The position numbers were made by a program, and so were the translations under genes. From Chitinophagaceae bacterium (GTDB lineage: Bacteria > Bacteroidota > Bacteroidia > Chitinophagales > Chitinophagaceae): a stretch of 64,000 bases of DNA. Shown in pieces: positions 1 to 64,000 of this stretch. The DNA is taken from the NCBI GenBank assembly GCA_004173355.1, contig SEAD01000001.1:62001-126000 (forward strand), written 5' to 3'. The notes beneath the pieces are model-generated. The model saw only the letters and a list, made by a program, of their open reading frames with translations. It ran no database searches and was not told the DNA's origin. Every line of letters starts with the position of its first letter. Within the stretch, counting starts at the first letter, position 1.

Positions 1-1146
1 GGAGCCGATATTTTTCCCTGTGACGGTATACTCCAGCACATCACCCGGTTCCACCTGTCCCCCGTTGAGATCAAGCACACGCACCGACGACCGGAGGTCG
101 GGTTCGTATACATCAATGGCAAGGGTCACTACCTGTGTCAGGTAGGTTTCCCCGCCGGTGGTCAGCAGGATATTCGCGCTGGTGGTGCTGTTGCCGATAT
201 AATTTTTTGCGGAGTTGTTGGGCAGGAAAATATCTGCATCATAACCCAGGGTATTGGAGTAGGCAGGGATGAGGAACGGGGAAGTTTTGTTTACCCCATT
301 ATAGGAAAGGGTGCTGTTGAATACATCACTGACCGGGTTCATGGCATCCGTCACATTCACATTGGTGCCTGCACCATTGAATACAAGGTTATCCCCGGTC
401 TGTCCACGGTCCCCGTCATAACTGACTGCACCTAATTCGAACGTCACCGGACCCGATAATGGTGTAAGGAAACCAGAGATCGGCACCGTGGTATTATTAC
501 CATTGGAAACAACGGTGAGACCGTTGAATACCGTCAGCCTGCGCATCGGCTGCAGGTCATTTTTATATACGATCACAATTGTCCATCCCCCGAATTTATT
601 CGTGGCGCCGGTGGTGGCCGTCACATTTGCCAATGTATACCGGGCATTGGCGCCTGCTGCTTTTGCGATGCTGGTCACATCTTTAAAACAGTGATACGTT
701 GCATATCCGACGGTGTTGGTGGACAGCTGGTCTGCGGTAAGATTTACATACGTACCGGCATTGACTTTCAGTCGCACCTGGTTTTTTGTCGCCCATCTTG
801 CATTGGTTGAAGCCAGGTCACCACCCCAGTAGAGACCCGCCCAGGTGATCTCCGTACAGCCGGGTAAGGCAAGGCTGTCTGAGGACGACATAAATGTGGC
901 GGCGTCGCCATCCATATCAATAAAAGCTGAGTTGTAGTCATTGTTCTGCGCATTTCCCGAAGGGGCAGTCTGCGACTGGGCCGTGACACAAGCTCCGCTG
1001 GCAGCACAGGTCAACGCAGAATTGGAAACATACCGGATTCCCCCTTTCTGGGTCGTCTGGTGACGGATCGAAAATGGGGTCACAACCTGTGACCGGGCGG
1101 CTGAGTATACTCCGAAGACGAGTATAGCTATGAGGATAAATCTCAT
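1..1146 (-). CDS. Large secreted surface protein with DUF11-like repeat, N-terminal part only
   Basis: The reading frame is open from an ATG at 1146 to the left edge (382 codons, no stop), so only the N-terminus is present. The first 19 residues form a Sec signal peptide (MRFILIAILVFGVYSAARS). The mature part is rich in T, N, G and S. It contains a segment reading TEITWAGLYWGGD and a later WTIVIVYKN stretch, both of which I recognise from large Bacteroidota extracellular repeat proteins. The last visible residues (VEPGDVLEYTVTGKNIGS) match the start of a DUF11/conserved-repeat domain. In this family such domains repeat many times and the protein often ends in a type IX secretion signal, neither of which can be seen here. 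Probable cell-surface or secreted adhesin-like protein; the function is inferred from the family only. Confidence 0.75.
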   Translation of the reverse strand, partial: MRFILIAILVFGVYSAARSQVVTPFSIRHQTTQKGGIRYVSNSALTCAASGACVTAQSQTAPSGNAQNNDYNSAFIDMDGDAATFMSSSDSLALPGCTEITWAGLYWGGDLASTNARWATKNQVRLKVNAGTYVNLTADQLSTNTVGYATYHCFKDVTSIAKAAGANARYTLANVTATTGATNKFGGWTIVIVYKNDLQPMRRLTVFNGLTVVSNGNNTTVPISGFLTPLSGPVTFELGAVSYDGDRGQTGDNLVFNGAGTNVNVTDAMNPVSDVFNSTLSYNGVNKTSPFLIPAYSNTLGYDADIFLPNNSAKNYIGNSTTSANILLTTGGETYLTQVVTLAIDVYEPDLRSSVRVLDLNGGQVEPGDVLEYTVTGKNIGS

Positions 1147-1319
1147 GAACAGTTTTTGGATATTGAATTCGATTCTGGTCGTAGCACAATGGTACGACAG
1201 TGAACGCCACAAACCCTTATTTCATATGCGGGAAACCAGTATTTTTCTAAAATCTGGATAAGTTCCCGTCAATTGAAAAACTGTTTTTATATGAGCGGAC
1301 AAAAACCTGGTGAGTGTTC

Positions 1320-1790
1320 TCAGGATACGGCCTGGTCCGCGGGCGGAGGGATGAGGTCAGTAACCGGCAACTGTTTTGGTTTTGTTGCGGGCAACAATGC
1401 AAAAAACACTGCGCTGATCATCATGCCGATCCAGAAAAGATAGAACCCGAGATGGAATCGTTCTTTCAGGAGGCGGTGGGAATAGTTATGGACAAAATCA
1501 TTGTAGGTGTACCAGAGTCCCACTAACGCCAGCAGGAATACCACACCACAGGTCATGTAGTGGCGGCGGCGGGATAAGCGCTGGTGGGTATAGGTCAGTA
1601 CACCGATCACGAGCAATTGGGTCAGGATCAGGTAAGCATATGTTTTGGGAAAAGAACGCAGGAATTTGTACTCCTTGTACATCATGGCGATGCCAACTTT
1701 TCCAATGAAAGAAATTTTTGAGATCAGGCTGACCTGGATAAATGTAAAGACCAGGTGGAAGAGCACGAGGATGGACAGTTTCTTTTTCAT
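1320..1790 (-). CDS. Small four-helix membrane protein, unknown function
   Basis: 156 residues starting at MKKKLSILVLFHL. The frame is open further upstream, but this ATG places a hydrophobic helix directly at the N-terminus and the upstream codons read as non-coding. Four membrane segments are visible: about residues 4-24, 48-64, 75-96 and 112-132. The tail is proline-rich and polar (PVTDLIPPPADQAVS). I recognise no family. It is transcribed away from the M28-like peptidase, with about 150 bp between the two starts, so the two genes probably have separate promoters. Orphan inner-membrane protein. Confidence 0.6.
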   Translation of the reverse strand: MKKKLSILVLFHLVFTFIQVSLISKISFIGKVGIAMMYKEYKFLRSFPKTYAYLILTQLLVIGVLTYTHQRLSRRRHYMTCGVVFLLALVGLWYTYNDFVHNYSHRLLKERFHLGFYLFWIGMMISAVFFALLPATKPKQLPVTDLIPPPADQAVS

Positions 1791-1944
1791 CGCCGCCAAG
1801 ATCGAAAAAATCCGGCATTTTTCCCAGTGCCCGGAGGGAATCGGCCAGGCACTGTGTTGAGCGGTAGGACCACCCCGTTCAAATCCGTTAAATTGCACAA
1901 GCTGTCCCGGCCCGGGATCAGGGTAATTAAACAACGTTCGGAAT

Positions 1945-3651
1945 ATGCGCCATCGGATCTTATCGCTCACTGCCTTGCTGCTTATTGTTATTACAGGTAA
2001 AACGCAGTCTCCCGCGGACCGGTATCTTGAAATCCTGCGACCAGGCTTCAGCGAAAAAAATGCACTTGCCACTACTGCTTACGTTGAGCAACGCTGGCGC
2101 GTGCCGGGGAATAAAGGTTTTGATGAAAGCATCCGTTACGTGGAAAATATCCTGCGGCAGGCCGGGTTTGTGGAAGAAAAAGACAGTCTTGAAAAAGCGC
2201 CGCTCAGTTACCGGCTCGAACACCGTCCGCTCCGGAACGGGACATGGGAACCGGTTAATGCATCGGTGCAGATCAATGGCGAATCCGCTCCCCTCCTGCA
2301 ATTCAGCAGCAACAGGAATATGATCCCCATCAATTGCCCATCGACACCAGCAGAAGGGATCACGGCGGAGGTGATTTATGTCCCGGGGGATTCGCTGAAT
2401 CAGATTGGAAGTATGGACCTGAAAGGAAAAATTGTTTTCTCCGACCGGCATTATGGTTCGTTTATGGCAGCAGCGGTCAAGTCTGGAGCAATCGGCGTAT
2501 TCAGTTATTCCATGCCGGCCTATACGAAACCAGAGATCCATACCAGCTCAATACAGTTCGGCAGTATCCGCAGCGGCAGTAAGGAATGGGTGCTGTTTCT
2601 CTCCTGGGCGGCGAAGGAGAAACTGAAAGCAGCCTGTCTCCGTGGCCGCACCATGCTGACGGTAAAAATCAGCACCCGTTCCTATGCAGCAGAGGAACTG
2701 ACACTGGTGGCCAGTGTACGCGGTACGGTGACACCGGCACAGCGCCTGGTATACAGTGCGCATGTGCAGGAGCCCGGTGCAAATGATAATGCGACGGGTG
2801 TGGGTACGCTTGCAGAGATGGCGCGGCTTACGGCATCATTGGTTAAGTCAGGAAAGATCCGGCCACAACGTACACTCAGTTTTCTATGGGGCACTGAGAT
2901 CAGTGCCACCGCGAGATATATAAAGGAAGACAGTATCCGGGCGAAAGGTATCATCTGGGGCATGAGCCTGGATATGGTGGGCGAGGATACAAAAAAAACG
3001 GGCGGCACATTCCTGATTGAAAAGATGCCCGACCCATCGGCCATCTGGACCCGCGGGGAGGATAAACACAGTGAATGGGGTGCGGGGCAGGTGAAAAAAT
3101 CCGACCTCTTCCCGCATTACTACAACGACCTGATCCTCGCCGTGTGCCGGAGCCAGGGCAGGCAGGATGGCTGGGTAGTGAACACGAACCCGTTTGAAGG
3201 CGGCAGCGATCATACCCCGTTTTTGCAGAACCATATACCCGGTTTGCTGCTCTGGCATTTCACCGACGTTTTTTACCATACAGATAATGACCGGCTGGAT
3301 AAAGTGTCTGCGGTTACGATGAAAAACGTGGGTGTGTCGGCGCTCGCGACCGGACTATTCCTCACCACGGCCGATGACCAGGCTGCCGGCGAACTGGTCA
3401 GGCTGGTCAAGGATGCTGCCGACAGGCGTCTGCAGGCAGAGCTGGTATTGAGTAAAAAAGAAATTGGCGCCGGCAAACCGGCAGCGGGCGAACTTGAAAT
3501 ACTGAAGGCCTGGCACGACTGGTACCGGGGTGCACTCGTTTCGATCGGGAACCTGCCGGTGAAATCAGAAAATACAAAACTCGGTTCCACTATAAAAGTA
3601 GCGGTAAACCAGCTGGAAGAATCTTACCAGAAGGCAGTCCGGGACTTTTAA
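1945..3651 (+). CDS. Secreted M28-family-like metallopeptidase with PA domain
   Basis: 568 residues with a signal peptide (residues 1-20). A protease-associated-like insert lies at about 140-210, including a DLKGKIVFSDRHYG stretch. The M28 zinc-peptidase fold follows at about 265-475. Recognisable family positions are SAHVQEPGANDNATG (H273, D281), FLWGTEIS (E318), LDMVGED (D343) and GGSDHTPFL (H423). Two usual positions differ: the Asp of the HxD motif is Gln275, and the usual Glu-Glu pair is Glu318-Ile319. It therefore belongs to a divergent subgroup, or has altered metal binding. If active, it would be an aminopeptidase or carboxypeptidase in the periplasm or outside the cell. It lies upstream of an AraC regulator on the same strand (46-bp gap), possibly co-transcribed. 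Family assignment is firm; activity is uncertain. Confidence 0.8.
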   Translation: MRHRILSLTALLLIVITGKTQSPADRYLEILRPGFSEKNALATTAYVEQRWRVPGNKGFDESIRYVENILRQAGFVEEKDSLEKAPLSYRLEHRPLRNGTWEPVNASVQINGESAPLLQFSSNRNMIPINCPSTPAEGITAEVIYVPGDSLNQIGSMDLKGKIVFSDRHYGSFMAAAVKSGAIGVFSYSMPAYTKPEIHTSSIQFGSIRSGSKEWVLFLSWAAKEKLKAACLRGRTMLTVKISTRSYAAEELTLVASVRGTVTPAQRLVYSAHVQEPGANDNATGVGTLAEMARLTASLVKSGKIRPQRTLSFLWGTEISATARYIKEDSIRAKGIIWGMSLDMVGEDTKKTGGTFLIEKMPDPSAIWTRGEDKHSEWGAGQVKKSDLFPHYYNDLILAVCRSQGRQDGWVVNTNPFEGGSDHTPFLQNHIPGLLLWHFTDVFYHTDNDRLDKVSAVTMKNVGVSALATGLFLTTADDQAAGELVRLVKDAADRRLQAELVLSKKEIGAGKPAAGELEILKAWHDWYRGALVSIGNLPVKSENTKLGSTIKVAVNQLEESYQKAVRDF

Positions 3652-3697
3652 AATCTGGGCAGATAGGCTACTTTTACGCGGCCAAGCTTGTCTCCCG

Positions 3698-4543
3698 ATG
3701 AAAAAAAACGACAGCATACCCCTTCACGAATTGCCCGACCTGCCGTTTATGGCATCGGACAAACCCTTCGTGTTTGGTGATCCTGCAGAAAACCATCGGA
3801 TCAACTTTTATGCGATCATCTGGTTTCTCGAAGACAAGGGCCAACACTTTATCGATTTTAAGTCGTACCCCGTCCGGAAGAACTGTATCTACCTCCTTGC
3901 GGAAAACCAGGTGCACTCGATCCCCGCACCCGTGCTCCCCTGTGCAAGAGTGATTGTGTTCCCTGCTGATTTTTTCCACCAGATTGAGGACCTGCAGCTC
4001 CGCCAGCTGTTCCTGCCCTTTGAGGAAGGCGGTTTCCAGGTGCCACCTGAGATGGTGCTGCCAATGGAGCAACTCTTCAAACTCCTTCTCCTCGAGTACA
4101 GGGGAAAGGCAGAAAGCCAGATGTTGCTGCAGTACACCACGCTCCTGCTGCGTCACCTTTTCCGCTTTGGGAAAGACCGCCTACCGGCCGTCGCGGGTGA
4201 AGATTCACGCATGGTAAAACTCTTCCAGCTCATCGGCGAAAATTACAAGGAGAATCGAAGCACCGCTTTTTATGCCACGCAGATCGGGCTCACACCCAAA
4301 CGGATCAACGAAATTCTCCGCAAAACTGCCGGTATCACTATGAGCCAGTTGCTGTACCAGTTGCTGCTGCTGGAAAGCAAACGCGAGCTGTTCCATGGGG
4401 TCTTATCCATCAAGGAAATTGCCTACAACCTTGGTTTCTCCGACCAGTCTTACTTCGCCCGTTTTTTCAAGAAACACACCCGCATCTCCCCCGAAAAATT
4501 CAGGGAAAAAGCAGCCATCCGCCAGCGCCAACGCGAATCCTGA
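3698..4543 (+). CDS. AraC family transcriptional regulator
   Basis: 281 residues. The N-terminal half (about 1-155) looks like the cupin-type sensor of AraC proteins (for example FYAIIWFLEDKGQHFIDF and VFPADFFHQ). The C-terminal 100 residues hold the two helix-turn-helix motifs: FYATQIGLTPKRINEILRK and IKEIAYNLGFSDQSYFARFF, followed by KKHTRISPEKFRE. The length fits the one-domain-sensor AraC family. The start ATG at 3698 follows directly on a polar leader. The SDR gene begins about 100 bp downstream on the same strand and is a plausible target, as AraC regulators often sit beside an oxidoreductase they control. The ligand is unknown. Confidence 0.88.
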   Translation: MKKNDSIPLHELPDLPFMASDKPFVFGDPAENHRINFYAIIWFLEDKGQHFIDFKSYPVRKNCIYLLAENQVHSIPAPVLPCARVIVFPADFFHQIEDLQLRQLFLPFEEGGFQVPPEMVLPMEQLFKLLLLEYRGKAESQMLLQYTTLLLRHLFRFGKDRLPAVAGEDSRMVKLFQLIGENYKENRSTAFYATQIGLTPKRINEILRKTAGITMSQLLYQLLLLESKRELFHGVLSIKEIAYNLGFSDQSYFARFFKKHTRISPEKFREKAAIRQRQRES

Positions 4544-4645
4544 GGAGGTTCAAATTGTACCGGATATCAGCCGGATTGTGCGCATTGCCCGGTGACGCAG
4601 GGTGGAAATTTGCAGATGAACCAGACGGTCGTTAAAATTGGATAT

Positions 4646-5437
4646 ATGAAAAGACTGGAAGATAAAGTGATAGTGATTACAGGTGCAGCTCTTGGACTTG
4701 GCTATGCAACAGCACTGGTAGCAGCAAAAGAAGGAGCAAAACTAAGCCTCGTGGATTACAATGGCGAAACGCTTGCGAAGGCAAAGAAATCGATCCTCAG
4801 GGAATATCCTGCTACCGAAATCCTCGACATCATAGCCGATGTATCGGATGAAGCTGCTGTGAAGGCCTATGTAGACCAGACAGTCAAAGCCTATGGAAGG
4901 ATCGATGGTTTTTACAACAATGCCGGCATCGAAGGACGGCAGGCACCCATGACCGAATATGACCTTGAGGTGTTTAAAAAAGTGATCGACATCAACCTGC
5001 TGGGTGTGTACTTCGGGATGAAATATATCATTCCCGTAATGCAGCAGCAACAGTACGGGAGGATTGTCAACGTGGCTTCTGTCGGCGGTATCAGGGCTGT
5101 GATGAACCAGACCCCGTATGTAGCCAGCAAACACGCGGTATCAGGGATGACCAAAAATGCGGCACTTGAATATGGCCGTTATGGGATCCAGACAAACGCG
5201 ATAGCGCCGGGTGCTATCCTCACGCCAATGGTGGCGGAAGCATTCAAACAGGTAAATCCGGCAGACCCTAAGAAAGCAGAAGATGAATATGCGCAGGCAA
5301 ACCCGACCAAACGCCTGGGCAAACCCGAAGAAGTAGGAAAACTGGTTTGTTTCCTCCTGAGTGAGGATTGCAGTTATGTGAGCGGACAGGTTATCGCGAT
5401 TGATGGCGGCCAATCGAATTCTTACGGGAATGTATAA
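4646..5437 (+). CDS. Short-chain dehydrogenase/reductase (classical SDR)
   Basis: 263 residues from MKRLEDKVIVITG. An in-frame ATG at 4616 would add ten residues, but the chosen start gives the usual SDR N-terminus. Visible motifs: cofactor loop TGAALGLG (residues 11-18), the NNAG element in FYNNAGIEG, the active-site Ser in VNVASVGG, and the YxxxK catalytic pair in YVASK. After these comes NAIAPGAILTPM, and the C-terminal VSGQVIAIDGGQS is typical of the 3-oxoacyl-ACP-reductase-like group. An acidic residue at the end of beta-2 (LVDYN) suggests NAD rather than NADP. The substrate cannot be read from sequence. It follows the AraC regulator and ends before a strong hairpin terminator. Confidence 0.9.
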   Translation: MKRLEDKVIVITGAALGLGYATALVAAKEGAKLSLVDYNGETLAKAKKSILREYPATEILDIIADVSDEAAVKAYVDQTVKAYGRIDGFYNNAGIEGRQAPMTEYDLEVFKKVIDINLLGVYFGMKYIIPVMQQQQYGRIVNVASVGGIRAVMNQTPYVASKHAVSGMTKNAALEYGRYGIQTNAIAPGAILTPMVAEAFKQVNPADPKKAEDEYAQANPTKRLGKPEEVGKLVCFLLSEDCSYVSGQVIAIDGGQSNSYGNV

Positions 5438-5548
5438 CCGTTGCGAAAGCGACGAACCACAGGAGGATCAGTGAAAACGAACAGCGTACCGGAAAAGATC
5501 CCCCTGTTATTTTATTAAGGAAGCAAGTTTCAGCGTTAATGTGGGAAC

Positions 5549-5580
5549 AACCCTGCGGTTTTAAATCCGCGGGGTTTTCC
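5549..5580 (+). terminator. Rho-independent terminator after the SDR gene
   Basis: AACCCTGCGG (5549-5558) pairs with CCGCGGGGTT (5568-5577), a 10-bp stem with one G-T wobble. The loop is about nine bases and a short T-run follows. It lies about 110 bp after the SDR stop. Confidence 0.8.
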
Positions 5581-5634
5581 TTTTCCAGCCACTCCCGTGT
5601 TTATTTTTTTTCGGTGAAAAAATCCTTCCCGGGC

Positions 5635-5665
5635 TTTGCAGAATGGGAAATTGGATTTAACTTTG
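5635..5665 (+). promoter_or_regulatory. Bacteroidota-type promoter for the 110-aa membrane protein
   Basis: TTTG at 5635-5638, then exactly 19 bp, then TAACTTTG at 5658-5665. This matches the Bacteroidota -33/-7 consensus TTTG-N19-TAnnTTTG. The predicted start of transcription is about 30 bp before the ATG at 5704. Confidence 0.75.
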
Positions 5666-5703
5666 AAATACAAAGTACTTTTAAACCTATAAACTCTACG
5701 AAA

Positions 5704-6036
5704 ATGTCAAACACGCGCACCACCGGCCTGGTACCAACCCCTGCCGAACCGGCATCATCCGGCATCTTATCAGTGATCAGCTGGATCTTTGGCCTGGCAG
5801 CCCTTTCAGCCGGACTCATCAATTGTTTTTACGGGAATGACTCTTACTTCGGCATCTTCATCGTGCTGTTATCCATCAGTTTTTTTCCGCCGGTGATCCA
5901 TCTGGTGCATAAATATCTTGGCATCCGTGTACCCTCCCCCATCATGTTCCTGCTGGCATTGTTTATCATCTGGGTTACGCTCGGTGTAGGCGAGCTGTTT
6001 TACAAGATCGACCTGATGCTGGGAAATATCTGCTGA
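5704..6036 (+). CDS. Small membrane protein, unknown function
   Basis: 110 residues from MSNTRTTGLVPTP. This start is chosen because a strong promoter motif (5635-5665) lies just upstream, so longer in-frame versions would begin before transcription does. A polar, Pro/Thr-rich N-terminal tail of about 20 residues is followed by three hydrophobic segments (about 21-42, 47-68 and 76-97). I know no family. The 3' end abuts the convergent SGNH hydrolase gene with no gap. Confidence 0.65.
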   Translation: MSNTRTTGLVPTPAEPASSGILSVISWIFGLAALSAGLINCFYGNDSYFGIFIVLLSISFFPPVIHLVHKYLGIRVPSPIMFLLALFIIWVTLGVGELFYKIDLMLGNIC

Positions 6037-6861
6037 TCACCGGGAAATGATAAACGGGCTTAGCATTTCAGTGATCCGGAGATATCCCTTGTCGGATGGG
6101 TGCAGGCCATCATAGGTATAGTCAATCGCGTCGAGCGGATATGGATATTCATCTCTGGCCGGATCAAAGGGCACCCCGATGTATTCAGGATAATTGTATT
6201 TCCTGTACCGGCCGGTTGCCGGATCTTTCAGCCATTTGAATTTCACAGCATTCCGGATGGTCATACCACTTTCATTGAAAAGGTCAACGACCTCCAGGTG
6301 TTCCAGTTCACCGATTTGTTTTATTGCATGAGCAAATTCCGACAGCTGCTGTCCGTTCTTTGGTTTGTAAGACCCATATGCGTTGTTGTTCAGATCGTTG
6401 ATATAAACGAAATCGCCGCGTTGCATGGGTGTGATGAGAATGATACTGGCTGCGGGGTTGAGTGACGTGAACTTGCTGATGATTATACGGAACGCTCCCA
6501 TGCTTGTGCCCGCGCCAGTATTGTTTTTGTAATCATCAATGCTGCCGAGTGGCTGGCCCTGCCACCAGTCATTGGTCCCGAGGAAAACGGAGTAAAGATC
6601 CGATTTCACCAGGCCCAGTTTGTCGATCTCCTTGGCGATGCCGACTGCTGACCATCCATTATGCCCCTGGTTGATGATTTCCAGCCCGGGGTCTTTTTCC
6701 TTCAGCAGCGTCAGGTATCCCTTACTGATGCGATCGCCGGTTTCATCCGGATGGTCATTGAGATAGGTGATCGAATCACCCAATGCCGTCCAGGTGCGCT
6801 TGCGGGGTGTAAATGCAAACAGGCAGGTTATAATAATGAGGCAGATAGTCAGGCTTTTCAT
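6037..6861 (-). CDS. Secreted SGNH/GDSL-family hydrolase
   Basis: 274 residues with a signal peptide-like N-terminus (about 1-18). SGNH blocks: block I ALGDSITYLND with nucleophile Ser30, the Gly block in NQGHNGWSAVG, block III GTNDWW (Asn), and block V DGLHPSDKGY carrying the Asp-His pair. The family hydrolyses esters, including acetyl groups on polysaccharides. It is the last gene of a minus-strand run: GH29 fucosidase, serine hydrolase, this gene (gaps 39 and 17 bp). That context suggests de-esterification of a glycan, which is inference. All catalytic residues are present. Confidence 0.88.
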   Translation of the reverse strand: MKSLTICLIIITCLFAFTPRKRTWTALGDSITYLNDHPDETGDRISKGYLTLLKEKDPGLEIINQGHNGWSAVGIAKEIDKLGLVKSDLYSVFLGTNDWWQGQPLGSIDDYKNNTGAGTSMGAFRIIISKFTSLNPAASIILITPMQRGDFVYINDLNNNAYGSYKPKNGQQLSEFAHAIKQIGELEHLEVVDLFNESGMTIRNAVKFKWLKDPATGRYRKYNYPEYIGVPFDPARDEYPYPLDAIDYTYDGLHPSDKGYLRITEMLSPFIISR

Positions 6862-6878
6862 GCGATCACTTTATGGCA

Positions 6879-8201
6879 TTACTCTTTTCGAAAATTGTAT
6901 ACATTATCTGTCTCCTTTACCTGGAGCGACCCGCTACCCGGGTCAAAAACAAAAAAACTCCCCGAGACCAGGTCCATAAAATAATTCCTGGATACGGGTT
7001 CTGCCTTCATCGACTTGCCTGCTGCTTCAATTAACAGCCGACCATCTTTAACCTGGCAATTGACCTTGAAAGGCAGGTCCGGGGAAATATACACACCGGC
7101 ATATGGTAGCAGACTGTCCTTACCCGGCTTCTTAAATCCCTCAAAAGGAATGTCAAAGGAGTCGTTAAAACAGGCTTTCAGCGCGACGTCGATGATATCA
7201 TTCCGCGGGTACAAAATCCCGTTCGTGACATAGGCTATTGCCAGTTTTTTTTCCGGGAAATACCGGACCGCAGAATAAAACTCCTCGATGCGGCCGTTGT
7301 GGCCGAAACCTTTGATAAAACCGTAGTCGTAGGGGAACAGGCCTTTGCCATACCCATCCTTCATACCCATCATTTCATTCACCGCCTGCACGCGTAAAAG
7401 CTTTCCCGTGTAAAGGCCCTCCATGAATAACACGAGATCACCGGGCGTGGACATGACCGAACCGGCCCCCTCATGGATTCCCATGTCTGTTTCCTTCTGC
7501 CGGACCCATTTACCTGAATTGTATTTGTATGACCTTGCTTCATTTCTAGCAACGTCGATGGGATGTCCGAAGTAAGTATGTTGCAGACCCAGTCTGTCTG
7601 TGATGCGTTGCTTCAATGCAGCCGAGTAGTCGAGTTCACCGACCCGCTCCACGATATAGCCCAGCAGCAGGTAGTTCGTATTGCAATACTCCGGCTTTCC
7701 ACCCGGTGCATAGAGCGGGGCCATCCCTTCAATCCTTTCCAGCATCTGTGCATGTGTCTGTGGCCGGTCCATCCATTCCTGGAAATGCGGGTCAGCGGTA
7801 TAGTCGGGCAAACCACTGCTGTGCTGCAGCAATTGTGCGATCGTTATTTTAGCCGCATTGGGCAGCTTTGGGAAAAATGCAGAAAGCGTATCCTCCAGGC
7901 GGAGTGCGTTTTCTTCCACCAGCTGGAAGACCATCACCGCGGTAAACATCTTGGTCACGGACCCTACGCGATATACAGTGCCGGCATCCGGCTTATGAAT
8001 GCCATTGCTGTCCCTTACTGAAAAACCGGCACTGCGGTTATAGAGCAGTTTTTCACCCTGTGAAATAACCAGACTCCCGTTGATCAATCCGCGCTTGTCC
8101 AGCGCGCTGATAAAACGGTCGAGCCTGCGAAAGTCGGGCGCCTGTGCCATTGCAGCTGCACTCATACAAACCAGGAAACAGGCAAGGAAGATCGGTTTCA
8201 T
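6879..8201 (-). CDS. Serine hydrolase of the beta-lactamase class C/PBP4-like family
   Basis: 440 residues with a signal peptide ending near MSAAAMAQ (1-20). The SxxK motif is S81-V-T-K84, the YxN motif is Tyr172-Cys-Asn174, and GFGHNGRIEEF supplies the third (HxG) motif. A roughly 100-residue C-terminal beta-rich extension follows the catalytic domain, as in many Bacteroidota members. The family covers D-aminopeptidases, esterases and class C beta-lactamases; sequence alone cannot choose among them. It sits between the fucosidase and the SGNH hydrolase in one apparent operon, so an esterase or exported peptidase role is more likely than resistance. Confidence 0.88.
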   Translation of the reverse strand: MKPIFLACFLVCMSAAAMAQAPDFRRLDRFISALDKRGLINGSLVISQGEKLLYNRSAGFSVRDSNGIHKPDAGTVYRVGSVTKMFTAVMVFQLVEENALRLEDTLSAFFPKLPNAAKITIAQLLQHSSGLPDYTADPHFQEWMDRPQTHAQMLERIEGMAPLYAPGGKPEYCNTNYLLLGYIVERVGELDYSAALKQRITDRLGLQHTYFGHPIDVARNEARSYKYNSGKWVRQKETDMGIHEGAGSVMSTPGDLVLFMEGLYTGKLLRVQAVNEMMGMKDGYGKGLFPYDYGFIKGFGHNGRIEEFYSAVRYFPEKKLAIAYVTNGILYPRNDIIDVALKACFNDSFDIPFEGFKKPGKDSLLPYAGVYISPDLPFKVNCQVKDGRLLIEAAGKSMKAEPVSRNYFMDLVSGSFFVFDPGSGSLQVKETDNVYNFRKE

Positions 8202-8240
8202 GTTTCAGCTATTAAACAAATAAATCATAGATGGAAGATC

Positions 8241-9662
8241 TCACCGCGGCTCTTTGTATACGGCAAATTCAGCGATGGAAGGTGGTTCAGTAAAACTATC
8301 CACCAGGATCCGCACCTTCGCCCCTTTTACAGTATTGAACCGGGACACCTCGAATTTCCCGGGTGTGTCCACCGTCACTAGCGGCTTCCATTTCCCGTTG
8401 TCTGCATACTCCAGTGCGTATTTGGTGATGGAGGCTTTTGCCTGGTAGATCGAAATCATGTTGAACTCCTGTGATTTTCCCAGATCAATTTCAAGCCAGG
8501 GTTTTGTTACTGTAGGATTGGATGTCCACGCCGTTTCAAAATCATCATCATTGCCAAAATCCGAGATCCACATATCGTCACTCCAGCTCGAAGCAGCCGG
8601 ACGGTCCTTTGCAATATTGGAGGAAATAACCGGGGCATCCCCCGCAGGAAGTTTGGCAACCGGTCCGGCATTTTTCCATTCCTTACCAATAGCCGCCAGT
8701 GCATCAAGGGCATTGGGATCAATCAGTCCTTCCCTGTTCGGCGCCACATTCAGGATGAAATTGCAGAACACCTCGTTCATCGGCCGGATATTATCGTTTA
8801 CCAGTTTGCCCGGGTCTTTAACCGGCTGCGTCGGGAAACTAGGTTTCCAGAACCAGTTCTTGTTGAGCGGCAGGCAGGAAAGTGCCGGCAGCCGGTTTGA
8901 CTCCTTTGAAATATGTTGCCCGGCACCCTGTTCATAGGATTTGATATCGGTGTAGAATAAACCTTCCGGCGGGTATTTGGCAGAGTTGAGATCCATCAGC
9001 AGGCAGTTGGGCTGCAGCGATTTCACCAGTTTATAAATTTCCTGGAACGGTACGTCATCATATGAAATCCTTGACCATGGCGCATCCCAGCCATCTATGA
9101 TCAATGCGGTTATATCCCCGTAGTTTGTCAGCAGTTCAGTCAGCTGGGCTTTCACCATTTTGATATGATCCGGCGTGATATGTCCTTTACGCAAGTCGTG
9201 GTGGGTGTCGAGGATGGAGTAATACAACATCACCTTGAGACCGCTGGCTCGGAATGCATCCACGTATTCCCTCACCACGTCCCGTTTGAGCGGACTGTTC
9301 ATTACGTTGTAATCCGTGGTCTTTGTGTCCCAGATGGCAAACCCACTATGGTGTTTGGTAGTGAGGCAGCCGTAGCTCATGTTAGCCGACTTTGCCGCCC
9401 GCGCCCACTGGTTGCAATCGAGTTTGGTGGGATTAAAAATTGCCGGCCTGGCCTGCGGGTCCGCCCAGTCATGATCCATGAATGTGGGAATATTAAAATG
9501 GATAAACATCCCGAAACGCAGGTCAACGAATTGTTGCTGGAGTTGCGGTAAAGGCGTCGCGGCGGAGGCCGTCCGCAACTGGGTGGTGGCGTTCAGGGAA
9601 CAGCAGAGCAGGACAAGTGCAATAGGAACGACGCGGAAAAAGCGCCTGGTATTTTTAGCCAT
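8241..9662 (-). CDS. Secreted alpha-L-fucosidase (GH29) with C-terminal F5/8-type domain
   Basis: 473 residues. The signal peptide is long (about 1-28, with a twin-Arg-containing KNTRRFFRV start). The catalytic domain carries typical GH29 patches: FGMFIHFNIPTF near the N-terminus, YGCLTTKHHSGFAIWDTKTTDY (in part), DAFRASGLKVMLYYS, and the strand with the presumed nucleophile Asp in ALIIDGWDAPW. Most GH29 enzymes have W-F-D-G here, so the local sequence differs. The last 130 residues (DDFETAWTSN and LEIDLGKSQEFNMISIYQA) form an F5/8C-like carbohydrate-binding domain. It would release L-fucose from glycans. First gene of a three-gene hydrolase operon. Confidence 0.88.
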   Translation of the reverse strand: MAKNTRRFFRVVPIALVLLCCSLNATTQLRTASAATPLPQLQQQFVDLRFGMFIHFNIPTFMDHDWADPQARPAIFNPTKLDCNQWARAAKSANMSYGCLTTKHHSGFAIWDTKTTDYNVMNSPLKRDVVREYVDAFRASGLKVMLYYSILDTHHDLRKGHITPDHIKMVKAQLTELLTNYGDITALIIDGWDAPWSRISYDDVPFQEIYKLVKSLQPNCLLMDLNSAKYPPEGLFYTDIKSYEQGAGQHISKESNRLPALSCLPLNKNWFWKPSFPTQPVKDPGKLVNDNIRPMNEVFCNFILNVAPNREGLIDPNALDALAAIGKEWKNAGPVAKLPAGDAPVISSNIAKDRPAASSWSDDMWISDFGNDDDFETAWTSNPTVTKPWLEIDLGKSQEFNMISIYQAKASITKYALEYADNGKWKPLVTVDTPGKFEVSRFNTVKGAKVRILVDSFTEPPSIAEFAVYKEPR

Positions 9663-9786
9663 GTGCAGGAATTTGGAGCTGATATTTTGCTAAGCTATCG
9701 AAAATCAGACTTCCCGCAGGATCCGGTTACAAAATCCCTGATGAGTTTACCGGGAACCAGGTTTAATCATCAATGGACAACCGATG

Positions 9787-10467
9787 TTAATCGTTGCGAT
9801 ACTGGTAAAAAATCCCTTTGTCCGCGGGCGTCCAGAGACAGGCCTTCTGGCCGGATTCCTTCAGTGCCTTGTTTGCCCAGGTATTGCAGGTGCGGAAGAG
9901 ACTATAGGTCCCCACCCCTTCATAGAATGCATCGTGATTGCCGTACCGCGCTTCGGTCGGGATGACGATGGTGCGGCCCAGGCTATCCCTTTTGAATCCT
10001 TTTTCAAAGTAACTGACCAGGCGTTTGTACTGGGCTGCTCCCATCGTGAAACGGATGCAGGTTTTGTCTTCTGTCAATGTATCGTAGTAGGTGGTATGCA
10101 TCGCCGTTTTGCTCAGGGCGAATGCGGCTTTGAAAGCCGTGCTGAATTTAAGATCAGCCCAGGTGGGTGTATCGAGGTAGAAGGCCCTGTCGCCCCATCC
10201 GAAAGCAAGGTAGCCAAGTGAGCTGTCGCCCGCGCGGGTGTCTGCGTACGGCACATCCGGGGTCCAGTCCTTGATCCCGTTTTTCACCGGCACCACGATA
10301 TCAGCATGCACACCGTTTGTTTTCAGGTATACTGTCACATCCGGTGCCTGGCCGGGTTCCGCTTTTACGGTGATCCAGGAAAATACAAAGGCACAAAGTC
10401 CATAAAGCAGGAGGAATCCAAGAATTGCGAGGATAGTGCGGAGCAGAATCCGGAGTATTTTTTTCAT
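9787..10467 (-). CDS. DUF2459/TIGR02117-like exported protein
   Basis: 226 residues. A single N-terminal membrane anchor (about 8-32) is followed by a conserved core: VYLKTNGVHADIVVPV, LAFGWGDRAFYLDTPTW, then AMHTTYYD and RTCNTWANKALKESG. I recognise this pattern as the TIGR02117/DUF2459 family, whose members are single-span proteins of unknown biochemical role, often annotated as urease-region conserved proteins although usually unlinked to urease. No urease genes are visible nearby. The conserved His, Asp, Cys and Asn residues hint at a papain-like (NlpC-type) hydrolase fold, which is inference. It appears to be a single-gene unit. Confidence 0.8.
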   Translation of the reverse strand: MKKILRILLRTILAILGFLLLYGLCAFVFSWITVKAEPGQAPDVTVYLKTNGVHADIVVPVKNGIKDWTPDVPYADTRAGDSSLGYLAFGWGDRAFYLDTPTWADLKFSTAFKAAFALSKTAMHTTYYDTLTEDKTCIRFTMGAAQYKRLVSYFEKGFKRDSLGRTIVIPTEARYGNHDAFYEGVGTYSLFRTCNTWANKALKESGQKACLWTPADKGIFYQYRND

Positions 10468-10557
10468 ACGGGTGGTCTGATGGTTACTGATTGATACCGG
10501 TCAGGCCGAAAGGTAACCCCCCGGCGCCGGAATCAAAAGCAGGAACAGCGACATATT

Positions 10558-11685
10558 TTATCCCAGTTTCCGCCTCAGCCATTTCCTGACCGGTTCATCA
10601 TACCACTTCAGGGCGGCGTAAGCCAGTAAAATACTACCGAAAAGGATCAGCAGGGCATATGGCAAGGCTTCGGAGATTCCAATCCCTTTGTTATGACTGA
10701 TCCATGCCACGTAAAAATACACAAGCGGGTAATGGACAAGGTACAATGGATAGGAGATCTCCCCGAGGAACCTGCAGGTCTTTTGTTCGGCCCGCCCGTT
10801 GAGCACGCCGCTTGCACCCATGTAAACAATGAGCGGAAATACCACGATCACACAGACCGATTCATAGATCCCGTTCATCCACAGGTTGCCTGCCCCGCCG
10901 ATACGTGGCATATACAATACCACTGCGACCAGCAGGCTGCACCACAGGAATGCAAAACGGATGCGTGTGGGCCTGGCGACGCGTGACAGCAGGAGTCCGG
11001 CGAAAAAGGGAAAGATGGTGCGGGTCAGACCGATGCGCAGGTGTTCCCCGTTAAGGGTCCATCCACCGCTCAGGTCACCGTTGGGACTGGTGATAGCCAG
11101 GTGCGCCAGGGCAATGGCTGCGAGCACCACGAAAACCCCCAGCAGTTTATTCGAAAAGCGGCGGATACCGATGGCGTAGAGGATATTTGCAATGTATTCG
11201 AACAAAAGCGACCAGCCAACGCTGTTGAGTGGATGCATTTCCTGCCAGCCACGGATATCCATGGAAAGTGGTACGGGGAGTACTGTCAGGCCGATAATCA
11301 ATACCAGCAGCATTTTCCAGGGCGGCACGGTATGGATGAGCGGCCAGATGGTTGAGTCGGTGAAATAAAAGCCGATCGCACCGAGTACCATCCCAAGTAC
11401 CAGCATCGGATGCAGGCGTTCGATCCGCCTTTTCAGGAAACTTCCCACTGTCATTTTTTGCCAGCGGTCATCGTATGCATAACCGATAACAAAACCCGAG
11501 ATCAGGAAGAAAAAATCGACTGCCAGGTATCCGTGATTTACCAGGATATCCAGGTGCCCGGTCCCCAACGGTTCAGTGAGGTGAAAGGTGACGACAATAA
11601 TTGCGGCTACTCCCCGTAGTCCGTCAAGTATCGGGTAATGTGGTTTTGTCGGGAGGCTATCGTTGTTCAGTGTTTTTTTCTGCAA
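10558..11685 (-). CDS. Acyltransferase family 3 (OafA/YrhL-like) membrane protein
   Basis: 375 residues with about ten membrane segments. The N-terminal signature is present: YPILDGLRGVAAIIVVTFHL with the catalytic His, then the LAVDFFFLISGFVIGYAY block and the RRIERLHPM motif. The family transfers acyl groups (often acetyl or succinyl) across the inner membrane onto surface polysaccharides or lipids. The protein ends in a basic tail (VRKWLRRKLG). The gene follows an uncharacterised lipoprotein gene (11697-12359) by 11 bp and is probably co-transcribed with it. The acceptor is unknown. Confidence 0.92.
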   Translation of the reverse strand: MQKKTLNNDSLPTKPHYPILDGLRGVAAIIVVTFHLTEPLGTGHLDILVNHGYLAVDFFFLISGFVIGYAYDDRWQKMTVGSFLKRRIERLHPMLVLGMVLGAIGFYFTDSTIWPLIHTVPPWKMLLVLIIGLTVLPVPLSMDIRGWQEMHPLNSVGWSLLFEYIANILYAIGIRRFSNKLLGVFVVLAAIALAHLAITSPNGDLSGGWTLNGEHLRIGLTRTIFPFFAGLLLSRVARPTRIRFAFLWCSLLVAVVLYMPRIGGAGNLWMNGIYESVCVIVVFPLIVYMGASGVLNGRAEQKTCRFLGEISYPLYLVHYPLVYFYVAWISHNKGIGISEALPYALLILFGSILLAYAALKWYDEPVRKWLRRKLG

Positions 11686-11696
11686 ACCCGGAATCT

Positions 11697-12359
11697 TTAT
11701 TTCGGTTCCAATTTAGCGTATTGCAGTGTATTACTGGTTTCGTAGTATGCATATAATTTGGAATTGAACAGCATGGTGAATTCCGTCTGTCCCGCAGCCG
11801 GGTTACTCCGTGAAGCAAGATTGGCGATACTGGTATAGGCATCGGTCCGCACCACGGTCCCTTCGGTATATCCGGCTTCTGATTTATTACCTGCTATAAA
11901 ATTGTAAAAGAAACTGGCATGCAGTACGGTACCGTTAGGCTTGTAGTAAACGCCGGTAAAAGTTTTCCCTTCCAGTTCATTTTTACCAGGTTCTTTCTGG
12001 AGTGACAGGTCCCAGCCCCTGATATCTGTGGCATTGACAAACCAGGTGACTTTACCGTCTTTTATCGCAAATGATTCCAGGTCATTCCTGTCAAAATAAA
12101 AGGTATCGTTGATCATCCTGTATTCACGGGTCCAGGTATTTTTGACAGTATGCCATTCAACTTTGTTATCTCCGAGGAATTTGATGACAATCGGCTGGTC
12201 CATTCCTTTGTAAATGAATTCATGCCTGAAGGTTCCTGAAATGACATACCCCTGGGGATTGGCGGAACTAAATGACCTGTCGGAATCCTCTTTTTTGCAG
12301 GAAGAGAATATTACCGTGGCTGCGAGTGCCAGTGTGGAGATCCGGAGAAATGTTTTCAT
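11697..12359 (-). CDS. Lipoprotein of unknown function
   Basis: 220 residues starting with a lipoprotein signal (VIFSSCKKEDSDRS; lipidated Cys at about 21). The acidic residues after the Cys are typical of Bacteroidota outer-membrane or surface lipoproteins. The rest is beta-rich, with a repeated pattern of short strands (VEWHTVKNTWTREYRMINDTFYF and similar), which suggests a lipocalin-like or small barrel fold; I cannot name a family. Its 3' end is 11 bp before the acyltransferase-3 start, so the two are probably an operon. No catalytic motif is visible. Confidence 0.7.
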   Translation of the reverse strand: MKTFLRISTLALAATVIFSSCKKEDSDRSFSSANPQGYVISGTFRHEFIYKGMDQPIVIKFLGDNKVEWHTVKNTWTREYRMINDTFYFDRNDLESFAIKDGKVTWFVNATDIRGWDLSLQKEPGKNELEGKTFTGVYYKPNGTVLHASFFYNFIAGNKSEAGYTEGTVVRTDAYTSIANLASRSNPAAGQTEFTMLFNSKLYAYYETSNTLQYAKLEPK

Positions 12360-12507
12360 GGTAGTTATCTTTTTTGAAACACTAAAGTAACCGCCCTGTC
12401 AGCATATGCAAATGGGGAATAGATGAACGACGTTTTAAATAGACGGGCGTTGGGTTGTGGCATTGTAAGGCTTTACCAGCATGCGATTTCCCTGGACCGG
12501 CCATTAG

Positions 12508-13422
12508 CTACAACGGGATGGAGTATTGAAGGGTAAAGGCTGCAGTCCGCGTTAGTCCGTCAGCACGAACCTCCCTGGCTATAAAAGTGGCAGCAGCTAA
12601 AAACTCAAGACGATTTCCTGTATTGAATCGTTTAGTTGCAATAATCCCGGCGTTTACCGTCAGTCCGGCTGAGCCATCTATCGACGTTCTGTTGCCAAAG
12701 CGATTCTGATATGTATCGTCACCGGTGTGATAAATAGCCAGGAGATTGGGTTTGATATTAACAGACGGAGACAATTTCACATAATATCCGGCACGTAACA
12801 GTAAATCCGGCTTTCTTCTGAAATTGTTAGTTGGTGGAAATTCTTTTGCACGCGGATCTCCGTACTCTTCAGGGAAAAAACTGTTCTTATTGATTTGCAC
12901 TACCGGCAGCTGGAGTCCGGCTGCAAGTTCCAGTTTTTGACGGACGATATAATTAACCCCGGTGATAATATCATAGGTGCCAATGCTTGATTGATAATCC
13001 AATGGCAACGGCTTGCCCTCGGCATTCTTGGAATTGGCTGAGGTGAGAGGGATTTTCACACCAGCAAGAACCCGAAAACTATTCAGTGAGTGTTTATTAA
13101 CGGCATATGTAGCCAGTCCGTAGATATCCCCCACTTCAAAAATCCGCCCTAAAAATCCATCGGCAAAGGTGGCGGTTACTTTGGCCTGGAATGAAAAATG
13201 ATTGCCTGCTTCGTAATTATATTGTAAATAAGGATTAAACGTAAAAGTGTTCTGCTCGCCAAACCCGATGTTCGATCCGATGTCCAGTATATGCTTTGAA
13301 GTTGAATCCTGGTTTACCTCCTTCAGGGCACCCAGGCTACAGAATCCCGCGTCACTGCAGCCCTGGCCAAAACAGAGTTTACCCGTGATAGTCAGTATGC
13401 TTACTAAAATTGCGCGTTTCAT
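12508..13422 (-). CDS. Outer-membrane beta-barrel protein paired with a DM13 lipoprotein
   Basis: 304 residues. The signal peptide (about 1-19) is followed at once by a small Cys-containing segment, GCSDAGFCSLGAL, with three cysteines. The remainder is a run of alternating amphipathic strands ending in FTLQYSIPL, as expected for an outer-membrane barrel of about 12 strands. The Cys-rich cap at the mature N-terminus could bind a metal or form a disulfide. The start lies 9 bp after the stop of the DM13 lipoprotein gene, so the pair is almost certainly co-transcribed. Working idea: a porin-like protein and a redox-linked lipoprotein acting together. No transport substrate can be assigned. Confidence 0.72.
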   Translation of the reverse strand: MKRAILVSILTITGKLCFGQGCSDAGFCSLGALKEVNQDSTSKHILDIGSNIGFGEQNTFTFNPYLQYNYEAGNHFSFQAKVTATFADGFLGRIFEVGDIYGLATYAVNKHSLNSFRVLAGVKIPLTSANSKNAEGKPLPLDYQSSIGTYDIITGVNYIVRQKLELAAGLQLPVVQINKNSFFPEEYGDPRAKEFPPTNNFRRKPDLLLRAGYYVKLSPSVNIKPNLLAIYHTGDDTYQNRFGNRTSIDGSAGLTVNAGIIATKRFNTGNRLEFLAAATFIAREVRADGLTRTAAFTLQYSIPL

Positions 13423-13431
13423 ATCTTGCTT

Positions 13432-13860
13432 TTAATCTTTTAACTCAGCTGACCCGAAAAGATGATTGTATTGCTGGCAATGGATCAGTGCATATTTATA
13501 CGATGAATAGTTTGCGCCGTCAGGTATATCGTATAACTGGTTACCATTTATAGCCCGTAAGGAACCCAGGTTAACAAAATTGACAGGTTGTACCTCTTTG
13601 CTCAGGTAAACCTTCAGATCAGGACCATTGCTGCTGGCAAAATTCACCAGCGCCAGTTGGAATTTGGTTCCCGTGCGGTGAATTTTTGCTTCGCCTGCAA
13701 CTGAGCCGTATGGCCCGTTAATAAAATTTCCGTTCTTCAAGATAACCACCATGGTGGAGTCAGGCTGTTCATTCAGCGGAGTGGCAGGGGTGCTTTCTTT
13801 TTTACATCCGGCTAAAGCCATGATCAACAGGGCGAGGGGGATACCATAGTTCATACTCAA
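13432..13860 (-). CDS. DM13-domain lipoprotein
   Basis: 142 residues with a lipobox at MALAGCKKES. After a short linker comes a single DM13 domain (about 40-140), recognised from GPDLKVYLSKE, VNLGSLRAINGNQLYDIP and YALIHCQQYNHLFGSAEL, including the conserved Cys. DM13 domains have been proposed to take part in electron transfer (as in SKELETOR-type and DOMON-associated proteins), but direct biochemistry is thin. It lies directly upstream of the Cys-capped beta-barrel gene (gap 9 bp). Surface or periplasmic face of the outer membrane is likely. The domain call is strong; the role is inferred. Confidence 0.85.
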   Translation of the reverse strand: MSMNYGIPLALLIMALAGCKKESTPATPLNEQPDSTMVVILKNGNFINGPYGSVAGEAKIHRTGTKFQLALVNFASSNGPDLKVYLSKEVQPVNFVNLGSLRAINGNQLYDIPDGANYSSYKYALIHCQQYNHLFGSAELKD

Positions 13861-14004
13861 ATTTTATTGGGGTTGGTATTGCTGTCCAGTCTGTGCGGAG
13901 ACATCGGAGCCTGGGCCCGGGCATACGGCTAAAATCTGGCGAAAAGGCTCTTCCTGTCTTCGGGTTTTACTGGTTTCTAACCATTGGTCGTGGTAAAAGC
14001 AAAA

Positions 14005-14027
14005 TCCTTACAAAAAATTTGTAAAGA
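14005..14027. repeat. Inverted repeat in the gap before the hydrolase/sigma operon
   Basis: TCCTTACAAA (14005-14014) and TTTGTAAAGA (14018-14027) form an imperfect 10-bp palindrome around AAA, in an AT-rich stretch 85 bp before the ATG at 14112. It has no T-run typical of a terminator. A dimeric regulator site is possible. Confidence 0.4.
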
Positions 14028-14111
14028 TTTTGTGGATGGAGTTCCAACATATTTTTTTCAAAAACTGTAACAATTAAGCCATAATTGAATCCAAAGGGAA
14101 ATTTAACTGTC

Positions 14112-14948
14112 ATGAACACCAGATTCCCTGTTATCCTCCTCCTGTCCGTCCTCTTTTCCATAACCGGCCGCACCCAGCCTGCCTTTGAGGTAGTAGTTAA
14201 AGGAAAGGGAGACCCTGTATTCCTCTTTCCTGGCTTTGGCTGTACGTCCGCGGTATTTGATAACGTGACGGAAGAATTATCGAAGACCCACGAGTTGCAC
14301 CTGTTTACTTTCGCAGGCTTCGGAAATGTCCCTCCTGTGGCACTACCCTGGCTGGCAACTGTGAAAGACCAGGTTATACAGTACATCAAAGAAAAAAAAT
14401 TGATAAAACCAACACTGGCCGGGCATAGCCTGGGTGGCACGCTTGCCTTGTGGCTGGCTGCATCAGATACCGGGAAGTTTAAACAGATTATTGTGATAGA
14501 TGGGCTTCCGGCAACGGCTGCATTAATGATCCCGGGCTACAGGGGTGAACCCCTTCCCTTTGACAATCCCCAGAGCCGGAGCATGCTGGCAATGGATGCC
14601 ACAGCCTTTGAGGGGATGATTGCACAGCAGGTAAAGTTTATGTGTAAAAATCCGGATGGCCAGAAAATCATCGCTTCGATGATGAAAGAATCGGACAGGA
14701 AAACTTATGTTTATGGTTATATAGAAATGCTGAACCTGGACCTGAGAAAGGAAATTTCAAAAATCAAGGCACCGGTAGTTATACTGGCAGCCACCATGCC
14801 TGACCAGCAAACAGCAGAGAAGACCTATAAAAGCCAGTTCGAGAACCTGAAGGGCATCAAAATCAGGTTCGCCCCGCAGTCGGCGCATTTTATTATGTAC
14901 GACCAACCGGAATGGTTCCTGAAAAATTTATCGGAAAGTATTAAATAA
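14112..14948 (+). CDS. Secreted alpha/beta hydrolase
   Basis: 278 residues from MNTRFPVILLLSVL, chosen because it begins a clean signal peptide (about 1-20); a TTG start nine codons upstream is unlikely. Alpha/beta-hydrolase landmarks: oxyanion HG-like turn VFLFPGFGCTSAVFDN, nucleophile elbow GHSLGG (Ser), the acid near VVILAATMPDQQ, and the catalytic His in APQSAHFIMYDQP. The cap region is short. The substrate could be an ester or a lactone. The stop is one base before the GTG start of the ECF sigma factor, so translation is probably coupled. This arrangement hints that the exported enzyme and the sigma factor act in one response. Confidence 0.88.
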   Translation: MNTRFPVILLLSVLFSITGRTQPAFEVVVKGKGDPVFLFPGFGCTSAVFDNVTEELSKTHELHLFTFAGFGNVPPVALPWLATVKDQVIQYIKEKKLIKPTLAGHSLGGTLALWLAASDTGKFKQIIVIDGLPATAALMIPGYRGEPLPFDNPQSRSMLAMDATAFEGMIAQQVKFMCKNPDGQKIIASMMKESDRKTYVYGYIEMLNLDLRKEISKIKAPVVILAATMPDQQTAEKTYKSQFENLKGIKIRFAPQSAHFIMYDQPEWFLKNLSESIK

Positions 14949-14949
14949 G

Positions 14950-15435
14950 GTGGAAAAAGAACTCCAGTTCAAACAGATTTTCGCATTGCACTATCCGAAA
15001 GTAGTACGGCTTTGCACTGGCTATTTTAACGGTGATGCGGACTTTGCAAATGATGCCGCGCAGGAAATTTTTATGAGGGTATGGCAGCACCTCGACTCCT
15101 TCAGGGGCGAGGCACAGCTAAGCACCTGGATCTACCGGATTTCAGTCAATACCTGTCTTATGTTCATCCGTAAACAAAAAAACAGGAAGGAAACAGTTAC
15201 CGGCAATCACGAGTTGATTGCAGATGCCATAAGACCCGGAGAAGAGGATGAGAAGCTGCAGAAGATGTATTCCTGTATCCGGAAACTGGATGAAATAAAC
15301 CGCCTGGTTATATTGATGGTTCTCGAAGGAATCGATTATCCGGAGATTGCGGGGGTAATGGGCATGAGCGAAGAAAACATCCGGGTGAGGATTCACCGGA
15401 TAAAGAAAAGTTTAACCCAATGTGTACAGCTATGA
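14950..15435 (+). CDS. ECF sigma factor (RNA polymerase sigma-70 family)
   Basis: 161 residues from a GTG start, one base after the stop of the alpha/beta hydrolase; no better ATG is available without losing region 2. Region 2 lies at about 8-75 (FALHYPKVVRLCTGYF, DAAQEIFMRVWQHLDSF and LSTWIYRISVNTCLMFIRK). Region 4 lies at about 105-155 (VLEGIDYPEIAGVMGMSEENIRVRIHRIK), with the helix-turn-helix. The family directs polymerase to a small regulon and is usually held by an anti-sigma factor. The next gene overlaps its stop and encodes a membrane protein, the likely partner. Confidence 0.92.
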   Translation: MEKELQFKQIFALHYPKVVRLCTGYFNGDADFANDAAQEIFMRVWQHLDSFRGEAQLSTWIYRISVNTCLMFIRKQKNRKETVTGNHELIADAIRPGEEDEKLQKMYSCIRKLDEINRLVILMVLEGIDYPEIAGVMGMSEENIRVRIHRIKKSLTQCVQL

Positions 15436-16019
15436 ATGAATTCAATGAACTGCAACAGCTGTGGAATAAACAGCCGCTGACAGCAGGCACAGGTAACGCG
15501 GAGGAGCTTATCAGGAAAACCAACAGTAACCTGAAACAGCTGAAGCGCAGGTATATTTCCACAGCCGTTATTCTTTTGGTAACTGTTTTGGTGCTGGCGG
15601 TTTACTCTATTTGGGTCGGGGTTTATGGCTGGAACCTTTTCAGCGGCGGGTTAGCACTGATGATTGCCTTACTATCGTGGCGGGTGTTTCTTGAATTAAT
15701 TTCCATCCGAAGGTCCAGTCGCATTAAACCAGCAGCGGACGTTGCAGGATTTGCAGCTGAATTAGGGCGGTATTATACGTTCCGGCGAAGGATTCTCTTG
15801 CTCCATACACCACTTGTTTACCTTGGTTATATGGCGGGGTTTGTAATGCTGTTGCCGGGATTGAAGGGAAATACCAGTCATGGCTTTTTCCTGTATATTG
15901 TTATCAGTGGCGGCTTGTTCCTTGCTGGTTTTATATTCTTGTTGGCAAGAATTATCCGGAAAGAAATCAGGACCCTGGACGAGCTTAAGCAAAGGACCGG
16001 CAGCCTGGCAGGAATGTAA
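15432..16019 (+). CDS. Membrane protein overlapping the sigma factor gene, probable anti-sigma factor
   Basis: 195 residues from the ATG that overlaps the sigma stop as ATGA (15432-15435); an ATG at 15420 would add four residues. The cytoplasmic N-terminus (MNEFNELQQLWNKQP, about 45 residues) is followed by four membrane helices: about 47-67, 71-90, 123-141 and 148-168. I recognise the ELQQLWNKQP opening from proteins encoded after ECF sigma genes in Bacteroidota. There is no zinc-binding HxxxCxxC motif, so it is not a ZAS-type anti-sigma. The anti-sigma role rests on position and topology and is inference. Confidence 0.7.
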   Translation: MNEFNELQQLWNKQPLTAGTGNAEELIRKTNSNLKQLKRRYISTAVILLVTVLVLAVYSIWVGVYGWNLFSGGLALMIALLSWRVFLELISIRRSSRIKPAADVAGFAAELGRYYTFRRRILLLHTPLVYLGYMAGFVMLLPGLKGNTSHGFFLYIVISGGLFLAGFIFLLARIIRKEIRTLDELKQRTGSLAGM

Positions 16020-16042
16020 AGACCGCTTCAAGATTTATACCC

Positions 16043-16187
16043 TGAACACGGTAACTACGCTGCCAAATCTGCTATAAATCTTCAAAAAAAACGCCCACGA
16101 GAAAACAGTTTTTACTCTTTGCCTCTTTTCTAATGATCCTGCGTTTCTGTAATCGGTCCCGTCATTTCCGCTTCCTGAAGCCCGCAA
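16043..16187 (+). pseudogene. Decayed copy of the 5' end of the YqaE/Pmp3-type gene found at 49980
   Basis: This stretch aligns by eye with 49924-50060. Shared pieces include the -7 region (GTAACTACG here, ATAACTTTG there), AATCTGCTATAAA, and, in translation, R-K-x-x-L-L-F-A-S-x-L-M-I-L. The start codon is ACG (16097) instead of ATG, the promoter -7 box is damaged, and the frame runs into a stop before any of the membrane domain. It is a dead fragment of a paralogue. It lies just after the sigma/anti-sigma pair and before the terminator of the opposite-strand S9 peptidase. Confidence 0.7.
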
Positions 16188-16192
16188 TGTAA

Positions 16193-16235
16193 AAAAGCTA
16201 CCCGGTGACCGTTCGCCGATTCACCGGATAGCTTT
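16193..16235 (-). terminator. Strong terminator for the S9 peptidase transcript
   Basis: A 14-bp stem with one mismatch: 16195-16208 pairs with 16221-16234 (core CCGGTGA/TCACCGG extended by AAGCT/AGCTT) around a 12-base loop. On the minus strand it is followed by six T. It lies 35 bp beyond the stop of the peptidase at 16270 and could also stop plus-strand transcripts. Confidence 0.85.
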
Positions 16236-16269
16236 ATTCTTATAGAAGCATCAGCTTCTTTACAAACGA

Positions 16270-18747
16270 TCACTGCGAATCCGGTCGTCCGGTCAACGGC
16301 CACTCACGCTGCAACTCCAACATATCAACGGGCTGCGAAAAATCACCAAGCAGGTGTTTTACAAAATAGTCTCCCATCATGTAAAAGAAATACTCTGTCC
16401 CCGACATGGAGTAGATATGCCGTTCATTGGGCATCATCACAAAATCAAACCGTTTACCAGCCTTGATCAGGCTATTGGCCATACGGATCGTACCGGCAGG
16501 ATGTACATTGTTATCGATGTCACCGATAGCGAGCAGCAGACGCCCTTTCAGGTTGGCTGCCAGCGCCGGGTTTTTATCGACATTGTACTGATAGGTGGTG
16601 TCCCCTTTGGATGAAATAGTTTCCTGCACACCATGGTGCTTTTCACTCCACCAGCGGTTATAGATATTGTTCTCGTGATTGCCGACCTCGGCTACTGCCA
16701 CTTTGAAGAAATCGGGGTACACCAGCATTGCTGCGGTGGACATAAATCCCCCACCCGAACGTCCGGTGATACCAACCCGTTTTATGTCGATGAACCGGTA
16801 ACGATCCGCCAGTTGTTCAACCGCCGCTTTTTTATCAGCGAGTCCATAGTCCCGGAGGTTACCATAACCAAAGGTATGGTACCATTTGGAACGGGAAGGA
16901 TGGCCACCGCGATTACCAATCGTGACTACCACAAAACCCAGCTGCGCCAGCCGCGCTGTACGGTCCATGGTGAATACCCCGGCAGGGTAACGCGTATCGC
17001 TGGTCCATGATTTGTTGACATACTCGGTCTGCGGACCGGGGTATACAAATTCGATAATGGGGTAACTCTTTGTGGAATCCAGGTCGAATGGCGTGTACAT
17101 CACCCCGAAAAGATCCGTGATGCCATCATCGGCTTTTACCTTGTAGGGTGTAGGGAACCGATATCCTGCCGCGAAAAGCGCCGACAGGTCAGCCTTTTCA
17201 AGATCCATTACCTTTTTCCCGTTGTTGTCATACAAAACCGATTCGGGCACTGTATTTACCCGTGAAAAATTATCCACGAAATAACTCTGGTTGTCATTCA
17301 TGCTCACGGCATGGTCAAAGTCCCCTTTGTTGAGCAGTGTCAATCCGCTGCCATCAAATTTCACCTTGTACAAATGGAGGTAGTAAGGATCCTCGCCCAC
17401 TTCCCGGCCATTTGCGAGGAAATAAAGCCAGCGGTTTTTTTCATCCACCCTGACCACATCGGCACAATGGTACTCCCCGGATGTGATCTGGTTTTTCAAT
17501 TTTCCTTTTCCATCATACAGGTAAAAATGACTCCAGCCATCTTCCTCTGAACGGTAAATCAATTCTTCCCCGCCATTGACCAGCGCAGTGGAAGCAGTAT
17601 CGATATAGACACTGGAATGTTCCCTTATGACCGGCGTTACGGTACCCGACTGGACATCCACTGAGCAGAGATCAATATTTTTCAGGTCGCGGCTTGTGCG
17701 GGTAAAATAAAATTTATTGTTTGTTCCCAGCCAGATGACCGGTCTGACCGGATCATCTGATGTGTATGCCGGGGAAACAGCCCTCCAGGAAGTCAGTTCC
17801 TGGTCTTTGTACCCGGAAGTAGCTACCACCTTGTGTGTTCCTGCGGTTACATCAAACAATACCATTTCTTTCTGTGGTGTTTCCTTCTCCCCCGCCATCT
17901 GGTATTTGTACGTTTCCAGTTGCGGGCGACCTTCTGTGATGCTATGGATTACCCATAGGTCACTGATCAGTCGCTCATCTGCCCTGACCAGGTAAAAATG
18001 CCGGGAATCCGGCGCCCAGTAAATGCCGGCCGGCCTCCGTTCGCGTTTTTTCTTTTCGCGTTGTCCATCGGTCTCGCCCCTCCTGATCGATTCATAACTG
18101 AAATCAACTACTCCATTTTCCGTTAATTTCTTCTCCACGATCGATGAATCAGCCGGATTCTTCAATGCCTTTAAGTAATTGGCGCGGTCCATCAAATAGA
18201 GGTTATGTTCACGTGCGAAAGCCACAGATTCACCATCTGGTGAAATAGAAGCCCAAAGAGGTGGCGCCTGTACCGCCATATCGACAAGCAGGCCCAGGTC
18301 ACCCGTTGCCAGCACGAGGCTGAACCAGGACGGCTTAGCTGGCTTTCCCGTGACAGGCTGCGGGTTTTTTACACAGAATACCAGGGTCTTTTCATCCGCA
18401 GAAAACCGCAAAGAGTCGACTGGCAGATGTTGTGCATCATAGGGCCTGCCGGTGAGACGCGTAATCTTTGCAGCCAGTTTGATTTTATCAAGCAGTGCCT
18501 GCTTCGACTTTGTGGCTGGATCAACGATGTACCAGTTTTTACCCTGTGGGGTTTCAAACTCATACCAGAACCTTCCCGAAGCTTTCAGCCAGTGCGGCTC
18601 AACGGTCAGCGAGAATACCATTTTGCTCAGATGCTGGGTGGAATACCGTGATGCCAGCTGGTAGTTTCCTTTTACCCCGGGCAGTTCCTGGGCATTGGAA
18701 ACGGTACCGCCCGCCAGCAACAATGCCAGCAAGAATGTTTTATACAT
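16270..18747 (-). CDS. Dipeptidyl-peptidase IV-like serine peptidase (S9 family), secreted
   Basis: 825 residues from MYKTFLLALLLAGGTVSNAQ (signal peptide 1-20); an ATG nine codons upstream would spoil the signal. Residues about 30-560 form the DPPIV N-terminal beta-propeller (WAPDSRHFYLVRADER and YRSEEDGWSHFYLYDGKGK). The alpha/beta-hydrolase domain follows, with nucleophile GRSGGGFMS, the Asp in AIGDIDNNVHP and the His in MPNERHIYSM. The triad is complete. The family removes dipeptides, commonly X-Pro, from peptide N-termini. It is the last gene behind the sigma/FecR/SusCD genes (81-bp gap) and has the terminator right after it. A role in cutting peptides for uptake is plausible. Confidence 0.9.
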   Translation of the reverse strand: MYKTFLLALLLAGGTVSNAQELPGVKGNYQLASRYSTQHLSKMVFSLTVEPHWLKASGRFWYEFETPQGKNWYIVDPATKSKQALLDKIKLAAKITRLTGRPYDAQHLPVDSLRFSADEKTLVFCVKNPQPVTGKPAKPSWFSLVLATGDLGLLVDMAVQAPPLWASISPDGESVAFAREHNLYLMDRANYLKALKNPADSSIVEKKLTENGVVDFSYESIRRGETDGQREKKKRERRPAGIYWAPDSRHFYLVRADERLISDLWVIHSITEGRPQLETYKYQMAGEKETPQKEMVLFDVTAGTHKVVATSGYKDQELTSWRAVSPAYTSDDPVRPVIWLGTNNKFYFTRTSRDLKNIDLCSVDVQSGTVTPVIREHSSVYIDTASTALVNGGEELIYRSEEDGWSHFYLYDGKGKLKNQITSGEYHCADVVRVDEKNRWLYFLANGREVGEDPYYLHLYKVKFDGSGLTLLNKGDFDHAVSMNDNQSYFVDNFSRVNTVPESVLYDNNGKKVMDLEKADLSALFAAGYRFPTPYKVKADDGITDLFGVMYTPFDLDSTKSYPIIEFVYPGPQTEYVNKSWTSDTRYPAGVFTMDRTARLAQLGFVVVTIGNRGGHPSRSKWYHTFGYGNLRDYGLADKKAAVEQLADRYRFIDIKRVGITGRSGGGFMSTAAMLVYPDFFKVAVAEVGNHENNIYNRWWSEKHHGVQETISSKGDTTYQYNVDKNPALAANLKGRLLLAIGDIDNNVHPAGTIRMANSLIKAGKRFDFVMMPNERHIYSMSGTEYFFYMMGDYFVKHLLGDFSQPVDMLELQREWPLTGRPDSQ

Positions 18748-18828
18748 TGTAGGAAAATTTGTCAGGGAAGGCACAGGGGTTACCCCCCGGCATTCACCTG
18801 GATAAAATATTAGGGAAATGGACCTGGC

Positions 18829-19782
18829 TTATGGCTGCGTCATCACATCGATGGACAGTTCACCTGTTCCAACCGACTTGACCCGGATAAAGCCTTTCTT
18901 ACCACCGGCTCCTGCAAAACCATAAATACCATCCGCCACAATGTTTGCCGTAGCATTCACCGCTGCAGTAGCAGTGGTACCGGTAACAGGTATAGCCGCA
19001 ACAGTAGCATTAGTGACTGCATTCAGCTGGATGCTGGCATAGGACTGGAGCAGGCCGGCGGCTATCACGTTCGCCGGCGGGGTAAACACACGCGCCGAAA
19101 AGCGGCTCGCCACCAGGAGCGGATTCACACTGGATGGCGCCACAACCTGCGGCGTGCCGGCATTGTTTACAAACGCAACATCCACATTGGATGGATCCGC
19201 AGCCGCTTCAGCAGCGGTATACACCAGGCCCGTACGGGAAGAAAAGAAACCACCCACCGGTATCGTGCGACTGAGATATGCCTTCATCGGGAAGATATTC
19301 ATCACAAAGGTTTTGAGATTCTGGCTTGGCAGGATATCCGACTTGTCGGATCCGGACAATTCAAAATTGATACTCTTCACCGTGGTACCTGTATTGAGTA
19401 ATCTCACTTTGATCGAGGTCGCGCTGGTATTTGGCTGCAGCACCACCTGGCCTGTTGTGCCGATGATCTCGTAGTCCACCCCTGCTACAGCGGTACCACC
19501 TGCAATCGTATAATTTACGGTAACGGCTTCAGTAACCTGCCTGCCGATGAGCTGGATGATTACACTGTCCACATCACCACGCAGGGGGATGTTTTCATCC
19601 CCGCCAATCCCTGATGCCCCGCCAATTGACTGGCCGGTGGTTTTGGTATTGATACCCGTGAGCGGATTACTGAATTCGAGCACTGCTGGTCCCGTGTAAC
19701 TCAGGTCACGTTCCTTGCGGCAACCTATGATGGATAGGGCCATGACAAGGATTATTGATAACGAATTGAATGCTTTCATCAT
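18829..19782 (-). CDS. Surface lipoprotein downstream of SusD
   Basis: 317 residues with a lipobox at ALSIIGCRKERD (Cys about 21). A Calx-beta/DUF4843-like segment (about 70-160) includes VNYTIAGGTAVAGVDYEI, GQVVLQPNTSATSIKVRLLN and INFELSGS. The C-terminal half is rich in A, V and T and ends in KGFIRVKSVGTGELSIDVMTQP. Such third lipoproteins after SusD usually sit on the cell surface and help bind the imported ligand. The gene starts 10 bp after the SusD stop. Fold placement is by pattern; the ligand is unknown. Confidence 0.72.
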   Translation of the reverse strand: MMKAFNSLSIILVMALSIIGCRKERDLSYTGPAVLEFSNPLTGINTKTTGQSIGGASGIGGDENIPLRGDVDSVIIQLIGRQVTEAVTVNYTIAGGTAVAGVDYEIIGTTGQVVLQPNTSATSIKVRLLNTGTTVKSINFELSGSDKSDILPSQNLKTFVMNIFPMKAYLSRTIPVGGFFSSRTGLVYTAAEAAADPSNVDVAFVNNAGTPQVVAPSSVNPLLVASRFSARVFTPPANVIAAGLLQSYASIQLNAVTNATVAAIPVTGTTATAAVNATANIVADGIYGFAGAGGKKGFIRVKSVGTGELSIDVMTQP

Positions 19783-19792
19783 ACTGTTTTTA

Positions 19793-21250
19793 TTAGTATC
19801 CCGGATTGGGAATGAGATTTTTATTTACCTGTAAATCTGCAACCGGCAATGGCGGCAGGATCCTGTAGTCGGTGAACAGGATAGGCGATACTGTTTCTTT
19901 CGGAATATCCTTGCCGAGCCTTGTCAGGTCGAAAAAGCGCTGGCCTTCAAAAGCGAGTTCAATCCGCCGTTCTTTGAGGATGGCATCAATCAGTGCCTGG
20001 CCGGTTGGAGTGATCGATGGCAGTCCGGCCCTGTTGCGGATCATATTGAGGTCCGCCTGCGCCTGAGCCTCGAATGCTGCCCCCTGGTAGGCATACGCCT
20101 CGGCACGGTTCAGGTACATTTCAGAAATGCGGATTACCGGGACATCACTCCATCCGAAAGAACCATTGGTTCCCTGGAACTTGTTTGTCTGGTTGACCAG
20201 CTGGCCATTGGCACGGGTGTATGGAATGATCACCCCTGCACGGATATCACCGGCTTCAAGCTGTGTCATGAAATTATCGGCAATCACCACATCGCCCCAA
20301 CCGAGGTTCCCACCAGTGGCAGTTCTCTGCTGCTGGTACCATGCCTGGATAGAATTGTTATCCGGTGTACTGATGGCTTCGGCAAATGTGGCGAAGCGTA
20401 CCTCGAAAAACGATTCAGGTTTGGCAGCGAGTGTCCACATGGAGACGTAACTGGCAGTCGGCTGGAATACGGCAATACCTGAAGCGATCGCTGCGGTTGC
20501 CTGTGTCACTGCATCGGGCAGTTTGGCTGAACCCCAATAGAGGTAAAGCCTGGACAACAGTGCCTGTGCAGCGCCCCTGGTTCCCCTGTATGGTTCACCC
20601 GCAGAAGCATTTACGCCGGTGATTCCAAACTGGGTGATACTTTCGAGCAGGTCACGCTCTACCTGTTCGAAGCACTCCTGTACCGTATTGCGTTCAGGAT
20701 AGGTAATTTTCGTTACATCATCCACCGGTGTGGTTAAAACCGGAACACCCAGTGCAAAGTTGGCAACCTGGTGGCCGGGATTGTAACCATATGATTTGGC
20801 GAGATCGAAATAAACCACCGCCCGAAGGAACAGCGCCTGGGCTTTCATGCTGGCTTTCTCGGCTTCGGTTGCATCTGCCACCCCATCCACATAACTGATC
20901 ACGATGTTGGCATCATTGATCGTTTTAAATCCGTTTGCCCAGATATTGACATGGTAATTGGGCGAGTTCACATCGTAGCCAGAACCGCGACCACTCTGTG
21001 TTGCCGGATCCACACGTTTCATGTTGTCAGCCATCAGTTCGGTGGCTGCTACAAAATCACGGCCGTAGTAGTTACCATTTTTCAGGCCGGCATACACCCC
21101 GTTAAGCTGTGCCTGCAAACCAAGTTTGGTACCCAGGGCCACATTAGGTGGAAGGGAGGTTACCGGTTCTACTTCCAGGATTTTATTGCATGACACCGAG
21201 CCTGCAAGCATCAATCCTGAAATGACTATAGAAAATAATTTCTTTCTCAT
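19793..21250 (-). CDS. SusD/RagB family outer-membrane lipoprotein
   Basis: 485 residues from MRKKLFSIVISGLM with a lipobox at AGSVSCNKILEVEP. Typical SusD features: TPR-like helical N-terminal half (KAQALFLRAVVYFDLAKSYG), RGTRGAAQALLSRLYLYWG, and the C-terminal block SDVPVIRISEMYLNRAEAYA, ILKERRIELAFEGQRFFDLTRLG, ending in IPNPGY. It caps the SusC pore and binds substrate at the surface. It starts 19 bp after SusC ends. Regulation is through the neighbouring FecR/sigma pair. No substrate-specific residues can be read. Confidence 0.93.
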   Translation of the reverse strand: MRKKLFSIVISGLMLAGSVSCNKILEVEPVTSLPPNVALGTKLGLQAQLNGVYAGLKNGNYYGRDFVAATELMADNMKRVDPATQSGRGSGYDVNSPNYHVNIWANGFKTINDANIVISYVDGVADATEAEKASMKAQALFLRAVVYFDLAKSYGYNPGHQVANFALGVPVLTTPVDDVTKITYPERNTVQECFEQVERDLLESITQFGITGVNASAGEPYRGTRGAAQALLSRLYLYWGSAKLPDAVTQATAAIASGIAVFQPTASYVSMWTLAAKPESFFEVRFATFAEAISTPDNNSIQAWYQQQRTATGGNLGWGDVVIADNFMTQLEAGDIRAGVIIPYTRANGQLVNQTNKFQGTNGSFGWSDVPVIRISEMYLNRAEAYAYQGAAFEAQAQADLNMIRNRAGLPSITPTGQALIDAILKERRIELAFEGQRFFDLTRLGKDIPKETVSPILFTDYRILPPLPVADLQVNKNLIPNPGY

Positions 21251-21269
21251 GATCGTCTTTTGATAAAAT

Positions 21270-24200
21270 TTAAAATCCAACTTGAATACCCGCAGTGTAT
21301 GATTTCCCTTGTGGAGCCAGGCCAAGGCCATAGCCACCGGAAGTATACTCCGGATCCAGACCGGTGTAGTTGGTGCCTGTCCAGATATTGTACGCCTGCA
21401 CATACACACGTGCATTGGACAACTTCGTTTTTGCGAGGATATTTTTCGGAAGGGTGTAACCAAGGCTGATGGTTTTGAGACGGATATACGACGCGTCGTC
21501 ATAGAACCTGTCCGAAGCCACACCACCATAACCGCCACCTAATACTGAACTGGCAGTGCCTGGCTGGATGGCACCGGGATAAAGCCTCGGCACAACGGCC
21601 ATCTGGCCGGGTGTGGTCCATCGTTCGAGACTGGTATAACTCTGCGCGGCATCGTAACGGAAATCGGATGTCAGCAACAGGTCATAGAAATTCTGCTGAA
21701 CCGTACCTACCTGGTATTGAAAAAACGCCGAGAGTTCAAAATTCTTAAAGGAGAATGTATTGGTGAAACCGCCATAATAATCGGGGATCAGCGAATTTCC
21801 TGAACGGAATGCGCGGTCTGCCTGTACCGGGTTGTACGTAATATTATTGCTGGCATCATACCACATTGGACGGCCATCGGCGGGATTCACCCCTGCCCAA
21901 TGCGCAACCCATACTTCACCGACCGGGCGGCCAATCCAGAGATTGTTTGCCGGGAGATCCACACCGGGTTCCAGCAGGCTGAGCACTTCATTTTTGAGGA
22001 AGGTGATATTGAAATTGGTTGTCCATTTAAAGTCCCCGGTCAGGTTGATTGTTGTGAGTCCGAATTCAACACCGCGGTTTTCCAATGAACCGATGTTCTG
22101 TGCGATGCTGGTAAAACCAGCGGTGGTAGGTACCGGTTTGCTGAGCAGCAGGTCCTTTGTGGTGCGGATGAAATAATCAACCGTACCGGAAATCCTGTTT
22201 TTGAAGAAACCGAAATCGATCCCGATATTTTTGGTGACGTTCCGCTCCCAGCCCAGTTGTGAGTTACCCAGCTGCGCAAAATTGATCCCTGCAGATGCGG
22301 CATACGAAGCGGCCACACTGGATTCAAAAAGCGAAAGACCGGGATAATTGGATTCGATCACAGGAACCGGTCCGGTACCTGCGCCTGTGTTGGTCATGAG
22401 GAACTGGCTATTGCCGGTTTCGCCATAGCTCACACGGAGTTTGAGGTCCGAAAGGAAACTGGCATTTGCAAGGAATTTTTCATCAATGATCCGCCATGCC
22501 GCAGATAGGGATGGGAAATACCCGTAGCGGTTATTGGTTCCGAAGCGGGAAGAACCATCGCGACGGACAACTGCCTGGAAAATGTATTTATCATCCAGTA
22601 CATACCCTAAACGTGCAAATGCGCCGGCCATCCGGTATTCGCTGAAGGTGGAGCCGACCACATTCGGTGTGGTACCGGAGAGCGTGCCACCGAGCTGAGG
22701 GATGGCGACACCGGTTCCCTGTGTGTTGGTGGTAGTGAATGTTTCGTTCCGGTAGTTGACACCAACGAGTGCGGTCACTGCATGGCGTTCGCCAAATGTA
22801 TGATTGTAATTCAGGGTCTGGTCAGTCTGCCAGTTAACGACTTTAGACTGGCCAAAACGCACCAGTCCGTTTGTTCCCTGTCCTGCCCTTGTGCGCGGGT
22901 CAAAGAACAGTTCCTCGTTGATGGTCGTGTATTCGAGGGAATACGAGGATTTGAAAGTCAGGTCATTGGTAATATTGTAGGTTAGTGCCAGGTTACCAAT
23001 CGCCTGTGCGGTGATACCCTGGTTTTTATTGACGCTTACAAAGAATGGCGGGTTTACAGAACCACTCAGTACACCATAAATGTTGGTGTTGTAAGTACCA
23101 TCCGCATTGTAAATGGGATTCGTCGGGATCACACCCATGGCATCCACAAATACGTTGGTGGTACCAAAGGAGGGGTTGTCCGATGAATTCTGTTTGACAG
23201 AACTGAGGTTTACTTTTGTTTCAAGTGTCAGTTTATCATTGAGTTTCGTTTCGAGGTTTACCCGAAACGTGCTGCGTTTATAATCGTACCCGATGAAATG
23301 GTATTTCTGGTCGCTATGCGAACCGGCGATAAAATACCGTGTGCGGTCGTTCCCACCGGACAGTGATAATTCATAGTTCTGCAGCAGGCCTTTGCGGGTT
23401 ACCGCATCGATCCAGTCGTAACTTTTTGCGGTGTCTGCTGCACCGTAGGTCTGGTCTACGCTGTAAGGACCCGTCAGGTCACCCGAATTCACAGCTGCTT
23501 CCCGGCGGAGTGCCACCCAGGTTTTGCCATCCACCAAGTCAGGTTTTTTGATCAGTTCGGTAAATCCGACCGAGCTGTTGAAATTGACACGTGGTTTACC
23601 GGCTTTACCTTTTTTTGTGGTAATGATGATAACCCCGTTACCTGCCTGCGCTCCGTAGATCGATGCAGCAGCAGCATCCTTCAGGATATCGATCGACTCA
23701 ATATCATTGGAATTGATACCACTCAGTGGGTTGGAGGAAGCCACGTTCCGGCTCCTTGGCTCGGGTGAAATCTGCACGCCATCTATAATATACAATGGCT
23801 GGTTGCCGGCATTGACCGAACCAATCCCGCGGATGCGTACTTCTGTAGCACCACCGGGGATACCATTGTTTGCATTCACCTGTACACCTGCCGCCTGGCC
23901 TTGCATTGCACGGTCGAGACTTGCTACCGGCAGGTTTTCAATTGCGGAGCTTTTTATTGAAGCGATGGAGCCTGATACCAGTTTTTTCTTTTGTGTGCCA
24001 TAACCAACAACCACCACTTCACCCAGTTTCTGGTCGGTTTCTTCCAGGTTCACATTGATAGTTGTGCGGTTGTTAACCGGGATTTCAACCGTTTTAAAAC
24101 CCACATAGGAAATCACCAGGACTGCATTGCCGTCAACATCCGGCAAAAAAAAGTTGCCGTCCTTATCGGTGGAGATCCCTTTACCACCTTTGACCTGCAC

Positions 24201-24710
24201 AGACACCCCTTCGAGTGCCTGCCCCTTGCCATCAGTAATAGTACCACGAACGGGTATGGGCGCTACTGTCGCGATGCTGACCTGTGGTGTCTCCGGCAAA
24301 CGCCTGAGCTTGATGATAATTGCTTTTTCAATGATGTTGTACTCGAAAGGCTGTTCGCGGAAACAGGCATCCAGTGCGGTGTTGATGCTGACATTGCTGA
24401 CGGTGAAGGTTGCCCTGGTAGCTCGGGCGAGCATTGATTTCGTGTAAACAAATGAATAGCCGGTCTGCTTTTTGATTTCGCGGAACACTTCTTCCAGCGA
24501 TGCGTTTTTGAAGGAAGCAGTTACCTGCTGCGGGCGATGACCCGCATGTGCACTAAGTCCTGTAAATAAAATGACACATACCATCAGGGTGATGAGCAGT
24601 TTCATTTTTTGTGCCGGTCTTTTGAAAAGGGATGAGGACAGGTTTCGCCTGTGTTGGCGCGGGAGGGGCACAAGTCGGGGCATGACTTTGCCTGTTACAT
24701 TTAAATGCAT
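21270..24710 (-). CDS. SusC/RagA-type TonB-dependent transporter with STN signalling domain
   Basis: 1146 residues. The start gives a 35-residue basic leader before the hydrophobic signal helix (KMKLLITLMVCVILF); an internal ATG at 24605 would remove it. Such leaders are common in this family, so I keep the longer form. Domains: STN secretin/TonB short N-terminal domain (about 60-130), carboxypeptidase-like regulatory domain (about 150-235), plug (about 240-360; EVRIRGIGSVNAGNQPLYIIDG), then the barrel to the terminal QVGF. STN-bearing transporters signal ligand binding to a FecR anti-sigma factor, and the next two upstream genes are exactly FecR and an ECF sigma. Confidence 0.94.
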   Translation of the reverse strand: MHLNVTGKVMPRLVPLPRQHRRNLSSSLFKRPAQKMKLLITLMVCVILFTGLSAHAGHRPQQVTASFKNASLEEVFREIKKQTGYSFVYTKSMLARATRATFTVSNVSINTALDACFREQPFEYNIIEKAIIIKLRRLPETPQVSIATVAPIPVRGTITDGKGQALEGVSVQVKGGKGISTDKDGNFFLPDVDGNAVLVISYVGFKTVEIPVNNRTTINVNLEETDQKLGEVVVVGYGTQKKKLVSGSIASIKSSAIENLPVASLDRAMQGQAAGVQVNANNGIPGGATEVRIRGIGSVNAGNQPLYIIDGVQISPEPRSRNVASSNPLSGINSNDIESIDILKDAAAASIYGAQAGNGVIIITTKKGKAGKPRVNFNSSVGFTELIKKPDLVDGKTWVALRREAAVNSGDLTGPYSVDQTYGAADTAKSYDWIDAVTRKGLLQNYELSLSGGNDRTRYFIAGSHSDQKYHFIGYDYKRSTFRVNLETKLNDKLTLETKVNLSSVKQNSSDNPSFGTTNVFVDAMGVIPTNPIYNADGTYNTNIYGVLSGSVNPPFFVSVNKNQGITAQAIGNLALTYNITNDLTFKSSYSLEYTTINEELFFDPRTRAGQGTNGLVRFGQSKVVNWQTDQTLNYNHTFGERHAVTALVGVNYRNETFTTTNTQGTGVAIPQLGGTLSGTTPNVVGSTFSEYRMAGAFARLGYVLDDKYIFQAVVRRDGSSRFGTNNRYGYFPSLSAAWRIIDEKFLANASFLSDLKLRVSYGETGNSQFLMTNTGAGTGPVPVIESNYPGLSLFESSVAASYAASAGINFAQLGNSQLGWERNVTKNIGIDFGFFKNRISGTVDYFIRTTKDLLLSKPVPTTAGFTSIAQNIGSLENRGVEFGLTTINLTGDFKWTTNFNITFLKNEVLSLLEPGVDLPANNLWIGRPVGEVWVAHWAGVNPADGRPMWYDASNNITYNPVQADRAFRSGNSLIPDYYGGFTNTFSFKNFELSAFFQYQVGTVQQNFYDLLLTSDFRYDAAQSYTSLERWTTPGQMAVVPRLYPGAIQPGTASSVLGGGYGGVASDRFYDDASYIRLKTISLGYTLPKNILAKTKLSNARVYVQAYNIWTGTNYTGLDPEYTSGGYGLGLAPQGKSYTAGIQVGF

Positions 24711-24873
24711 ACTTTTGAGCAGTTTGGGTTACTTGAATCGTAAGTGTGTCGTAGCAGTTACCATAACAGTACCTGAATGCCATCCCGGTCGCCGCCAGCG
24801 TATCGGGATTTTTTCAGCTACTGGTTGTAGTTCATTCTGATTTTTTTATACCATATGCGTATTACCGGTTAGT

Positions 24874-26106
24874 TTAGTTTTTCCGTGTGGTGGCCGGGCT
24901 GACCGTTACGGTCGTTCCGTCCATTTTAAACTGAACCACATCTGTGAGTTCCAGCATTTGCAGCGCTTTCGAAAGGGTGGCAGTCCTTGGAATTTCCCCT
25001 GCAAAATCATCACCGGCGAACACACCCTCATACACCACTTCCACATCATACCATCTCGTGAGTTGCCGCATCAATGGCTGGATCCTGGTGCCATCAAGGA
25101 TAAAATACCCGTTCTTCCAGCCAAGTACCTGTTCGGTATCGACTGTTTTCACTTTTATCCCTGTGCCAGGCTTTCCCGTTTCTGCCTGCTGGCCGGGCTG
25201 CATCATCTTTTCATCTGCTCCTGTCCGCAACCGCACCACCCCTTCCACCAGTGTGGTAAGTACGGCCGGTTCGTCACTGTAAGCATTTATATTAAAGCCG
25301 GTCCCTATCGCTTCTACATCGGTTCCGCCATCAGTTCCTCCAGGATTTATTTTTACATGAAACGGCCTGGATGGTTCTTTTGCCACTTCGAAATAAGCCT
25401 CACCTGTCAGCTCCACGGTCCGCTGTTCTTTCTTAAAAAGCGCCGGGTATCGTATGCTGCTCATGGCATTCATGTAAACCATTGTTCCGTCCGGCAATAC
25501 CAGCCGGAACTGTCGTCCCCTGGGTGTGGTCAGCACATTGTATCCTGTATCAGACGCGCCGCTTGCCGTACCATCCCGATTCCCGTAACTCAGCATGCCA
25601 TTGGTTTTTGTCATCGTCGAATTGTTGAGCAGGATCGCGCTTCCGTCAGCAACTGTATCCAGCAAAACCTGTGAACCATCCTGCAATGTCAGTATTGCCC
25701 CTTCCCTGCCTGGTGGTATGTCCTTTGTTATACCAGAAGAGCCAATTGATGCAACGGTTCCTTTTTTATTTGTAACCGGCCACCAGTTATAGAACGCAAA
25801 TCCTGCCACCACAAACAGGCAGGCAGCAATCGCAATCCTCCGCCACGGGAAAATGCGAACAACCGGCGTTTCCTGTTTTTTCTTCCGGGAAGCCAGGATA
25901 CGTGTCAGTATCGGCTCCCAGCGTTCTGCGTCGTAAAGGGCTTCATTTGGCTCAAGCTCCGGAACATCTTTTGCAAGCAGCTCCTCGATTATATCGTCAT
26001 TGTTTCCCTCGCGTAAAAGAAAAAACAACTCATCAGTTTCATCCGCAGATGCGGTACCTGAGATGTATTTCTGCAACAAGGGGCCAATGTTTTCAGAATT
26101 GGTCAT
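24874..26106 (-). CDS. FecR-type anti-sigma factor/transmembrane signal transducer
   Basis: 410 residues from MTNSENIGPLLQKY; a longer in-frame start exists but adds unrelated sequence. Cytoplasmic anti-sigma part at about 1-90, one membrane helix at about 101-118 (IAIAACLFVVAGFAFYNWW), FecR domain at about 195-295 (TTPRGRQFRLVLPDGTMVYMNAMSSI and VELTGEAYFEVAKE), and a C-terminal DUF4974-type domain (GWKNGYFILDG, FAGEIPRTATLSKALQMLE). The periplasmic part would contact the STN domain of the adjacent SusC. Gap to the sigma gene 121 bp, to SusC 163 bp. Confidence 0.92.
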   Translation of the reverse strand: MTNSENIGPLLQKYISGTASADETDELFFLLREGNNDDIIEELLAKDVPELEPNEALYDAERWEPILTRILASRKKKQETPVVRIFPWRRIAIAACLFVVAGFAFYNWWPVTNKKGTVASIGSSGITKDIPPGREGAILTLQDGSQVLLDTVADGSAILLNNSTMTKTNGMLSYGNRDGTASGASDTGYNVLTTPRGRQFRLVLPDGTMVYMNAMSSIRYPALFKKEQRTVELTGEAYFEVAKEPSRPFHVKINPGGTDGGTDVEAIGTGFNINAYSDEPAVLTTLVEGVVRLRTGADEKMMQPGQQAETGKPGTGIKVKTVDTEQVLGWKNGYFILDGTRIQPLMRQLTRWYDVEVVYEGVFAGDDFAGEIPRTATLSKALQMLELTDVVQFKMDGTTVTVSPATTRKN

Positions 26107-26227
26107 ATAATATGGTGTGGGGAAGCAATCGGGTGAATAAGGAATGGTACTCCGATCAGGGAAGTATATAGCAGACAATCATCCGCCACCAGGGGACTAT
26201 CCGGACGGGAAATTTTTTTTACTGATT

Positions 26228-26917
26228 TCAGAAAGGGAGCAGCACGAGGGGAAGCAGGGCTACCAGGTCATCCTTGCGAAGCTGGTTGCGGAGGAAATGC
26301 AGGGCCGCCACCAACTGGTTTTTGACGGTCATTGGGGAGATCTGCAATTTTTCACCAATTTCCTTGTGCGTAAGACCGGAGAGACGGCTGAGTTTGAAAA
26401 TGTATTGACGCTGTGGGGGCATTTTATCTATTGCCTGGTAAAGCATGCCCTTTTTATCCTTGAGCGACAGGATCAGCTCAGCGTCCGGAACATCACCTGG
26501 GTCTGCCAACCGGCGCTTTACATGCTCAATATACCGCTGCTGGTGCGACATTTTCTTCAGGTAATTAAATGACAGGTTTGCTGCAACGGTGAAAAGCCAG
26601 GACGAGGGATTTTCTTTCAATGCCACCTGCGCGCGTTGTTCCCACAATTTGAGGAATGCCTGCTGGACAAGGCCTTCAGCCACTGTGTCCGATTTTACGA
26701 TCCGTAAAGTAAAGGAATACAGACGCGGGGTGTAGTAACGGAAAACCTGCCGGAAGGCAATGTCATCCCCGTCACCAATACTTCGGAATAAGTCAATATT
26801 TAAATCAGAGCCACCCAAACAGTCAGTCGAAATTGTATGAGTGTGGAAGTTAGCAATTTTTGGTGTCAGTCGGGCATCTTTACCGGGCAATCGGCGGAAC
26901 TTAATTATTCGATGCAC
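26228..26917 (-). CDS. ECF sigma factor paired with FecR
   Basis: 229 residues as called. The first 40 (MHRIIKFRRLPGKD) are outside the sigma fold, so a later non-ATG start is possible. Region 2 at about 48-120 (FRQVFRYYTPRLYSFTLRIV, VQQAFLKLWEQR, SWLFTVAANLSFNYLKK). Region 4 at about 160-215 (LPPQR-like MPPQRQYIFKLSRLSGLTHKEIGEKLQISPMTVKNQL). Typical of the FecI-like sigma factors that drive SusCD operons in Bacteroidota. First gene of the six-gene minus-strand locus that ends with the S9 peptidase. Confidence 0.9.
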   Translation of the reverse strand: MHRIIKFRRLPGKDARLTPKIANFHTHTISTDCLGGSDLNIDLFRSIGDGDDIAFRQVFRYYTPRLYSFTLRIVKSDTVAEGLVQQAFLKLWEQRAQVALKENPSSWLFTVAANLSFNYLKKMSHQQRYIEHVKRRLADPGDVPDAELILSLKDKKGMLYQAIDKMPPQRQYIFKLSRLSGLTHKEIGEKLQISPMTVKNQLVAALHFLRNQLRKDDLVALLPLVLLPF

Positions 26918-27113
26918 GCGAAAGCTGGTTACATAGATTATTCCGAAGAAACCATCGGGTTAACCAGCCAGTCTGCCGATTGACTTGGCTGAAAAAAAAG
27001 GAGCGCTTCCGGGACGCCGATCCTTGCGACTTGTAACAAATCCGTTGTATCGTTAAACATAACCGACATTGAGACCAGGATTTGCAGAAGGCAGGAAATT
27101 ATTAGATTTGGCG

Positions 27114-27783
27114 ATGACTGCGAAATTTACCCATGAAGAGATCATTTCCTACCTGTCATCCACCGGCCAGGAACAATACCATTTCCTGATTGACCTTGAG
27201 CACCCATATTTTTTTACCGCCGGTTCGCGGCTGACTTTATTTGCCGACAACGACCGGTGGGCGATTGTATTTGAAAAAGCCGGGTTCAGCACGGGCAGTG
27301 CGTGTGGTATGCTTGAGCTTTCCTATTACGGAAACTGTCTCAGGAATACCACCGAGCCGAACGGGCAGACATCCAACTCCAAATACGTGACATTGATTGA
27401 GTACGATGACCTGCAGGCGATCACCGAACCGGATGGCTTTGAACAGGTGGCAGCAAATGCCATTGAGATCCGTGTACGGGATAAGATAGTCCCAATCCAG
27501 AACGATCCTTCGGAATACCGGGCAAAAGGTATCGACCCCACGGGATACTCCGATCGTCCGGACCTGATAGAGTTTGAGGCAATGATCCGGTTCCTGGATG
27601 AGGTATCCCGAATACACCGACCCCGAGTCATGGACCTATAAGGCCATGGGCACTCCACCCGGTGAATATGAAACCTATAATATGATCGCGGATGTATTGG
27701 TTGCCAGGGATCCGGCGCTCTGGAAACCTACGCTTCCCCCAAACAATAACTGGCGGAACTGGCCCAATGCAGGTTATATGTAA
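27114..27783 (+). pseudogene. Uncharacterised cytosolic protein gene with an apparent single-base frameshift
   Basis: Two frames join into one sensible protein of about 222 residues. The first runs from ATG 27114 (MTAKFTHEEIISYLSS) to the segment FEAMIRFLDE and then turns into junk (VSRIHRPRVMDL, stop at 27641). The other frame continues naturally from about 27605 (YPEYTDPESWTYKAMG, then GTPPGEYETYNMIADVL) and ends in NWPNAGYM at 27783. Removing one G in the GATGAGGTAT stretch (27599-27608) would restore the frame. The family is unknown to me; the protein has no signal peptide or membrane segment. It could be a true pseudogene or a sequencing error. Confidence 0.6.
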
Positions 27784-27823
27784 GGGTATGCGTTACTACC
27801 GGCAGGAAGGCAATGCAATAAGA

Positions 27824-30800
27824 CTACCGTATAAATTGCTTCGAGATTACATCATATTTCAGCAACAGCTCATTCGACTTTCCCGTTTTGTCGAAGAACG
27901 ACTCCCAGGTACTGAGTGGCTCCCAGATACAGGTCCCCTTCCCGCGACCGCCTGGTACATCAAAGGCAATCCTGTTGACGAGGTCTTTTAACTGGGAGTA
28001 CTCCACCACAATGACATCTTTATCGTATTTCCGGGACAAGGAAGCAAGATTATCCCGCAGGTCGTCTGGGGTACCGTGCCACATGGGATAGTACGATTCA
28101 CCTATCACATCAAAGTGAACACCCCGTGCAAGCATATGGTCTACAAACCCTGCCGATTCATCATGTTGCCCGCCGAGTGCCACATGCAGCATCATGACCA
28201 CCTCGGGTGAAATCCTTTTTACTGCGGAAGTACCCGCTTTGATGAGTCGGGCCAGCTGGTCGGGGTTCATAATGTTCCCATCCGGCCATACAATGCCGTG
28301 GTTAATTTCATTTCCCACCTGCACCATATCGGGTACCGTGCCCTGTGCCTTCAATGCAGTCATAACCTGGGTAGTAAAATCAAACAATTGTTGCTCCAGT
28401 GTTTCAAAACCACTACCCTTCCAGATAGCCGGTTTGAACTGTTTGCCGGGATCGGCCCAGGTATCGCTGTAATGGAAGTCCAGCAACAGTTTGAGCCCCG
28501 CGTCTTTCACCCGTTTCGCCATCCGGAGTGTGTTGGCGAGATCACAAAATCCCTTGCCGGGCGAATAACCACTATCCGCAGCCGGGTCATTGAAAATCCG
28601 CAGGCGGATATAGTTAAAGCCATGCTCCTTCAGGATCGCAATCGCATCTTTTTTTACCCCATTATCTGAAAAACGGATGCCTTTCGCTTCCAGTTCCGGA
28701 AGGAAGGAAATATCGGCTCCCAGCATTTTATCAACCAGGCGCGGCCGGGCCTGTTCAGCTGTCAGGTCAAATTTCTTATTGTTGGTAATCGTTGCTGCAT
28801 TAACGTCCGACACTGTGATGATGTCGGTGCCGCCCTGTTGCAATCCGGTAGAACTTGCCACAAATTTTATTATACCCGCGTTCCTTCCAGCCTGTACAAT
28901 GACCTGGCACTTACCATTAAATAACCTCCGCTGCCAGACACCATCGGCGCATTTATCAGGCTCGTGACTACTCGGATCCCCATTCCCTACACCAATGATC
29001 TTCGCATCGCCTTCAATTTTAAACCGGATCAGGTTGTCGGCATCGGGTACTTCCCGTCCCTGTTTGTCTACCACCTTCACATTGATTACGCTCACATCTT
29101 TCCCATCGGCAAGTAAAGTAGTCTTGTAAGGCACAATCAGCACTTCATGGGCAGGATCGGTTGTCTGCAGTTGCGAAACCAGTTTCCGCCCCTTTTTATA
29201 AGCAACCGCTTCAAGCGTTCCGGGTTCATAATTCACCATCCAGTTGAGATGCCCATTGCGGGGCATATCCTTTTTCCCTAAACTTTTTCCGTTCAGGAAC
29301 ATTTCCACATTATCTGCATTACTGTTGACCCAAACATCTACCGAATCCTTTTTAACGCCCCAGGTCTGAACCCTGTTCCAGTTCGCGCTGATATGCAATA
29401 CATCCTTATCCGTCCACCAGGACTGGTAATAATAATAGATGTTCTTCGGGAAACCACATACGTCCATCACTCCGAAATGGGAACTGATATTCGGCCACTG
29501 GAATGGGGTTGGTTCCCCGCGATAGTCGAACCCGGTCCAGATAAAGCCCCCCGCCCAGTAGTCATTGACAGCAGCGAGACTCCACCATTCTTCCGCGCGA
29601 CTGGCCCACCAGGGTGCGGTGATATCCTGGTCGGGGAGGTATCCGCGGAGGCTATCCTTTGTATATACCCCGCGTGTTGTCACCGTACTTCCCATTTCGG
29701 TGCCAATGATCGGGTGAGTGGGATGTGAAGCATGATAGTCTGCAACAGCAAACTGCCTGTAATTAAACCCGCGGACCGGAATTACCTCATTCACTCCCTT
29801 GAAAACATTCGGCAGGTCGGCGGCATAGGTACTGGTCCGTGTCGGATCGAGTTCCTTTTGTTTAGCCACCAGCGTCTGGGCAATACGTTTGCCATAACTG
29901 GTGGTCTGGATCCAGCCTTCCTCATTTGCAATGGACCACATAAATACGGAAGGGTGGTTCCTGTCGCGTTTGATTAGACGGGTAAACTGGTCCATGTACT
30001 CCGGACTGCTGTTCAGCAGGCGCTGTTCATCCATTACCAGCATGCCGAGACTGTCGCAGGCATCCAGCAATTCAGTATTCGGGGCATGATGGCTGGTGCG
30101 GTAAGCATTCGAACCCATATTTTTCAACAACCCTATCCTGTAATAATGCATATAATCCGGGAGGGCCGAACCAAGTCCCGCATGATCCTGATGGTTATTC
30201 GTACCCAGCAGTTTCACATGTTTACCATTCAGGAAAAATCCTTTTTCGTTGATGTCAATCGTCCGGATCCCGATCCGTTGCTTTACTTCGTCAACAGCTC
30301 CGTTTTCAGACTGCACAGTTGTGACCACGCGATACAGGTATGGATCCTCGAGCGACCATTGCCTGAAGTTTTTAATATTTACCTCGAGATCGGCAACGAC
30401 CGACTGCCCAGGCTGGGTGGATAGTTGCTTTGAACCACTTTTAGCCACTACCCTTCCGTCGCGGTCCGTCAGCAAAAAACTCACAGTAGCTTTTGAAAAA
30501 AGCAACCCGTTGTTCTGGATTGTAGTTGATACTTTTACTACTGCATTCTTTCCGCTCACCACCGTCCGTGCAAAGACCCCATCTTCCGCGATATGCTGGT
30601 TGGGATACGTTTCCAGCCAGGTATGCCGGTAGATTCCGGCTCCTTCGTAAAACCAGCCTTCGTATTGGCTGGCATCGGCACGAACCACCAGTGTATTCGG
30701 CCCCCGGAAATTGATGTAGTCGGTTACATCGTAGGATACTCCCACATACCCGCTCATATTATTACCCAGATAAAATCCATTCAGCCAGATTTTTGCGTCG

Positions 30801-31222
30801 CGGTAAACTCCATCAAAAACCACGCGGAAACGCTGACCTGAATCAGCGGCATTCACTTCAAACTTCTTTCGGTACCAGCCAATACTGGTTGCCGGGAAAG
30901 CCCCGCCCACCGATTTATATCCATGCGAGGCATGATCAAAATTAATGGAGTTCACAAACGGCAATTCCGCTGCCCAGTCGTGCGGCAGGTCGAGTTTACG
31001 CCATCCGGTATCCACAAACGATGGATCGATTGCCGTATTTTTCGCATTGCCTGATTTCGAAAAAAGATTGGTCAGCGAATAATTGAAATCCTTCTCCGCA
31101 TTCGCCGCATGGCCGAGGGCGAAGAGCCAGTTATGATCAAGGCTGGTCCGCGTGCGCCGGTTGCTCTGGGAAATGGAATCCGTGGAAATAATCACGCACG
31201 CAATGAAAAATATGTATCTCAC
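27824..31222 (-). CDS. GH2 beta-galactosidase fused to GH53 endo-beta-1,4-galactanase
   Basis: 1132 residues with a signal peptide (1-19). Residues about 25-600 are a full GH2 enzyme: sugar-binding domain (LDLPHDWAAELPF), immunoglobulin-like domain, and TIM barrel with acid/base Glu434 in SIANEEGW and nucleophile Glu509 in GTEMGS. A DUF4982-like and a second beta domain follow (about 605-810). From about 830 comes a complete GH53 barrel: FNYIRLRIF, LDFHYSDTWADPGKQ, acid/base Glu972 in VGNEINHG, nucleophile Glu1074 in VVEYSQ. One protein thus pairs an endo- and an exo-acting galactan enzyme. Last gene of the galactan locus. Confidence 0.9.
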   Translation of the reverse strand: MRYIFFIACVIISTDSISQSNRRTRTSLDHNWLFALGHAANAEKDFNYSLTNLFSKSGNAKNTAIDPSFVDTGWRKLDLPHDWAAELPFVNSINFDHASHGYKSVGGAFPATSIGWYRKKFEVNAADSGQRFRVVFDGVYRDAKIWLNGFYLGNNMSGYVGVSYDVTDYINFRGPNTLVVRADASQYEGWFYEGAGIYRHTWLETYPNQHIAEDGVFARTVVSGKNAVVKVSTTIQNNGLLFSKATVSFLLTDRDGRVVAKSGSKQLSTQPGQSVVADLEVNIKNFRQWSLEDPYLYRVVTTVQSENGAVDEVKQRIGIRTIDINEKGFFLNGKHVKLLGTNNHQDHAGLGSALPDYMHYYRIGLLKNMGSNAYRTSHHAPNTELLDACDSLGMLVMDEQRLLNSSPEYMDQFTRLIKRDRNHPSVFMWSIANEEGWIQTTSYGKRIAQTLVAKQKELDPTRTSTYAADLPNVFKGVNEVIPVRGFNYRQFAVADYHASHPTHPIIGTEMGSTVTTRGVYTKDSLRGYLPDQDITAPWWASRAEEWWSLAAVNDYWAGGFIWTGFDYRGEPTPFQWPNISSHFGVMDVCGFPKNIYYYYQSWWTDKDVLHISANWNRVQTWGVKKDSVDVWVNSNADNVEMFLNGKSLGKKDMPRNGHLNWMVNYEPGTLEAVAYKKGRKLVSQLQTTDPAHEVLIVPYKTTLLADGKDVSVINVKVVDKQGREVPDADNLIRFKIEGDAKIIGVGNGDPSSHEPDKCADGVWQRRLFNGKCQVIVQAGRNAGIIKFVASSTGLQQGGTDIITVSDVNAATITNNKKFDLTAEQARPRLVDKMLGADISFLPELEAKGIRFSDNGVKKDAIAILKEHGFNYIRLRIFNDPAADSGYSPGKGFCDLANTLRMAKRVKDAGLKLLLDFHYSDTWADPGKQFKPAIWKGSGFETLEQQLFDFTTQVMTALKAQGTVPDMVQVGNEINHGIVWPDGNIMNPDQLARLIKAGTSAVKRISPEVVMMLHVALGGQHDESAGFVDHMLARGVHFDVIGESYYPMWHGTPDDLRDNLASLSRKYDKDVIVVEYSQLKDLVNRIAFDVPGGRGKGTCIWEPLSTWESFFDKTGKSNELLLKYDVISKQFIR

Positions 31223-31260
31223 TGTATACCGGGTTTTATCGGGTAAGTAATCGGGGAAAT

Positions 31261-32313
31261 CTAATCTTTAAACGGATCGAGGGCAATGGTTGGTTTGCCG
31301 GAATTATCAAAAGCCCCAAGCGTGTAACCCTGCCAGTTGCCATAACTCTGGGGTTCCCAGTAAAGCACACCCAGCCCTTTATTTCCCGGGAGGCTTTTGA
31401 CCTTGCTGATGATATCCATGACGAAAGCCTTTGAAGCGGCAGCCTGGTCCCAGCTCATACCCACTTCGCAGATCATGATCTCTTTTCCATAGCGGGTGAT
31501 CATATCATTCATATTAGCGAGGGATTGTGTAGCCAGCGTTGACCAGTCCGTCGGCGAAGGGTAAAGCGACATCCCGATTATATCCCATTTGGCGCCATTG
31601 GATTTAAGACCGTCGAACATCCACCTGAACAGGGAATTGTTGAATGCATTGGACACATGCACGATCACCTTTGCATCGGGAAATACGGCTTTACTCGCAT
31701 CATAGCCCGCGTTAACCAGCTGGGCAAACTGCGCCATGCTGGTGGAGGCTTTTCCGTCAGGCCACAACATCCCGTCATTGGTTTCGTTTCCAACCGACAC
31801 CCATTCCGGCGACACACCTGCATCTTTTAACGCAGTGAGCATTGCTGTTGTGTGGTTTGCCAGCGCTGATTTCAGTCCTGCAAAATCCAGTGAAGCCCAT
31901 GCCGCAGGTTTACCCTGTTTGCCGGGATCGGCCCAGGTATCGCTGTGATGGAACACGATCATCACACGGAGCCCGAGTGCTTTTGCACGGACTGCTTTTG
32001 CTACTACATCTGCCTGGTTATTGTAACCATTTGCCGGATTCACCCATACACGCAGCCGGATCGTATTCATGCCCCCTGCTTTCAGCAGTGCCATCAGTTC
32101 GGTTTCGACTCCGCTACTGTTGTAAAATTTCCTGCCTGCGGCTTCCATTTCGGTTATCCAGCTTACATCCGCGCCTTTGACAAATGAAGTTGCAGGTGGT
32201 TCCGGAACCGGTGGTTCAGGCTCAGGTGAACTGCTTTTTTTATTGCAGGAAAATGCCATGGCAAGGACAAGCAGCGAAGAGAACACAGATAGGCGAAATA
32301 ACTTGATCATCAT
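31261..32313 (-). CDS. Arabinogalactan endo-beta-1,4-galactanase (GH53), lipoprotein
   Basis: 350 residues; lipobox MAFSCNKKSSS (Cys23), then a Pro/Glu linker (PEPEPPVPEPP). The GH53 barrel starts at KGADVSWITEMEAAG. Key parts: NTIRLRVWVNP, FHHSDTWADPGKQ, acid/base Glu177 in VGNETNDG, nucleophile Glu283 in ICEVGMSW. It cuts internal beta-1,4-galactosyl links of pectic galactan, probably on the cell surface given the acidic linker after the lipidated Cys. Starts 5 bp after the SusE-like gene and precedes the GH2-GH53 fusion by 38 bp; a single operon is likely. Confidence 0.93.
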   Translation of the reverse strand: MMIKLFRLSVFSSLLVLAMAFSCNKKSSSPEPEPPVPEPPATSFVKGADVSWITEMEAAGRKFYNSSGVETELMALLKAGGMNTIRLRVWVNPANGYNNQADVVAKAVRAKALGLRVMIVFHHSDTWADPGKQGKPAAWASLDFAGLKSALANHTTAMLTALKDAGVSPEWVSVGNETNDGMLWPDGKASTSMAQFAQLVNAGYDASKAVFPDAKVIVHVSNAFNNSLFRWMFDGLKSNGAKWDIIGMSLYPSPTDWSTLATQSLANMNDMITRYGKEIMICEVGMSWDQAAASKAFVMDIISKVKSLPGNKGLGVLYWEPQSYGNWQGYTLGAFDNSGKPTIALDPFKD

Positions 32314-32318
32314 TTCAA

Positions 32319-33356
32319 TTACTGGATTTTATAAGTATAGTTACCGGGTATGCTGATATCGAGGATTACATTATGCGTACCGGCTGTAACCGGAATATTT
32401 GCGCCATTGTATTCAAGGGATAGATCCGTACCGGTGTCCCCGAAATTAATCGGCCAGTCATTATTGGCCCTGAATTTAAATACACCATTTGCTGCTGCAG
32501 TCAGGGTGCCTGTCCATTGTTTGGTCGATGCATCATAAGTCATCGCCGCATCGCCTGCCCAGCTGTTGAAGTCACCGATCATGCTCCAGCTATTGATCTT
32601 TGTACCACTCCAGGAATTGTCGTTGGTATTGCCTTTCAGCAAATAGTATCCGGTTGAGGGGACATACAGGTTACCACCTGTGGTATTGAACAGACCGCTG
32701 ATATCCGGGCCGGCTTCTGTGCTGGATGCCCATCCGTAGATAATATGGTTCCAGTCTGGTTCGCTGGTGTATTTGAATACAGCTCCCGAAGGGAAATTCA
32801 CATACCCTTCATACACCCCGTTCCCGGCTTTGGAAGAGATTTTCTCCGCGGTTGCCGGATTCCATCCCTGGTATTCCCCGGGCACCCACAACGATGGATA
32901 GTTGATGATTACGAGATAAGGGGTTACGGTAAAACTGACTACGGATGAATACTGGCGGATTGAATCGCTGAGCGTCGACAACACGCGAACTTCAATCTGA
33001 CCGGCACTTCCAACGGGGATTCCCTGTAAAAGGGCAATCTGGTTCAGTTCGGCACCGGTGTACTTGATTACACGGGTATTGCCAAGGGTCACCTCTTTTG
33101 GAGTTGCGAAACTACTGCCGGCTTTTGCCAGCTGGACAGAATAACTCACCGCAGCACTGAAACCGTAATCGGCCGCCGTCCAGGAAATAGCCTGCACGGT
33201 ATCCTCTGCAGTTGTTTCGTTCAGCACAACGGTGGCTGCAGACACGGTAATACCTGGAAGCACCGCTTCCTGCATCACTGTGAGGTCCATATCTTTTTTA
33301 CAGGATGAAAACAACAGCACGAAAGCTGTGAGTACACTTACAATTATTTTTTTCAT
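32319..33356 (-). CDS. SusE/SusF-like starch/galactan-binding surface lipoprotein
   Basis: 345 residues; lipobox LLFSSCKKDMD. N-terminal SusE-type domain (about 35-145; TTAEDTVQAISWTAADYGFS and VSYSVQLAKAG), followed by two carbohydrate-binding-like beta modules: SLWVPGEYQGWNPATAEKIS (about 155-240) and WSMIGDFNSWAGDAAMTYD (about 255-345). The paired W-x-P-G-x-Y/I-G-D-F-N-x-W patterns are those of SusE/SusF modules. Here the neighbours make galactan the likely ligand. It sits 20 bp after SusD and 5 bp before GH53. Confidence 0.88.
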   Translation of the reverse strand: MKKIIVSVLTAFVLLFSSCKKDMDLTVMQEAVLPGITVSAATVVLNETTAEDTVQAISWTAADYGFSAAVSYSVQLAKAGSSFATPKEVTLGNTRVIKYTGAELNQIALLQGIPVGSAGQIEVRVLSTLSDSIRQYSSVVSFTVTPYLVIINYPSLWVPGEYQGWNPATAEKISSKAGNGVYEGYVNFPSGAVFKYTSEPDWNHIIYGWASSTEAGPDISGLFNTTGGNLYVPSTGYYLLKGNTNDNSWSGTKINSWSMIGDFNSWAGDAAMTYDASTKQWTGTLTAAANGVFKFRANNDWPINFGDTGTDLSLEYNGANIPVTAGTHNVILDISIPGNYTYKIQ

Positions 33357-33376
33357 ACAAGCAATTTGGGTGGTGA

Positions 33377-34981
33377 TCAGTATCCGGGGTTCTGGTTTAG
33401 ATTAGGATTCGACGACAGGTCGGTGGAAGGAATTGGGAACAGGTTGTACCGCGCATCCACCTGCCGTCCGGCAAACACCCCTCCTTTCCACGCCCACAGG
33501 TAAGAAGCCGTGGTAAATTTTTCGTAGCGTACCAGGTCGGTCCGCCGCTGGGCCTCATAATACATCTCCCTTGCCTTTTCATCCAGCAGGTAGTCGAGGG
33601 TAAGTTGTCCGGCAGTGATATTGCCATCGACGGTTCCCGAATAGGCCCGCGTGCGTAACAGGTTCATATAACCGAGGGCCGTCGCTGCATCTCCACCGGT
33701 GCCACCACGTAAAGTTGCTTCAGCATAGGTGAGGTAAATCTCCCCGAGTCTGAAAAGCGGAAAATCGATATCTGCCCAGTTGCCCGCCGGGTCAGCATTT
33801 GGAGCTGCGCCACCTCCGCGGGTGAGATTACGGTATTTGGAAGAGGAATACCCGTCCTTTTCGGTGTACAGGTCATTCATGGTGAGGCTGTGCCCGGTAG
33901 TGTAAAACTGTGCGCGTTTATCGGTTGCTCCGGTTTTGTCGGCAAACAGGTTGGTAAAGGTATGCGGGTGCCTTAATCCGCCCCATGGACCGCTGGTACC
34001 GGAGATACTACCCGGTACAGAGGCAGGCCCATGTGCAAGGAACGTAGTGCCACCCCAGTTCTGTGTATGGGATGCATCGTAGGCAATGGTGAAAATAAAC
34101 TCGTCCGTGTTAAGGTGGTTATCGGCGAGCATCAGTTCCCGGTAATTCCCATGTAAAGTATACCCTGCAGTAATGATCTTATTGCAATAAGTTATGGCAT
34201 CCGTGTTTCGTTCCGTGCCGGTGTAGACTTTTGCATTCAGGTAGATCCGGGAAAGCAGCGCCCATGCAGCGCCCTGATCTGCGCGTCCGTACTCGTTTGT
34301 CCTGACGGTGACCAGATCGTTCTCAATTTCCTTCAGTTCCGATTCGATATAACTGAAAAGATCGGAGCGGGTAATTTGCGACGGGATGCCTGAACCAATG
34401 GCATTTTCTTCGGTCACAAAGGGAGGATTTCCAAACAGGTCCATTAATACCCAGTACTGGTAGGCACGGAGGAATCGGGCTTCCAGCCTGTATTTCCGGA
34501 TATTGTCTGCATCGGCACCGGCTATTCCCCTTGCGGCCACACGATCGTCAGCTGATTGTTTGATAAAATCATTGGCCAGTGTGATCTGGAAAAATGCACG
34601 GTAATATACCCCGTTGATGATCGGGTTTGTAGCCGACCAGCTCATCTCTTTCAGTCCGCGTACACCAGCATCATTCTGCCAGGTCCATGCAGCCTCATCG
34701 GTAGTCAGTTCCTGCAGGTTGAAATAAAGCCGCAGGAAATCGGAGTTTCCTTCATCGGAGATGATCTGCGTCGGTATATCCGGGCTTCCCGTACCACCGG
34801 TGTTACCCGTTAGCGCAAAGGCACTGTAAACTTTTGCCAATGCCTGTTTGTATCCGAGCGGCGTGCTGTAGACCGTTTCAGCCGTGATATCATTGGTAGG
34901 AACAAGATCCAGTTTCTTAGTGCAGGATGTCAAAGCGGATACACCCGTAACACTGATCATCAAAAGCAATTGAAGTTTCAT
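33377..34981 (-). CDS. SusD family lipoprotein of the galactan locus
   Basis: 534 residues; lipobox GVSALTSCTKKLDL. SusD hallmarks: YSTPLGYKQALAKVYSAFAL, YRLEARFLRAYQYWVLMDLFGNPPFV, GAAWALLSRIYLNAKVYTG, DFPLFRLGEIYLTYAEATLRGG, LLDEKAREMYYEAQRRTDLVRY, and the C-terminal NLNQNPGY. Its job is to capture galacto-oligosaccharides and close the SusC barrel. 20 bp separate it from SusC upstream and 20 bp from the SusE-like gene downstream. Confidence 0.94.
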   Translation of the reverse strand: MKLQLLLMISVTGVSALTSCTKKLDLVPTNDITAETVYSTPLGYKQALAKVYSAFALTGNTGGTGSPDIPTQIISDEGNSDFLRLYFNLQELTTDEAAWTWQNDAGVRGLKEMSWSATNPIINGVYYRAFFQITLANDFIKQSADDRVAARGIAGADADNIRKYRLEARFLRAYQYWVLMDLFGNPPFVTEENAIGSGIPSQITRSDLFSYIESELKEIENDLVTVRTNEYGRADQGAAWALLSRIYLNAKVYTGTERNTDAITYCNKIITAGYTLHGNYRELMLADNHLNTDEFIFTIAYDASHTQNWGGTTFLAHGPASVPGSISGTSGPWGGLRHPHTFTNLFADKTGATDKRAQFYTTGHSLTMNDLYTEKDGYSSSKYRNLTRGGGAAPNADPAGNWADIDFPLFRLGEIYLTYAEATLRGGTGGDAATALGYMNLLRTRAYSGTVDGNITAGQLTLDYLLDEKAREMYYEAQRRTDLVRYEKFTTASYLWAWKGGVFAGRQVDARYNLFPIPSTDLSSNPNLNQNPGY

Positions 34982-35001
34982 ATAATTAATTTTTCGGGTG
35001 A

Positions 35002-37974
35002 TTAAAGTGATACGTTCAGTCCGAGGGAGAAAATTTTTGGCCGCGGGTAAAAATTATTATCGATACCCCCCGCGAGTTCCGGATCCAGTCCCTTGTATTT
35101 CGTTACCACAAACAAATTCTGCGCAGTGGCGCTGATCCGCATATTATAATGCCTGAAGCCCTGGCGCAGTTCATAACCCACACTGAGGTTATCCATCCGC
35201 AGGAAGGAAGCATTCTCGATATAATAATCGCTCAGCAGCTGCTGGCTGTTGCCCACAAAACCGGTTTCAAGGAAATTGATGGAGGTGTTGTACAGGACCG
35301 AATTGCCCAGGATCTGCGAACGGGTGCCGGTCTGGCTGTACACGTTGTTGTACACATAATTCCCGAGACTCGCGCGCAGTGTAGTCGACGCACTCCATTT
35401 TTTGTAACTCACCGAAGTGCTGAAACCCATGAATACTTCCGGGATGGAATTTTTACCTTTATAGAGGTCGTCCTGGTTGATGATTCCGTCTGCATTGCGA
35501 TCTACAAACACACCCTCAACCGGTTTGCCACTGGCATCATACACCTGCTCGTAGAGGTAAAACACGTTACGGCTGCCACCTACAGCATTGATGTATGCAA
35601 ACTGTCCACCGATGCCGCCGGCAATCGAACCACTCGGGAAACCGGGATAGGTCAGGTCTTTCGGCACCACTGTAAGGTTCGTAATTTTGTTGCGGTTGAA
35701 TGTTACGTTGAAGCCTGCATTCCACTCCAGGTCTTTTGTCACAACCGGTTTGGTGTTCAGGTTAAACTCCACCCCCCTGTTTTCCATATCACCCACATTA
35801 GCCACAATAAACGCGGCGAAATTCGTTCCTGCCGGCTGGGGGATATTGTTCAGCAGGTCATTTGTTTTTTTGTAGTAAACATCGATGCTACCTGTAATGC
35901 GATCATCGAGGAAACCAAAATCAAGTGCAAGATTTGTTGTAGCGGTCTCTTCCCATTTGCGGTTGGCATAAAAACCTCCCGGACGGAACCCCTGGAAATA
36001 GTCATTGCCGAACTGGTAGGCCGCCGTGATAGAACTCAGCGCATAATAAGAAAGGTAATCATAGTTGCCAATGCCATCCTGCTGGCCGGTTACGCCGTAA
36101 CCCAGTCTTAACTTGAGGTTCGACACCGCTTTATTATTCCGGAGGAAAGATTCTTCCTTGATATTCCAGGCCAGTGCAACAGACGGGAATACAGCCCAGC
36201 GGTTGGCTGGCGCGAAACGGGATGACCCGTCCCGGCGTACGGTGGCAGTAAGCAGGTACCGGTCCATAAAATTGTAATTCAGCCTACCGAAATAGGAAAT
36301 CAGCGTGTTCTCTGGTTTATCAAAGGCGAAAGCCGGGTCTGTATTTGGATACTTGTCACCCCTTGCGGTATAACTGGCAAAATTGTACACCGTGTTCAGG
36401 TAATTATTGTAGGAATAACCTGCCGTAGCATCAATCCGGCTGCGGATCGAGCTCAGCTCTTTGGTGTAATTGAGATAAAACTCGAAAAGTGTGTTCTGTT
36501 TCTTCTGACGGTAACGATTATTTTCCCCGCCATTGCCTCCGGCAACATACCCGATGGCGGCGCTATCTGATACATACACGGTACCCTTGCCTTCTGACAG
36601 GTCCATACCCGCATTCAGGTTGGCCCGCAGTTCGGGAAGGAAATGGAATTTATAATCCAGCTGGATATTCCCGATGGCACGACGGGGCCGGCCTTCATCG
36701 AAGCGTTGCTCGAGGAGTCCTACCGGGTTGCGACCCGCAAGTGCCATCAATCCCGTGGCACTGGAAGGATCCAGCCATTCATAATAGCCGCCGAAACGGT
36801 TGCCTTTTGAAAAAACCGGCTGGGTCGGATCGAAAGTGATGGCTGAGCCAATGGCTGTCTGGTTGGCAAAGCGCGATTGCTGCATATTCCCTTTCAGGTT
36901 CACATCCACTTTCAGGTGATTATTGAAAAAACTTGGATTAAGCACCAGGGCCAGTGACGTGCGTTGCAGGTTATCCGTTTTGAGCACCCCGTCCTGGTTC
37001 TGGTAACCGATGGAAAGACGGTAAGGCAGTTTGGCCAGGCCACCGCTGATGCTTACGTTATTATCCGTGGCAAAAGCTGACCGGTAAATCTCATCCTGCC
37101 AGTTGGTGCTTGCCGCTCCCAGCATTGCGATCTGTGCGGGTGAGCCCTGTGCATTCACGATAGCACGGAACTGGTCGGCTGACAACACATCCACCTTCCG
37201 TGTGACTATCGAAACAGAATTGACAGTGCTGGCATTGACCCGGACTTTCCCAGCCGTACCCTTCTTCGTAGTAATAAGCATAACACCGTTCGAAGCGCGT
37301 GTTCCATAAATGGCGGCGGCCGAAGCATCTTTCAGGATGGTGAACGACTCGATATCATTAGGGTTGATCAGGCTCAGCTGGTTGCTGGCACCTGGGATGC
37401 TGCTGTTATCGAGCGGAACCCCGTCAATCACAATCAGCGGATCATTGCTGGCACTCAGGGACGAGCCTCCGCGGATGCGGATGGTACTTCCTGCACCCGG
37501 CTGGCCACTATTGGAAGTGATGGCAACACCCGCCACTTTGCCGGCGATCATCTGCTCGGGGGTGCTGATGGCGCCCCGGTTGAAGTCTTTGGAATTAATG
37601 GTCGAAACCGCACCTGTCAGGTCCTTTTTCCGTGACGTACCGTAACCGATTACCACTATTTCATTGAGGTTGCCAATCGTCTGTTTCAATTGAACCTCCG
37701 GTGAGGCACCTGCCTGCACGCTCAGTTCCAGCAGCTCATAGCCAACAGAACTGAACTGGAGAACATCGCCTTGGGAGGCAGCAATCCGGTAAGTTCCGGT
37801 CGCATCTGTCTTTGTGGTGGTTGAAGTGGATTTCACCTTCACGGTGACATCGGCCAGTGGCTGGCCAATTGAATCGATCACCCGGCCGGTCACATTTCCG
37901 GTCTGGGCCGAAACGTCCCGTGCCAGGAAAAGCAGCGAAGCCGAGAGTAAAAGACAGAGGAGTCGTTTTTTCAT
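35002..37974 (-). CDS. SusC family TonB-dependent transporter of the galactan locus
   Basis: 990 residues with a signal peptide (1-23). Carboxypeptidase-like domain at about 25-110 (VTGRVIDSIGQPLADVTVKVKS), TonB box region NEIVVIGYGTSRKKDLTGAV, plug to about 230 (STIRIRGGSSLSASNDPLIVIDGVPL), then the barrel ending in FSLGLNVSL. There is no STN domain, in contrast to the SusC at 21270, which fits control by an HTCS rather than a sigma/FecR pair. First gene of the five-gene galactan operon; divergent from the HTCS gene, with 246 bp between. Confidence 0.95.
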   Translation of the reverse strand: MKKRLLCLLLSASLLFLARDVSAQTGNVTGRVIDSIGQPLADVTVKVKSTSTTTKTDATGTYRIAASQGDVLQFSSVGYELLELSVQAGASPEVQLKQTIGNLNEIVVIGYGTSRKKDLTGAVSTINSKDFNRGAISTPEQMIAGKVAGVAITSNSGQPGAGSTIRIRGGSSLSASNDPLIVIDGVPLDNSSIPGASNQLSLINPNDIESFTILKDASAAAIYGTRASNGVMLITTKKGTAGKVRVNASTVNSVSIVTRKVDVLSADQFRAIVNAQGSPAQIAMLGAASTNWQDEIYRSAFATDNNVSISGGLAKLPYRLSIGYQNQDGVLKTDNLQRTSLALVLNPSFFNNHLKVDVNLKGNMQQSRFANQTAIGSAITFDPTQPVFSKGNRFGGYYEWLDPSSATGLMALAGRNPVGLLEQRFDEGRPRRAIGNIQLDYKFHFLPELRANLNAGMDLSEGKGTVYVSDSAAIGYVAGGNGGENNRYRQKKQNTLFEFYLNYTKELSSIRSRIDATAGYSYNNYLNTVYNFASYTARGDKYPNTDPAFAFDKPENTLISYFGRLNYNFMDRYLLTATVRRDGSSRFAPANRWAVFPSVALAWNIKEESFLRNNKAVSNLKLRLGYGVTGQQDGIGNYDYLSYYALSSITAAYQFGNDYFQGFRPGGFYANRKWEETATTNLALDFGFLDDRITGSIDVYYKKTNDLLNNIPQPAGTNFAAFIVANVGDMENRGVEFNLNTKPVVTKDLEWNAGFNVTFNRNKITNLTVVPKDLTYPGFPSGSIAGGIGGQFAYINAVGGSRNVFYLYEQVYDASGKPVEGVFVDRNADGIINQDDLYKGKNSIPEVFMGFSTSVSYKKWSASTTLRASLGNYVYNNVYSQTGTRSQILGNSVLYNTSINFLETGFVGNSQQLLSDYYIENASFLRMDNLSVGYELRQGFRHYNMRISATAQNLFVVTKYKGLDPELAGGIDNNFYPRPKIFSLGLNVSL

Positions 37975-38220
37975 ATTTGCAGTTTTTAATCGTTGTCCAG
38001 CCCTTGGGAATGCTGGTGGGTAAAACTAACACTACCCCCTCCAACCGGCTTATCCCGGTGTTCATTTTTTTAGTCCGATCAGACAAAACTGTTGAAAACC
38101 AATACCCGGAATAACGGTTTTGCCTACCTTGGCTCCATAAACGCCGGTGTCAACCAAACTCCATCCGACGAATTGAGAACAGCACAAAACCCTCCGGCCC
38201 GGAACAGGATTGCCGCCATC

Positions 38221-41200
38221 ATGAAAAGAATTTTACTACATATTATCTTTTTGTCGATGACGATGCTGTCCGGGATTTTTGCGGCAGGCCAGCCCCCGGT
38301 GCCCAAGCTCAAGTTCAAACGGATTTCGATCGAACAGGGTTTGTCGAACAGTACTGTGGAAATTATTTTCCAGGACAAACGGGGATTTATCTGGATCGGT
38401 ACGCGGGATGGCCTGAACCGATTTGATGGAAAACAGATGAAGGTCTTCCGGTTTAACCCTGCCGACAGCAGCAGTATTAGCGACAACTTTATCAAGGTCA
38501 TTTACCAGGACCAGGAAGGCATCCTTTGGGTAGGTACCATCAACGGGCTGAACCGCTTTGACCCAACCACCAATAGTTTCGTCCGATACAAACAGGATTC
38601 GGCAAAACCCGGCAGCCTCAGCCATAATTTTGTCACGCATGTTTTTGAGGACAGGCAGAAAAAACTCTGGATAGCTACCTGGGGAGGGGGGCTCAACCAG
38701 GTCAGTGCCGACCGGCGTAGTTTCACCCGGTTTACTTACAATAGTAATAATCCCCGTTCGGTCAGTTCCAACTATGTCAGTTATCTTTTCGAAGATGCCC
38801 GGGGGACATTCTGGGTTGCTACAAAAAATGGCCTCAACCAGTTCAACAGGGAGCTCTCGCTGTTCCGCTCACTGAATAATCTCCCGGTTTTCGCTAAATC
38901 CACCGCTGCAAGGAACATCCGGATGGTCAGCGAAAACAGGACGGGCCAGCTGCTGCTCGCAACGGAAGAGGCCGGGTTATTACTCTTCAACCCTGTTGAC
39001 AGCAGTATCCGCGACTTCCGGCATTTTGATAAAGACGCCGCATCACTCGCCACCAACCAGGTTCGCGCCGTGCTGGTGGATCGCAACTGGAACACATGGG
39101 TGGGTGGGGTCAACGGCGGTCTGGACCTCCTGGATCCGGAAGCCAATGGATTTTACCATTACCAGAATGAACCTGAGAACTTATCGAGCCTTTCACAACG
39201 CACTGTTTCAGCATTGTTTGAAGACAGGCAGGGTAATCTCTGGGTTGGCACGCACCGGGGCGGTATCAACCTGTATACACCAAACGCTGAAAAATTTGCG
39301 CTCTTCCAGCAGCAACTCACCGGAAACAGCCTTAGTTACAATGATGTAAGGGCATTCTGTGAAGATGGGAATGGGAAAATCTGGATCGGGACCGATGGCG
39401 GTGGGCTCAATCTCTTTGATCGTACAACCCGGAGCTTCCGCAGTTTTCGCTCGGATCCCTTCAATCCCCGCAGCCTCGGCTCCAATGAAGTGCTGGATAT
39501 CCTGCAGGACAGCCAGAAGAAAATCTGGCTGGCAACCTGGGGCGGTGGGCTGAATCTTTTTGATCCGGTTACGCAGTCCTTTACCCGTTACACCAATAAC
39601 CCGGCGGACCCCTCTTCCATCAGTTCAAACTACGTGCAGCAGGTGCTGGAAGACAGCAAGGGCACGCTGTGGGTGGCTACTTACTATGGAGGACTGAATA
39701 AAATGGAACGAAGCACGGGAAAGTTTACCCGGATAACAACCGATCCAGCTGGCAGAACCAGTCTGTCAGGTAATAATATTATATCACTCAACGAAGACAA
39801 ACAGGGAAATCTCTGGATAGGTACTGATGATGGTGGTCTGAATTGCCTGAAAGCCTCCAGCAATAGCTTCGTACACTATTTCAATAACGCTGAAAAATCA
39901 CCCGACCTCCGTGTGTTGTTTACCGATAGCAAAGGAGGCACCTGGGTGGGTCATGCAGGCCTGTTTAAATTCAATCCCGCCACGAATACTTTTGAAGAAA
40001 CAGGCATCAAGGCCGGATTGCCAACCGAATTTATAAAAGGCATGGCCGAAGATGAACAGGGAAACCTCTGGATCAGCACCTCAAACGGTGTCACAAGACT
40101 AAATCCAGCGGATGGAATTTTTAAGAAATACAACACAGCTGATGGGTTACAGGGACTGGAATTCGAAGCCAATGCCTATATGAAAACCCGGGACGGGGAA
40201 ATTTATTTCGGGGGTGTCAATGGCTTTAATTCGTTTTACCCCGAGAATATCCGGCAGAATACTTTTAAGCCACCGGTCTACCTCACCGCCATGTTGTTGT
40301 TCAACAAGGAAATCCACCCTGGCGGAGACTCACCCCTCGGCGCGGACATCAGCCTGACCAGGTCTTTGAAACTGGATCACCGGCAATCGACGTTCTCTTT
40401 TGAATTCGCTGCCCTTAACTATACGGCGCTGGAGAATAACCAGTACGCGTACAAACTCGAAGGCTGGGATGATGACTGGCAATACTCGGGGGCGAACAGT
40501 AAGGCATCCTACACGAATATCCCGCCGGGGCATTATACTTTCCGGGTCAGGGCATCCAATAACGACGGATTATGGAATGATGATGGTCCGTCACTCGCCA
40601 TTGAGATCACTCCCCCCTTCTATTCCACCCTCTGGTTCCGTATTCTCATGATTGCGGGGTCAATTGCTGCATTGATTGCCTATTTCCAGTACAAACGCCG
40701 CTCGGAAATCAGGGTGTTGAAGGAAGAAAAGAAAGAAGAGATCCACCAGCTGCAACTCCAGTTTTTCACCAATATTTCACATGAATTCCGGACTCCATTG
40801 TCACTGATAATTGGTCCGCTGGAAAAAATGCAGCGCGAGGATGACCGCAAAGCAAATTCCAATTACTACAGCGTAATGCTGCGCAATGCAAACCGGCTGA
40901 TGAACCTGATCACTGAACTGATGGATTTCCGGAAAGCAGAGACCGGGGTACTGAAGCTGAATGTAATGCCCGGCAATCTCGACCTGTTTGTCACGGAAGT
41001 GGCTGCAGAATTCAGTGAACTGGCAAAGGAAAAAAATATCCGTTTCAATGTAAACATCGATAGTACGATTCCGAATGCCTGGTTCGACCGGCAGGTGCTG
41101 GAAAAAATCATGATCAACCTGATCGGCAATTCATTCAAGTATACCGGTAATCATGGTGCAATATCCGTTTCACTGCTGGAAAGCCTGGAAAGGCACAACC

Positions 41201-42363
41201 CGCCATTCAGCAATTCACTACAAGTCAAAAATGAATTTGCCGGAAAACGATATGTATATGTAGCAGTAACCGATAACGGGATTGGCATTTCGAAGGAGTC
41301 TATTCCGCGGCTGTTTGAGCGCTATTATAAAATCACCGATACCCATCTCGGATCGGGGATCGGTCTTGCATTCGTAAAGAGCCTGGCTAAACTGCATAAA
41401 GCCGGAATTACTGTTTACAGCGAACGGAACAAAGGAACGGAGATCATACTCGCCATTCCCGTGCACCCGGATGATTACACCTCCGGTGAAAAATGGGTCA
41501 GCAACAAAACAGCAGAAGTAAACCTTGAAAGTATTTCCTTAAAAGAAACCGGGCAGGATCCAACTGCAGAAGTTGGCGGGCAGGCAGCCCCCGCTGAGAA
41601 CCTGAGTCCGCATATACTGATCGTGGATGATAATGAGGAACTGCTGACCTTTCTGGAAGAGAGCCTGGGAACGGGATACATTATATCAAAAGCCGTTGAT
41701 GGGGCAGCCGGCCTGGTCACCGCCCGCGAAGAGATTCCCGATATTATTATCAGCGATGTGATGATGCCCAACATGGATGGGATTGATTTCTGCCGTGCGG
41801 TGAAGGAAGATCCCGACCTGAGCCATATCCCGTTTATCATGCTCACCGCTCGGGATGCTATCGAATCGAGGATCAGGGGAACCCATTCCGGGGCAGACCA
41901 TTATTTTTCCAAACCGGTCAGCATGGAGCTGCTGCTGACTACGGTAAAAAATATCATTTACCAACGGGCGAAACTGAGGGCAAGGTATGTGAATGATCAT
42001 TACGCCGATGCCAAAGAACTTGCGCATAGTTCCCGCGACAAGGAGTTTATGGACCGGCTGATCTCGGTAATTGAGGAGCATCTTTCCAATCCGGAGATGG
42101 ATGTGGACTATATCTGCTCAGGAATCGGTATGAGCAAAACTAGACTTTACCAGAAAATAAAAAAAATCACCGGGCAGTCCATCGGGGAATTTATCCGGAC
42201 GGTACGGTTTAAAAAAGCTGCCAAACTGATGACCGAAGAAGACATGCCTTTATCTGAGGTAATGTATAGCGTAGGGGTACAGACGCAGTCTTATTTCACT
42301 AAGGCTTTCAAAAACGAATTTGGTAAAACCCCCACCCAGTTCCTCAAGGATTTAAAGAAATAA
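38221..42363 (+). CDS. Hybrid two-component system regulator (HTCS) of the galactan locus
   Basis: 1380 residues from MKRILLHIIFL (signal/anchor 1-24); the frame is open for 43 more codons but those lack coding character. Order: two seven-bladed Reg_prop propellers (about 30-690, with many GLNRFD/GGLNLFD and ILWVGT/KIWIGT repeats), Y_Y_Y domain (about 720-790), membrane helix (about 805-825), HisKA with His near 854 (ISHEFRTP), HATPase (VTDNGIGI), receiver with Asp near 1179 (IIISDVMMPNMDG), AraC HTH (MSKTRLYQKIKKITG). The periplasmic propeller senses an oligosaccharide; the HTH activates the divergent SusCD operon. All kinase and receiver key residues are present. Confidence 0.95.
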   Translation: MKRILLHIIFLSMTMLSGIFAAGQPPVPKLKFKRISIEQGLSNSTVEIIFQDKRGFIWIGTRDGLNRFDGKQMKVFRFNPADSSSISDNFIKVIYQDQEGILWVGTINGLNRFDPTTNSFVRYKQDSAKPGSLSHNFVTHVFEDRQKKLWIATWGGGLNQVSADRRSFTRFTYNSNNPRSVSSNYVSYLFEDARGTFWVATKNGLNQFNRELSLFRSLNNLPVFAKSTAARNIRMVSENRTGQLLLATEEAGLLLFNPVDSSIRDFRHFDKDAASLATNQVRAVLVDRNWNTWVGGVNGGLDLLDPEANGFYHYQNEPENLSSLSQRTVSALFEDRQGNLWVGTHRGGINLYTPNAEKFALFQQQLTGNSLSYNDVRAFCEDGNGKIWIGTDGGGLNLFDRTTRSFRSFRSDPFNPRSLGSNEVLDILQDSQKKIWLATWGGGLNLFDPVTQSFTRYTNNPADPSSISSNYVQQVLEDSKGTLWVATYYGGLNKMERSTGKFTRITTDPAGRTSLSGNNIISLNEDKQGNLWIGTDDGGLNCLKASSNSFVHYFNNAEKSPDLRVLFTDSKGGTWVGHAGLFKFNPATNTFEETGIKAGLPTEFIKGMAEDEQGNLWISTSNGVTRLNPADGIFKKYNTADGLQGLEFEANAYMKTRDGEIYFGGVNGFNSFYPENIRQNTFKPPVYLTAMLLFNKEIHPGGDSPLGADISLTRSLKLDHRQSTFSFEFAALNYTALENNQYAYKLEGWDDDWQYSGANSKASYTNIPPGHYTFRVRASNNDGLWNDDGPSLAIEITPPFYSTLWFRILMIAGSIAALIAYFQYKRRSEIRVLKEEKKEEIHQLQLQFFTNISHEFRTPLSLIIGPLEKMQREDDRKANSNYYSVMLRNANRLMNLITELMDFRKAETGVLKLNVMPGNLDLFVTEVAAEFSELAKEKNIRFNVNIDSTIPNAWFDRQVLEKIMINLIGNSFKYTGNHGAISVSLLESLERHNPPFSNSLQVKNEFAGKRYVYVAVTDNGIGISKESIPRLFERYYKITDTHLGSGIGLAFVKSLAKLHKAGITVYSERNKGTEIILAIPVHPDDYTSGEKWVSNKTAEVNLESISLKETGQDPTAEVGGQAAPAENLSPHILIVDDNEELLTFLEESLGTGYIISKAVDGAAGLVTAREEIPDIIISDVMMPNMDGIDFCRAVKEDPDLSHIPFIMLTARDAIESRIRGTHSGADHYFSKPVSMELLLTTVKNIIYQRAKLRARYVNDHYADAKELAHSSRDKEFMDRLISVIEEHLSNPEMDVDYICSGIGMSKTRLYQKIKKITGQSIGEFIRTVRFKKAAKLMTEEDMPLSEVMYSVGVQTQSYFTKAFKNEFGKTPTQFLKDLKK

Positions 42364-42448
42364 TGATCGTTGCATCCGATTGGTTTCGCTCAGCGGAAAA
42401 ACCCGGCCCGATTTGAAAATCCCGGAATTGATTCCGAGATTGCGCCCT

Positions 42449-42985
42449 ATGTCGGAACATGCATTTATGTCTGCAATCATCGGGATTGCCATTTCGGTTA
42501 CATATGCCTATCTCGCGAAACAGCAGTCGAAGGCGCCGGCTGTTGAGGCCAGTGGCCGGACATTGTTGCGGATGTCCAAAGTTTACCTTGTAACCTTTGT
42601 CATATCCGCACTGATTGCGCTGGTTTGCCTGGTTGTGCCCCCATTCCTGGCCGACGTCGATCTCGGGCTGGTGATCTCGGTGCTTGCCATTTTGATCCTG
42701 TTTGGATGGGGTGCCATGTTTTGTTTCCTGATTTACCGGAACCATTTTGTGGCTTTCGATGAGACGGGCTTCCAGGTCAGGAGCCTGTTCGGCAAACAGG
42801 AAGTGGTGGAATGGGCGCAGGTCAGCAGGTGGAAATTCAACAGCTTTTCAGGTAACCTGGTGATCAGGACGGCTGACGGGTTGAAAGTAAAAGTCAGCCA
42901 GCATTTGGTGGGCCTGAATTCTTTCCTCGATACATTCGAATTGAAAACCGGCTTGCCTCCAGTGTTGCCTGGAAGAAAGCGGTGA
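42449..42985 (+). CDS. Membrane protein with PH-like cytosolic domain
   Basis: 178 residues from MSEHAFMSAIIGIAI; a TTG start upstream would add 23 polar residues. Three hydrophobic segments are seen (about 8-24, 48-69 and 78-100), followed by a soluble region FDETGFQVRSLFGKQEVVEWAQVSRWKFN that resembles the PH-like (DUF304-type) domain often linked to membrane helices. It ends in a basic GRKR tail. It follows the HTCS gene by 85 bp on the same strand and meets the convergent astacin gene 11 bp after its stop. No function can be assigned. Confidence 0.62.
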   Translation: MSEHAFMSAIIGIAISVTYAYLAKQQSKAPAVEASGRTLLRMSKVYLVTFVISALIALVCLVVPPFLADVDLGLVISVLAILILFGWGAMFCFLIYRNHFVAFDETGFQVRSLFGKQEVVEWAQVSRWKFNSFSGNLVIRTADGLKVKVSQHLVGLNSFLDTFELKTGLPPVLPGRKR

Positions 42986-42996
42986 TGCTTCTGTTC

Positions 42997-44433
42997 TCAG
43001 CGCTTAATCATCTTTATCCTGGCGTCCGAAATCCTTACAGGCGGAAGGTCTCCCACCCTTTCAAAAATAAAAATATCGCTGATCGCGTTGTCCTGCACAA
43101 CCGGTGCATCATTATCCTGGCTCAGTAGTGCCCAGCTCATATTGCTTTCCAGCCCGCGGATGGTATAACCCTTTCCGGAAGAATGATAAGTGATATAAAA
43201 CTTCAGGTTGGCCTGCTCAACATAATCCCACTGGCAAATACCTGCCCTGAAGGCGAGGCTACGACCGGTCACGTTCAGGAACTTGTCACTGTGCATTGCT
43301 TTCAACAGGAATAAGCCTGAACCAGCCGGACTGACGGCAAACCGTTGGTTGTCCCCCCCGGATTTCAACCTTTGCTGCAGCACTGCCCCGTTCTCGATAC
43401 TGGCTCCCGCTATCTCCAGGTATTTGCCCGTACCCTCGCACCGGATCATATAAATCCCGGCTTCGAGTGGCTTGTCAACAACCCGTTGCGACTTCTGGAT
43501 CATTGTGAGATCCGGACCTGCCGGTTGCACCTTCCGGGCAACGGGAAGGTTATCATCGTAGGGAAGTTCTGCATAATAATCCCGCACTGCCACATCCCTG
43601 TTGAACCAATACGATGCATTGATGCCCGAAATATCCAGGTTGCTCAGCCGCGCAGTCAGCCGCTCAGGCACGCAACTGGAAACTACGTTACCGTTTTTAC
43701 AGCGGATGGTGGGTTTACTGCGATCGACTGCAAAGGCAAAGGCCGGATAGTGCATGATCGACTGGTAATCGTATGCGCCGGCAGTTGAACCGGGCTCCAT
43801 CTGGAAATTATGCCGGCTATCGGCCAGTACATTGTTTGTGTCAATCACCACAAAGTTATCCCTGTCATACCGGCTTTGCTCATGCCAGAATCCCAGTGAA
43901 TGCAAAAGTTCATGGATGATGGTACCCTTGCCGGACTCTCTTGTGATATAAATAATCTGCTCTCCACCCCGCCGGCCAATCGGTGATAATCCGCCGTAGC
44001 CCGTATCCTGGCTATACACAATGCGGATATAGTCCCTCTGGTTGGTATAGGGCACAATCCTGAGATTGGTGAGTTTATTCAGGTCGCTGATGGCATCAAG
44101 GGCATTCTGGTAAATGGATGATCCATAATCGCCTTTTTTGTCGTTTATACTCCTGTCTATTTTCACCGGTACATCTCCTTTCGGCCAGATATAGTTCCCA
44201 TCAGTCAGGTTGCTCTGGTAAATCATAAGGTTCTGGCCGGCATTGCCGACGATGATATCTCCATTCAATATATAGTTAACCCCGATCGTTTTTACGTAAT
44301 AGTCTTCTTCATCTGCAGACATCGGAAGTTTTGCCCGGATTATTTTATACTGCTGTTGTCCATATCCATTGGCAAACACCAGCAACAGCAGGATTAAAAT
44401 GGAAAGCCTGGTTTTAATGAAATTGATCGCCAT
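42997..44433 (-). CDS. Secreted astacin (M12A) metalloprotease with C-terminal RICIN domain
   Basis: 478 residues with a signal peptide (about 1-25). A short pro-segment (about 28-85) precedes the catalytic domain. Zinc motif H174-ELL-H178-SLGFW-H184-E185 and Met-turn SIM227-H-Y229 are both complete, and Tyr229 is the fifth ligand seen in astacins. From about 300 to 465 comes a ricin-type beta-trefoil lectin module (GTGKYLEIAGASIENGAVLQQ, DNQRFAVSPAG, SDKFLNVTG). It would be a protease targeted by its lectin part. Last gene of a five-gene operon (gap 18 bp) that also encodes two stand-alone RICIN proteins. Confidence 0.9.
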   Translation of the reverse strand: MAINFIKTRLSILILLLLVFANGYGQQQYKIIRAKLPMSADEEDYYVKTIGVNYILNGDIIVGNAGQNLMIYQSNLTDGNYIWPKGDVPVKIDRSINDKKGDYGSSIYQNALDAISDLNKLTNLRIVPYTNQRDYIRIVYSQDTGYGGLSPIGRRGGEQIIYITRESGKGTIIHELLHSLGFWHEQSRYDRDNFVVIDTNNVLADSRHNFQMEPGSTAGAYDYQSIMHYPAFAFAVDRSKPTIRCKNGNVVSSCVPERLTARLSNLDISGINASYWFNRDVAVRDYYAELPYDDNLPVARKVQPAGPDLTMIQKSQRVVDKPLEAGIYMIRCEGTGKYLEIAGASIENGAVLQQRLKSGGDNQRFAVSPAGSGLFLLKAMHSDKFLNVTGRSLAFRAGICQWDYVEQANLKFYITYHSSGKGYTIRGLESNMSWALLSQDNDAPVVQDNAISDIFIFERVGDLPPVRISDARIKMIKR

Positions 44434-44451
44434 AAAAAGTAGTTTAAATGA

Positions 44452-45054
44452 TTATTGCTGGTTTTTCCTGATCACTGCGGGCTTGACAGGCAGGTGCGAC
44501 TTTTCTTTTAGCAATACCGGGGCAGGTGGATCAATGGGTTCAAATACATAATTATACGGGCAATCAACTTGTCCGTCCTGGTAGATGGGTTCGATAAGAC
44601 GACAATCCGCGCCTTCGGCTGTACTGCTTACCTGCAGCGGCTTTCCTGAGCCGTTTTTATAGGAAATCTTCCATCCCAGCCCACAGTTCTCCAGTTTGGT
44701 GAGAAACCATTTCCCGAAATAGGCCGAGAGTGTATTCTGCACGATCAGGTCGCCTTCCCGGTTGTCACCTTTGTCTGCACAGATCGTTTTCCCCGAATGC
44801 CCGGCGAAAAAAGAAAATGTACCATCATCATTCTTTTTAACCTGGAATTTCTGACTTGGCTTATCGGTGTAATTCACCTGCACGATCCTTGCCCCATTGT
44901 CACTTGCTGCATTCTCCACCGCCAGGCATTGCCCTGTCTGCACAACGTGGATTTTTACCCAGCTCCCATCTTTCGGGAACATCGAAATGGAAGTTTGCCC
45001 ATGAGTTTCCTGTAATGCCAGCACCAAAATCAATCCTGTAATAAACGCTTTCAT
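44452..45054 (-). CDS. Secreted stand-alone RICIN-type beta-trefoil protein
   Basis: 200 residues with a signal peptide (1-19, ending at ETHGQ). One trefoil-like module at about 30-165: VQTGQCLAVENAASDNGARIVQV, KPSQKFQVKKNDDGTFSFFAGHSGKTICAD, and GKWFLTKLENCGLGWKISY. A Pro/Lys-rich tail follows (PPAPVLLKEKSHLPVKP). The Q-x-F/W triads typical of ricin repeats are visible but degenerate. Likely binds sugar or another extracellular ligand. It lies between the astacin gene and another RICIN gene, gaps 18 and 27 bp. Confidence 0.75.
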   Translation of the reverse strand: MKAFITGLILVLALQETHGQTSISMFPKDGSWVKIHVVQTGQCLAVENAASDNGARIVQVNYTDKPSQKFQVKKNDDGTFSFFAGHSGKTICADKGDNREGDLIVQNTLSAYFGKWFLTKLENCGLGWKISYKNGSGKPLQVSSTAEGADCRLIEPIYQDGQVDCPYNYVFEPIDPPAPVLLKEKSHLPVKPAVIRKNQQ

Positions 45055-45081
45055 GATATGTGTTTTTAGGAATCCAACAAT

Positions 45082-45594
45082 TTATTCGACTTCATTCTTT
45101 TTAAAATCCAGTAACATCGGACGGAAATTAGGGTCACCCTGCAGGTACAGGTAAGCACCTTTCCGCGGCGTGACCAGTGAGTTCCAGTACTGGATCACAA
45201 CCGGGAACTTTTCGGTAAAGGAATTCATCACAAACCCTTTCCCACCGGGATGCGGAAGGATATACCATTTCTGGTTATCCTGGTTGAGCCAGTCCCACTG
45301 GATAAGCTTTGCCCCTGCCTTCGCATCACCCTCCGTACTCAGGTACTTGCCACTATGTTTTGCCATGATGGAGTACACATCATTTCCAAGGTGAGTGATA
45401 ATAAACAGGAAATGGCTGCTGTACTCTTTTTCCCACTGGACAGCACGGGCACCATTCACGTGTGCCGCGGCGGCAATGGCGATATACTGCCCTGTCTGGC
45501 CGATCTTCACCATGTATTCACCATCTGTAAGTGATTGTGAAAAGCCGCTGTAGACTAAACAAAGCAACAGGCAGGCTATCAGTATTTTTTTCAT
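45082..45594 (-). CDS. Secreted stand-alone RICIN-type protein
   Basis: 170 residues with a signal peptide (1-19, GFSQ). The trefoil pattern is clear: GEYMVKIGQTGQYIAIAAAAHVNGARAVQWE, VYSIMAKHSGKYLSTEGDAKAGAKLIQWDW, and NQDNQKWYILPHPGGKGFVMNS. Compared with the neighbour at 44452 it has better-kept QW motifs and a shorter tail. No enzymatic motif. It probably acts as a lectin partner of the astacin protease. Gaps to neighbours are 27 and 23 bp. Confidence 0.78.
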   Translation of the reverse strand: MKKILIACLLLCLVYSGFSQSLTDGEYMVKIGQTGQYIAIAAAAHVNGARAVQWEKEYSSHFLFIITHLGNDVYSIMAKHSGKYLSTEGDAKAGAKLIQWDWLNQDNQKWYILPHPGGKGFVMNSFTEKFPVVIQYWNSLVTPRKGAYLYLQGDPNFRPMLLDFKKNEVE

Positions 45595-45617
45595 GTTTTT
45601 TTATTAAATGGAAGTAA

Positions 45618-46034
45618 TCAGATTCGCTGGTAAGTGATAGTACCTTGTCCTTCAGTGCCCACCCACACCATCTTATTTCCCGTGACTGTGAGGGTGTAGG
45701 TTTGTCCCACGGAAAAATCCTTCTGGGTGGAGATGGTAATCCTGTTGCCGGTCAGCTTCCACATGGTTTTGCTGTACATTTTTGTCTGGATCTTGGAATA
45801 ACTTTCATCACAGCCGCTGGCCGCTGCATCCAGCCGGTAACTGCCATCAGCATTCACCACCCAAACGATTTTTGCCGCACAGGGTCGCTGTTTCAGCAGA
45901 GCAACATGGGAATCGAAGGTCTGCCCCTCGTAACTGGAAACATGGGAGATTTTTTTCCATCGCCCAACCGGGGACTGGGCATAGGCGATAACCGCCGTTA
46001 GTGAAAATCCGATAATGAACAGAATTGATTTCAT
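45618..46034 (-). CDS. Small secreted lipocalin-like protein
   Basis: 138 residues from MKSILFIIGFSLTAVIAYAQ, whose signal peptide decides the start over a longer frame. The mature part begins SPVGRWKKISHVSSYEGQTFD and ends MWVGTEGQGTITYQRI, the G-x-W start and strand-rich body seen in small lipocalin-like (DUF4923/DUF5004-type) Bacteroidota proteins. Two Cys (in RPCAAKI and ASGCDES) may pair. It sits second in the five-gene operon (gaps 37 and 23 bp). Role unknown; ligand binding or inhibition of the protease are both possible. Confidence 0.68.
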   Translation of the reverse strand: MKSILFIIGFSLTAVIAYAQSPVGRWKKISHVSSYEGQTFDSHVALLKQRPCAAKIVWVVNADGSYRLDAAASGCDESYSKIQTKMYSKTMWKLTGNRITISTQKDFSVGQTYTLTVTGNKMVWVGTEGQGTITYQRI

Positions 46035-46071
46035 CTGGTAATATTTAATGTTTAAAAAAAATCTGGTCAAC

Positions 46072-47031
46072 TTATCTCCCCCAGCCTTCCGGCCAGTCCA
46101 TCAAGCTGTCCATACTTTTCACTGCCGACGTGGTAATATTTCCGTAGCAGGCACGACCATACACCGGAGGACAGGTCATCGCCATCGTAAAAAACTGCCA
46201 GTCATCAAAATCAAACAGGAAAATGACAGATGTACTGCCTTCATACACAAGGGCGGCGTCTATCTTCCCTTTCATGCTGTTGGAAAATGCCCCAGGGTAC
46301 AACAGGGAGTCGGAAGGAATTGCCTTGCCCAACGGGCTTACAACACTGGTAAAATATCCTTCGTCGAAGTAGAGATAGAGTCTCGCCGGTGTAGCCACCC
46401 TCGGAAAGTTGCCGTAGAAAAAATAGTCGGGCAGCGAATCGTTAACATCGACGGGGGTTGTACCAGACCTGTCCCTCCCCGGAACCCATAGGTCAAGGCA
46501 GGCCTGGGGATTTTTCCCCGCCATCGGTCCTGCGTAAAAGGGATTGTGCATTTCGTTGATCGGGAGTATCACACTGGAGACTGGAGTGAACTTCTGCACC
46601 GAATCATAATGGAAGGTATATGGCCTTGCCTGGTAAGTACTGGTGGTGCGCATTTTCAGGAAAGCATTCACAAAGAAATCATGACTCAGTCCTTTCCCAT
46701 GCACAACCTCCCTTACATCAGCCGGCCAGTTTGTGGCGAAAGCGCTGATGGGTTTTGGTCCTTCTGCCAGCCGGAACCTGTATTCGCCGCCCTCCTCCAC
46801 AATATCTGCAATAAGAAAACGCTTGTCTGCATTCGACGCATGATTGATATCGAGGAACACAAACCGGTTCTTCGGGATACTGCCATTTGCAGCAGGCATC
46901 CCTTCAGGAAGTATGCCCATAAACCGGGAAGCAGACGGTGGATTGCCGGCGTTGCCCTGGTCTTTTTTGCAGGATGAAAATACAGCGGCTGATAAACAAG
47001 CGGCTAACACAAACGAGTGATAATGTTTCAT
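46072..47031 (-). CDS. Lipoprotein of unknown function, first gene of the astacin/RICIN operon
   Basis: 319 residues with a lipobox at AAVFSSCKKDQGN (Cys about 21). The mature protein has many aromatic residues. The C-terminal segment GKIDAALVYEGSTSVIFLFDFDDWQFF resembles the I-D-A-A...F-F pattern of hemopexin-type repeats, though I see only one or two such repeats. No enzyme motif is evident. It would be anchored in the outer membrane and may hold or receive the exported partners. The start lies 20 bp after a TAGGTTTG promoter motif on the minus strand. Confidence 0.68.
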   Translation of the reverse strand: MKHYHSFVLAACLSAAVFSSCKKDQGNAGNPPSASRFMGILPEGMPAANGSIPKNRFVFLDINHASNADKRFLIADIVEEGGEYRFRLAEGPKPISAFATNWPADVREVVHGKGLSHDFFVNAFLKMRTTSTYQARPYTFHYDSVQKFTPVSSVILPINEMHNPFYAGPMAGKNPQACLDLWVPGRDRSGTTPVDVNDSLPDYFFYGNFPRVATPARLYLYFDEGYFTSVVSPLGKAIPSDSLLYPGAFSNSMKGKIDAALVYEGSTSVIFLFDFDDWQFFTMAMTCPPVYGRACYGNITTSAVKSMDSLMDWPEGWGR

Positions 47032-47050
47032 GGTAAATGGTTTGAAAACT

Positions 47051-47058
47051 CAAACCTA
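47051..47058 (-). promoter_or_regulatory. Promoter -7 element of the astacin/RICIN operon
   Basis: Minus-strand TAGGTTTG fits TAnnTTTG. It ends 20 bp before the ATG at 47031. No clean TTTG is found 19 bp further up; the region there holds the direct repeats instead, as expected for an activator-dependent promoter. Confidence 0.55.
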
Positions 47059-47077
47059 TGGCTGTTCCCCACCATAA

Positions 47078-47127
47078 ACCAGTTTACTCGCCCATCAACC
47101 GGTTTACTCGCCAAACGACCAATTTGG
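47078..47127. repeat. 20-bp tandem direct repeats in a divergent control region
   Basis: Copy 1 at 47078-47097 (ACCAGTTTACTCGCCCATCA) and copy 2 at 47098-47117 (ACCGGTTTACTCGCCAAACG) are immediately adjacent and agree at 15 of 20 positions. A third, worn copy starts at 47118 (ACCAATTTGG). The core is ACC(A/G)GTTTACTCGCC. A 20-bp step is about two helix turns, which fits LytTR-type regulators that bind two direct repeats on one face of DNA. The adjacent gene encodes such a regulator. Confidence 0.75.
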
Positions 47128-47128
47128 C

Positions 47129-47136
47129 TATATTTG
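47129..47136 (+). promoter_or_regulatory. Promoter -7 element of the LytTR/histidine kinase genes
   Basis: TATATTTG matches TAnnTTTG and lies 24 bp before the ATG at 47161. The direct repeats end just upstream and overlap the place of the -33 element, suggesting autoregulation. Confidence 0.55.
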
Positions 47137-47160
47137 GCATACAACCCAATCAACAAAAGA

Positions 47161-47865
47161 ATGCCGGCAACCTGCACCTGTATCATTGTGGACGACGATG
47201 ACATCGACCGGCTGACCACCCTTTCTTTTGTGCAGCAACATCCCCTGTTCCGGGTAACAGGACAATATAATTCTGCTGAATCTGCGTTGCAGGACCTCAA
47301 TCATCACCTGCCAGATGTCGCATTTCTTGATATCGATTTGCCGGGTATATCCGGGCTGGAATTAAGAAGGCAACTGGATAAGATCCCTGCCTGTATTTTT
47401 ATTACATCATTTTCAGATTACGCGGTAGAGAGTTTTGAACTGGAGGCACTGGACTTTATCGTAAAACCCATCAGGGCTGAACGGTTCACTAAAACGGTCG
47501 AACGCATCACCCGCTATTTTGAAGTAAAAGAAAAGGCGGATTCCTTCGGGCACAATATTTCCCCGGGTTCAATTTTTATAAAGGAAGGAGTCGAGCAGGT
47601 TAAACTGTCACTGAGTGAAATCCTGTACCTCGAAGCGTTTGGCGACTTTACACAGGTAGTAACTACGGGCAGGAAATACTGTGTGTTGAGCAACCTGGGA
47701 GCGCTGATCAAACAACCTGGCTTTTCAACATTTGTCCGGATCCACAAAAGTTATGCAGTGGAACCCGCACGAATTGAAAAGACAAGATCGTTGGAAGTCA
47801 TTGTAAATAATATCAGCCTGCCTGTTGGCCGGGCTTACAGGGACACCCTGCGCCAACTAAAGTAA
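47161..47865 (+). CDS. LytTR-family response regulator
   Basis: 234 residues from MPATCTCIIVDDDD. Receiver domain at about 5-120: acidic pocket DDDD at 11-14, phospho-acceptor Asp57 in VAFLDIDLPGISG, Thr/Ser in FITSFSDYAVESFELEALDFIVKPI with the conserved Lys. LytTR DNA-binding domain at about 140-234 (IFIKEGVEQVKLSLSEILYLEAFGDF, FVRIHKSYAV, LPVGRAYRDTLRQL). LytTR proteins bind paired direct repeats about two helix turns apart, and such repeats lie just upstream. Its stop is 3 bp before the histidine kinase, the evident partner. Confidence 0.93.
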   Translation: MPATCTCIIVDDDDIDRLTTLSFVQQHPLFRVTGQYNSAESALQDLNHHLPDVAFLDIDLPGISGLELRRQLDKIPACIFITSFSDYAVESFELEALDFIVKPIRAERFTKTVERITRYFEVKEKADSFGHNISPGSIFIKEGVEQVKLSLSEILYLEAFGDFTQVVTTGRKYCVLSNLGALIKQPGFSTFVRIHKSYAVEPARIEKTRSLEVIVNNISLPVGRAYRDTLRQLK

Positions 47866-47868
47866 TTT

Positions 47869-49866
47869 ATGTTACGTTCATTGCTTATCCTGTTACTGTT
47901 CATCCCGGTCATCAGTCCGGCCCAGCAAAAAGGGCAGGCGCTGTCGGATTCGCTGGAGCGGCTGGTAGTGGTGGAAAAGAGCGATACTGCAAAGGCGAGG
48001 CTTTATAACCGGATCTTCAACGAACTTTTCGGCATGGATCATGACCGTGCGTTGATCACTGCGAGGATGGGCCTGGCGCATACCCGGTCCATGAAATGGT
48101 TAAAAGGCATCGGGACTTTCCAGGATAATATTGGCCGGTTTTACAGTGAGTCGGGCAACTACGATTCGGCGGTATTTTATTACAACGCAGCAATTCAATC
48201 CCAACAGGAAGCCGGCAACCGCAAAAGCATTGCCCTTACGTACAATAATCTAGGGGTGGCTGCACAAAATATCAAAAGCGATTTTACCACCGCGGCTGAT
48301 TATTATTTCAAGGCCCTCCGGATCTGGGAGGAAGAGAAAGACAGCACACAACTGGCCAATACCCTTACTAACCTGGGTTCGATTTACCTGCTGCAGCAGG
48401 ATTACCAGAAATCACTTGACTTCAACAGGCGGGCTTTAGTACTGCGTGAAAAAACCGGTAATATGCAGGAGCTGGCTGTGTCGCTCCAGGGCATCGGGAA
48501 AACCTACCTGTTACTGAAAGACACGGCCAGGGCAATGGCTAACTTTCGGAAGGGATTGGCGGTGTCGGAAGGTAATGGAGACCTGCAGGGTATGGCATCC
48601 GCCTGGTCAAATATTTCACTGGGTTACAGCAAGGATTTGCGGGCTGTTGCGGCAGCACGGGTCAAAGCGAGACAATTATGGGAAGACTCCAACCCACTGC
48701 ATCCCGAGGCTATCGCCAACCTGGGCAATCTCGGGATCATCTATTACGATATTGCCACAAAGGATAGCCTGCGACTGGTACTCCGGGATTCACTGATTCC
48801 TGCTGACAGGGACCTGCTGCTCAAAAAAGCCGCTGGTTACCTCAGTGCAGCCATCGAGCTATCCCGTCAGACCGGAAACATCGACAACTATTCCTTTTTC
48901 ACAGGGGCGCTGGCAGAAGTACAGGAACAGCAGGCTGATTTCAAAAATGCCTATTACAATTACCGGTTCTACCGGGATGCGCAGGATTCGCTTTTTTCCC
49001 AGGAAAATAAAAACAGGATTGCGTCCTCGGAAAGCCGTCGCATGTTGGAATTGAACCAGCTCACACTGCGTGACCAGCGCAGGATGATGTGGGTTCTTGC
49101 AGCCGGGATATTTATGGTCGCAGTGATCGGGGTGCTGTTGTACCGGCAGGCCAAAGCAAGGAAAAAATCAAATACTGAATTGGTCAAGCTCAACAGCGAG
49201 CTGGATGAAGCCAACCAGGCGAAGGCGCGGTTTTTTGCGCTGATGAGTCACGACCTCCGGAGCCCTGTATCGAGGCTGATCAATTACCTTCACCTGCAGA
49301 AAAATAACCCCGGATTATTGTCAACCGAGTTGAAGGAAACGCAGGACAGAAAAATAACAGAGGGAGCCGAGTCTCTTCTTGACAACCTGGAAAATATGCT
49401 GAGCTGGAGCAAAAGCCAGATGGAAAAGTTCCGGCCGCAGCGCGCAGAAGTAGATGTCAGCCTGCTCTTTGATAAACTCCGGAATTCCTTTGGCACTTAC
49501 GAAAATATCCGCTTTACGTTCACCAGCAAGGTTGAAGCAATTGTGCTGACAGATTTCAACTATCTATTTTCTATCCTGCACAACCTGTTGCAGAATGCGG
49601 CAGAAGCATTGGGATCAACAGACTGGGGTGAAGTGGACTGCTTGGCGGAATTTTCCGGCAACGAAATACGGTTCACCGTGAAAGACAATGGCCCGGGTTT
49701 TCCAGTACCGATGCTTCACGATGACAAGTCCGAAGGGTTTGTTATCGGCAACAAAAAAGGACTCGGGATGCTGATGGTGCGGGATATGGTGACGGCAATC
49801 GACGGGCGACTGGAAATAGCGAATACAGGATCGGGCGCAGTGGCGTGTTTGTATCTCAGAACCTGA
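47869..49866 (+). CDS. TPR-containing sensor histidine kinase
   Basis: 665 residues with a signal peptide (1-19, ISPAQQ). Periplasmic TPR repeats at about 60-390 (GTFQDNIGRFYSESGNYDSAVFYYNAAI, ALTYNNLGVAAQ, LANTLTNLGSIYLLQQDYQKSLDFNRRAL). Membrane helix at about 405-425, coiled coil, HisKA with His461 in FFALMSHDLRSPVSR, and HATPase (NLLQNAAEAL, VKDNGPGF, GLGMLMVRDMV). Kinases of this shape typically partner LytTR regulators in Bacteroidota. Translation is likely coupled to the regulator. The TPR domain would sense a protein or envelope signal rather than a sugar. Confidence 0.93.
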   Translation: MLRSLLILLLFIPVISPAQQKGQALSDSLERLVVVEKSDTAKARLYNRIFNELFGMDHDRALITARMGLAHTRSMKWLKGIGTFQDNIGRFYSESGNYDSAVFYYNAAIQSQQEAGNRKSIALTYNNLGVAAQNIKSDFTTAADYYFKALRIWEEEKDSTQLANTLTNLGSIYLLQQDYQKSLDFNRRALVLREKTGNMQELAVSLQGIGKTYLLLKDTARAMANFRKGLAVSEGNGDLQGMASAWSNISLGYSKDLRAVAAARVKARQLWEDSNPLHPEAIANLGNLGIIYYDIATKDSLRLVLRDSLIPADRDLLLKKAAGYLSAAIELSRQTGNIDNYSFFTGALAEVQEQQADFKNAYYNYRFYRDAQDSLFSQENKNRIASSESRRMLELNQLTLRDQRRMMWVLAAGIFMVAVIGVLLYRQAKARKKSNTELVKLNSELDEANQAKARFFALMSHDLRSPVSRLINYLHLQKNNPGLLSTELKETQDRKITEGAESLLDNLENMLSWSKSQMEKFRPQRAEVDVSLLFDKLRNSFGTYENIRFTFTSKVEAIVLTDFNYLFSILHNLLQNAAEALGSTDWGEVDCLAEFSGNEIRFTVKDNGPGFPVPMLHDDKSEGFVIGNKKGLGMLMVRDMVTAIDGRLEIANTGSGAVACLYLRT

Positions 49867-49910
49867 GTAAATCCTTCCTTGAGTGAGGGAATAGGAATCT
49901 TTTAATTTTA

Positions 49911-49941
49911 TTGGTCCGGGACACCGAACAAGATAACTTTG
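49911..49941 (+). promoter_or_regulatory. Promoter of the YqaE/Pmp3-type gene
   Basis: TTG at 49911-49913, a 20-bp spacer, and TAACTTTG at 49934-49941. It lies 38 bp before the ATG at 49980. The same region is recognisable but damaged in the relic at 16043-16187. Confidence 0.7.
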
Positions 49942-49979
49942 CTCCGGAATCTGCTATAAAATTTACCAAAAGCAAACGC

Positions 49980-50399
49980 ATGAGAAAGACAATTTTACTA
50001 TTTGCCTCTGTTCTGATGATCCTGTCCGTTTCGGTGATCAGCCCCGCGATCGCCGCTTCCTCCTACTCTCTTCCTGCCAATTCTGCCCGAGTGCCGGACT
50101 CCGCCCTGGTAGCGGCTGCCAAAGCTGAGTTCATGGCGCTTTCCAAAAAAGAGAAGAAGGCGAAAGTAAAAGAGGTAAAAAAAGAACTGAAGAAATTCAA
50201 AAATGCGAAAAAATCCGGCGCCGAGCCCAGCGAGTCAACCCTGTTGCTGGTTATCCTCGCGATCCTCCTGCCACCACTGGCGGTTTATCTGTACGAGGGT
50301 GAAATCAACACCCGTTTCTGGATCAGCCTGCTGCTGACCCTGCTGTTCTGGTTACCAGGGATCATTTATGCCCTTATATTGATCCTGGGAGAAATGTAA
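49980..50399 (+). CDS. YqaE/Pmp3 (UPF0057) family membrane protein with exported N-terminal extension
   Basis: 139 residues from MRKTILLFASVLMILSV; the promoter at 49911-49941 rules out the longer frame. Signal peptide at about 1-24, then a Ser/Ala segment and a lysine-rich helix (LSKKEKKAKVKEVKKELKK) at about 56-80. The C-terminal 50 residues are the two-helix Pmp3/YqaE domain: ILAILLPPLAVYLYEGEINTRFWISLLLTLLFWLPGIIYALILI. The classic family is about 55 residues, so the extension is notable, though I recall similar forms in other Bacteroidota. Role linked to membrane stress or ion balance in the family. A terminator follows. Confidence 0.82.
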   Translation: MRKTILLFASVLMILSVSVISPAIAASSYSLPANSARVPDSALVAAAKAEFMALSKKEKKAKVKEVKKELKKFKNAKKSGAEPSESTLLLVILAILLPPLAVYLYEGEINTRFWISLLLTLLFWLPGIIYALILILGEM

Positions 50400-50428
50400 T
50401 GCCGGAATAAACAATGAACAATATAAAA

Positions 50429-50468
50429 CTCTCCTGCAGCCTTTGGGTTGCGGGAGATTTTTTTTGTG
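50429..50468 (+). terminator. Rho-independent terminator after the YqaE/Pmp3-type gene
   Basis: TCTCCTGCA pairs with TGCGGGAGA around a short loop (GCCTTTGGGT), followed by eight T. One wobble or mismatch in the stem. It lies 30 bp after the stop. Confidence 0.85.
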
Positions 50469-50587
50469 CAATACCAATCAGCCTGCCTTCTCTATTGCCG
50501 TAGATGAAGCGATGTATCCCCTGGATGCCGTGCCAGGGACCTTCGCCTTGTTGGACGCTGGCTGTTTAATGTTTATATTGATGATCT

Positions 50588-51052
50588 ATGGATAAACTGA
50601 ATTTTAAAATAGTCGATGCAAAACCCTTCCGGTCAGCATTCATATCCTCGGTTGTGATGAATGTTGTGCTGGCACTAGGTGCCTTTTTGATCATCAGGGG
50701 AATTGTACCAATTACCCCGCCGTTTATAATCAGCAACTCAATTTCGCAGGTGGCGATGTATGTGGTCATTATCGGATCTTTTTTGTACATCAATTCAATC
50801 AAATCGAAGACGCATGATATTGCCAAAATCACCGACTTTAACGAAAAAATGCGCCGGTATGAGCGACTTTCGAAGCAGCGATACTTTGCGTACCTCTATT
50901 CAGCATTTGTATCAGCGATCCTGATGCTGGTCAGCTTCCGGATGGTATTTTTTTATTTTACCCTGGTTGATATCCTGCTCGTAATACCATTCTACCCATC
51001 ATTGCGGCTTTTCCGGACCGAGTTGAAGGATGAAGAGATTGTTTTCTCCTGA
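50588..51052 (+). CDS. Membrane protein of unknown function
   Basis: 154 residues. Four hydrophobic stretches: about 18-38 (FISSVVMNVVLALGAFLIIRG), 44-66, 97-116 and 119-138. The loop between helices two and three is charged (KSKTHDIAKITDFNEKMRRYERLSKQR) and is probably cytosolic. No family recognised. It stands alone between the YqaE-type gene and the accessory region. Confidence 0.62.
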   Translation: MDKLNFKIVDAKPFRSAFISSVVMNVVLALGAFLIIRGIVPITPPFIISNSISQVAMYVVIIGSFLYINSIKSKTHDIAKITDFNEKMRRYERLSKQRYFAYLYSAFVSAILMLVSFRMVFFYFTLVDILLVIPFYPSLRLFRTELKDEEIVFS

Positions 51053-51166
51053 TTGGATTAGTCTTTTGAGACAGACAACACATCAAGTCCTGGAAAAATG
51101 CCGGAAGATGAAAAAACGCAGAGGGCCAGTGAGTAACACTCATTGATTTGGGGAATAATAGCTAGC

Positions 51167-51820
51167 TTAAGATTCCTCCAACGCAGGTGTTGGAAGTCCT
51201 ATTTTTTTGTTCAGATATTGAAGAAATTTTATCAAAGCGAAAACCTCAGGATGGCCTTTAAAGAATTCAGGAGCGTAAACATCTAAAAAGCCAGACCTTT
51301 CATAGTTTTTAACATGGAGCTGGATAGTTGTTCCATCGGTAGGGCCCCCATGGCTGCTAATGACTAATTTTTTTGTTATTGTATCAATTCCATATTCACG
51401 GGCGACTTCCGACAAACTCTGCCATCCTGAAGCAGGCTTTTTGATTGATATATTATAGGGTACCAGCCTCATAGAATCCTGAGTTTTGTTCTCCTCAGTT
51501 CTCAGTTCGGCGGCGAAAGCATCCCAAACCCCGTTTATCTTAAAAATTGACAATACTGAAACTGACGCCTCATAGTTTTGATATATTCTCAGCTCGTAAT
51601 CACATTTTGCTTGTGGAAATAATTCAAGTAACAACTCATTGTTAACAATAGTGTCGCCGTTGCCTATAAAAAACTTGCATTTGAAAGGCGTTATAGTATC
51701 TCTATCAACAATTTGCCCATTGATGGATGTATAAATATTTCTCGTAGTATGTGGCTTACAACTCCACAAAATAATTACTAAACAAAATGCACAACAATAG
51801 CGGATGATTTGAAGCTTCAT
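51167..51820 (-). CDS. Lipoprotein of unknown function
   Basis: 217 residues from MKLQIIRYCCAFCLVIILWSCKPH, whose lipobox (IILWSC) sets the start over a longer frame. The mature protein reads as a mixed alpha/beta domain with segments such as INGQIVDRDTITPFKCKFFIGNGD and VAREYGIDTITKKLVISSHGG. I recognise no family. The gene is visibly richer in A and T than the genes to its left and opens the accessory region, so recent transfer is possible. Confidence 0.65.
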   Translation of the reverse strand: MKLQIIRYCCAFCLVIILWSCKPHTTRNIYTSINGQIVDRDTITPFKCKFFIGNGDTIVNNELLLELFPQAKCDYELRIYQNYEASVSVLSIFKINGVWDAFAAELRTEENKTQDSMRLVPYNISIKKPASGWQSLSEVAREYGIDTITKKLVISSHGGPTDGTTIQLHVKNYERSGFLDVYAPEFFKGHPEVFALIKFLQYLNKKIGLPTPALEES

Positions 51821-52043
51821 AACCTTATCTAAATACTTTATAAGTCCATTCGCGATCGCCAACAAATTCGGATTTTATGTTTGCCTCTGAATAACTTTCT
51901 GAGAATAGCCTGACTTTATTCGCTGGATTCTGAATTGCAAGTCTCAACAAGCATGAAATGGGTCTGGGGAACCACCGAATGTAACGCGGGAAGTGTAGAC
52001 ATCAACCCGACCAAAAAAATCCGGGATATACTAAAGAATGTTG

Positions 52044-52172
52044 TCAGGGTTTTTCGTTCGGTTCTCCACGCGCATATGAGCCAAAGATGGCCATCCCCGA
52101 AATCGGACATTTGCGCTCGAGCTCAGGCTTGTATTTACGAAGAACTGCAATCAAGTTATCGATAGTGTACGT
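52044..52172 (-). pseudogene. Relic of an MNT-type nucleotidyltransferase gene
   Basis: On the minus strand the frame reads IDNLIAVLRKYKPELERK, then CPISGMAIFGSYARGEPNEKP, then a stop at 52044. LRKYKPEL and the GSYARGE motif are the hallmark of small nucleotidyltransferases of the MNT antitoxin type. The expected next motif (D-x-D) is broken by a frame change (D-N-I-L in the next frame), the downstream part is unreadable, and the likely start codon is ACG at 52172 in place of ATG. No HEPN partner is seen. The whole 51821-52402 gap holds only this relic and the tRNA-end copy. Confidence 0.6.
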
Positions 52173-52250
52173 AGAAGTCTTAGAACTGACAGTTTAAATT
52201 TACGAAACGCCTTTCGTGGAATCATCCTGATCCCGAAAGGGCAAAAAAAT

Positions 52251-52270
52251 AGCCCTCATTTCTGAAGGCT
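52251..52270 (-). terminator. Hairpin after the copied tRNA 3' end
   Basis: AGCC-C-TCA and TGA-A-GGCT pair around loop TTTC, with A-run 52243-52249 giving a T-run on the minus strand. It resembles the terminator after the intact tRNA-Lys (same loop sequence) and may be its displaced original. Confidence 0.6.
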
Positions 52271-52271
52271 C

Positions 52272-52293
52272 TTTTCCGTGATCCCGCTGGGAC
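52272..52293. repeat. 22-bp direct repeat, copy of the tRNA-Lys 3' end (attachment-site-like)
   Basis: Identical over 22 bases to 56772-56793, where it covers the last 15 nucleotides of tRNA-Lys plus seven flanking bases. The two copies are exactly 4500 bp apart. This is the pattern left by site-specific integration at a tRNA 3' end. Confidence 0.65.
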
Positions 52294-52402
52294 CCAATTA
52301 TTTACCTCACACTCAGCACTCTACTAATAAATGTCGATCAGTTTGTCGATCTACTTTGCAATGAACTAATAAAAACTCGTTTTGTTAACACGAGATGTCC
52401 CT

Positions 52403-55060
52403 TTACAAAATGATGCGGGCAACAAAAATAAGTTGGCGGGGGCGGAGTGAAAAGCGGTTTTGGATAGTGGTGTACCCATCTGTATAAACTGAAGCGAAGG
52501 TTCGCGAATTCAGCAGGTTATTACAGCGGACTTCATAACCAACTCTATGCTTTTTTTGCGAAGTGAACCGGTAGAGCAGATCCATGAATCGTTGGTCTCG
52601 AAAGCCTTTCTGGTCATACTTGTACAATGTAAATACACCGGTAAGACTATGCTTTTTAACCGGGAATACACTCGCTTTGAATTGGTGCTCTTGCCGTAAA
52701 AAAGAGTTGATCAGGCTGTGGTCTTCCATTTTTGCCGAAATCCAAGTCATACGCATTGAAACCTCCGGGATGAAATAAGGGGACGAATTGTTGGTACCGA
52801 AGAACCCCACTGTGTATTCGTTGTTGGTGAGTGACAGATTTGAACCGTTCAGTACACGTTCGTACTTATTTACAGCAGCCGATGCGTTTAATCGGATCGT
52901 TGTCTGAATGCCAGAAAAAAGGCGGCCGGCACTGAGAGCCCCTTTTTTTTGCAACTGTTCATTCGGGCTGATTTCCGCCTGGATGGTACTCGTTCCATCT
53001 GGTTCGAAAATGGTACTGTACAGTACATTGAGCCGGTTCTGCATTATCGACACCGTCCCATTCATGAGATACCCTTTCTGCGGTATTTTGTATTCAAAGC
53101 CTGCTGTCGCGATCAATACCCGTGAGGTTGGCAGTATTCCGGGATATCGCATCAGGGTCCTGTAATTGTTCAGGATGTAGCCCGGGTAACTATAGCCTGG
53201 ATCACCGGATATATTGTACTGGCGGTTACCCGAAATCAAGGTCTTAAAATTCTTTGCCAATTTCCATTCCATGTACAAGTTGGGTTCGAATGCCAAGGTT
53301 CTCGCAGAGGCAGAATTCGCAGTAAGCAGCTGGACATTTAGTGACTGCAGCGGAAGCGACAACGAGAAAAATCCCCTATTGAATTCATAATTTAAATCCA
53401 GGGCAGAATAAACCGAAGTCCGTCGGATGTGCAGGTCATTCCGGAAAAGTTCAGCAGCCGGTTGAGTCTCCCCTCCGCTCAGCCGGTGCAGGCTGCTTTC
53501 CAGGGTCTTTCGGCTGATCAATATGCCAGCCCTCAGTTTGAACACTATCCCATTTACCCGCTTCGTTGCATCTGCGTAATGGTCTGCATTCCAGCCAGCA
53601 GTTTTTACAACCTGTTTACCTTCAGGGTAAGCGGCACTGCTGTCAACCAGGTTGGGAAATGGCCCAGGAGTTACGGAAAGGTTTTCGGGCAGTAACTGGT
53701 AATTGACCAGGCTATTGATGGTAATGAGCTGTTTGCCCACGGCAGTAGTTAATGTAAACCGATTATCGAGCGTCCGCGATTCATGGAGATCGCGTTGATG
53801 AATCTGGTCTCGCGAGTTTCCAATTCGGCCAATATCCCTGTAAAAATCGGCCGCCATCGAGAGGTTATTGCGAAAGAAAATCCGTTTGACATTTTTCTCC
53901 ACTACAAAATGGCCCAGCATTTTATGCATGTTGTAGCTATTCCGCTGAAACTCCCTAATTTCTATGGGCTGCTCGGTCAACGGGGAAATAATTGTTACAG
54001 TCGATGACTCAAGCTGTTGATGATCGTTGACCACCGCCAGGTTTACTTTCACTACTATATCATTCTCCAGCTTTTTCAGCAGATTGGAACTCCATTGGTT
54101 CAGGTTGTTTCTCAGCCATCGCGTTTTCTCGAAAGGGGGTAAGGCGCCCTGCATTATGGAGGTAATTCCGTTCAGCTTGAATCCCGTGTTGTTCCGGAAA
54201 GAAAGCCCGAGGGGTTTGGCATTCAGCAATCCAGCGCCGTCTTCCCCGGTATTGTTACTCAAAAAGGAATGCAGCATCTGAAAGCGCTGGTTAAAAAGCA
54301 TCACCGTAAGTGAAGCATGCCTCAGCGCTGGCGAAAGTCCGGCCCCGACTTCGAGGTTCCCTGCTACAGTCAGCTTTTTCAGCTTCAGGTTAATCGTTGT
54401 TTCATTGGACGGAACCAAACTATCCAGTACCCTGACCCGTTGATCATTTTCGACAACCTGGATTTTAGTAACGGCATCAGCCGGAAGATTTGTACTCAAT
54501 ATTCCGTACTGACCTTCCATAAGATTCAGACCATCGACCGTCAATTGCTGGATCGGTTTACCCTGGTATTGAATCTCTCCACTGGCCGCCACACTGATCC
54601 CGGGTAATTTTTTGAGCACATCTCCAATTGACCGGTCCTGCTCAGTCTGAAAACTGCCCACATTATAACTGAGGGTATCGCCACGCTGATTCACGGCAGC
54701 ATTAGACTGCACCTTAACCTCTTTAAGTTCGTTCGGACTGGGTACCAAAGTAATCGGAACATCCTGTGATCCATTATAAAGTACGATCGTTTTGGACGCA
54801 TACCCAATTCTGGATATTTTCATAAACAGCTTTGTCTCGTCCGGAAGATTTATTTTCAAGGAGTATTCACCTTTTCCATTCGAGATCGAAAAAGCAGCGA
54901 TGGGGCCGCTGACATGAGAACCAGTAACGGTCAGGCTCACTCCCGCTATCGGACGTTGCAGTGAATCTTGAACAACTCCATTTACGACGATCTGGCCTTT
55001 CAACCCGAAACTGATCAGACAAGCGGTTAATGTAAATAAGGTATGGATTAGAGCTTTCAT
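52403..55060 (-). CDS. TonB-dependent-receptor-like outer-membrane protein
   Basis: 885 residues from MKALIHTLFTLTACLISFGLKGQ (signal 1-23); a longer frame exists but overlaps the upstream gene. Carboxypeptidase regulatory-like domain at about 24-110 (VNGVVQDSLQRPIAGVSLTVTGS), then a plug-like domain (LKEVKVQSNAAVNQRGDTLSYNVGSF, DVLKKLPGISVAASGEIQYQGKPIQQLTVDGLNL), then a long barrel ending in RPRQLIFVARIIL. These proteins (often found beside GLPGLI genes) resemble SusC but lack a SusD partner. It follows the GLPGLI gene by one base. Transport or assembly role unknown. Confidence 0.85.
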   Translation of the reverse strand: MKALIHTLFTLTACLISFGLKGQIVVNGVVQDSLQRPIAGVSLTVTGSHVSGPIAAFSISNGKGEYSLKINLPDETKLFMKISRIGYASKTIVLYNGSQDVPITLVPSPNELKEVKVQSNAAVNQRGDTLSYNVGSFQTEQDRSIGDVLKKLPGISVAASGEIQYQGKPIQQLTVDGLNLMEGQYGILSTNLPADAVTKIQVVENDQRVRVLDSLVPSNETTINLKLKKLTVAGNLEVGAGLSPALRHASLTVMLFNQRFQMLHSFLSNNTGEDGAGLLNAKPLGLSFRNNTGFKLNGITSIMQGALPPFEKTRWLRNNLNQWSSNLLKKLENDIVVKVNLAVVNDHQQLESSTVTIISPLTEQPIEIREFQRNSYNMHKMLGHFVVEKNVKRIFFRNNLSMAADFYRDIGRIGNSRDQIHQRDLHESRTLDNRFTLTTAVGKQLITINSLVNYQLLPENLSVTPGPFPNLVDSSAAYPEGKQVVKTAGWNADHYADATKRVNGIVFKLRAGILISRKTLESSLHRLSGGETQPAAELFRNDLHIRRTSVYSALDLNYEFNRGFFSLSLPLQSLNVQLLTANSASARTLAFEPNLYMEWKLAKNFKTLISGNRQYNISGDPGYSYPGYILNNYRTLMRYPGILPTSRVLIATAGFEYKIPQKGYLMNGTVSIMQNRLNVLYSTIFEPDGTSTIQAEISPNEQLQKKGALSAGRLFSGIQTTIRLNASAAVNKYERVLNGSNLSLTNNEYTVGFFGTNNSSPYFIPEVSMRMTWISAKMEDHSLINSFLRQEHQFKASVFPVKKHSLTGVFTLYKYDQKGFRDQRFMDLLYRFTSQKKHRVGYEVRCNNLLNSRTFASVYTDGYTTIQNRFSLRPRQLIFVARIIL

Positions 55061-55061
55061 A

Positions 55062-55928
55062 CTACTTTGCGGTGACAAATCGCTCCAGCCAGTTGTTTTC
55101 AGATTTAGCTCGCGCACGATAACGCTCCTGAGTTTCTTCAATCATATTATTGAAGACTAACCCATATTGCTGTTCCATCTCAAACCCATTCTGGTAGCTG
55201 CTGCGCAAAAGGGTCATAAACTTATTTTTGGTCGTGTTTTCCACTTCAAACCCATTGATGATAGTATCTGGAAAGAAGTACTCTTTGTTTTCAAAACTGA
55301 CAAGCGTAAAGTTCCAGTAATTCTGGGTGTCACTGATTTGTATGATGAGGCCTGGAAGCCCACAAAACTTGTAAGGTCCGTCACTGATTGGGATTTCCGT
55401 ACTGAACCAGGAAATCCAGGTTCGATTACCGAAATGGCAGGAAGCCTTTTGGCATTTATAGCCTGCGATTGTCGATGTATCGTTAAGAATCAACCATTTA
55501 AATACTGTTTTCGGCTCACTGTACTTAAAGATCGGGCTTTGCGCAACCGCTATACGGTCAAACGTTGCAATTTCATCGGCGTATTTGACGACTCGGTAGT
55601 CAAAGTAATGGTTTTGTTCAGGTTTGGATCGAAATTGCCAATTATTCTGCTTCCTCAACGCACGGTAATGACGAATGGTATCCGCGTTGAGGTTTCCTAA
55701 TGCTCCGAAAATGCTGTACTCACCACCAGCTAACAGCGCCATAGTAGCATCCTCAAATTTGCTGTTTGTACTGTCCCGCTGGTAGTGAAGGTTATAAATC
55801 GCAACATGTCGGTAGGTCGGGCGTGGAACCAAGCCATCGCCCTCCCCTGGAATTGGTACAGCGTTGCGGTTGAACGCCACTGAAACAAGAAGGAGCAAAC
55901 TGAAAATCACAGAATGAGCATACGTCAT
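55062..55928 (-). CDS. GLPGLI family protein
   Basis: 288 residues from MTYAHSVIFSLLLLVSVAF (signal 1-20). The signature GPYKFCGLPGLIIQISD gives the family its name. Other family parts: YNLHYQRDSTNSKFEDATMALLAG, WLILNDTSTIAGYKCQKA and TWISWFSTEIPISDG. The function of the family is unknown; it is exported and often encoded next to a TonB-receptor-like gene, as here (gap 1 bp to the next gene). Both would be made together. Confidence 0.92.
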   Translation of the reverse strand: MTYAHSVIFSLLLLVSVAFNRNAVPIPGEGDGLVPRPTYRHVAIYNLHYQRDSTNSKFEDATMALLAGGEYSIFGALGNLNADTIRHYRALRKQNNWQFRSKPEQNHYFDYRVVKYADEIATFDRIAVAQSPIFKYSEPKTVFKWLILNDTSTIAGYKCQKASCHFGNRTWISWFSTEIPISDGPYKFCGLPGLIIQISDTQNYWNFTLVSFENKEYFFPDTIINGFEVENTTKNKFMTLLRSSYQNGFEMEQQYGLVFNNMIEETQERYRARAKSENNWLERFVTAK

Positions 55929-56150
55929 AATAGATGAATTAGAAAGTGTAAGTATGGTAAATCTGGTTACTAAATATAACAATAAACAGGTGGTTGTGTA
56001 AGCGTACCGTAAACTCGGCCGTTTGAAATTTGGCGAAAGGGCTTAATGACCCTGTACCCTTTATCGGACATAGCTAAGACGGAAATTTCGGAACTTTCGA
56101 AGAGTTGAGGAATTCGCAAGGGTGGACAAAAAGCAGTCGATGACGAAACT

Positions 56151-56432
56151 TTAGAGGTAACCGCTAAAATAGAAAAAAACTGCAGCGTACAACGACAACA
56201 ACTCAATGATTGTAAAGCCAACGTTTATCAGATTCAATGCACCAAACTTGTACAAGAGCCAAATATTGAGGAGCAAGTGGCCGCAGCCAAAGACAATATA
56301 CAGCCGTGTCGACGCTTCAGCGTAACTACTATTGGCACCATAGCCCAACAAAAACGCGGTAATAAAATAAACCGTTATTAAGACTATTGCGATTACAATA
56401 TTCAGAAGGACAACTTTATATAATGGCTTCAT
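56151..56432 (-). CDS. Small membrane protein, orphan
   Basis: 93 residues, MKPLYKVVLLNIVIAIVL start. Three hydrophobic segments: about 8-29, 44-63 and 68-90. A/T-rich codons. No family known to me. It sits between the GLPGLI gene and tRNA-Lys inside the 4500-bp segment and may be part of a mobile module. Confidence 0.5.
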   Translation of the reverse strand: MKPLYKVVLLNIVIAIVLITVYFITAFLLGYGANSSYAEASTRLYIVFGCGHLLLNIWLLYKFGALNLINVGFTIIELLSLYAAVFFYFSGYL

Positions 56433-56745
56433 AATTACTTTACCGTGACTGTTATTCCGTAATCTTTTTTCATCCTATTAAAAAAATCATCTCTTTATTG
56501 CTGCCGTTTGTAACCAATTGCTAAAATGCTTGGGTAATTGCAGTGATGTCGTTAACAAATGAGGACATGCATGCGACCCAACGCACCAAGGGAATTCTCA
56601 TTACTTTGAAATGCTCCTTTCAAACTCTTCATATCGTTTCCTGAAAGCTTGTATCTTGCATGGTCCTGAGAGTACGCGTTTAGACCTCCGGGTTTGATGA
56701 TCGAATTTGACTCGTAATTGCTGCAAAGTGCTGCAAAAACAAAAA
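56433..56745. other. Gene-free, AT-rich gap
   Basis: No convincing coding frame, repeat or promoter is visible here on either strand; the only structures nearby are the terminator and tRNA to its right. Confidence 0.6.
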
Positions 56746-56746
56746 A

Positions 56747-56770
56747 GGGAACACTATTTCTAGTATTCCC
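56747..56770 (-). terminator. Terminator after tRNA-Lys
   Basis: GGGAACACTA (56747-56756) and TAGTATTCCC (56761-56770) pair with one mismatch around loop TTTC. The A-run at 56741-56746 gives six T on the minus strand. Confidence 0.8.
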
Positions 56771-56771
56771 T

Positions 56772-56793
56772 TTTTCCGTGATCCCGCTGGGAC
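56772..56793. repeat. 22-bp direct repeat overlapping the tRNA-Lys 3' end
   Basis: Partner of 52272-52293. It covers the discriminator base, the 3' acceptor strand and half of the T-stem of the tRNA. Confidence 0.65.
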
Positions 56794-56851
56794 TCGAACC
56801 CAGGACCCCATCATTAAAAGTGATGTGCTCTACCAACTGAGCTACAAGATC
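56779..56851 (-). tRNA. tRNA-Lys (anticodon UUU)
   Basis: 73 nt. Acceptor stem GATCTTG/CGGGATC (seven pairs, two G-U), D-arm GCTC-AGTTGGTA-GAGC, anticodon stem CATCA/TGATG around loop CTTTTAA (anticodon TTT), T-arm CTGGG-TTCGAGT-CCCAG, discriminator A. CCA is not encoded. Confidence 0.95.
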
Positions 56852-56985
56852 AACCTGTTGTTCAGTACTGTTGTTCTGAACGGGGTGCAAAAATAAGGCG
56901 GCGACTGTTTCGCGCCAAAAAATTCTTGGATATTTCTCCATTTTTTTTTCGGGGTCGGGCGCGTCCTTATCCATTCAGGCTGAAA

Positions 56986-57016
56986 TTGTTTGGTGCCCCT
57001 TTTTAAAGTAGGTTTG
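56986..57016 (+). promoter_or_regulatory. Promoter of the SDR gene at 57035
   Basis: TAGGTTTG at 57009-57016 fits TAnnTTTG; a TTG at 56986-56988 lies 20 bp upstream. The start codon is 19 bp downstream of the -7 element, so the leader would be short. Confidence 0.55.
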
Positions 57017-57034
57017 CAGCAAAGGGGAATACAT

Positions 57035-57844
57035 ATGTCGGAGTTTTTTAAAGATAAAGTGGTAGTAGTCACGGGCGGTACGGATGGTATCGGAAAAGCA
57101 CTGGTGGATGATCTCCTCCAGGCGGGCGCCAGAGTGGCTACCTGCGGACGGGACCACGACAAACTTTACCGGCTCCAGGCAACCTACCCCTCCTTCCCCC
57201 TACATACCATGGTGGCGGACGTAAGCAACGAAAATGAATCCCGCCGGTTCATCGAAACCACCATCAAAAACTTCGGCAAAGTGGACATCCTGATCAATAA
57301 CGCGGGCATCTCCATGCGTGCCCTCCTCAAAGACGCATCCACCGAGGTCATCCGCCGCGTAATGGATATCAATTTCTTCGGCGCGGTCTATTGCACCAAA
57401 TACGCTCTCGATTCCATCATCGAAAATAAAGGCACCATCGTTGGTGTTTCCTCCATCGCAGGCTATCGCGGCCTGCCCGGACGCAGTGCCTACTCCGCCA
57501 GCAAATTCGCACTGCAGGGATGGCTGGAAGCGGTCAAGACCGAACTGATCGATTCCAAGGTCCACGTGATGTGGGTCTGCCCCGGCTTCACCGCCTCCAA
57601 TATCCGCAGCGCCGCCCTCGACAAAGACGCACAGTCCCATGGCGAAACCAATATGGATGAAGGCAAAATGATGACAGCCGAAGAATGCTCGCGTCATATC
57701 CTGAAAGCGATCGTCAGAAAGAAACGCACTCTGGTACTCACGTTCACGGGAAAGGAAACCGTTTTCCTCACCAAATTCTTCCCGAAACTGGCGGACTGGT
57801 TTACCCACCGCTTCTATTTCAAAAATGGCGAACTCGTGAAGTAA
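57035..57844 (+). CDS. Short-chain dehydrogenase/reductase
   Basis: 269 residues from MSEFFKDKVVVVTGGTDGIG; an upstream start would include the promoter. Motifs: TGGTDGIG cofactor loop, CGRD after beta-2 (Arg suggests NADP), NNAGIS, active Ser in GVSSIAGYRG, and Y-SAS-K. The C-terminus is long and hydrophobic-basic (FFPKLADWFTHRFYFKNGELVK), like the DHRS7-type SDRs that associate with membranes. Substrate not readable. The next gene starts 39 bp downstream on the same strand. Confidence 0.9.
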   Translation: MSEFFKDKVVVVTGGTDGIGKALVDDLLQAGARVATCGRDHDKLYRLQATYPSFPLHTMVADVSNENESRRFIETTIKNFGKVDILINNAGISMRALLKDASTEVIRRVMDINFFGAVYCTKYALDSIIENKGTIVGVSSIAGYRGLPGRSAYSASKFALQGWLEAVKTELIDSKVHVMWVCPGFTASNIRSAALDKDAQSHGETNMDEGKMMTAEECSRHILKAIVRKKRTLVLTFTGKETVFLTKFFPKLADWFTHRFYFKNGELVK

Positions 57845-57883
57845 CCACTCCCCGTACCCTATAAAAAGACGATTAACCAATCA

Positions 57884-58711
57884 ATGCCATTCATCACGCT
57901 GACATCCGACATTGGCCAACAGGATTACCTGGTCTCAGCGATCAAGGCACAACTCCTGCGCACCGACCCGGCATTTGATCTCATCGATATCACCCATACC
58001 ATCTCCCCGTTCAACTACCCGCAGGCAGCCTATATCTGCCGCAGCGCCTTTCGCAACTTCCCGGATTATTGTTACCATATCATCCTGGTTAACCTCTTCG
58101 AGAAAAAACCGGAACAACTGCTCCTGGCATTCCACCGCAACCAGTACATCCTCTGCGCCGACAACGGCCTGCTCAATATGATCCTCGAGGAAAAACCGGA
58201 AATGCTGATCGGGATCCCGCTGGATAAAAACGCTATCAAAAACACGACCTATTGCGTTTCCATTATGGGACGGATCATCAAACAGCTCGTGGAAGGCGCA
58301 CCCATCGCCAGTCTCGGCGAACCGGATGTAAACTATGTGGAGAAAAACCATCTCCGCCCACTGCTGCATAACGACTGGATCGAAGGACAGATCATCTTTA
58401 TCGACAACTTCGAAAATGTGATCGTGAATATCACCCACGAACAGTTTGAGGAGCAACGAAAAGGCCGCAGCTTCCGGATCGTGTTCAAACGCGATGAGAT
58501 CATCGAACGCATCAGCGAGTCCTACGCCGACGTGAGCGAGGGGGAGAAACTGGCCCTGTTCAACAGCGCCGGCTACCTCGAAATCGCCATCAATAAAGGC
58601 AATGCCGCGGGTCTCTTCGGACTGCAGGGTTACTCGGAAAAAATGAGCAAGGTGCCGGGTTTTATGCAAAACCAGCTTTTCTACCAGTCCGTCAAGGTGT
58701 TTTTCCAGTAA
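57884..58711 (+). CDS. S-adenosyl-L-methionine hydroxide adenosyltransferase (DUF62 family)
   Basis: 275 residues. N-terminal domain: FITLTSDIGQQDYLVSAIKAQLL, ISPFNYPQAAYICRSAF and YILCADNGLLNMIL. C-terminal beta domain from about 165 (IEGQIIFIDNFENVIVNIT). The family uses water to split SAM into adenosine and methionine, or relates to SAM-dependent halogenases. The Asp in TSDIG and the D-N-G motif agree with the nucleotide site. Cytosolic. It follows the SDR and precedes a DUF2723 gene. Confidence 0.88.
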   Translation: MPFITLTSDIGQQDYLVSAIKAQLLRTDPAFDLIDITHTISPFNYPQAAYICRSAFRNFPDYCYHIILVNLFEKKPEQLLLAFHRNQYILCADNGLLNMILEEKPEMLIGIPLDKNAIKNTTYCVSIMGRIIKQLVEGAPIASLGEPDVNYVEKNHLRPLLHNDWIEGQIIFIDNFENVIVNITHEQFEEQRKGRSFRIVFKRDEIIERISESYADVSEGEKLALFNSAGYLEIAINKGNAAGLFGLQGYSEKMSKVPGFMQNQLFYQSVKVFFQ

Positions 58712-58860
58712 AAACCGCCGACCGGCCGCACTGACCGGAAACCTGTCTCTATAAAAACCAGCATTTTATTAACGAAACCGGCCCACAGCTGGCCTTCCTG
58801 ATCTCCCCTTATTACCCTATTTTTGCCTACCCCGAAAAAAGCGGGACAAAATACCTGTTT

Positions 58861-61800
58861 ATGAACTTTAAAAAAGTCAATAACATCACCGGATGGGCCG
58901 TATTCCTTGTAGCCCTGGCCACGTACATGTTAACCCGCGAAGCCCGGGGTAGTCTCTGGGATTGCGGCGAATTTGTCGCCAGCGCTGACAAGATGCAGCT
59001 TCCCCACCCTCCCGGTGCACCGTTATTCGTATTGCTTGGCCGTTTCTTTATTATCCTTTTCGGCGACAAACCATTACTCGCAGCCAATGCCGTAAACTTC
59101 ATGAGCGCACTCGCAAGTGCCGCAACGATCCTTTTCCTTTTCTGGTGCGTCACCCACTTCGGCCGCAAACTCTTTGTAGGCGTGGGCGAAACACTCAACA
59201 ATAACCAGCTCTTCGCAACCATGGCCGCAGGCGTGGTCGGGGCACTGGCCTATACCTTCAGCGATTCATTCTGGTACAGCGCCGTGGAAGGTGAGGTGTA
59301 TGCACTCTCCTCCTTCTTCACCGCCATCGTATTCTGGGTCATGCTGAAATGGGAACATGCCGACGAACAGGCAGGTATCGATGTGGCCGCACGCGTACGC
59401 AGCGACCGCTGGATTGTACTGCTGTTCTTCCTGATGGGTCTCTCCATCGGTGTCCACCTGCTCAACCTCCTGACCATCCCGGCAATCGTAATGATCTATT
59501 ACTACCGCCGTTATGCCGCCACTACCAAGGGCGCTATCTGGGCTTTCCTGATCGGTTGTATCATCACCGGCCTGGTACAGGTTGTCATCATCCAGTACTC
59601 GATGAAGGCCGCGGGTCTTTTCGATATCTATTTCGTGAACTCATTCGGGATGGGTTTCTTCTCAGGCTTTACCATCTACTTCATCCTGCTGGCCGCTGTC
59701 ATCGGATGGGGCCTTACGCTGCGCGAAAAATCATTCACCAGCACCAAGGCCATCCTGTTCTTCGTACTGTTCCTGGCCCTCTCCCTGCTGCCATTCTTTA
59801 TCACACCGGGCAGTTCAGGCGGAGCCAAATTCGCTAAATTCCTGCTCGTTGGCGCCGTAGCCGTAGTCATCGGTTATTTCATCAAGGCCAATGCCCTGCG
59901 CATCCTCAAACTCAGCCTCTGGTGTTATGCCTTTATGATGCTGGGATACTTCGTCTACTTCTCCGCACTCATCCGTTCGAATGCCAACCCGGCAATCGAC
60001 ATGAACAATATCGATAACCCGATCAACCTCGTCTACTACCTCAGCCGTGAGCAGTATGGTAGTGCACCACTGGTCTACGGACCACATTTCGCAGCCAACC
60101 CTTCAAAGGACCTCGATGAAAACGAACCAATCAAGGAAGGCGAACAGAAATACATCAAGGGTAAAAACGCAGACGGCTCACCGGCCTATATCGCTACCGG
60201 CCGCGCACGCGAATACAACTACAAAAGCAGCGTCATGCAGCTCTTCCCGCGGGTCTGGGATTCGAGCGACGACCAGTACCACGCATCTTTCTATGCGCAG
60301 TGGCTGGACCTCCGCGAAGCCGACGGTACCTACCGGGCACCGGGCCTCAAGGAAAATGTTGAGTGGTTCTTCTCCTACCAGATGGGTATGATGTACTGGC
60401 GTTACTTCATGTGGAACTTCGCAGGTAAACAGAATGACCTGCAGTCGTCCGGTGGGGTACGCGACGGTAACTGGATCAGCGGGATCTCCTTCCTCGATAA
60501 CAACCGCCTGGGCGACCAGTCGAAGATCCCCGACAGCATCAAACACAACAAGGCCAATAATAAACTCTTCATGCTGCCCTTCATCCTCGGGATCATCGGT
60601 TGCGTGTACCAGTATTTCAAAAACCGGAAAGACTGGATTGTGAGCTTCCTGCTCTTCTTCTTCACCGGTATCGCAGTTGTACTTTACCTCAACCAGCCAG
60701 GTAACCAGCCACGTGAACGTGACTACGCTTATGTAGGATCCTTCTTCGCATTTGCGATCTGGATCGGGTTGTCGGTGATTGCCTTTGTGCGACTGGCAAT
60801 GGAAAAGGCGGACAAACTCACCCTGCAGAACGTACTGACCTATGGTTCGGGCCTGACCTTCCTGATCACCCTCATGAGCTCCACCCGTGGCACCTTCGGT
60901 TCGGTACTGATCACCGGTGTAGTAGTCACTGCCCTGTTTGCACTGGTCACATACGGAGGCACCATGCTGGTACGCGCTGTCAGCAGCGGTGGCAGCAACT
61001 TCCGCACGGCCAACCTTTCCGCAGGTATACTCTGCCTGCTCGTTCCCATACTGATGGGCCAGCAGGAATGGGATGACCACGACCGCAGCAGCAAACTCCT
61101 CGCGCCGGATCTCGCGCGTGACTATCTCGAAAGCTGCGCACCCAACGCCATTATTTTCACCTTTGGTGACAACGATACCTACCCGCTCTGGTATGCCCAG
61201 GAAGTGGAAAACGTACGCCCGGATATCCGTATCATCAACAACAGCCTCCTGGGCATCGACTGGTACATCAACCAGCTGCGCTATAAGATCAACCAGGCCG
61301 ATGGCGTGGATGTGATCTGGACCGAAGAACAGATCGAGGGACATAACCGCGAGTTCATGCGTTACAAACAGGACGAACGCGCCAACCCGAACAACTACTA
61401 CTCATTATATGATGTAATGAAAAACGTTCTCGGTAAACCGGCCCGTGACCCGGAAACCGGTCGTGATGTGGGCGCTGGTAATTTCCCCGTGGGTAAATTC
61501 AGGGTGGATGTGGATGTGAATGCAGCCCGCGCAAGCGGCCTGATCAACGCCAATGACTCTGCAGTTTCCCCGATGCTGTTTGAAATCCCGCAGAACAAAC
61601 TGAACGGTGGTCTCGTGCGCAACGACATGATCATCCTCAATATCATCGCAGCCAATAACTGGAAACGCCCGATCTATTTCACTTCACCATTTGGTGAACT
61701 GGGCTTTGCGCAGTACCTCCGTAAGGATGGCCTGGCTTACCGCCTGGTACCCGTACAAAACAAATTCCCGCAGAACAACTGGGAAACGGAAACCGTCCTG

Positions 61801-62424
61801 CGCAACTCCGGAGCCGGTGGCACACAGCTGCGCGACAACAATACGGATACCATGTACAATAATATCATGACGAAATTCCGTACCGGTGGTGCAGGTACAC
61901 GGGGGACCTATTTTGACGAGGAAAACCGCCGCCACCTGATCGGTATCCGCTCTGCATTCGCAGAAGCTGCGGGTAATATGGCTGATCTTGGCCGCAAGGA
62001 AGAAGCAGGTAAACTGCTCGACAAGGCGGAAAAGGAAATCCTTGCCGAAAATATGCCTTACGCCATGGTTAGCCGGTTCAGCCTGCACAACCAGGGTGCA
62101 CTGATCTACCTCGAGGCAGCATTCAAGGCAGGCCGCAAGGATATCAGCGACAAACTCCGGAAGGAAATCCGCAAGGACCTGACGCAGCAAAAGGCTTATT
62201 ACGATGACCTGAAGGCCAATAACGAGAATTATTACTCCGGCCAGCTCGCCAGCACAGAGGCTCCCCTCAACGAACTCATGCTGATGGTGCTTGACGCAAT
62301 CGAAAAACGCTATGATCCTGCCACCGGAGGCACCCCTCCACCAATTGAAGGCGGTGCAGCCCCGATCATCATGGGCGGAAAAGACAGCATGCCGAAGACC
62401 GACACACCCGGCACGAAACCGTAA
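58861..62424 (+). CDS. DUF2723 (TMEM260-like) large membrane protein
   Basis: 1187 residues. The N-terminal family block is clear: SLWDCGEFVASADKMQLPHP followed by PGAPLFVLLGRFF. About a dozen helices follow to about residue 360, another set at about 575-735 around RERDYAYVGSFFAFAIW. The C-terminal part is soluble: FGDNDTYPLWYAQEVENVRPDIRI, then a helical tail with Lys and Ala (790-1187). The family is related to TMEM260, a protein O-mannosyltransferase, so a lipid-linked sugar transferase role is possible. Pro/Thr-rich C-terminus. Monocistronic, with a terminator after it. Confidence 0.9.
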   Translation: MNFKKVNNITGWAVFLVALATYMLTREARGSLWDCGEFVASADKMQLPHPPGAPLFVLLGRFFIILFGDKPLLAANAVNFMSALASAATILFLFWCVTHFGRKLFVGVGETLNNNQLFATMAAGVVGALAYTFSDSFWYSAVEGEVYALSSFFTAIVFWVMLKWEHADEQAGIDVAARVRSDRWIVLLFFLMGLSIGVHLLNLLTIPAIVMIYYYRRYAATTKGAIWAFLIGCIITGLVQVVIIQYSMKAAGLFDIYFVNSFGMGFFSGFTIYFILLAAVIGWGLTLREKSFTSTKAILFFVLFLALSLLPFFITPGSSGGAKFAKFLLVGAVAVVIGYFIKANALRILKLSLWCYAFMMLGYFVYFSALIRSNANPAIDMNNIDNPINLVYYLSREQYGSAPLVYGPHFAANPSKDLDENEPIKEGEQKYIKGKNADGSPAYIATGRAREYNYKSSVMQLFPRVWDSSDDQYHASFYAQWLDLREADGTYRAPGLKENVEWFFSYQMGMMYWRYFMWNFAGKQNDLQSSGGVRDGNWISGISFLDNNRLGDQSKIPDSIKHNKANNKLFMLPFILGIIGCVYQYFKNRKDWIVSFLLFFFTGIAVVLYLNQPGNQPRERDYAYVGSFFAFAIWIGLSVIAFVRLAMEKADKLTLQNVLTYGSGLTFLITLMSSTRGTFGSVLITGVVVTALFALVTYGGTMLVRAVSSGGSNFRTANLSAGILCLLVPILMGQQEWDDHDRSSKLLAPDLARDYLESCAPNAIIFTFGDNDTYPLWYAQEVENVRPDIRIINNSLLGIDWYINQLRYKINQADGVDVIWTEEQIEGHNREFMRYKQDERANPNNYYSLYDVMKNVLGKPARDPETGRDVGAGNFPVGKFRVDVDVNAARASGLINANDSAVSPMLFEIPQNKLNGGLVRNDMIILNIIAANNWKRPIYFTSPFGELGFAQYLRKDGLAYRLVPVQNKFPQNNWETETVLRNSGAGGTQLRDNNTDTMYNNIMTKFRTGGAGTRGTYFDEENRRHLIGIRSAFAEAAGNMADLGRKEEAGKLLDKAEKEILAENMPYAMVSRFSLHNQGALIYLEAAFKAGRKDISDKLRKEIRKDLTQQKAYYDDLKANNENYYSGQLASTEAPLNELMLMVLDAIEKRYDPATGGTPPPIEGGAAPIIMGGKDSMPKTDTPGTKP

Positions 62425-62473
62425 TTGCAACCCGGTTCGGGGGGGTAACACCCCTGGAAAACGCGAAATAACT

Positions 62474-62504
62474 GAAGTCCCCGCTCACCCGGGGACTTTT
62501 TCTT
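62474..62504 (+). terminator. Terminator after the DUF2723 gene
   Basis: AAGTCCCCG pairs with CGGGGACTT around a CTCACC-type loop and is followed by a T-rich run. It lies about 50 bp after the stop. Confidence 0.88.
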
Positions 62505-62561
62505 TTTCCCCGGCCCCATCCACCGAACCCGGCCGGTTCGTTTTTTGTTATAAATTGTATT

Positions 62562-63659
62562 ATGCAAGGATTCCATTTTACCCGCTTCGACCCCAGCGAA
62601 AACGGAAAAACAAAGTTCGACCAGCTCCTTGACCTTTTCATGCAGTTACTGACCTATACCAGCGGTGATGTGAGTGAATCGATGCAATGGATGAACGAAC
62701 TGGATAAAAAGTACCAGCTCACCGATGGTGAGTATGGGATGGGCGACTTTATCGATGACCTGAAACAGAAAGGCTACCTCACGGAAGACAACGAAAAGGG
62801 GGAAATAAAAATCACCCCGAAAACCGAACAGGGTATCCGCAAAAGCAGTCTTGAGGAAATTTTCGGCAAACTCAAAAAATCAAAACAGGGCGATCACCAG
62901 AGTTTCAAACCGGGACAGGGTGATGAAATCAATCCGGAAACAAGACAGTACCGGTTTGGTGATATGATCGAACAGATCGACTTTACGGAATCCATCCGCA
63001 ACGCACAGATCAATCACGGGATCGACAGCTTCCGCATGCAGGAAGATGACCTGAGCATCCGCGAAACGGATTTTAAGGCACAGACCTCCACCGTGCTGAT
63101 GATCGACATTTCACACTCGATGATCCTCTACGGGGAAGACCGTATCACCCCTGCCAAAAAAGTGGCCATGGCACTGAGCGAACTGATCAAGACCAGGTAT
63201 CCGAAAGACACACTGGATATCGTGGTATTCGGGAATGACGCATGGCCGATCGAAGTGAAAGACCTGCCCTACCTCCAGGTCGGGCCCTATCATACCAATA
63301 CCGTTGCGGGGCTTGAACTGGCCATGGATATCCTGCGCCGGCGTAAGAACCCGAACAAACAGATTTTTATGATCACCGATGGTAAACCGACCTGCCTGAA
63401 AATCGGCAAGCGGTATTACAAGAACAGTTTCGGGCTCGACCGCAAAGTAGTCAACCGGTGTATGAACCTTGCCGCGCAGTGTAAAAAACTGAAAATCCCG
63501 ATCACCACATTTATGATTGCCACCGATCCCTATCTCCAGAAATTCGTACAGGAGTTTACTGAAATGAACCACGGTAAGGCTTTCTTCGCAGGCCTCGACA
63601 ACCTCGGTGCCTTTATCTTCCGCGATTTTGAGAGCGGCAAACGTAAGACAGTATTTTAA
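62562..63659 (+). CDS. Von Willebrand factor A domain protein
   Basis: 365 residues, cytosolic. A helical N-terminal part (about 1-165; KFDQLLDLFMQLLTYTSG, then DFIDDLKQKGYL) precedes a VWA domain at about 180-350. The MIDAS metal motif D-x-S-x-S is intact (MIDISHSMILYG), with Thr and Asp positions in AGLELAMDIL and MITDGKPT. The pairing with the next gene, an AAA+ ATPase of the MoxR/Mg-chelatase kind, is the classic arrangement in which the VWA protein acts as co-chaperone. The gap to that gene is 57 bp and includes a weak hairpin. Confidence 0.9.
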   Translation: MQGFHFTRFDPSENGKTKFDQLLDLFMQLLTYTSGDVSESMQWMNELDKKYQLTDGEYGMGDFIDDLKQKGYLTEDNEKGEIKITPKTEQGIRKSSLEEIFGKLKKSKQGDHQSFKPGQGDEINPETRQYRFGDMIEQIDFTESIRNAQINHGIDSFRMQEDDLSIRETDFKAQTSTVLMIDISHSMILYGEDRITPAKKVAMALSELIKTRYPKDTLDIVVFGNDAWPIEVKDLPYLQVGPYHTNTVAGLELAMDILRRRKNPNKQIFMITDGKPTCLKIGKRYYKNSFGLDRKVVNRCMNLAAQCKKLKIPITTFMIATDPYLQKFVQEFTEMNHGKAFFAGLDNLGAFIFRDFESGKRKTVF

Positions 63660-63667
63660 CTATCGCC

Positions 63668-63695
63668 AAAGACCCGCACTGGTTGCGGGTTTGAG
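63668..63695. other. Hairpin between the VWA and AAA+ genes
   Basis: ACCCGCA (63672-63678) and TGCGGGT (63684-63690) pair perfectly around a short loop. The following T-run is weak (TTG), so it may attenuate rather than end transcription. Confidence 0.5.
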
Positions 63696-63716
63696 GCAGT
63701 TCCCTTAAATAAAGAC

Positions 63717-64000
63717 ATGAACAATATAAAAACGCTCGGAGAGCTTAAAGCCTCCGGTTACAAATCCAGATCCATCCGGGAAGAAATCCGTCAGAACCTG
63801 GTGACCAAACTCCAGCATGGGGAACCGACATTTACCGGTATCGTAGGGTATGAGGAAACGGTGATTCCTGATGTGGAACGCGCGATTCTCAGCAAACACA
63901 ATATCCTGTTCCTCGGTCTCCGTGGCCAGGCCAAGACCCGGATGGCACGCCAGATGACACAACTGCTCGATGAGTACATCCCGGTAATCACCGGCAGCGA
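63717..64000 (+). CDS. AAA+ ATPase of the MoxR/magnesium-chelatase type, N-terminal part
   Basis: 94 codons before the right edge. The start is ATG at 63717 (MNNIKTLGELKASGYKSRS). A Walker A motif is seen in FLGLRGQAKTRMARQM, preceded by TFTGIVGYEETVIPDVERAIL, the typical entry to Mg-chelatase-like ATPase domains. The rest, including Walker B and sensor motifs, is outside the window. It would power its VWA neighbour in remodelling a protein or inserting a metal. Confidence 0.85.
   Translation, partial: MNNIKTLGELKASGYKSRSIREEIRQNLVTKLQHGEPTFTGIVGYEETVIPDVERAILSKHNILFLGLRGQAKTRMARQMTQLLDEYIPVITGS

Follow-up and report, generated by a model that had tools for sequence, protein, structure and literature searches.

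The tRNA-Lys locus and its genes

The window, a stretch of 64,000 nucleotides from a member of the Chitinophagaceae, carries an intact tRNA-Lys (TTT) gene on the minus strand (56778..56851; ARAGORN, and Rfam tRNA at 71.1 bits), and neither ARAGORN nor Rfam found a second tRNA gene in it. An exact 22-bp direct repeat at 52272-52293 and 56772-56793, with a spacing of 4500 bp, bounds the segment considered here. The repeat consists of 15 nt up to the tRNA-Lys discriminator base (16 by ARAGORN coordinates) and of 6-7 nt beyond the gene; its right copy is the 3' end of the intact gene on the minus strand and is attL-like, and its left copy, whose minus strand reads GTCCCAGCGGGATCACGGAAAA, is attR-like and resembles a displaced tRNA-Lys 3' end. 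No frame of at least 80 aa covers the left copy. An earlier note on this DNA, made from the letters alone, had described this flanking repeat with 15 bp of tRNA end, and we found it exact at both places. The note had also asked whether the repeat is common across the genome; the 5.36-Mb assembly holds just two exact copies, and allowing up to three mismatches adds to them only one three-mismatch match on a different contig, while 100 shuffles of the 64-kb window gave none. G+C is 0.41 to the left of the left copy (50400-52271) against 0.447 inside the segment, and since the low G+C goes on leftward, the left copy is not a clean border.

All genes of the segment lie on the minus strand. The first, at 52403..55060, encodes an outer-membrane protein (by family context) with a carboxypeptidase-regulatory-like domain; its frame of 912 codons reaches 55141 with a TTG start, the likely start being the ATG at 55060, and homologues, some of them partial, occur in 54 other genomes out of 394 searched at E<=1e-30. 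It is followed by a GLPGLI family protein (55062..55928, with a frame to 55982 from a TTG start; TIGR01200, E 1.2e-42; PF09697) and by a 93-aa frame (56151..56432) with no family match. Concerning the gene list of the earlier note, the GLPGLI gene was recovered, the gene called TonB-receptor-like shows a sub-threshold CarboxypepD_reg match alone, and the third gene corresponds to the 93-aa frame. Matches of the segment proteins are limited to CarboxypepD_reg and PNGase_F-II_N (both below cut-off), Porph_ging and GLPGLI; no relaxase or conjugation gene families, no PHROGs matches and, by single-sequence search, no PDB matches were found among them, and a genome_contigs scan with the outer-membrane protein gave no relative. 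The phage and plasmid matches listed, 20 of 129 and 20 of 51 records, all align to the query's tRNA portion; in viral contigs the tRNA end was found in one contig, and repeats and copy together in none. Just outside the left copy lies the remnant of an MNT-type nucleotidyltransferase gene (52047..52193, minus strand), in which the frame stops after a GSYARGE motif (NTP_transf_2, E 0.0017, below its cut-off; PADLOC PDC-S09, E 5.5e-6).

The GLPGLI protein and the outer-membrane protein form an ordinary Chitinophagaceae operon. The presence of the same genes in distant relatives had been proposed as an argument against an integrated element; the pair is indeed widespread in the family, which tells against the pair as a mobile unit and not against an attachment scar. 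We also considered the pair as a tRNA-bounded mobile cassette and rejected this, as tRNA genes were present in just 2 of 12 enlarged loci, with no displaced copies of those tRNAs there. The best homologue of the pair (in G284) adjoins two tRNA-Val genes.

A terminator hairpin lies at each end of the segment on the minus strand, one near the tRNA (56741..56776) and one just outside the left copy (52251..52270), the latter perhaps the displaced original tRNA-Lys terminator of the host. Both are closed by a GAAA loop, in line with the matching loop sequence described in the earlier note; however, GAAA is a common stable loop, and sharing it is therefore no evidence of kinship. A terminator scan found 5 sites where 5.7 are expected from shuffles, i.e. 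no excess. When the 52251 hairpin was compared with the tRNA-Lys flanks of relatives, 122 in number, it scored 28 against a best of 25 in 100 letter shuffles and ranked second among the 24 terminator-like sites of the contig, a weak likeness to the tRNA-Lys terminators of relatives. The earlier note had suggested looking for an empty site, in which the 52251 hairpin would come right after tRNA-Lys; none of the 122 flanks has this junction.

The tRNA-proximal hairpin has a homologue in the sister species PMG_180 (80% over 54 bp, E 3.5e-4), where the same terminator stands beside tRNA-Lys. Further inward the sister has TTACAGCA twice where the window has TTTGCAGCA twice, both repeats showing the identical G/A difference. 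Judged from this comparison, the tRNA-proximal flank predates the split from PMG_180. The genes adjoining tRNA-Lys in the sister are unrelated to those of the window, and no displaced copy was found by exact 16-mer in its assembly of 900 contigs. PMG_180 was rejected as an empty site, because in its terminator and repeats it agrees with the tRNA-proximal side of the window and not with the 52251 hairpin. A 63-kb insertion was also considered, as the sister has HK/RR genes next to tRNA-Lys and their best match on the contig of the window stands at a distance of 63.7 kb; it was ruled out, since sister contig C737 is collinear with C252:49.9-68.8 kb but lacks the HK/RR genes, and no copy of the tRNA end lies at the junction.

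Displaced tRNA-Lys ends and repeat pairs in the family

A search of 244 family genomes for the 16-mer of the tRNA-Lys end found it in 118, and in more than one copy in 29 besides this genome, several of them with same-strand pairs kilobases apart. Regions were fetched from 16 of these 29, a chosen and not a random sample, and they yielded eight displaced copies in four genomes (G083, G230, G100 and G237); this count leaves out 12 multi-copy genomes (G047, G087, G102, G124, G133, G165, G178, G194, G206, G214, G229 and G238) as well as one further copy each in G007, G071 and G114, and except on fetched loci where a 14-mer was used, the search by exact 16-mer misses later-broken or mutated copies. 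In the eight copies the tRNA identity starts between GAGTCCC and TCCC, and in the left copy of the window at GTCCC.

Seven tyrosine recombinases supplied the profile with which integrases were searched for, earlier motif searches having been too strict (they missed those of G140, G237 and G230). A tyrosine integrase or its remnant lies within 320 nt of seven of the eight displaced copies, the remnant at L268 being identified by the profile (E 1.1e-4) with no Pfam match; the eighth copy has a 7-nt repeat pair whose motif is shared with a tRNA-Lys end of its own genome that has an integrase 205 nt away. Intact tRNA-Lys genes are followed by an integrase at 62, 201 and 205 nt in G003, G140 and G237. 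Nine full-length integrases were tested; all belong to the Phage_integrase/SAM_5 type, and eight also have Arm-DNA-bind_5. With the same profile, neither an integrase nor a remnant turned up in the whole window or in the adjoining 18 kb on its left side (frames of at least 30 codons, E up to 1), in agreement with the earlier note, which had seen no integrase. Elsewhere in this genome there are four Phage_integrase matches, one beside tRNA-Pro, one a fragment beside tRNA-Ser and two whose lengths of 305 and 312 aa are Xer-like.

Elements of the family carry arm-site-like direct-repeat pairs of 7-13 nt, with a period of 10-12, inside their ends, and the window has such a pair at each end. Inside the left copy, at a distance of 38 nt, lies GATCGACA-AACT-GATCGACA (52332..52351, minus strand), a putative arm-type integrase site. 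A displaced copy in G100 (L285) has AATCGACA-N4-AATCGACA with the same period of 12 and also 38 nt inside, and the element there (L285, L295) has in common with the window the pair ATCGACA-N5-ATCGACA, at this period and distance. The exact left-copy pattern was found at no third locus in 295 records (2.89 Mb) and in none of 20 letter shuffles; with one mismatch allowed, a single match is gained (L177), not beside a tRNA-Lys copy. On its inner side the G100 copy is followed by a TraG-type coupling protein and a relaxase. The G100 element differs from the segment of the window, which has none of the coupling-protein, relaxase, ParB, restriction-modification and Wadjet-like genes found within 25 kb inward of that copy; the far end of the element was not found.

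At the other end, 40 nt from the tRNA, TTTGCAGCA-C-TTTGCAGCA (56719..56737, minus strand) has a period of 10 and may be the arm-type site of a second element. Of 2098 background windows, 22 had runs of at least 9, as did 3 of 2000 shuffles, and since the pair is not rare enough against this background, it cannot stand alone. A pair of at least 8 is present in just 9 of the 31 intact tRNA-Lys copies of the fetched multi-copy genomes. Pairs at 39-68 nt occur in the tRNA-Lys flanks of G083, G230, G100, G052 and G117, whereas ten further relatives, with 14 tRNA-Lys copies between them, have none. Where an integrase end has a pair of at least 8, this lies at 98-135 nt (some integrase ends have no pair), so that both ends of the segment, with repeats at 38-40 nt, look like non-integrase ends as far as spacing can tell.

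Origin of the segment

Integrase-bearing islands at the same tRNA in the family, together with the matching repeat pair 38 nt inside a displaced copy in G100, make it very probable that the left copy is a tRNA-Lys 3' end which an integrase displaced. We consider it likely that the segment is the remnant of mobile islands inserted in the 3' end of tRNA-Lys(TTT) by tyrosine integrases, with ends that derive from two tandem elements whose integrases have both been deleted. The incoming elements would have restored the tRNA and moved the old 3' end outward. Element X, the tRNA-proximal one with the TTTGCAGCA repeats, would have been in place before the split from PMG_180, and element Y, distal and with the GATCGACA repeats, would be kin to the conjugative or mobilizable element of G100, the two standing in tandem. 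A deletion of the middle may then have taken the integrase end of X, the middle att site and the integrase end of Y, leaving the non-integrase end of X, the GLPGLI-outer-membrane protein operon as cargo and the non-integrase end of Y. No intact X or Y element was found, nor an integrase remnant at the locus. G083 offers a comparison: it has displaced copies flanked on either side by integrases (L270, L291, L292), and its two copy-to-copy intervals, each with an integrase at both ends, differ in their end repeats, so that these intervals may be composites and a precedent for the segment of the window.

Two other readings seem unlikely to us, in about equal measure. The first, put forward in the earlier note, is a single non-autonomous element of 4.5 kb with intact att sites, movable in trans by a related integrase. 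Both core copies are intact and identical across 22 bp, elements devoid of an integrase exist as a class, the CIMEs or cis-mobilizable elements (PMC5704250), and the genome has other tyrosine integrases; however, these four matches are the tRNA-Pro neighbour, the tRNA-Ser-side fragment and the two proteins of Xer-like length. Moreover, both ends resemble non-integrase ends, the tRNA-proximal flank is older than the PMG_180 split, and the end motifs differ, whereas both ends share their motif in the four comparable tRNA-to-first-copy intervals (two in G083, one each in G230 and G237); this rule comes from three genomes, the G237 interval spans two contigs and the copy-to-copy intervals of G083 do not follow it. 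The view of an integrated element is supported for the left copy as a displaced tRNA end, but one element inserted in the present lineage is unsupported, since the sister shares the proximal terminator and pair and the end motifs differ where the four intervals agree.

In the second reading only the distal end is mobile, the proximal terminator and pair being ordinary host sequence common to the sister, and the segment was formed by rearrangement. The period-10 proximal pair is only moderately rare, and the sister has neither the displaced copy (by exact 16-mer) nor related genes beside its tRNA, as this reading would have it; against it stand the occurrence of pairs at 39-68 nt in the five genomes named above, with none in the ten further relatives, and the parallel change of both proximal repeats between the window and the sister. 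Very improbable is a tandem duplication after which a second tRNA-Lys lost its 5' part and left only its 3' end, the left copy, with genes inserted later between the two: tandem tRNA-Lys genes do occur in 9 of 80 loci and also in G010, a terminator-like hairpin follows the left copy, and the DNA upstream of that copy, aligned with gaps to the 5' part of the tRNA, scores in the top 1-4% of controls, but the break falls within the same few bases as in the eight integrase-linked displaced copies (later breaks lay outside the search pattern), and the upstream element-end pair matching G100 is not what a worn tRNA would predict.

Relation to known islands and meaning for the family

The segment shares several marks with the tRNA islands collected by Islander (PMC4383910): an intact tRNA and, more than 2 kb away on its 3' side, a displaced 3' fragment of like orientation, with the break in the T-loop/T-stem region as in class J. 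By the Islander rules the fragment is on the correct side and in the correct orientation, within the 2-200 kb range, and outside any other full-length tRNA gene or conserved protein domain. Islander requires an integrase inside a candidate island, and here the segment differs, no integrase gene lying within or overlapping it. Integrase-based island finders skip such islands. An island of 10 kb in Riemerella anatipestifer, also a member of the Bacteroidota, likewise lies downstream of a tRNA with an exact flanking repeat, but its repeat is of 53 bp, its tRNA is tRNA-Arg, its integrase is active and its excision has been shown (PMC6764341).

A CIME is an element that has lost its integration and transfer genes and kept attL and attR, and one way described for it to arise is by tandem accretion and decay (PMC5704250). 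The segment is similar in that integration and transfer genes are absent and att cores are present at both ends, each with a repeat pair; it differs from that description in its unlike repeat motifs, so the ends may not work as a pair. Given the unlike arm sites and the lack of an integrase, the segment is probably fixed and no longer mobile. It is most likely of a known kind, a decayed CIME-like tRNA island, and an ordinary type of genomic scar.

The repeat pairs inside the ends give strong grounds for taking the left copy as a real attachment scar; they link this copy with a conjugative or mobilizable element of another genus and suggest that the two ends stem from different elements. A tentative and rather doubtful extension is that Chitinophagaceae regularly fix cargo beside tRNA-Lys through chimeric integrase-free islands, formed when a deletion spans the middle att site between two tandem elements whose integrase ends face each other, the leftover repeat pairs labelling the source elements. 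The 3' end of tRNA-Lys(TTT) appears to be a repeatedly used landing site in this family.

The direct repeat and its surroundings

The exact 22-bp direct repeat described in the earlier note, with 15 bp of a tRNA 3' end, was confirmed at 52272-52293 and 56772-56793; in minus-strand orientation it consists of the final 15 nt of tRNA-Lys(TTT), as far as the discriminator, followed by CGGAAAA, and its right copy overlaps the intact gene (56778-56851). The note had also asked whether this sequence recurs often in the genome, and no third copy with fewer than three mismatches was found in the whole assembly. Three minus-strand frames lie between the copies: one of 93 aa, a GLPGLI (TIGR01200) gene and a gene for an outer-membrane protein. 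The reported lack of an integrase also held, since a profile search of the window and of the 18 kb to its left revealed neither an integrase nor a remnant of one. Elsewhere in this genome, tyrosine integrases are found by tRNA-Pro (C250:18425-18856) and, as a fragment, by tRNA-Ser (C277:2953-3147); the fragment shares 63-64% identity over 76 aa with integrases adjoining tRNA-Lys copies in the family genomes G083 and G100.

The position of tRNA-Lys near an SDR gene is conserved across many relatives, while the sequence 3' of it differs genus by genus. In the sister G001 (apparently MAG PMG_180), the only other genome of the genus in the comparison, homology to the tRNA-proximal flank of the window extends for about 56 nt past the tRNA, after which different genes follow. 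Matches of window positions 37500-57000 to the sister do not exceed about 240 bp once the tRNA region is set aside, and within the genus nothing but the outer-membrane gene itself matches that gene at more than 33% identity. In the sister, genes for a response regulator and a histidine kinase adjoin tRNA-Lys (C107); in the window's genome this pair (C252:52.3-55.1 kb) lies 63.7 kb from tRNA-Lys, and the sister's colinear contig (C737) does not have it there. A 375-aa gene at 10558-11685, 45 kb from tRNA-Lys, is about 77-80% identical to a neighbour of tRNA-Lys in G008 (L050) and Siphonobacter (L160, L161).

tRNA-Lys as a landing site in the family

The 16-mer GTCCCAGCGGGATCAC is present in 118 of 244 family genomes and is multi-copy in 29 besides the window's genome; regions from 16 of these 29 were compared. 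Most copies are whole tRNA genes; displaced 3' ends number eight, with four in G083, two in G230 and one each in G100 and G237. Because the 16-mer was required, copies broken later are under-counted in this figure. The tRNA identity of these eight starts between GAGTCCC and TCCC, and that of the window's left copy at GTCCC. A tyrosine integrase lies within 320 nt of seven of the eight, one of the seven being a short remnant (E 1.1e-4) with no Pfam match, and integrases are also located 62, 201 and 205 nt past the intact tRNA-Lys in G003, G140 and G237, respectively. Phage_integrase and Phage_int_SAM_5 were detected in all nine full-length integrases tested and Arm-DNA-bind_5 in eight. G083 has two island arrays (L269-L271, L290-L292); in each, tRNA-Lys is accompanied by two displaced copies with adjoining integrases, at distances of up to 92 and 107 kb. 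G010 (L047, 2227-3099) has a row of five tRNA-Lys-like genes, two with anticodons that ARAGORN cannot assign. A viral contig (IMGVR_UViG_3300006853_000053, L258) carries at 13158-13175 a tRNA-Lys 3' half, not called as a tRNA, which reaches back into the anticodon arm and may represent an anticodon-loop-class attachment site.

Repeat pairs inside the element ends

Just inside their ends, tRNA-Lys elements carry a motif of 7-13 nt twice, with a period of 10-12 nt; we take these pairs to be putative arm-type integrase sites. In each of the four tRNA-to-first-copy intervals examined (two from G083 and one each from G230 and G237, the last spanning two contigs), the two ends share their motif, and the two copy-to-copy intervals of G083, which we read as composites, have unlike end motifs and an integrase of their own at each end. 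Runs of at least 8 were found in 18 of 141 distinct intact tRNA-Lys flanks versus 57 of 2098 windows of the window's contig, and a narrower pair rule selected 9 of 31 intact copies in the multi-copy genomes compared versus none of 14 in ten other relatives.

At the distal end of the segment, GATCGACA-AACT-GATCGACA (52332-52351) lies 38 nt inside the left copy; the displaced copy of G100 has AATCGACA-AAAA-AATCGACA, likewise 38 nt inside and with equal period. Among 295 records (2.89 Mb, mostly chosen for the tRNA-Lys region, the set to which this rarity applies), the exact pattern ATCGACA-N5-ATCGACA has no other location, three further hits being the same window DNA, and it never arose in 20 letter shuffles. 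On its inner side, the G100 copy (L285, L295) is accompanied within 25 kb by restriction-modification (Eco57I-type methylase), ParB, relaxase and TraG-type coupling-protein genes and by Wadjet-like genes (JetD, SbcC-like, DUF3375). The far end of the G100 element was looked for and not found. Given the matching repeat pair, the window's left copy is very probably a genuine attachment scar left by a G100-type element.

The proximal pair, TTTGCAGCA-C-TTTGCAGCA (56719-56737), lies 40 nt from the tRNA, and its motif differs from the distal one. The sister has TTACAGCA twice, 38 nt from its tRNA, and both repeats differ from those of the window by one identical G/A change, which suggests a joint constraint on them. 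Concerning distance, integrase ends with a pair of at least 8 have it at 98-135 nt, the non-integrase ends of L269, L284 and L285 have theirs at 38-50 nt, and no such pair was found at the 3'-side integrase ends of L270, L285 and L292 or at the L268 remnant. With repeats at 38-40 nt, both ends of the window's segment look like ends without an integrase.

Proposed history and cargo

We propose that an element X would have integrated at tRNA-Lys before the window's lineage and PMG_180 diverged, with a second element, Y, in tandem distal to it; displaced copies with integrases on both sides are found in G083. A deletion across the middle would have removed both integrases, with the cargo left between the end of X and that of Y, and the sister would have retained X's end only. 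The scar is well supported; the tandem arrangement and the deletion step are inferred. The hairpin at 52251-52270, outside the left copy, could be the original tRNA-Lys terminator of the host; its resemblance to those of relatives is weak. Directly beyond it there is a decayed MNT nucleotidyltransferase gene (52047-52193), presumably of an antitoxin-like family, whose frame breaks after GSYARGEPNEKP. Since this remnant is present and low G+C extends to about 50.4 kb, further acquired DNA may be present on the left side.

Among the matches listed in open-access literature searches, none concerned tRNA-Lys islands in Chitinophagaceae. Compared with the Islander rules (PMC4383910), the segment agrees in tRNA, fragment, side and length but differs in lacking an integrase. 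It resembles a cis-mobilizable element (CIME), as described in PMC5704250, in keeping both att cores without integration and transfer genes, with the reservation that its repeats are unlike.

The GLPGLI gene (55062-55928) and the outer-membrane gene (52403-55060) form a tight pair. Homologues of the latter were found at E<=1e-30 in at least 55 of 394 family genomes, the window's included, a lower bound with two candidates scored per genome, and a GLPGLI-motif frame lies upstream in 28 of the 29 relatives' loci examined. Judging from the family names alone, the cargo likely has an envelope function.
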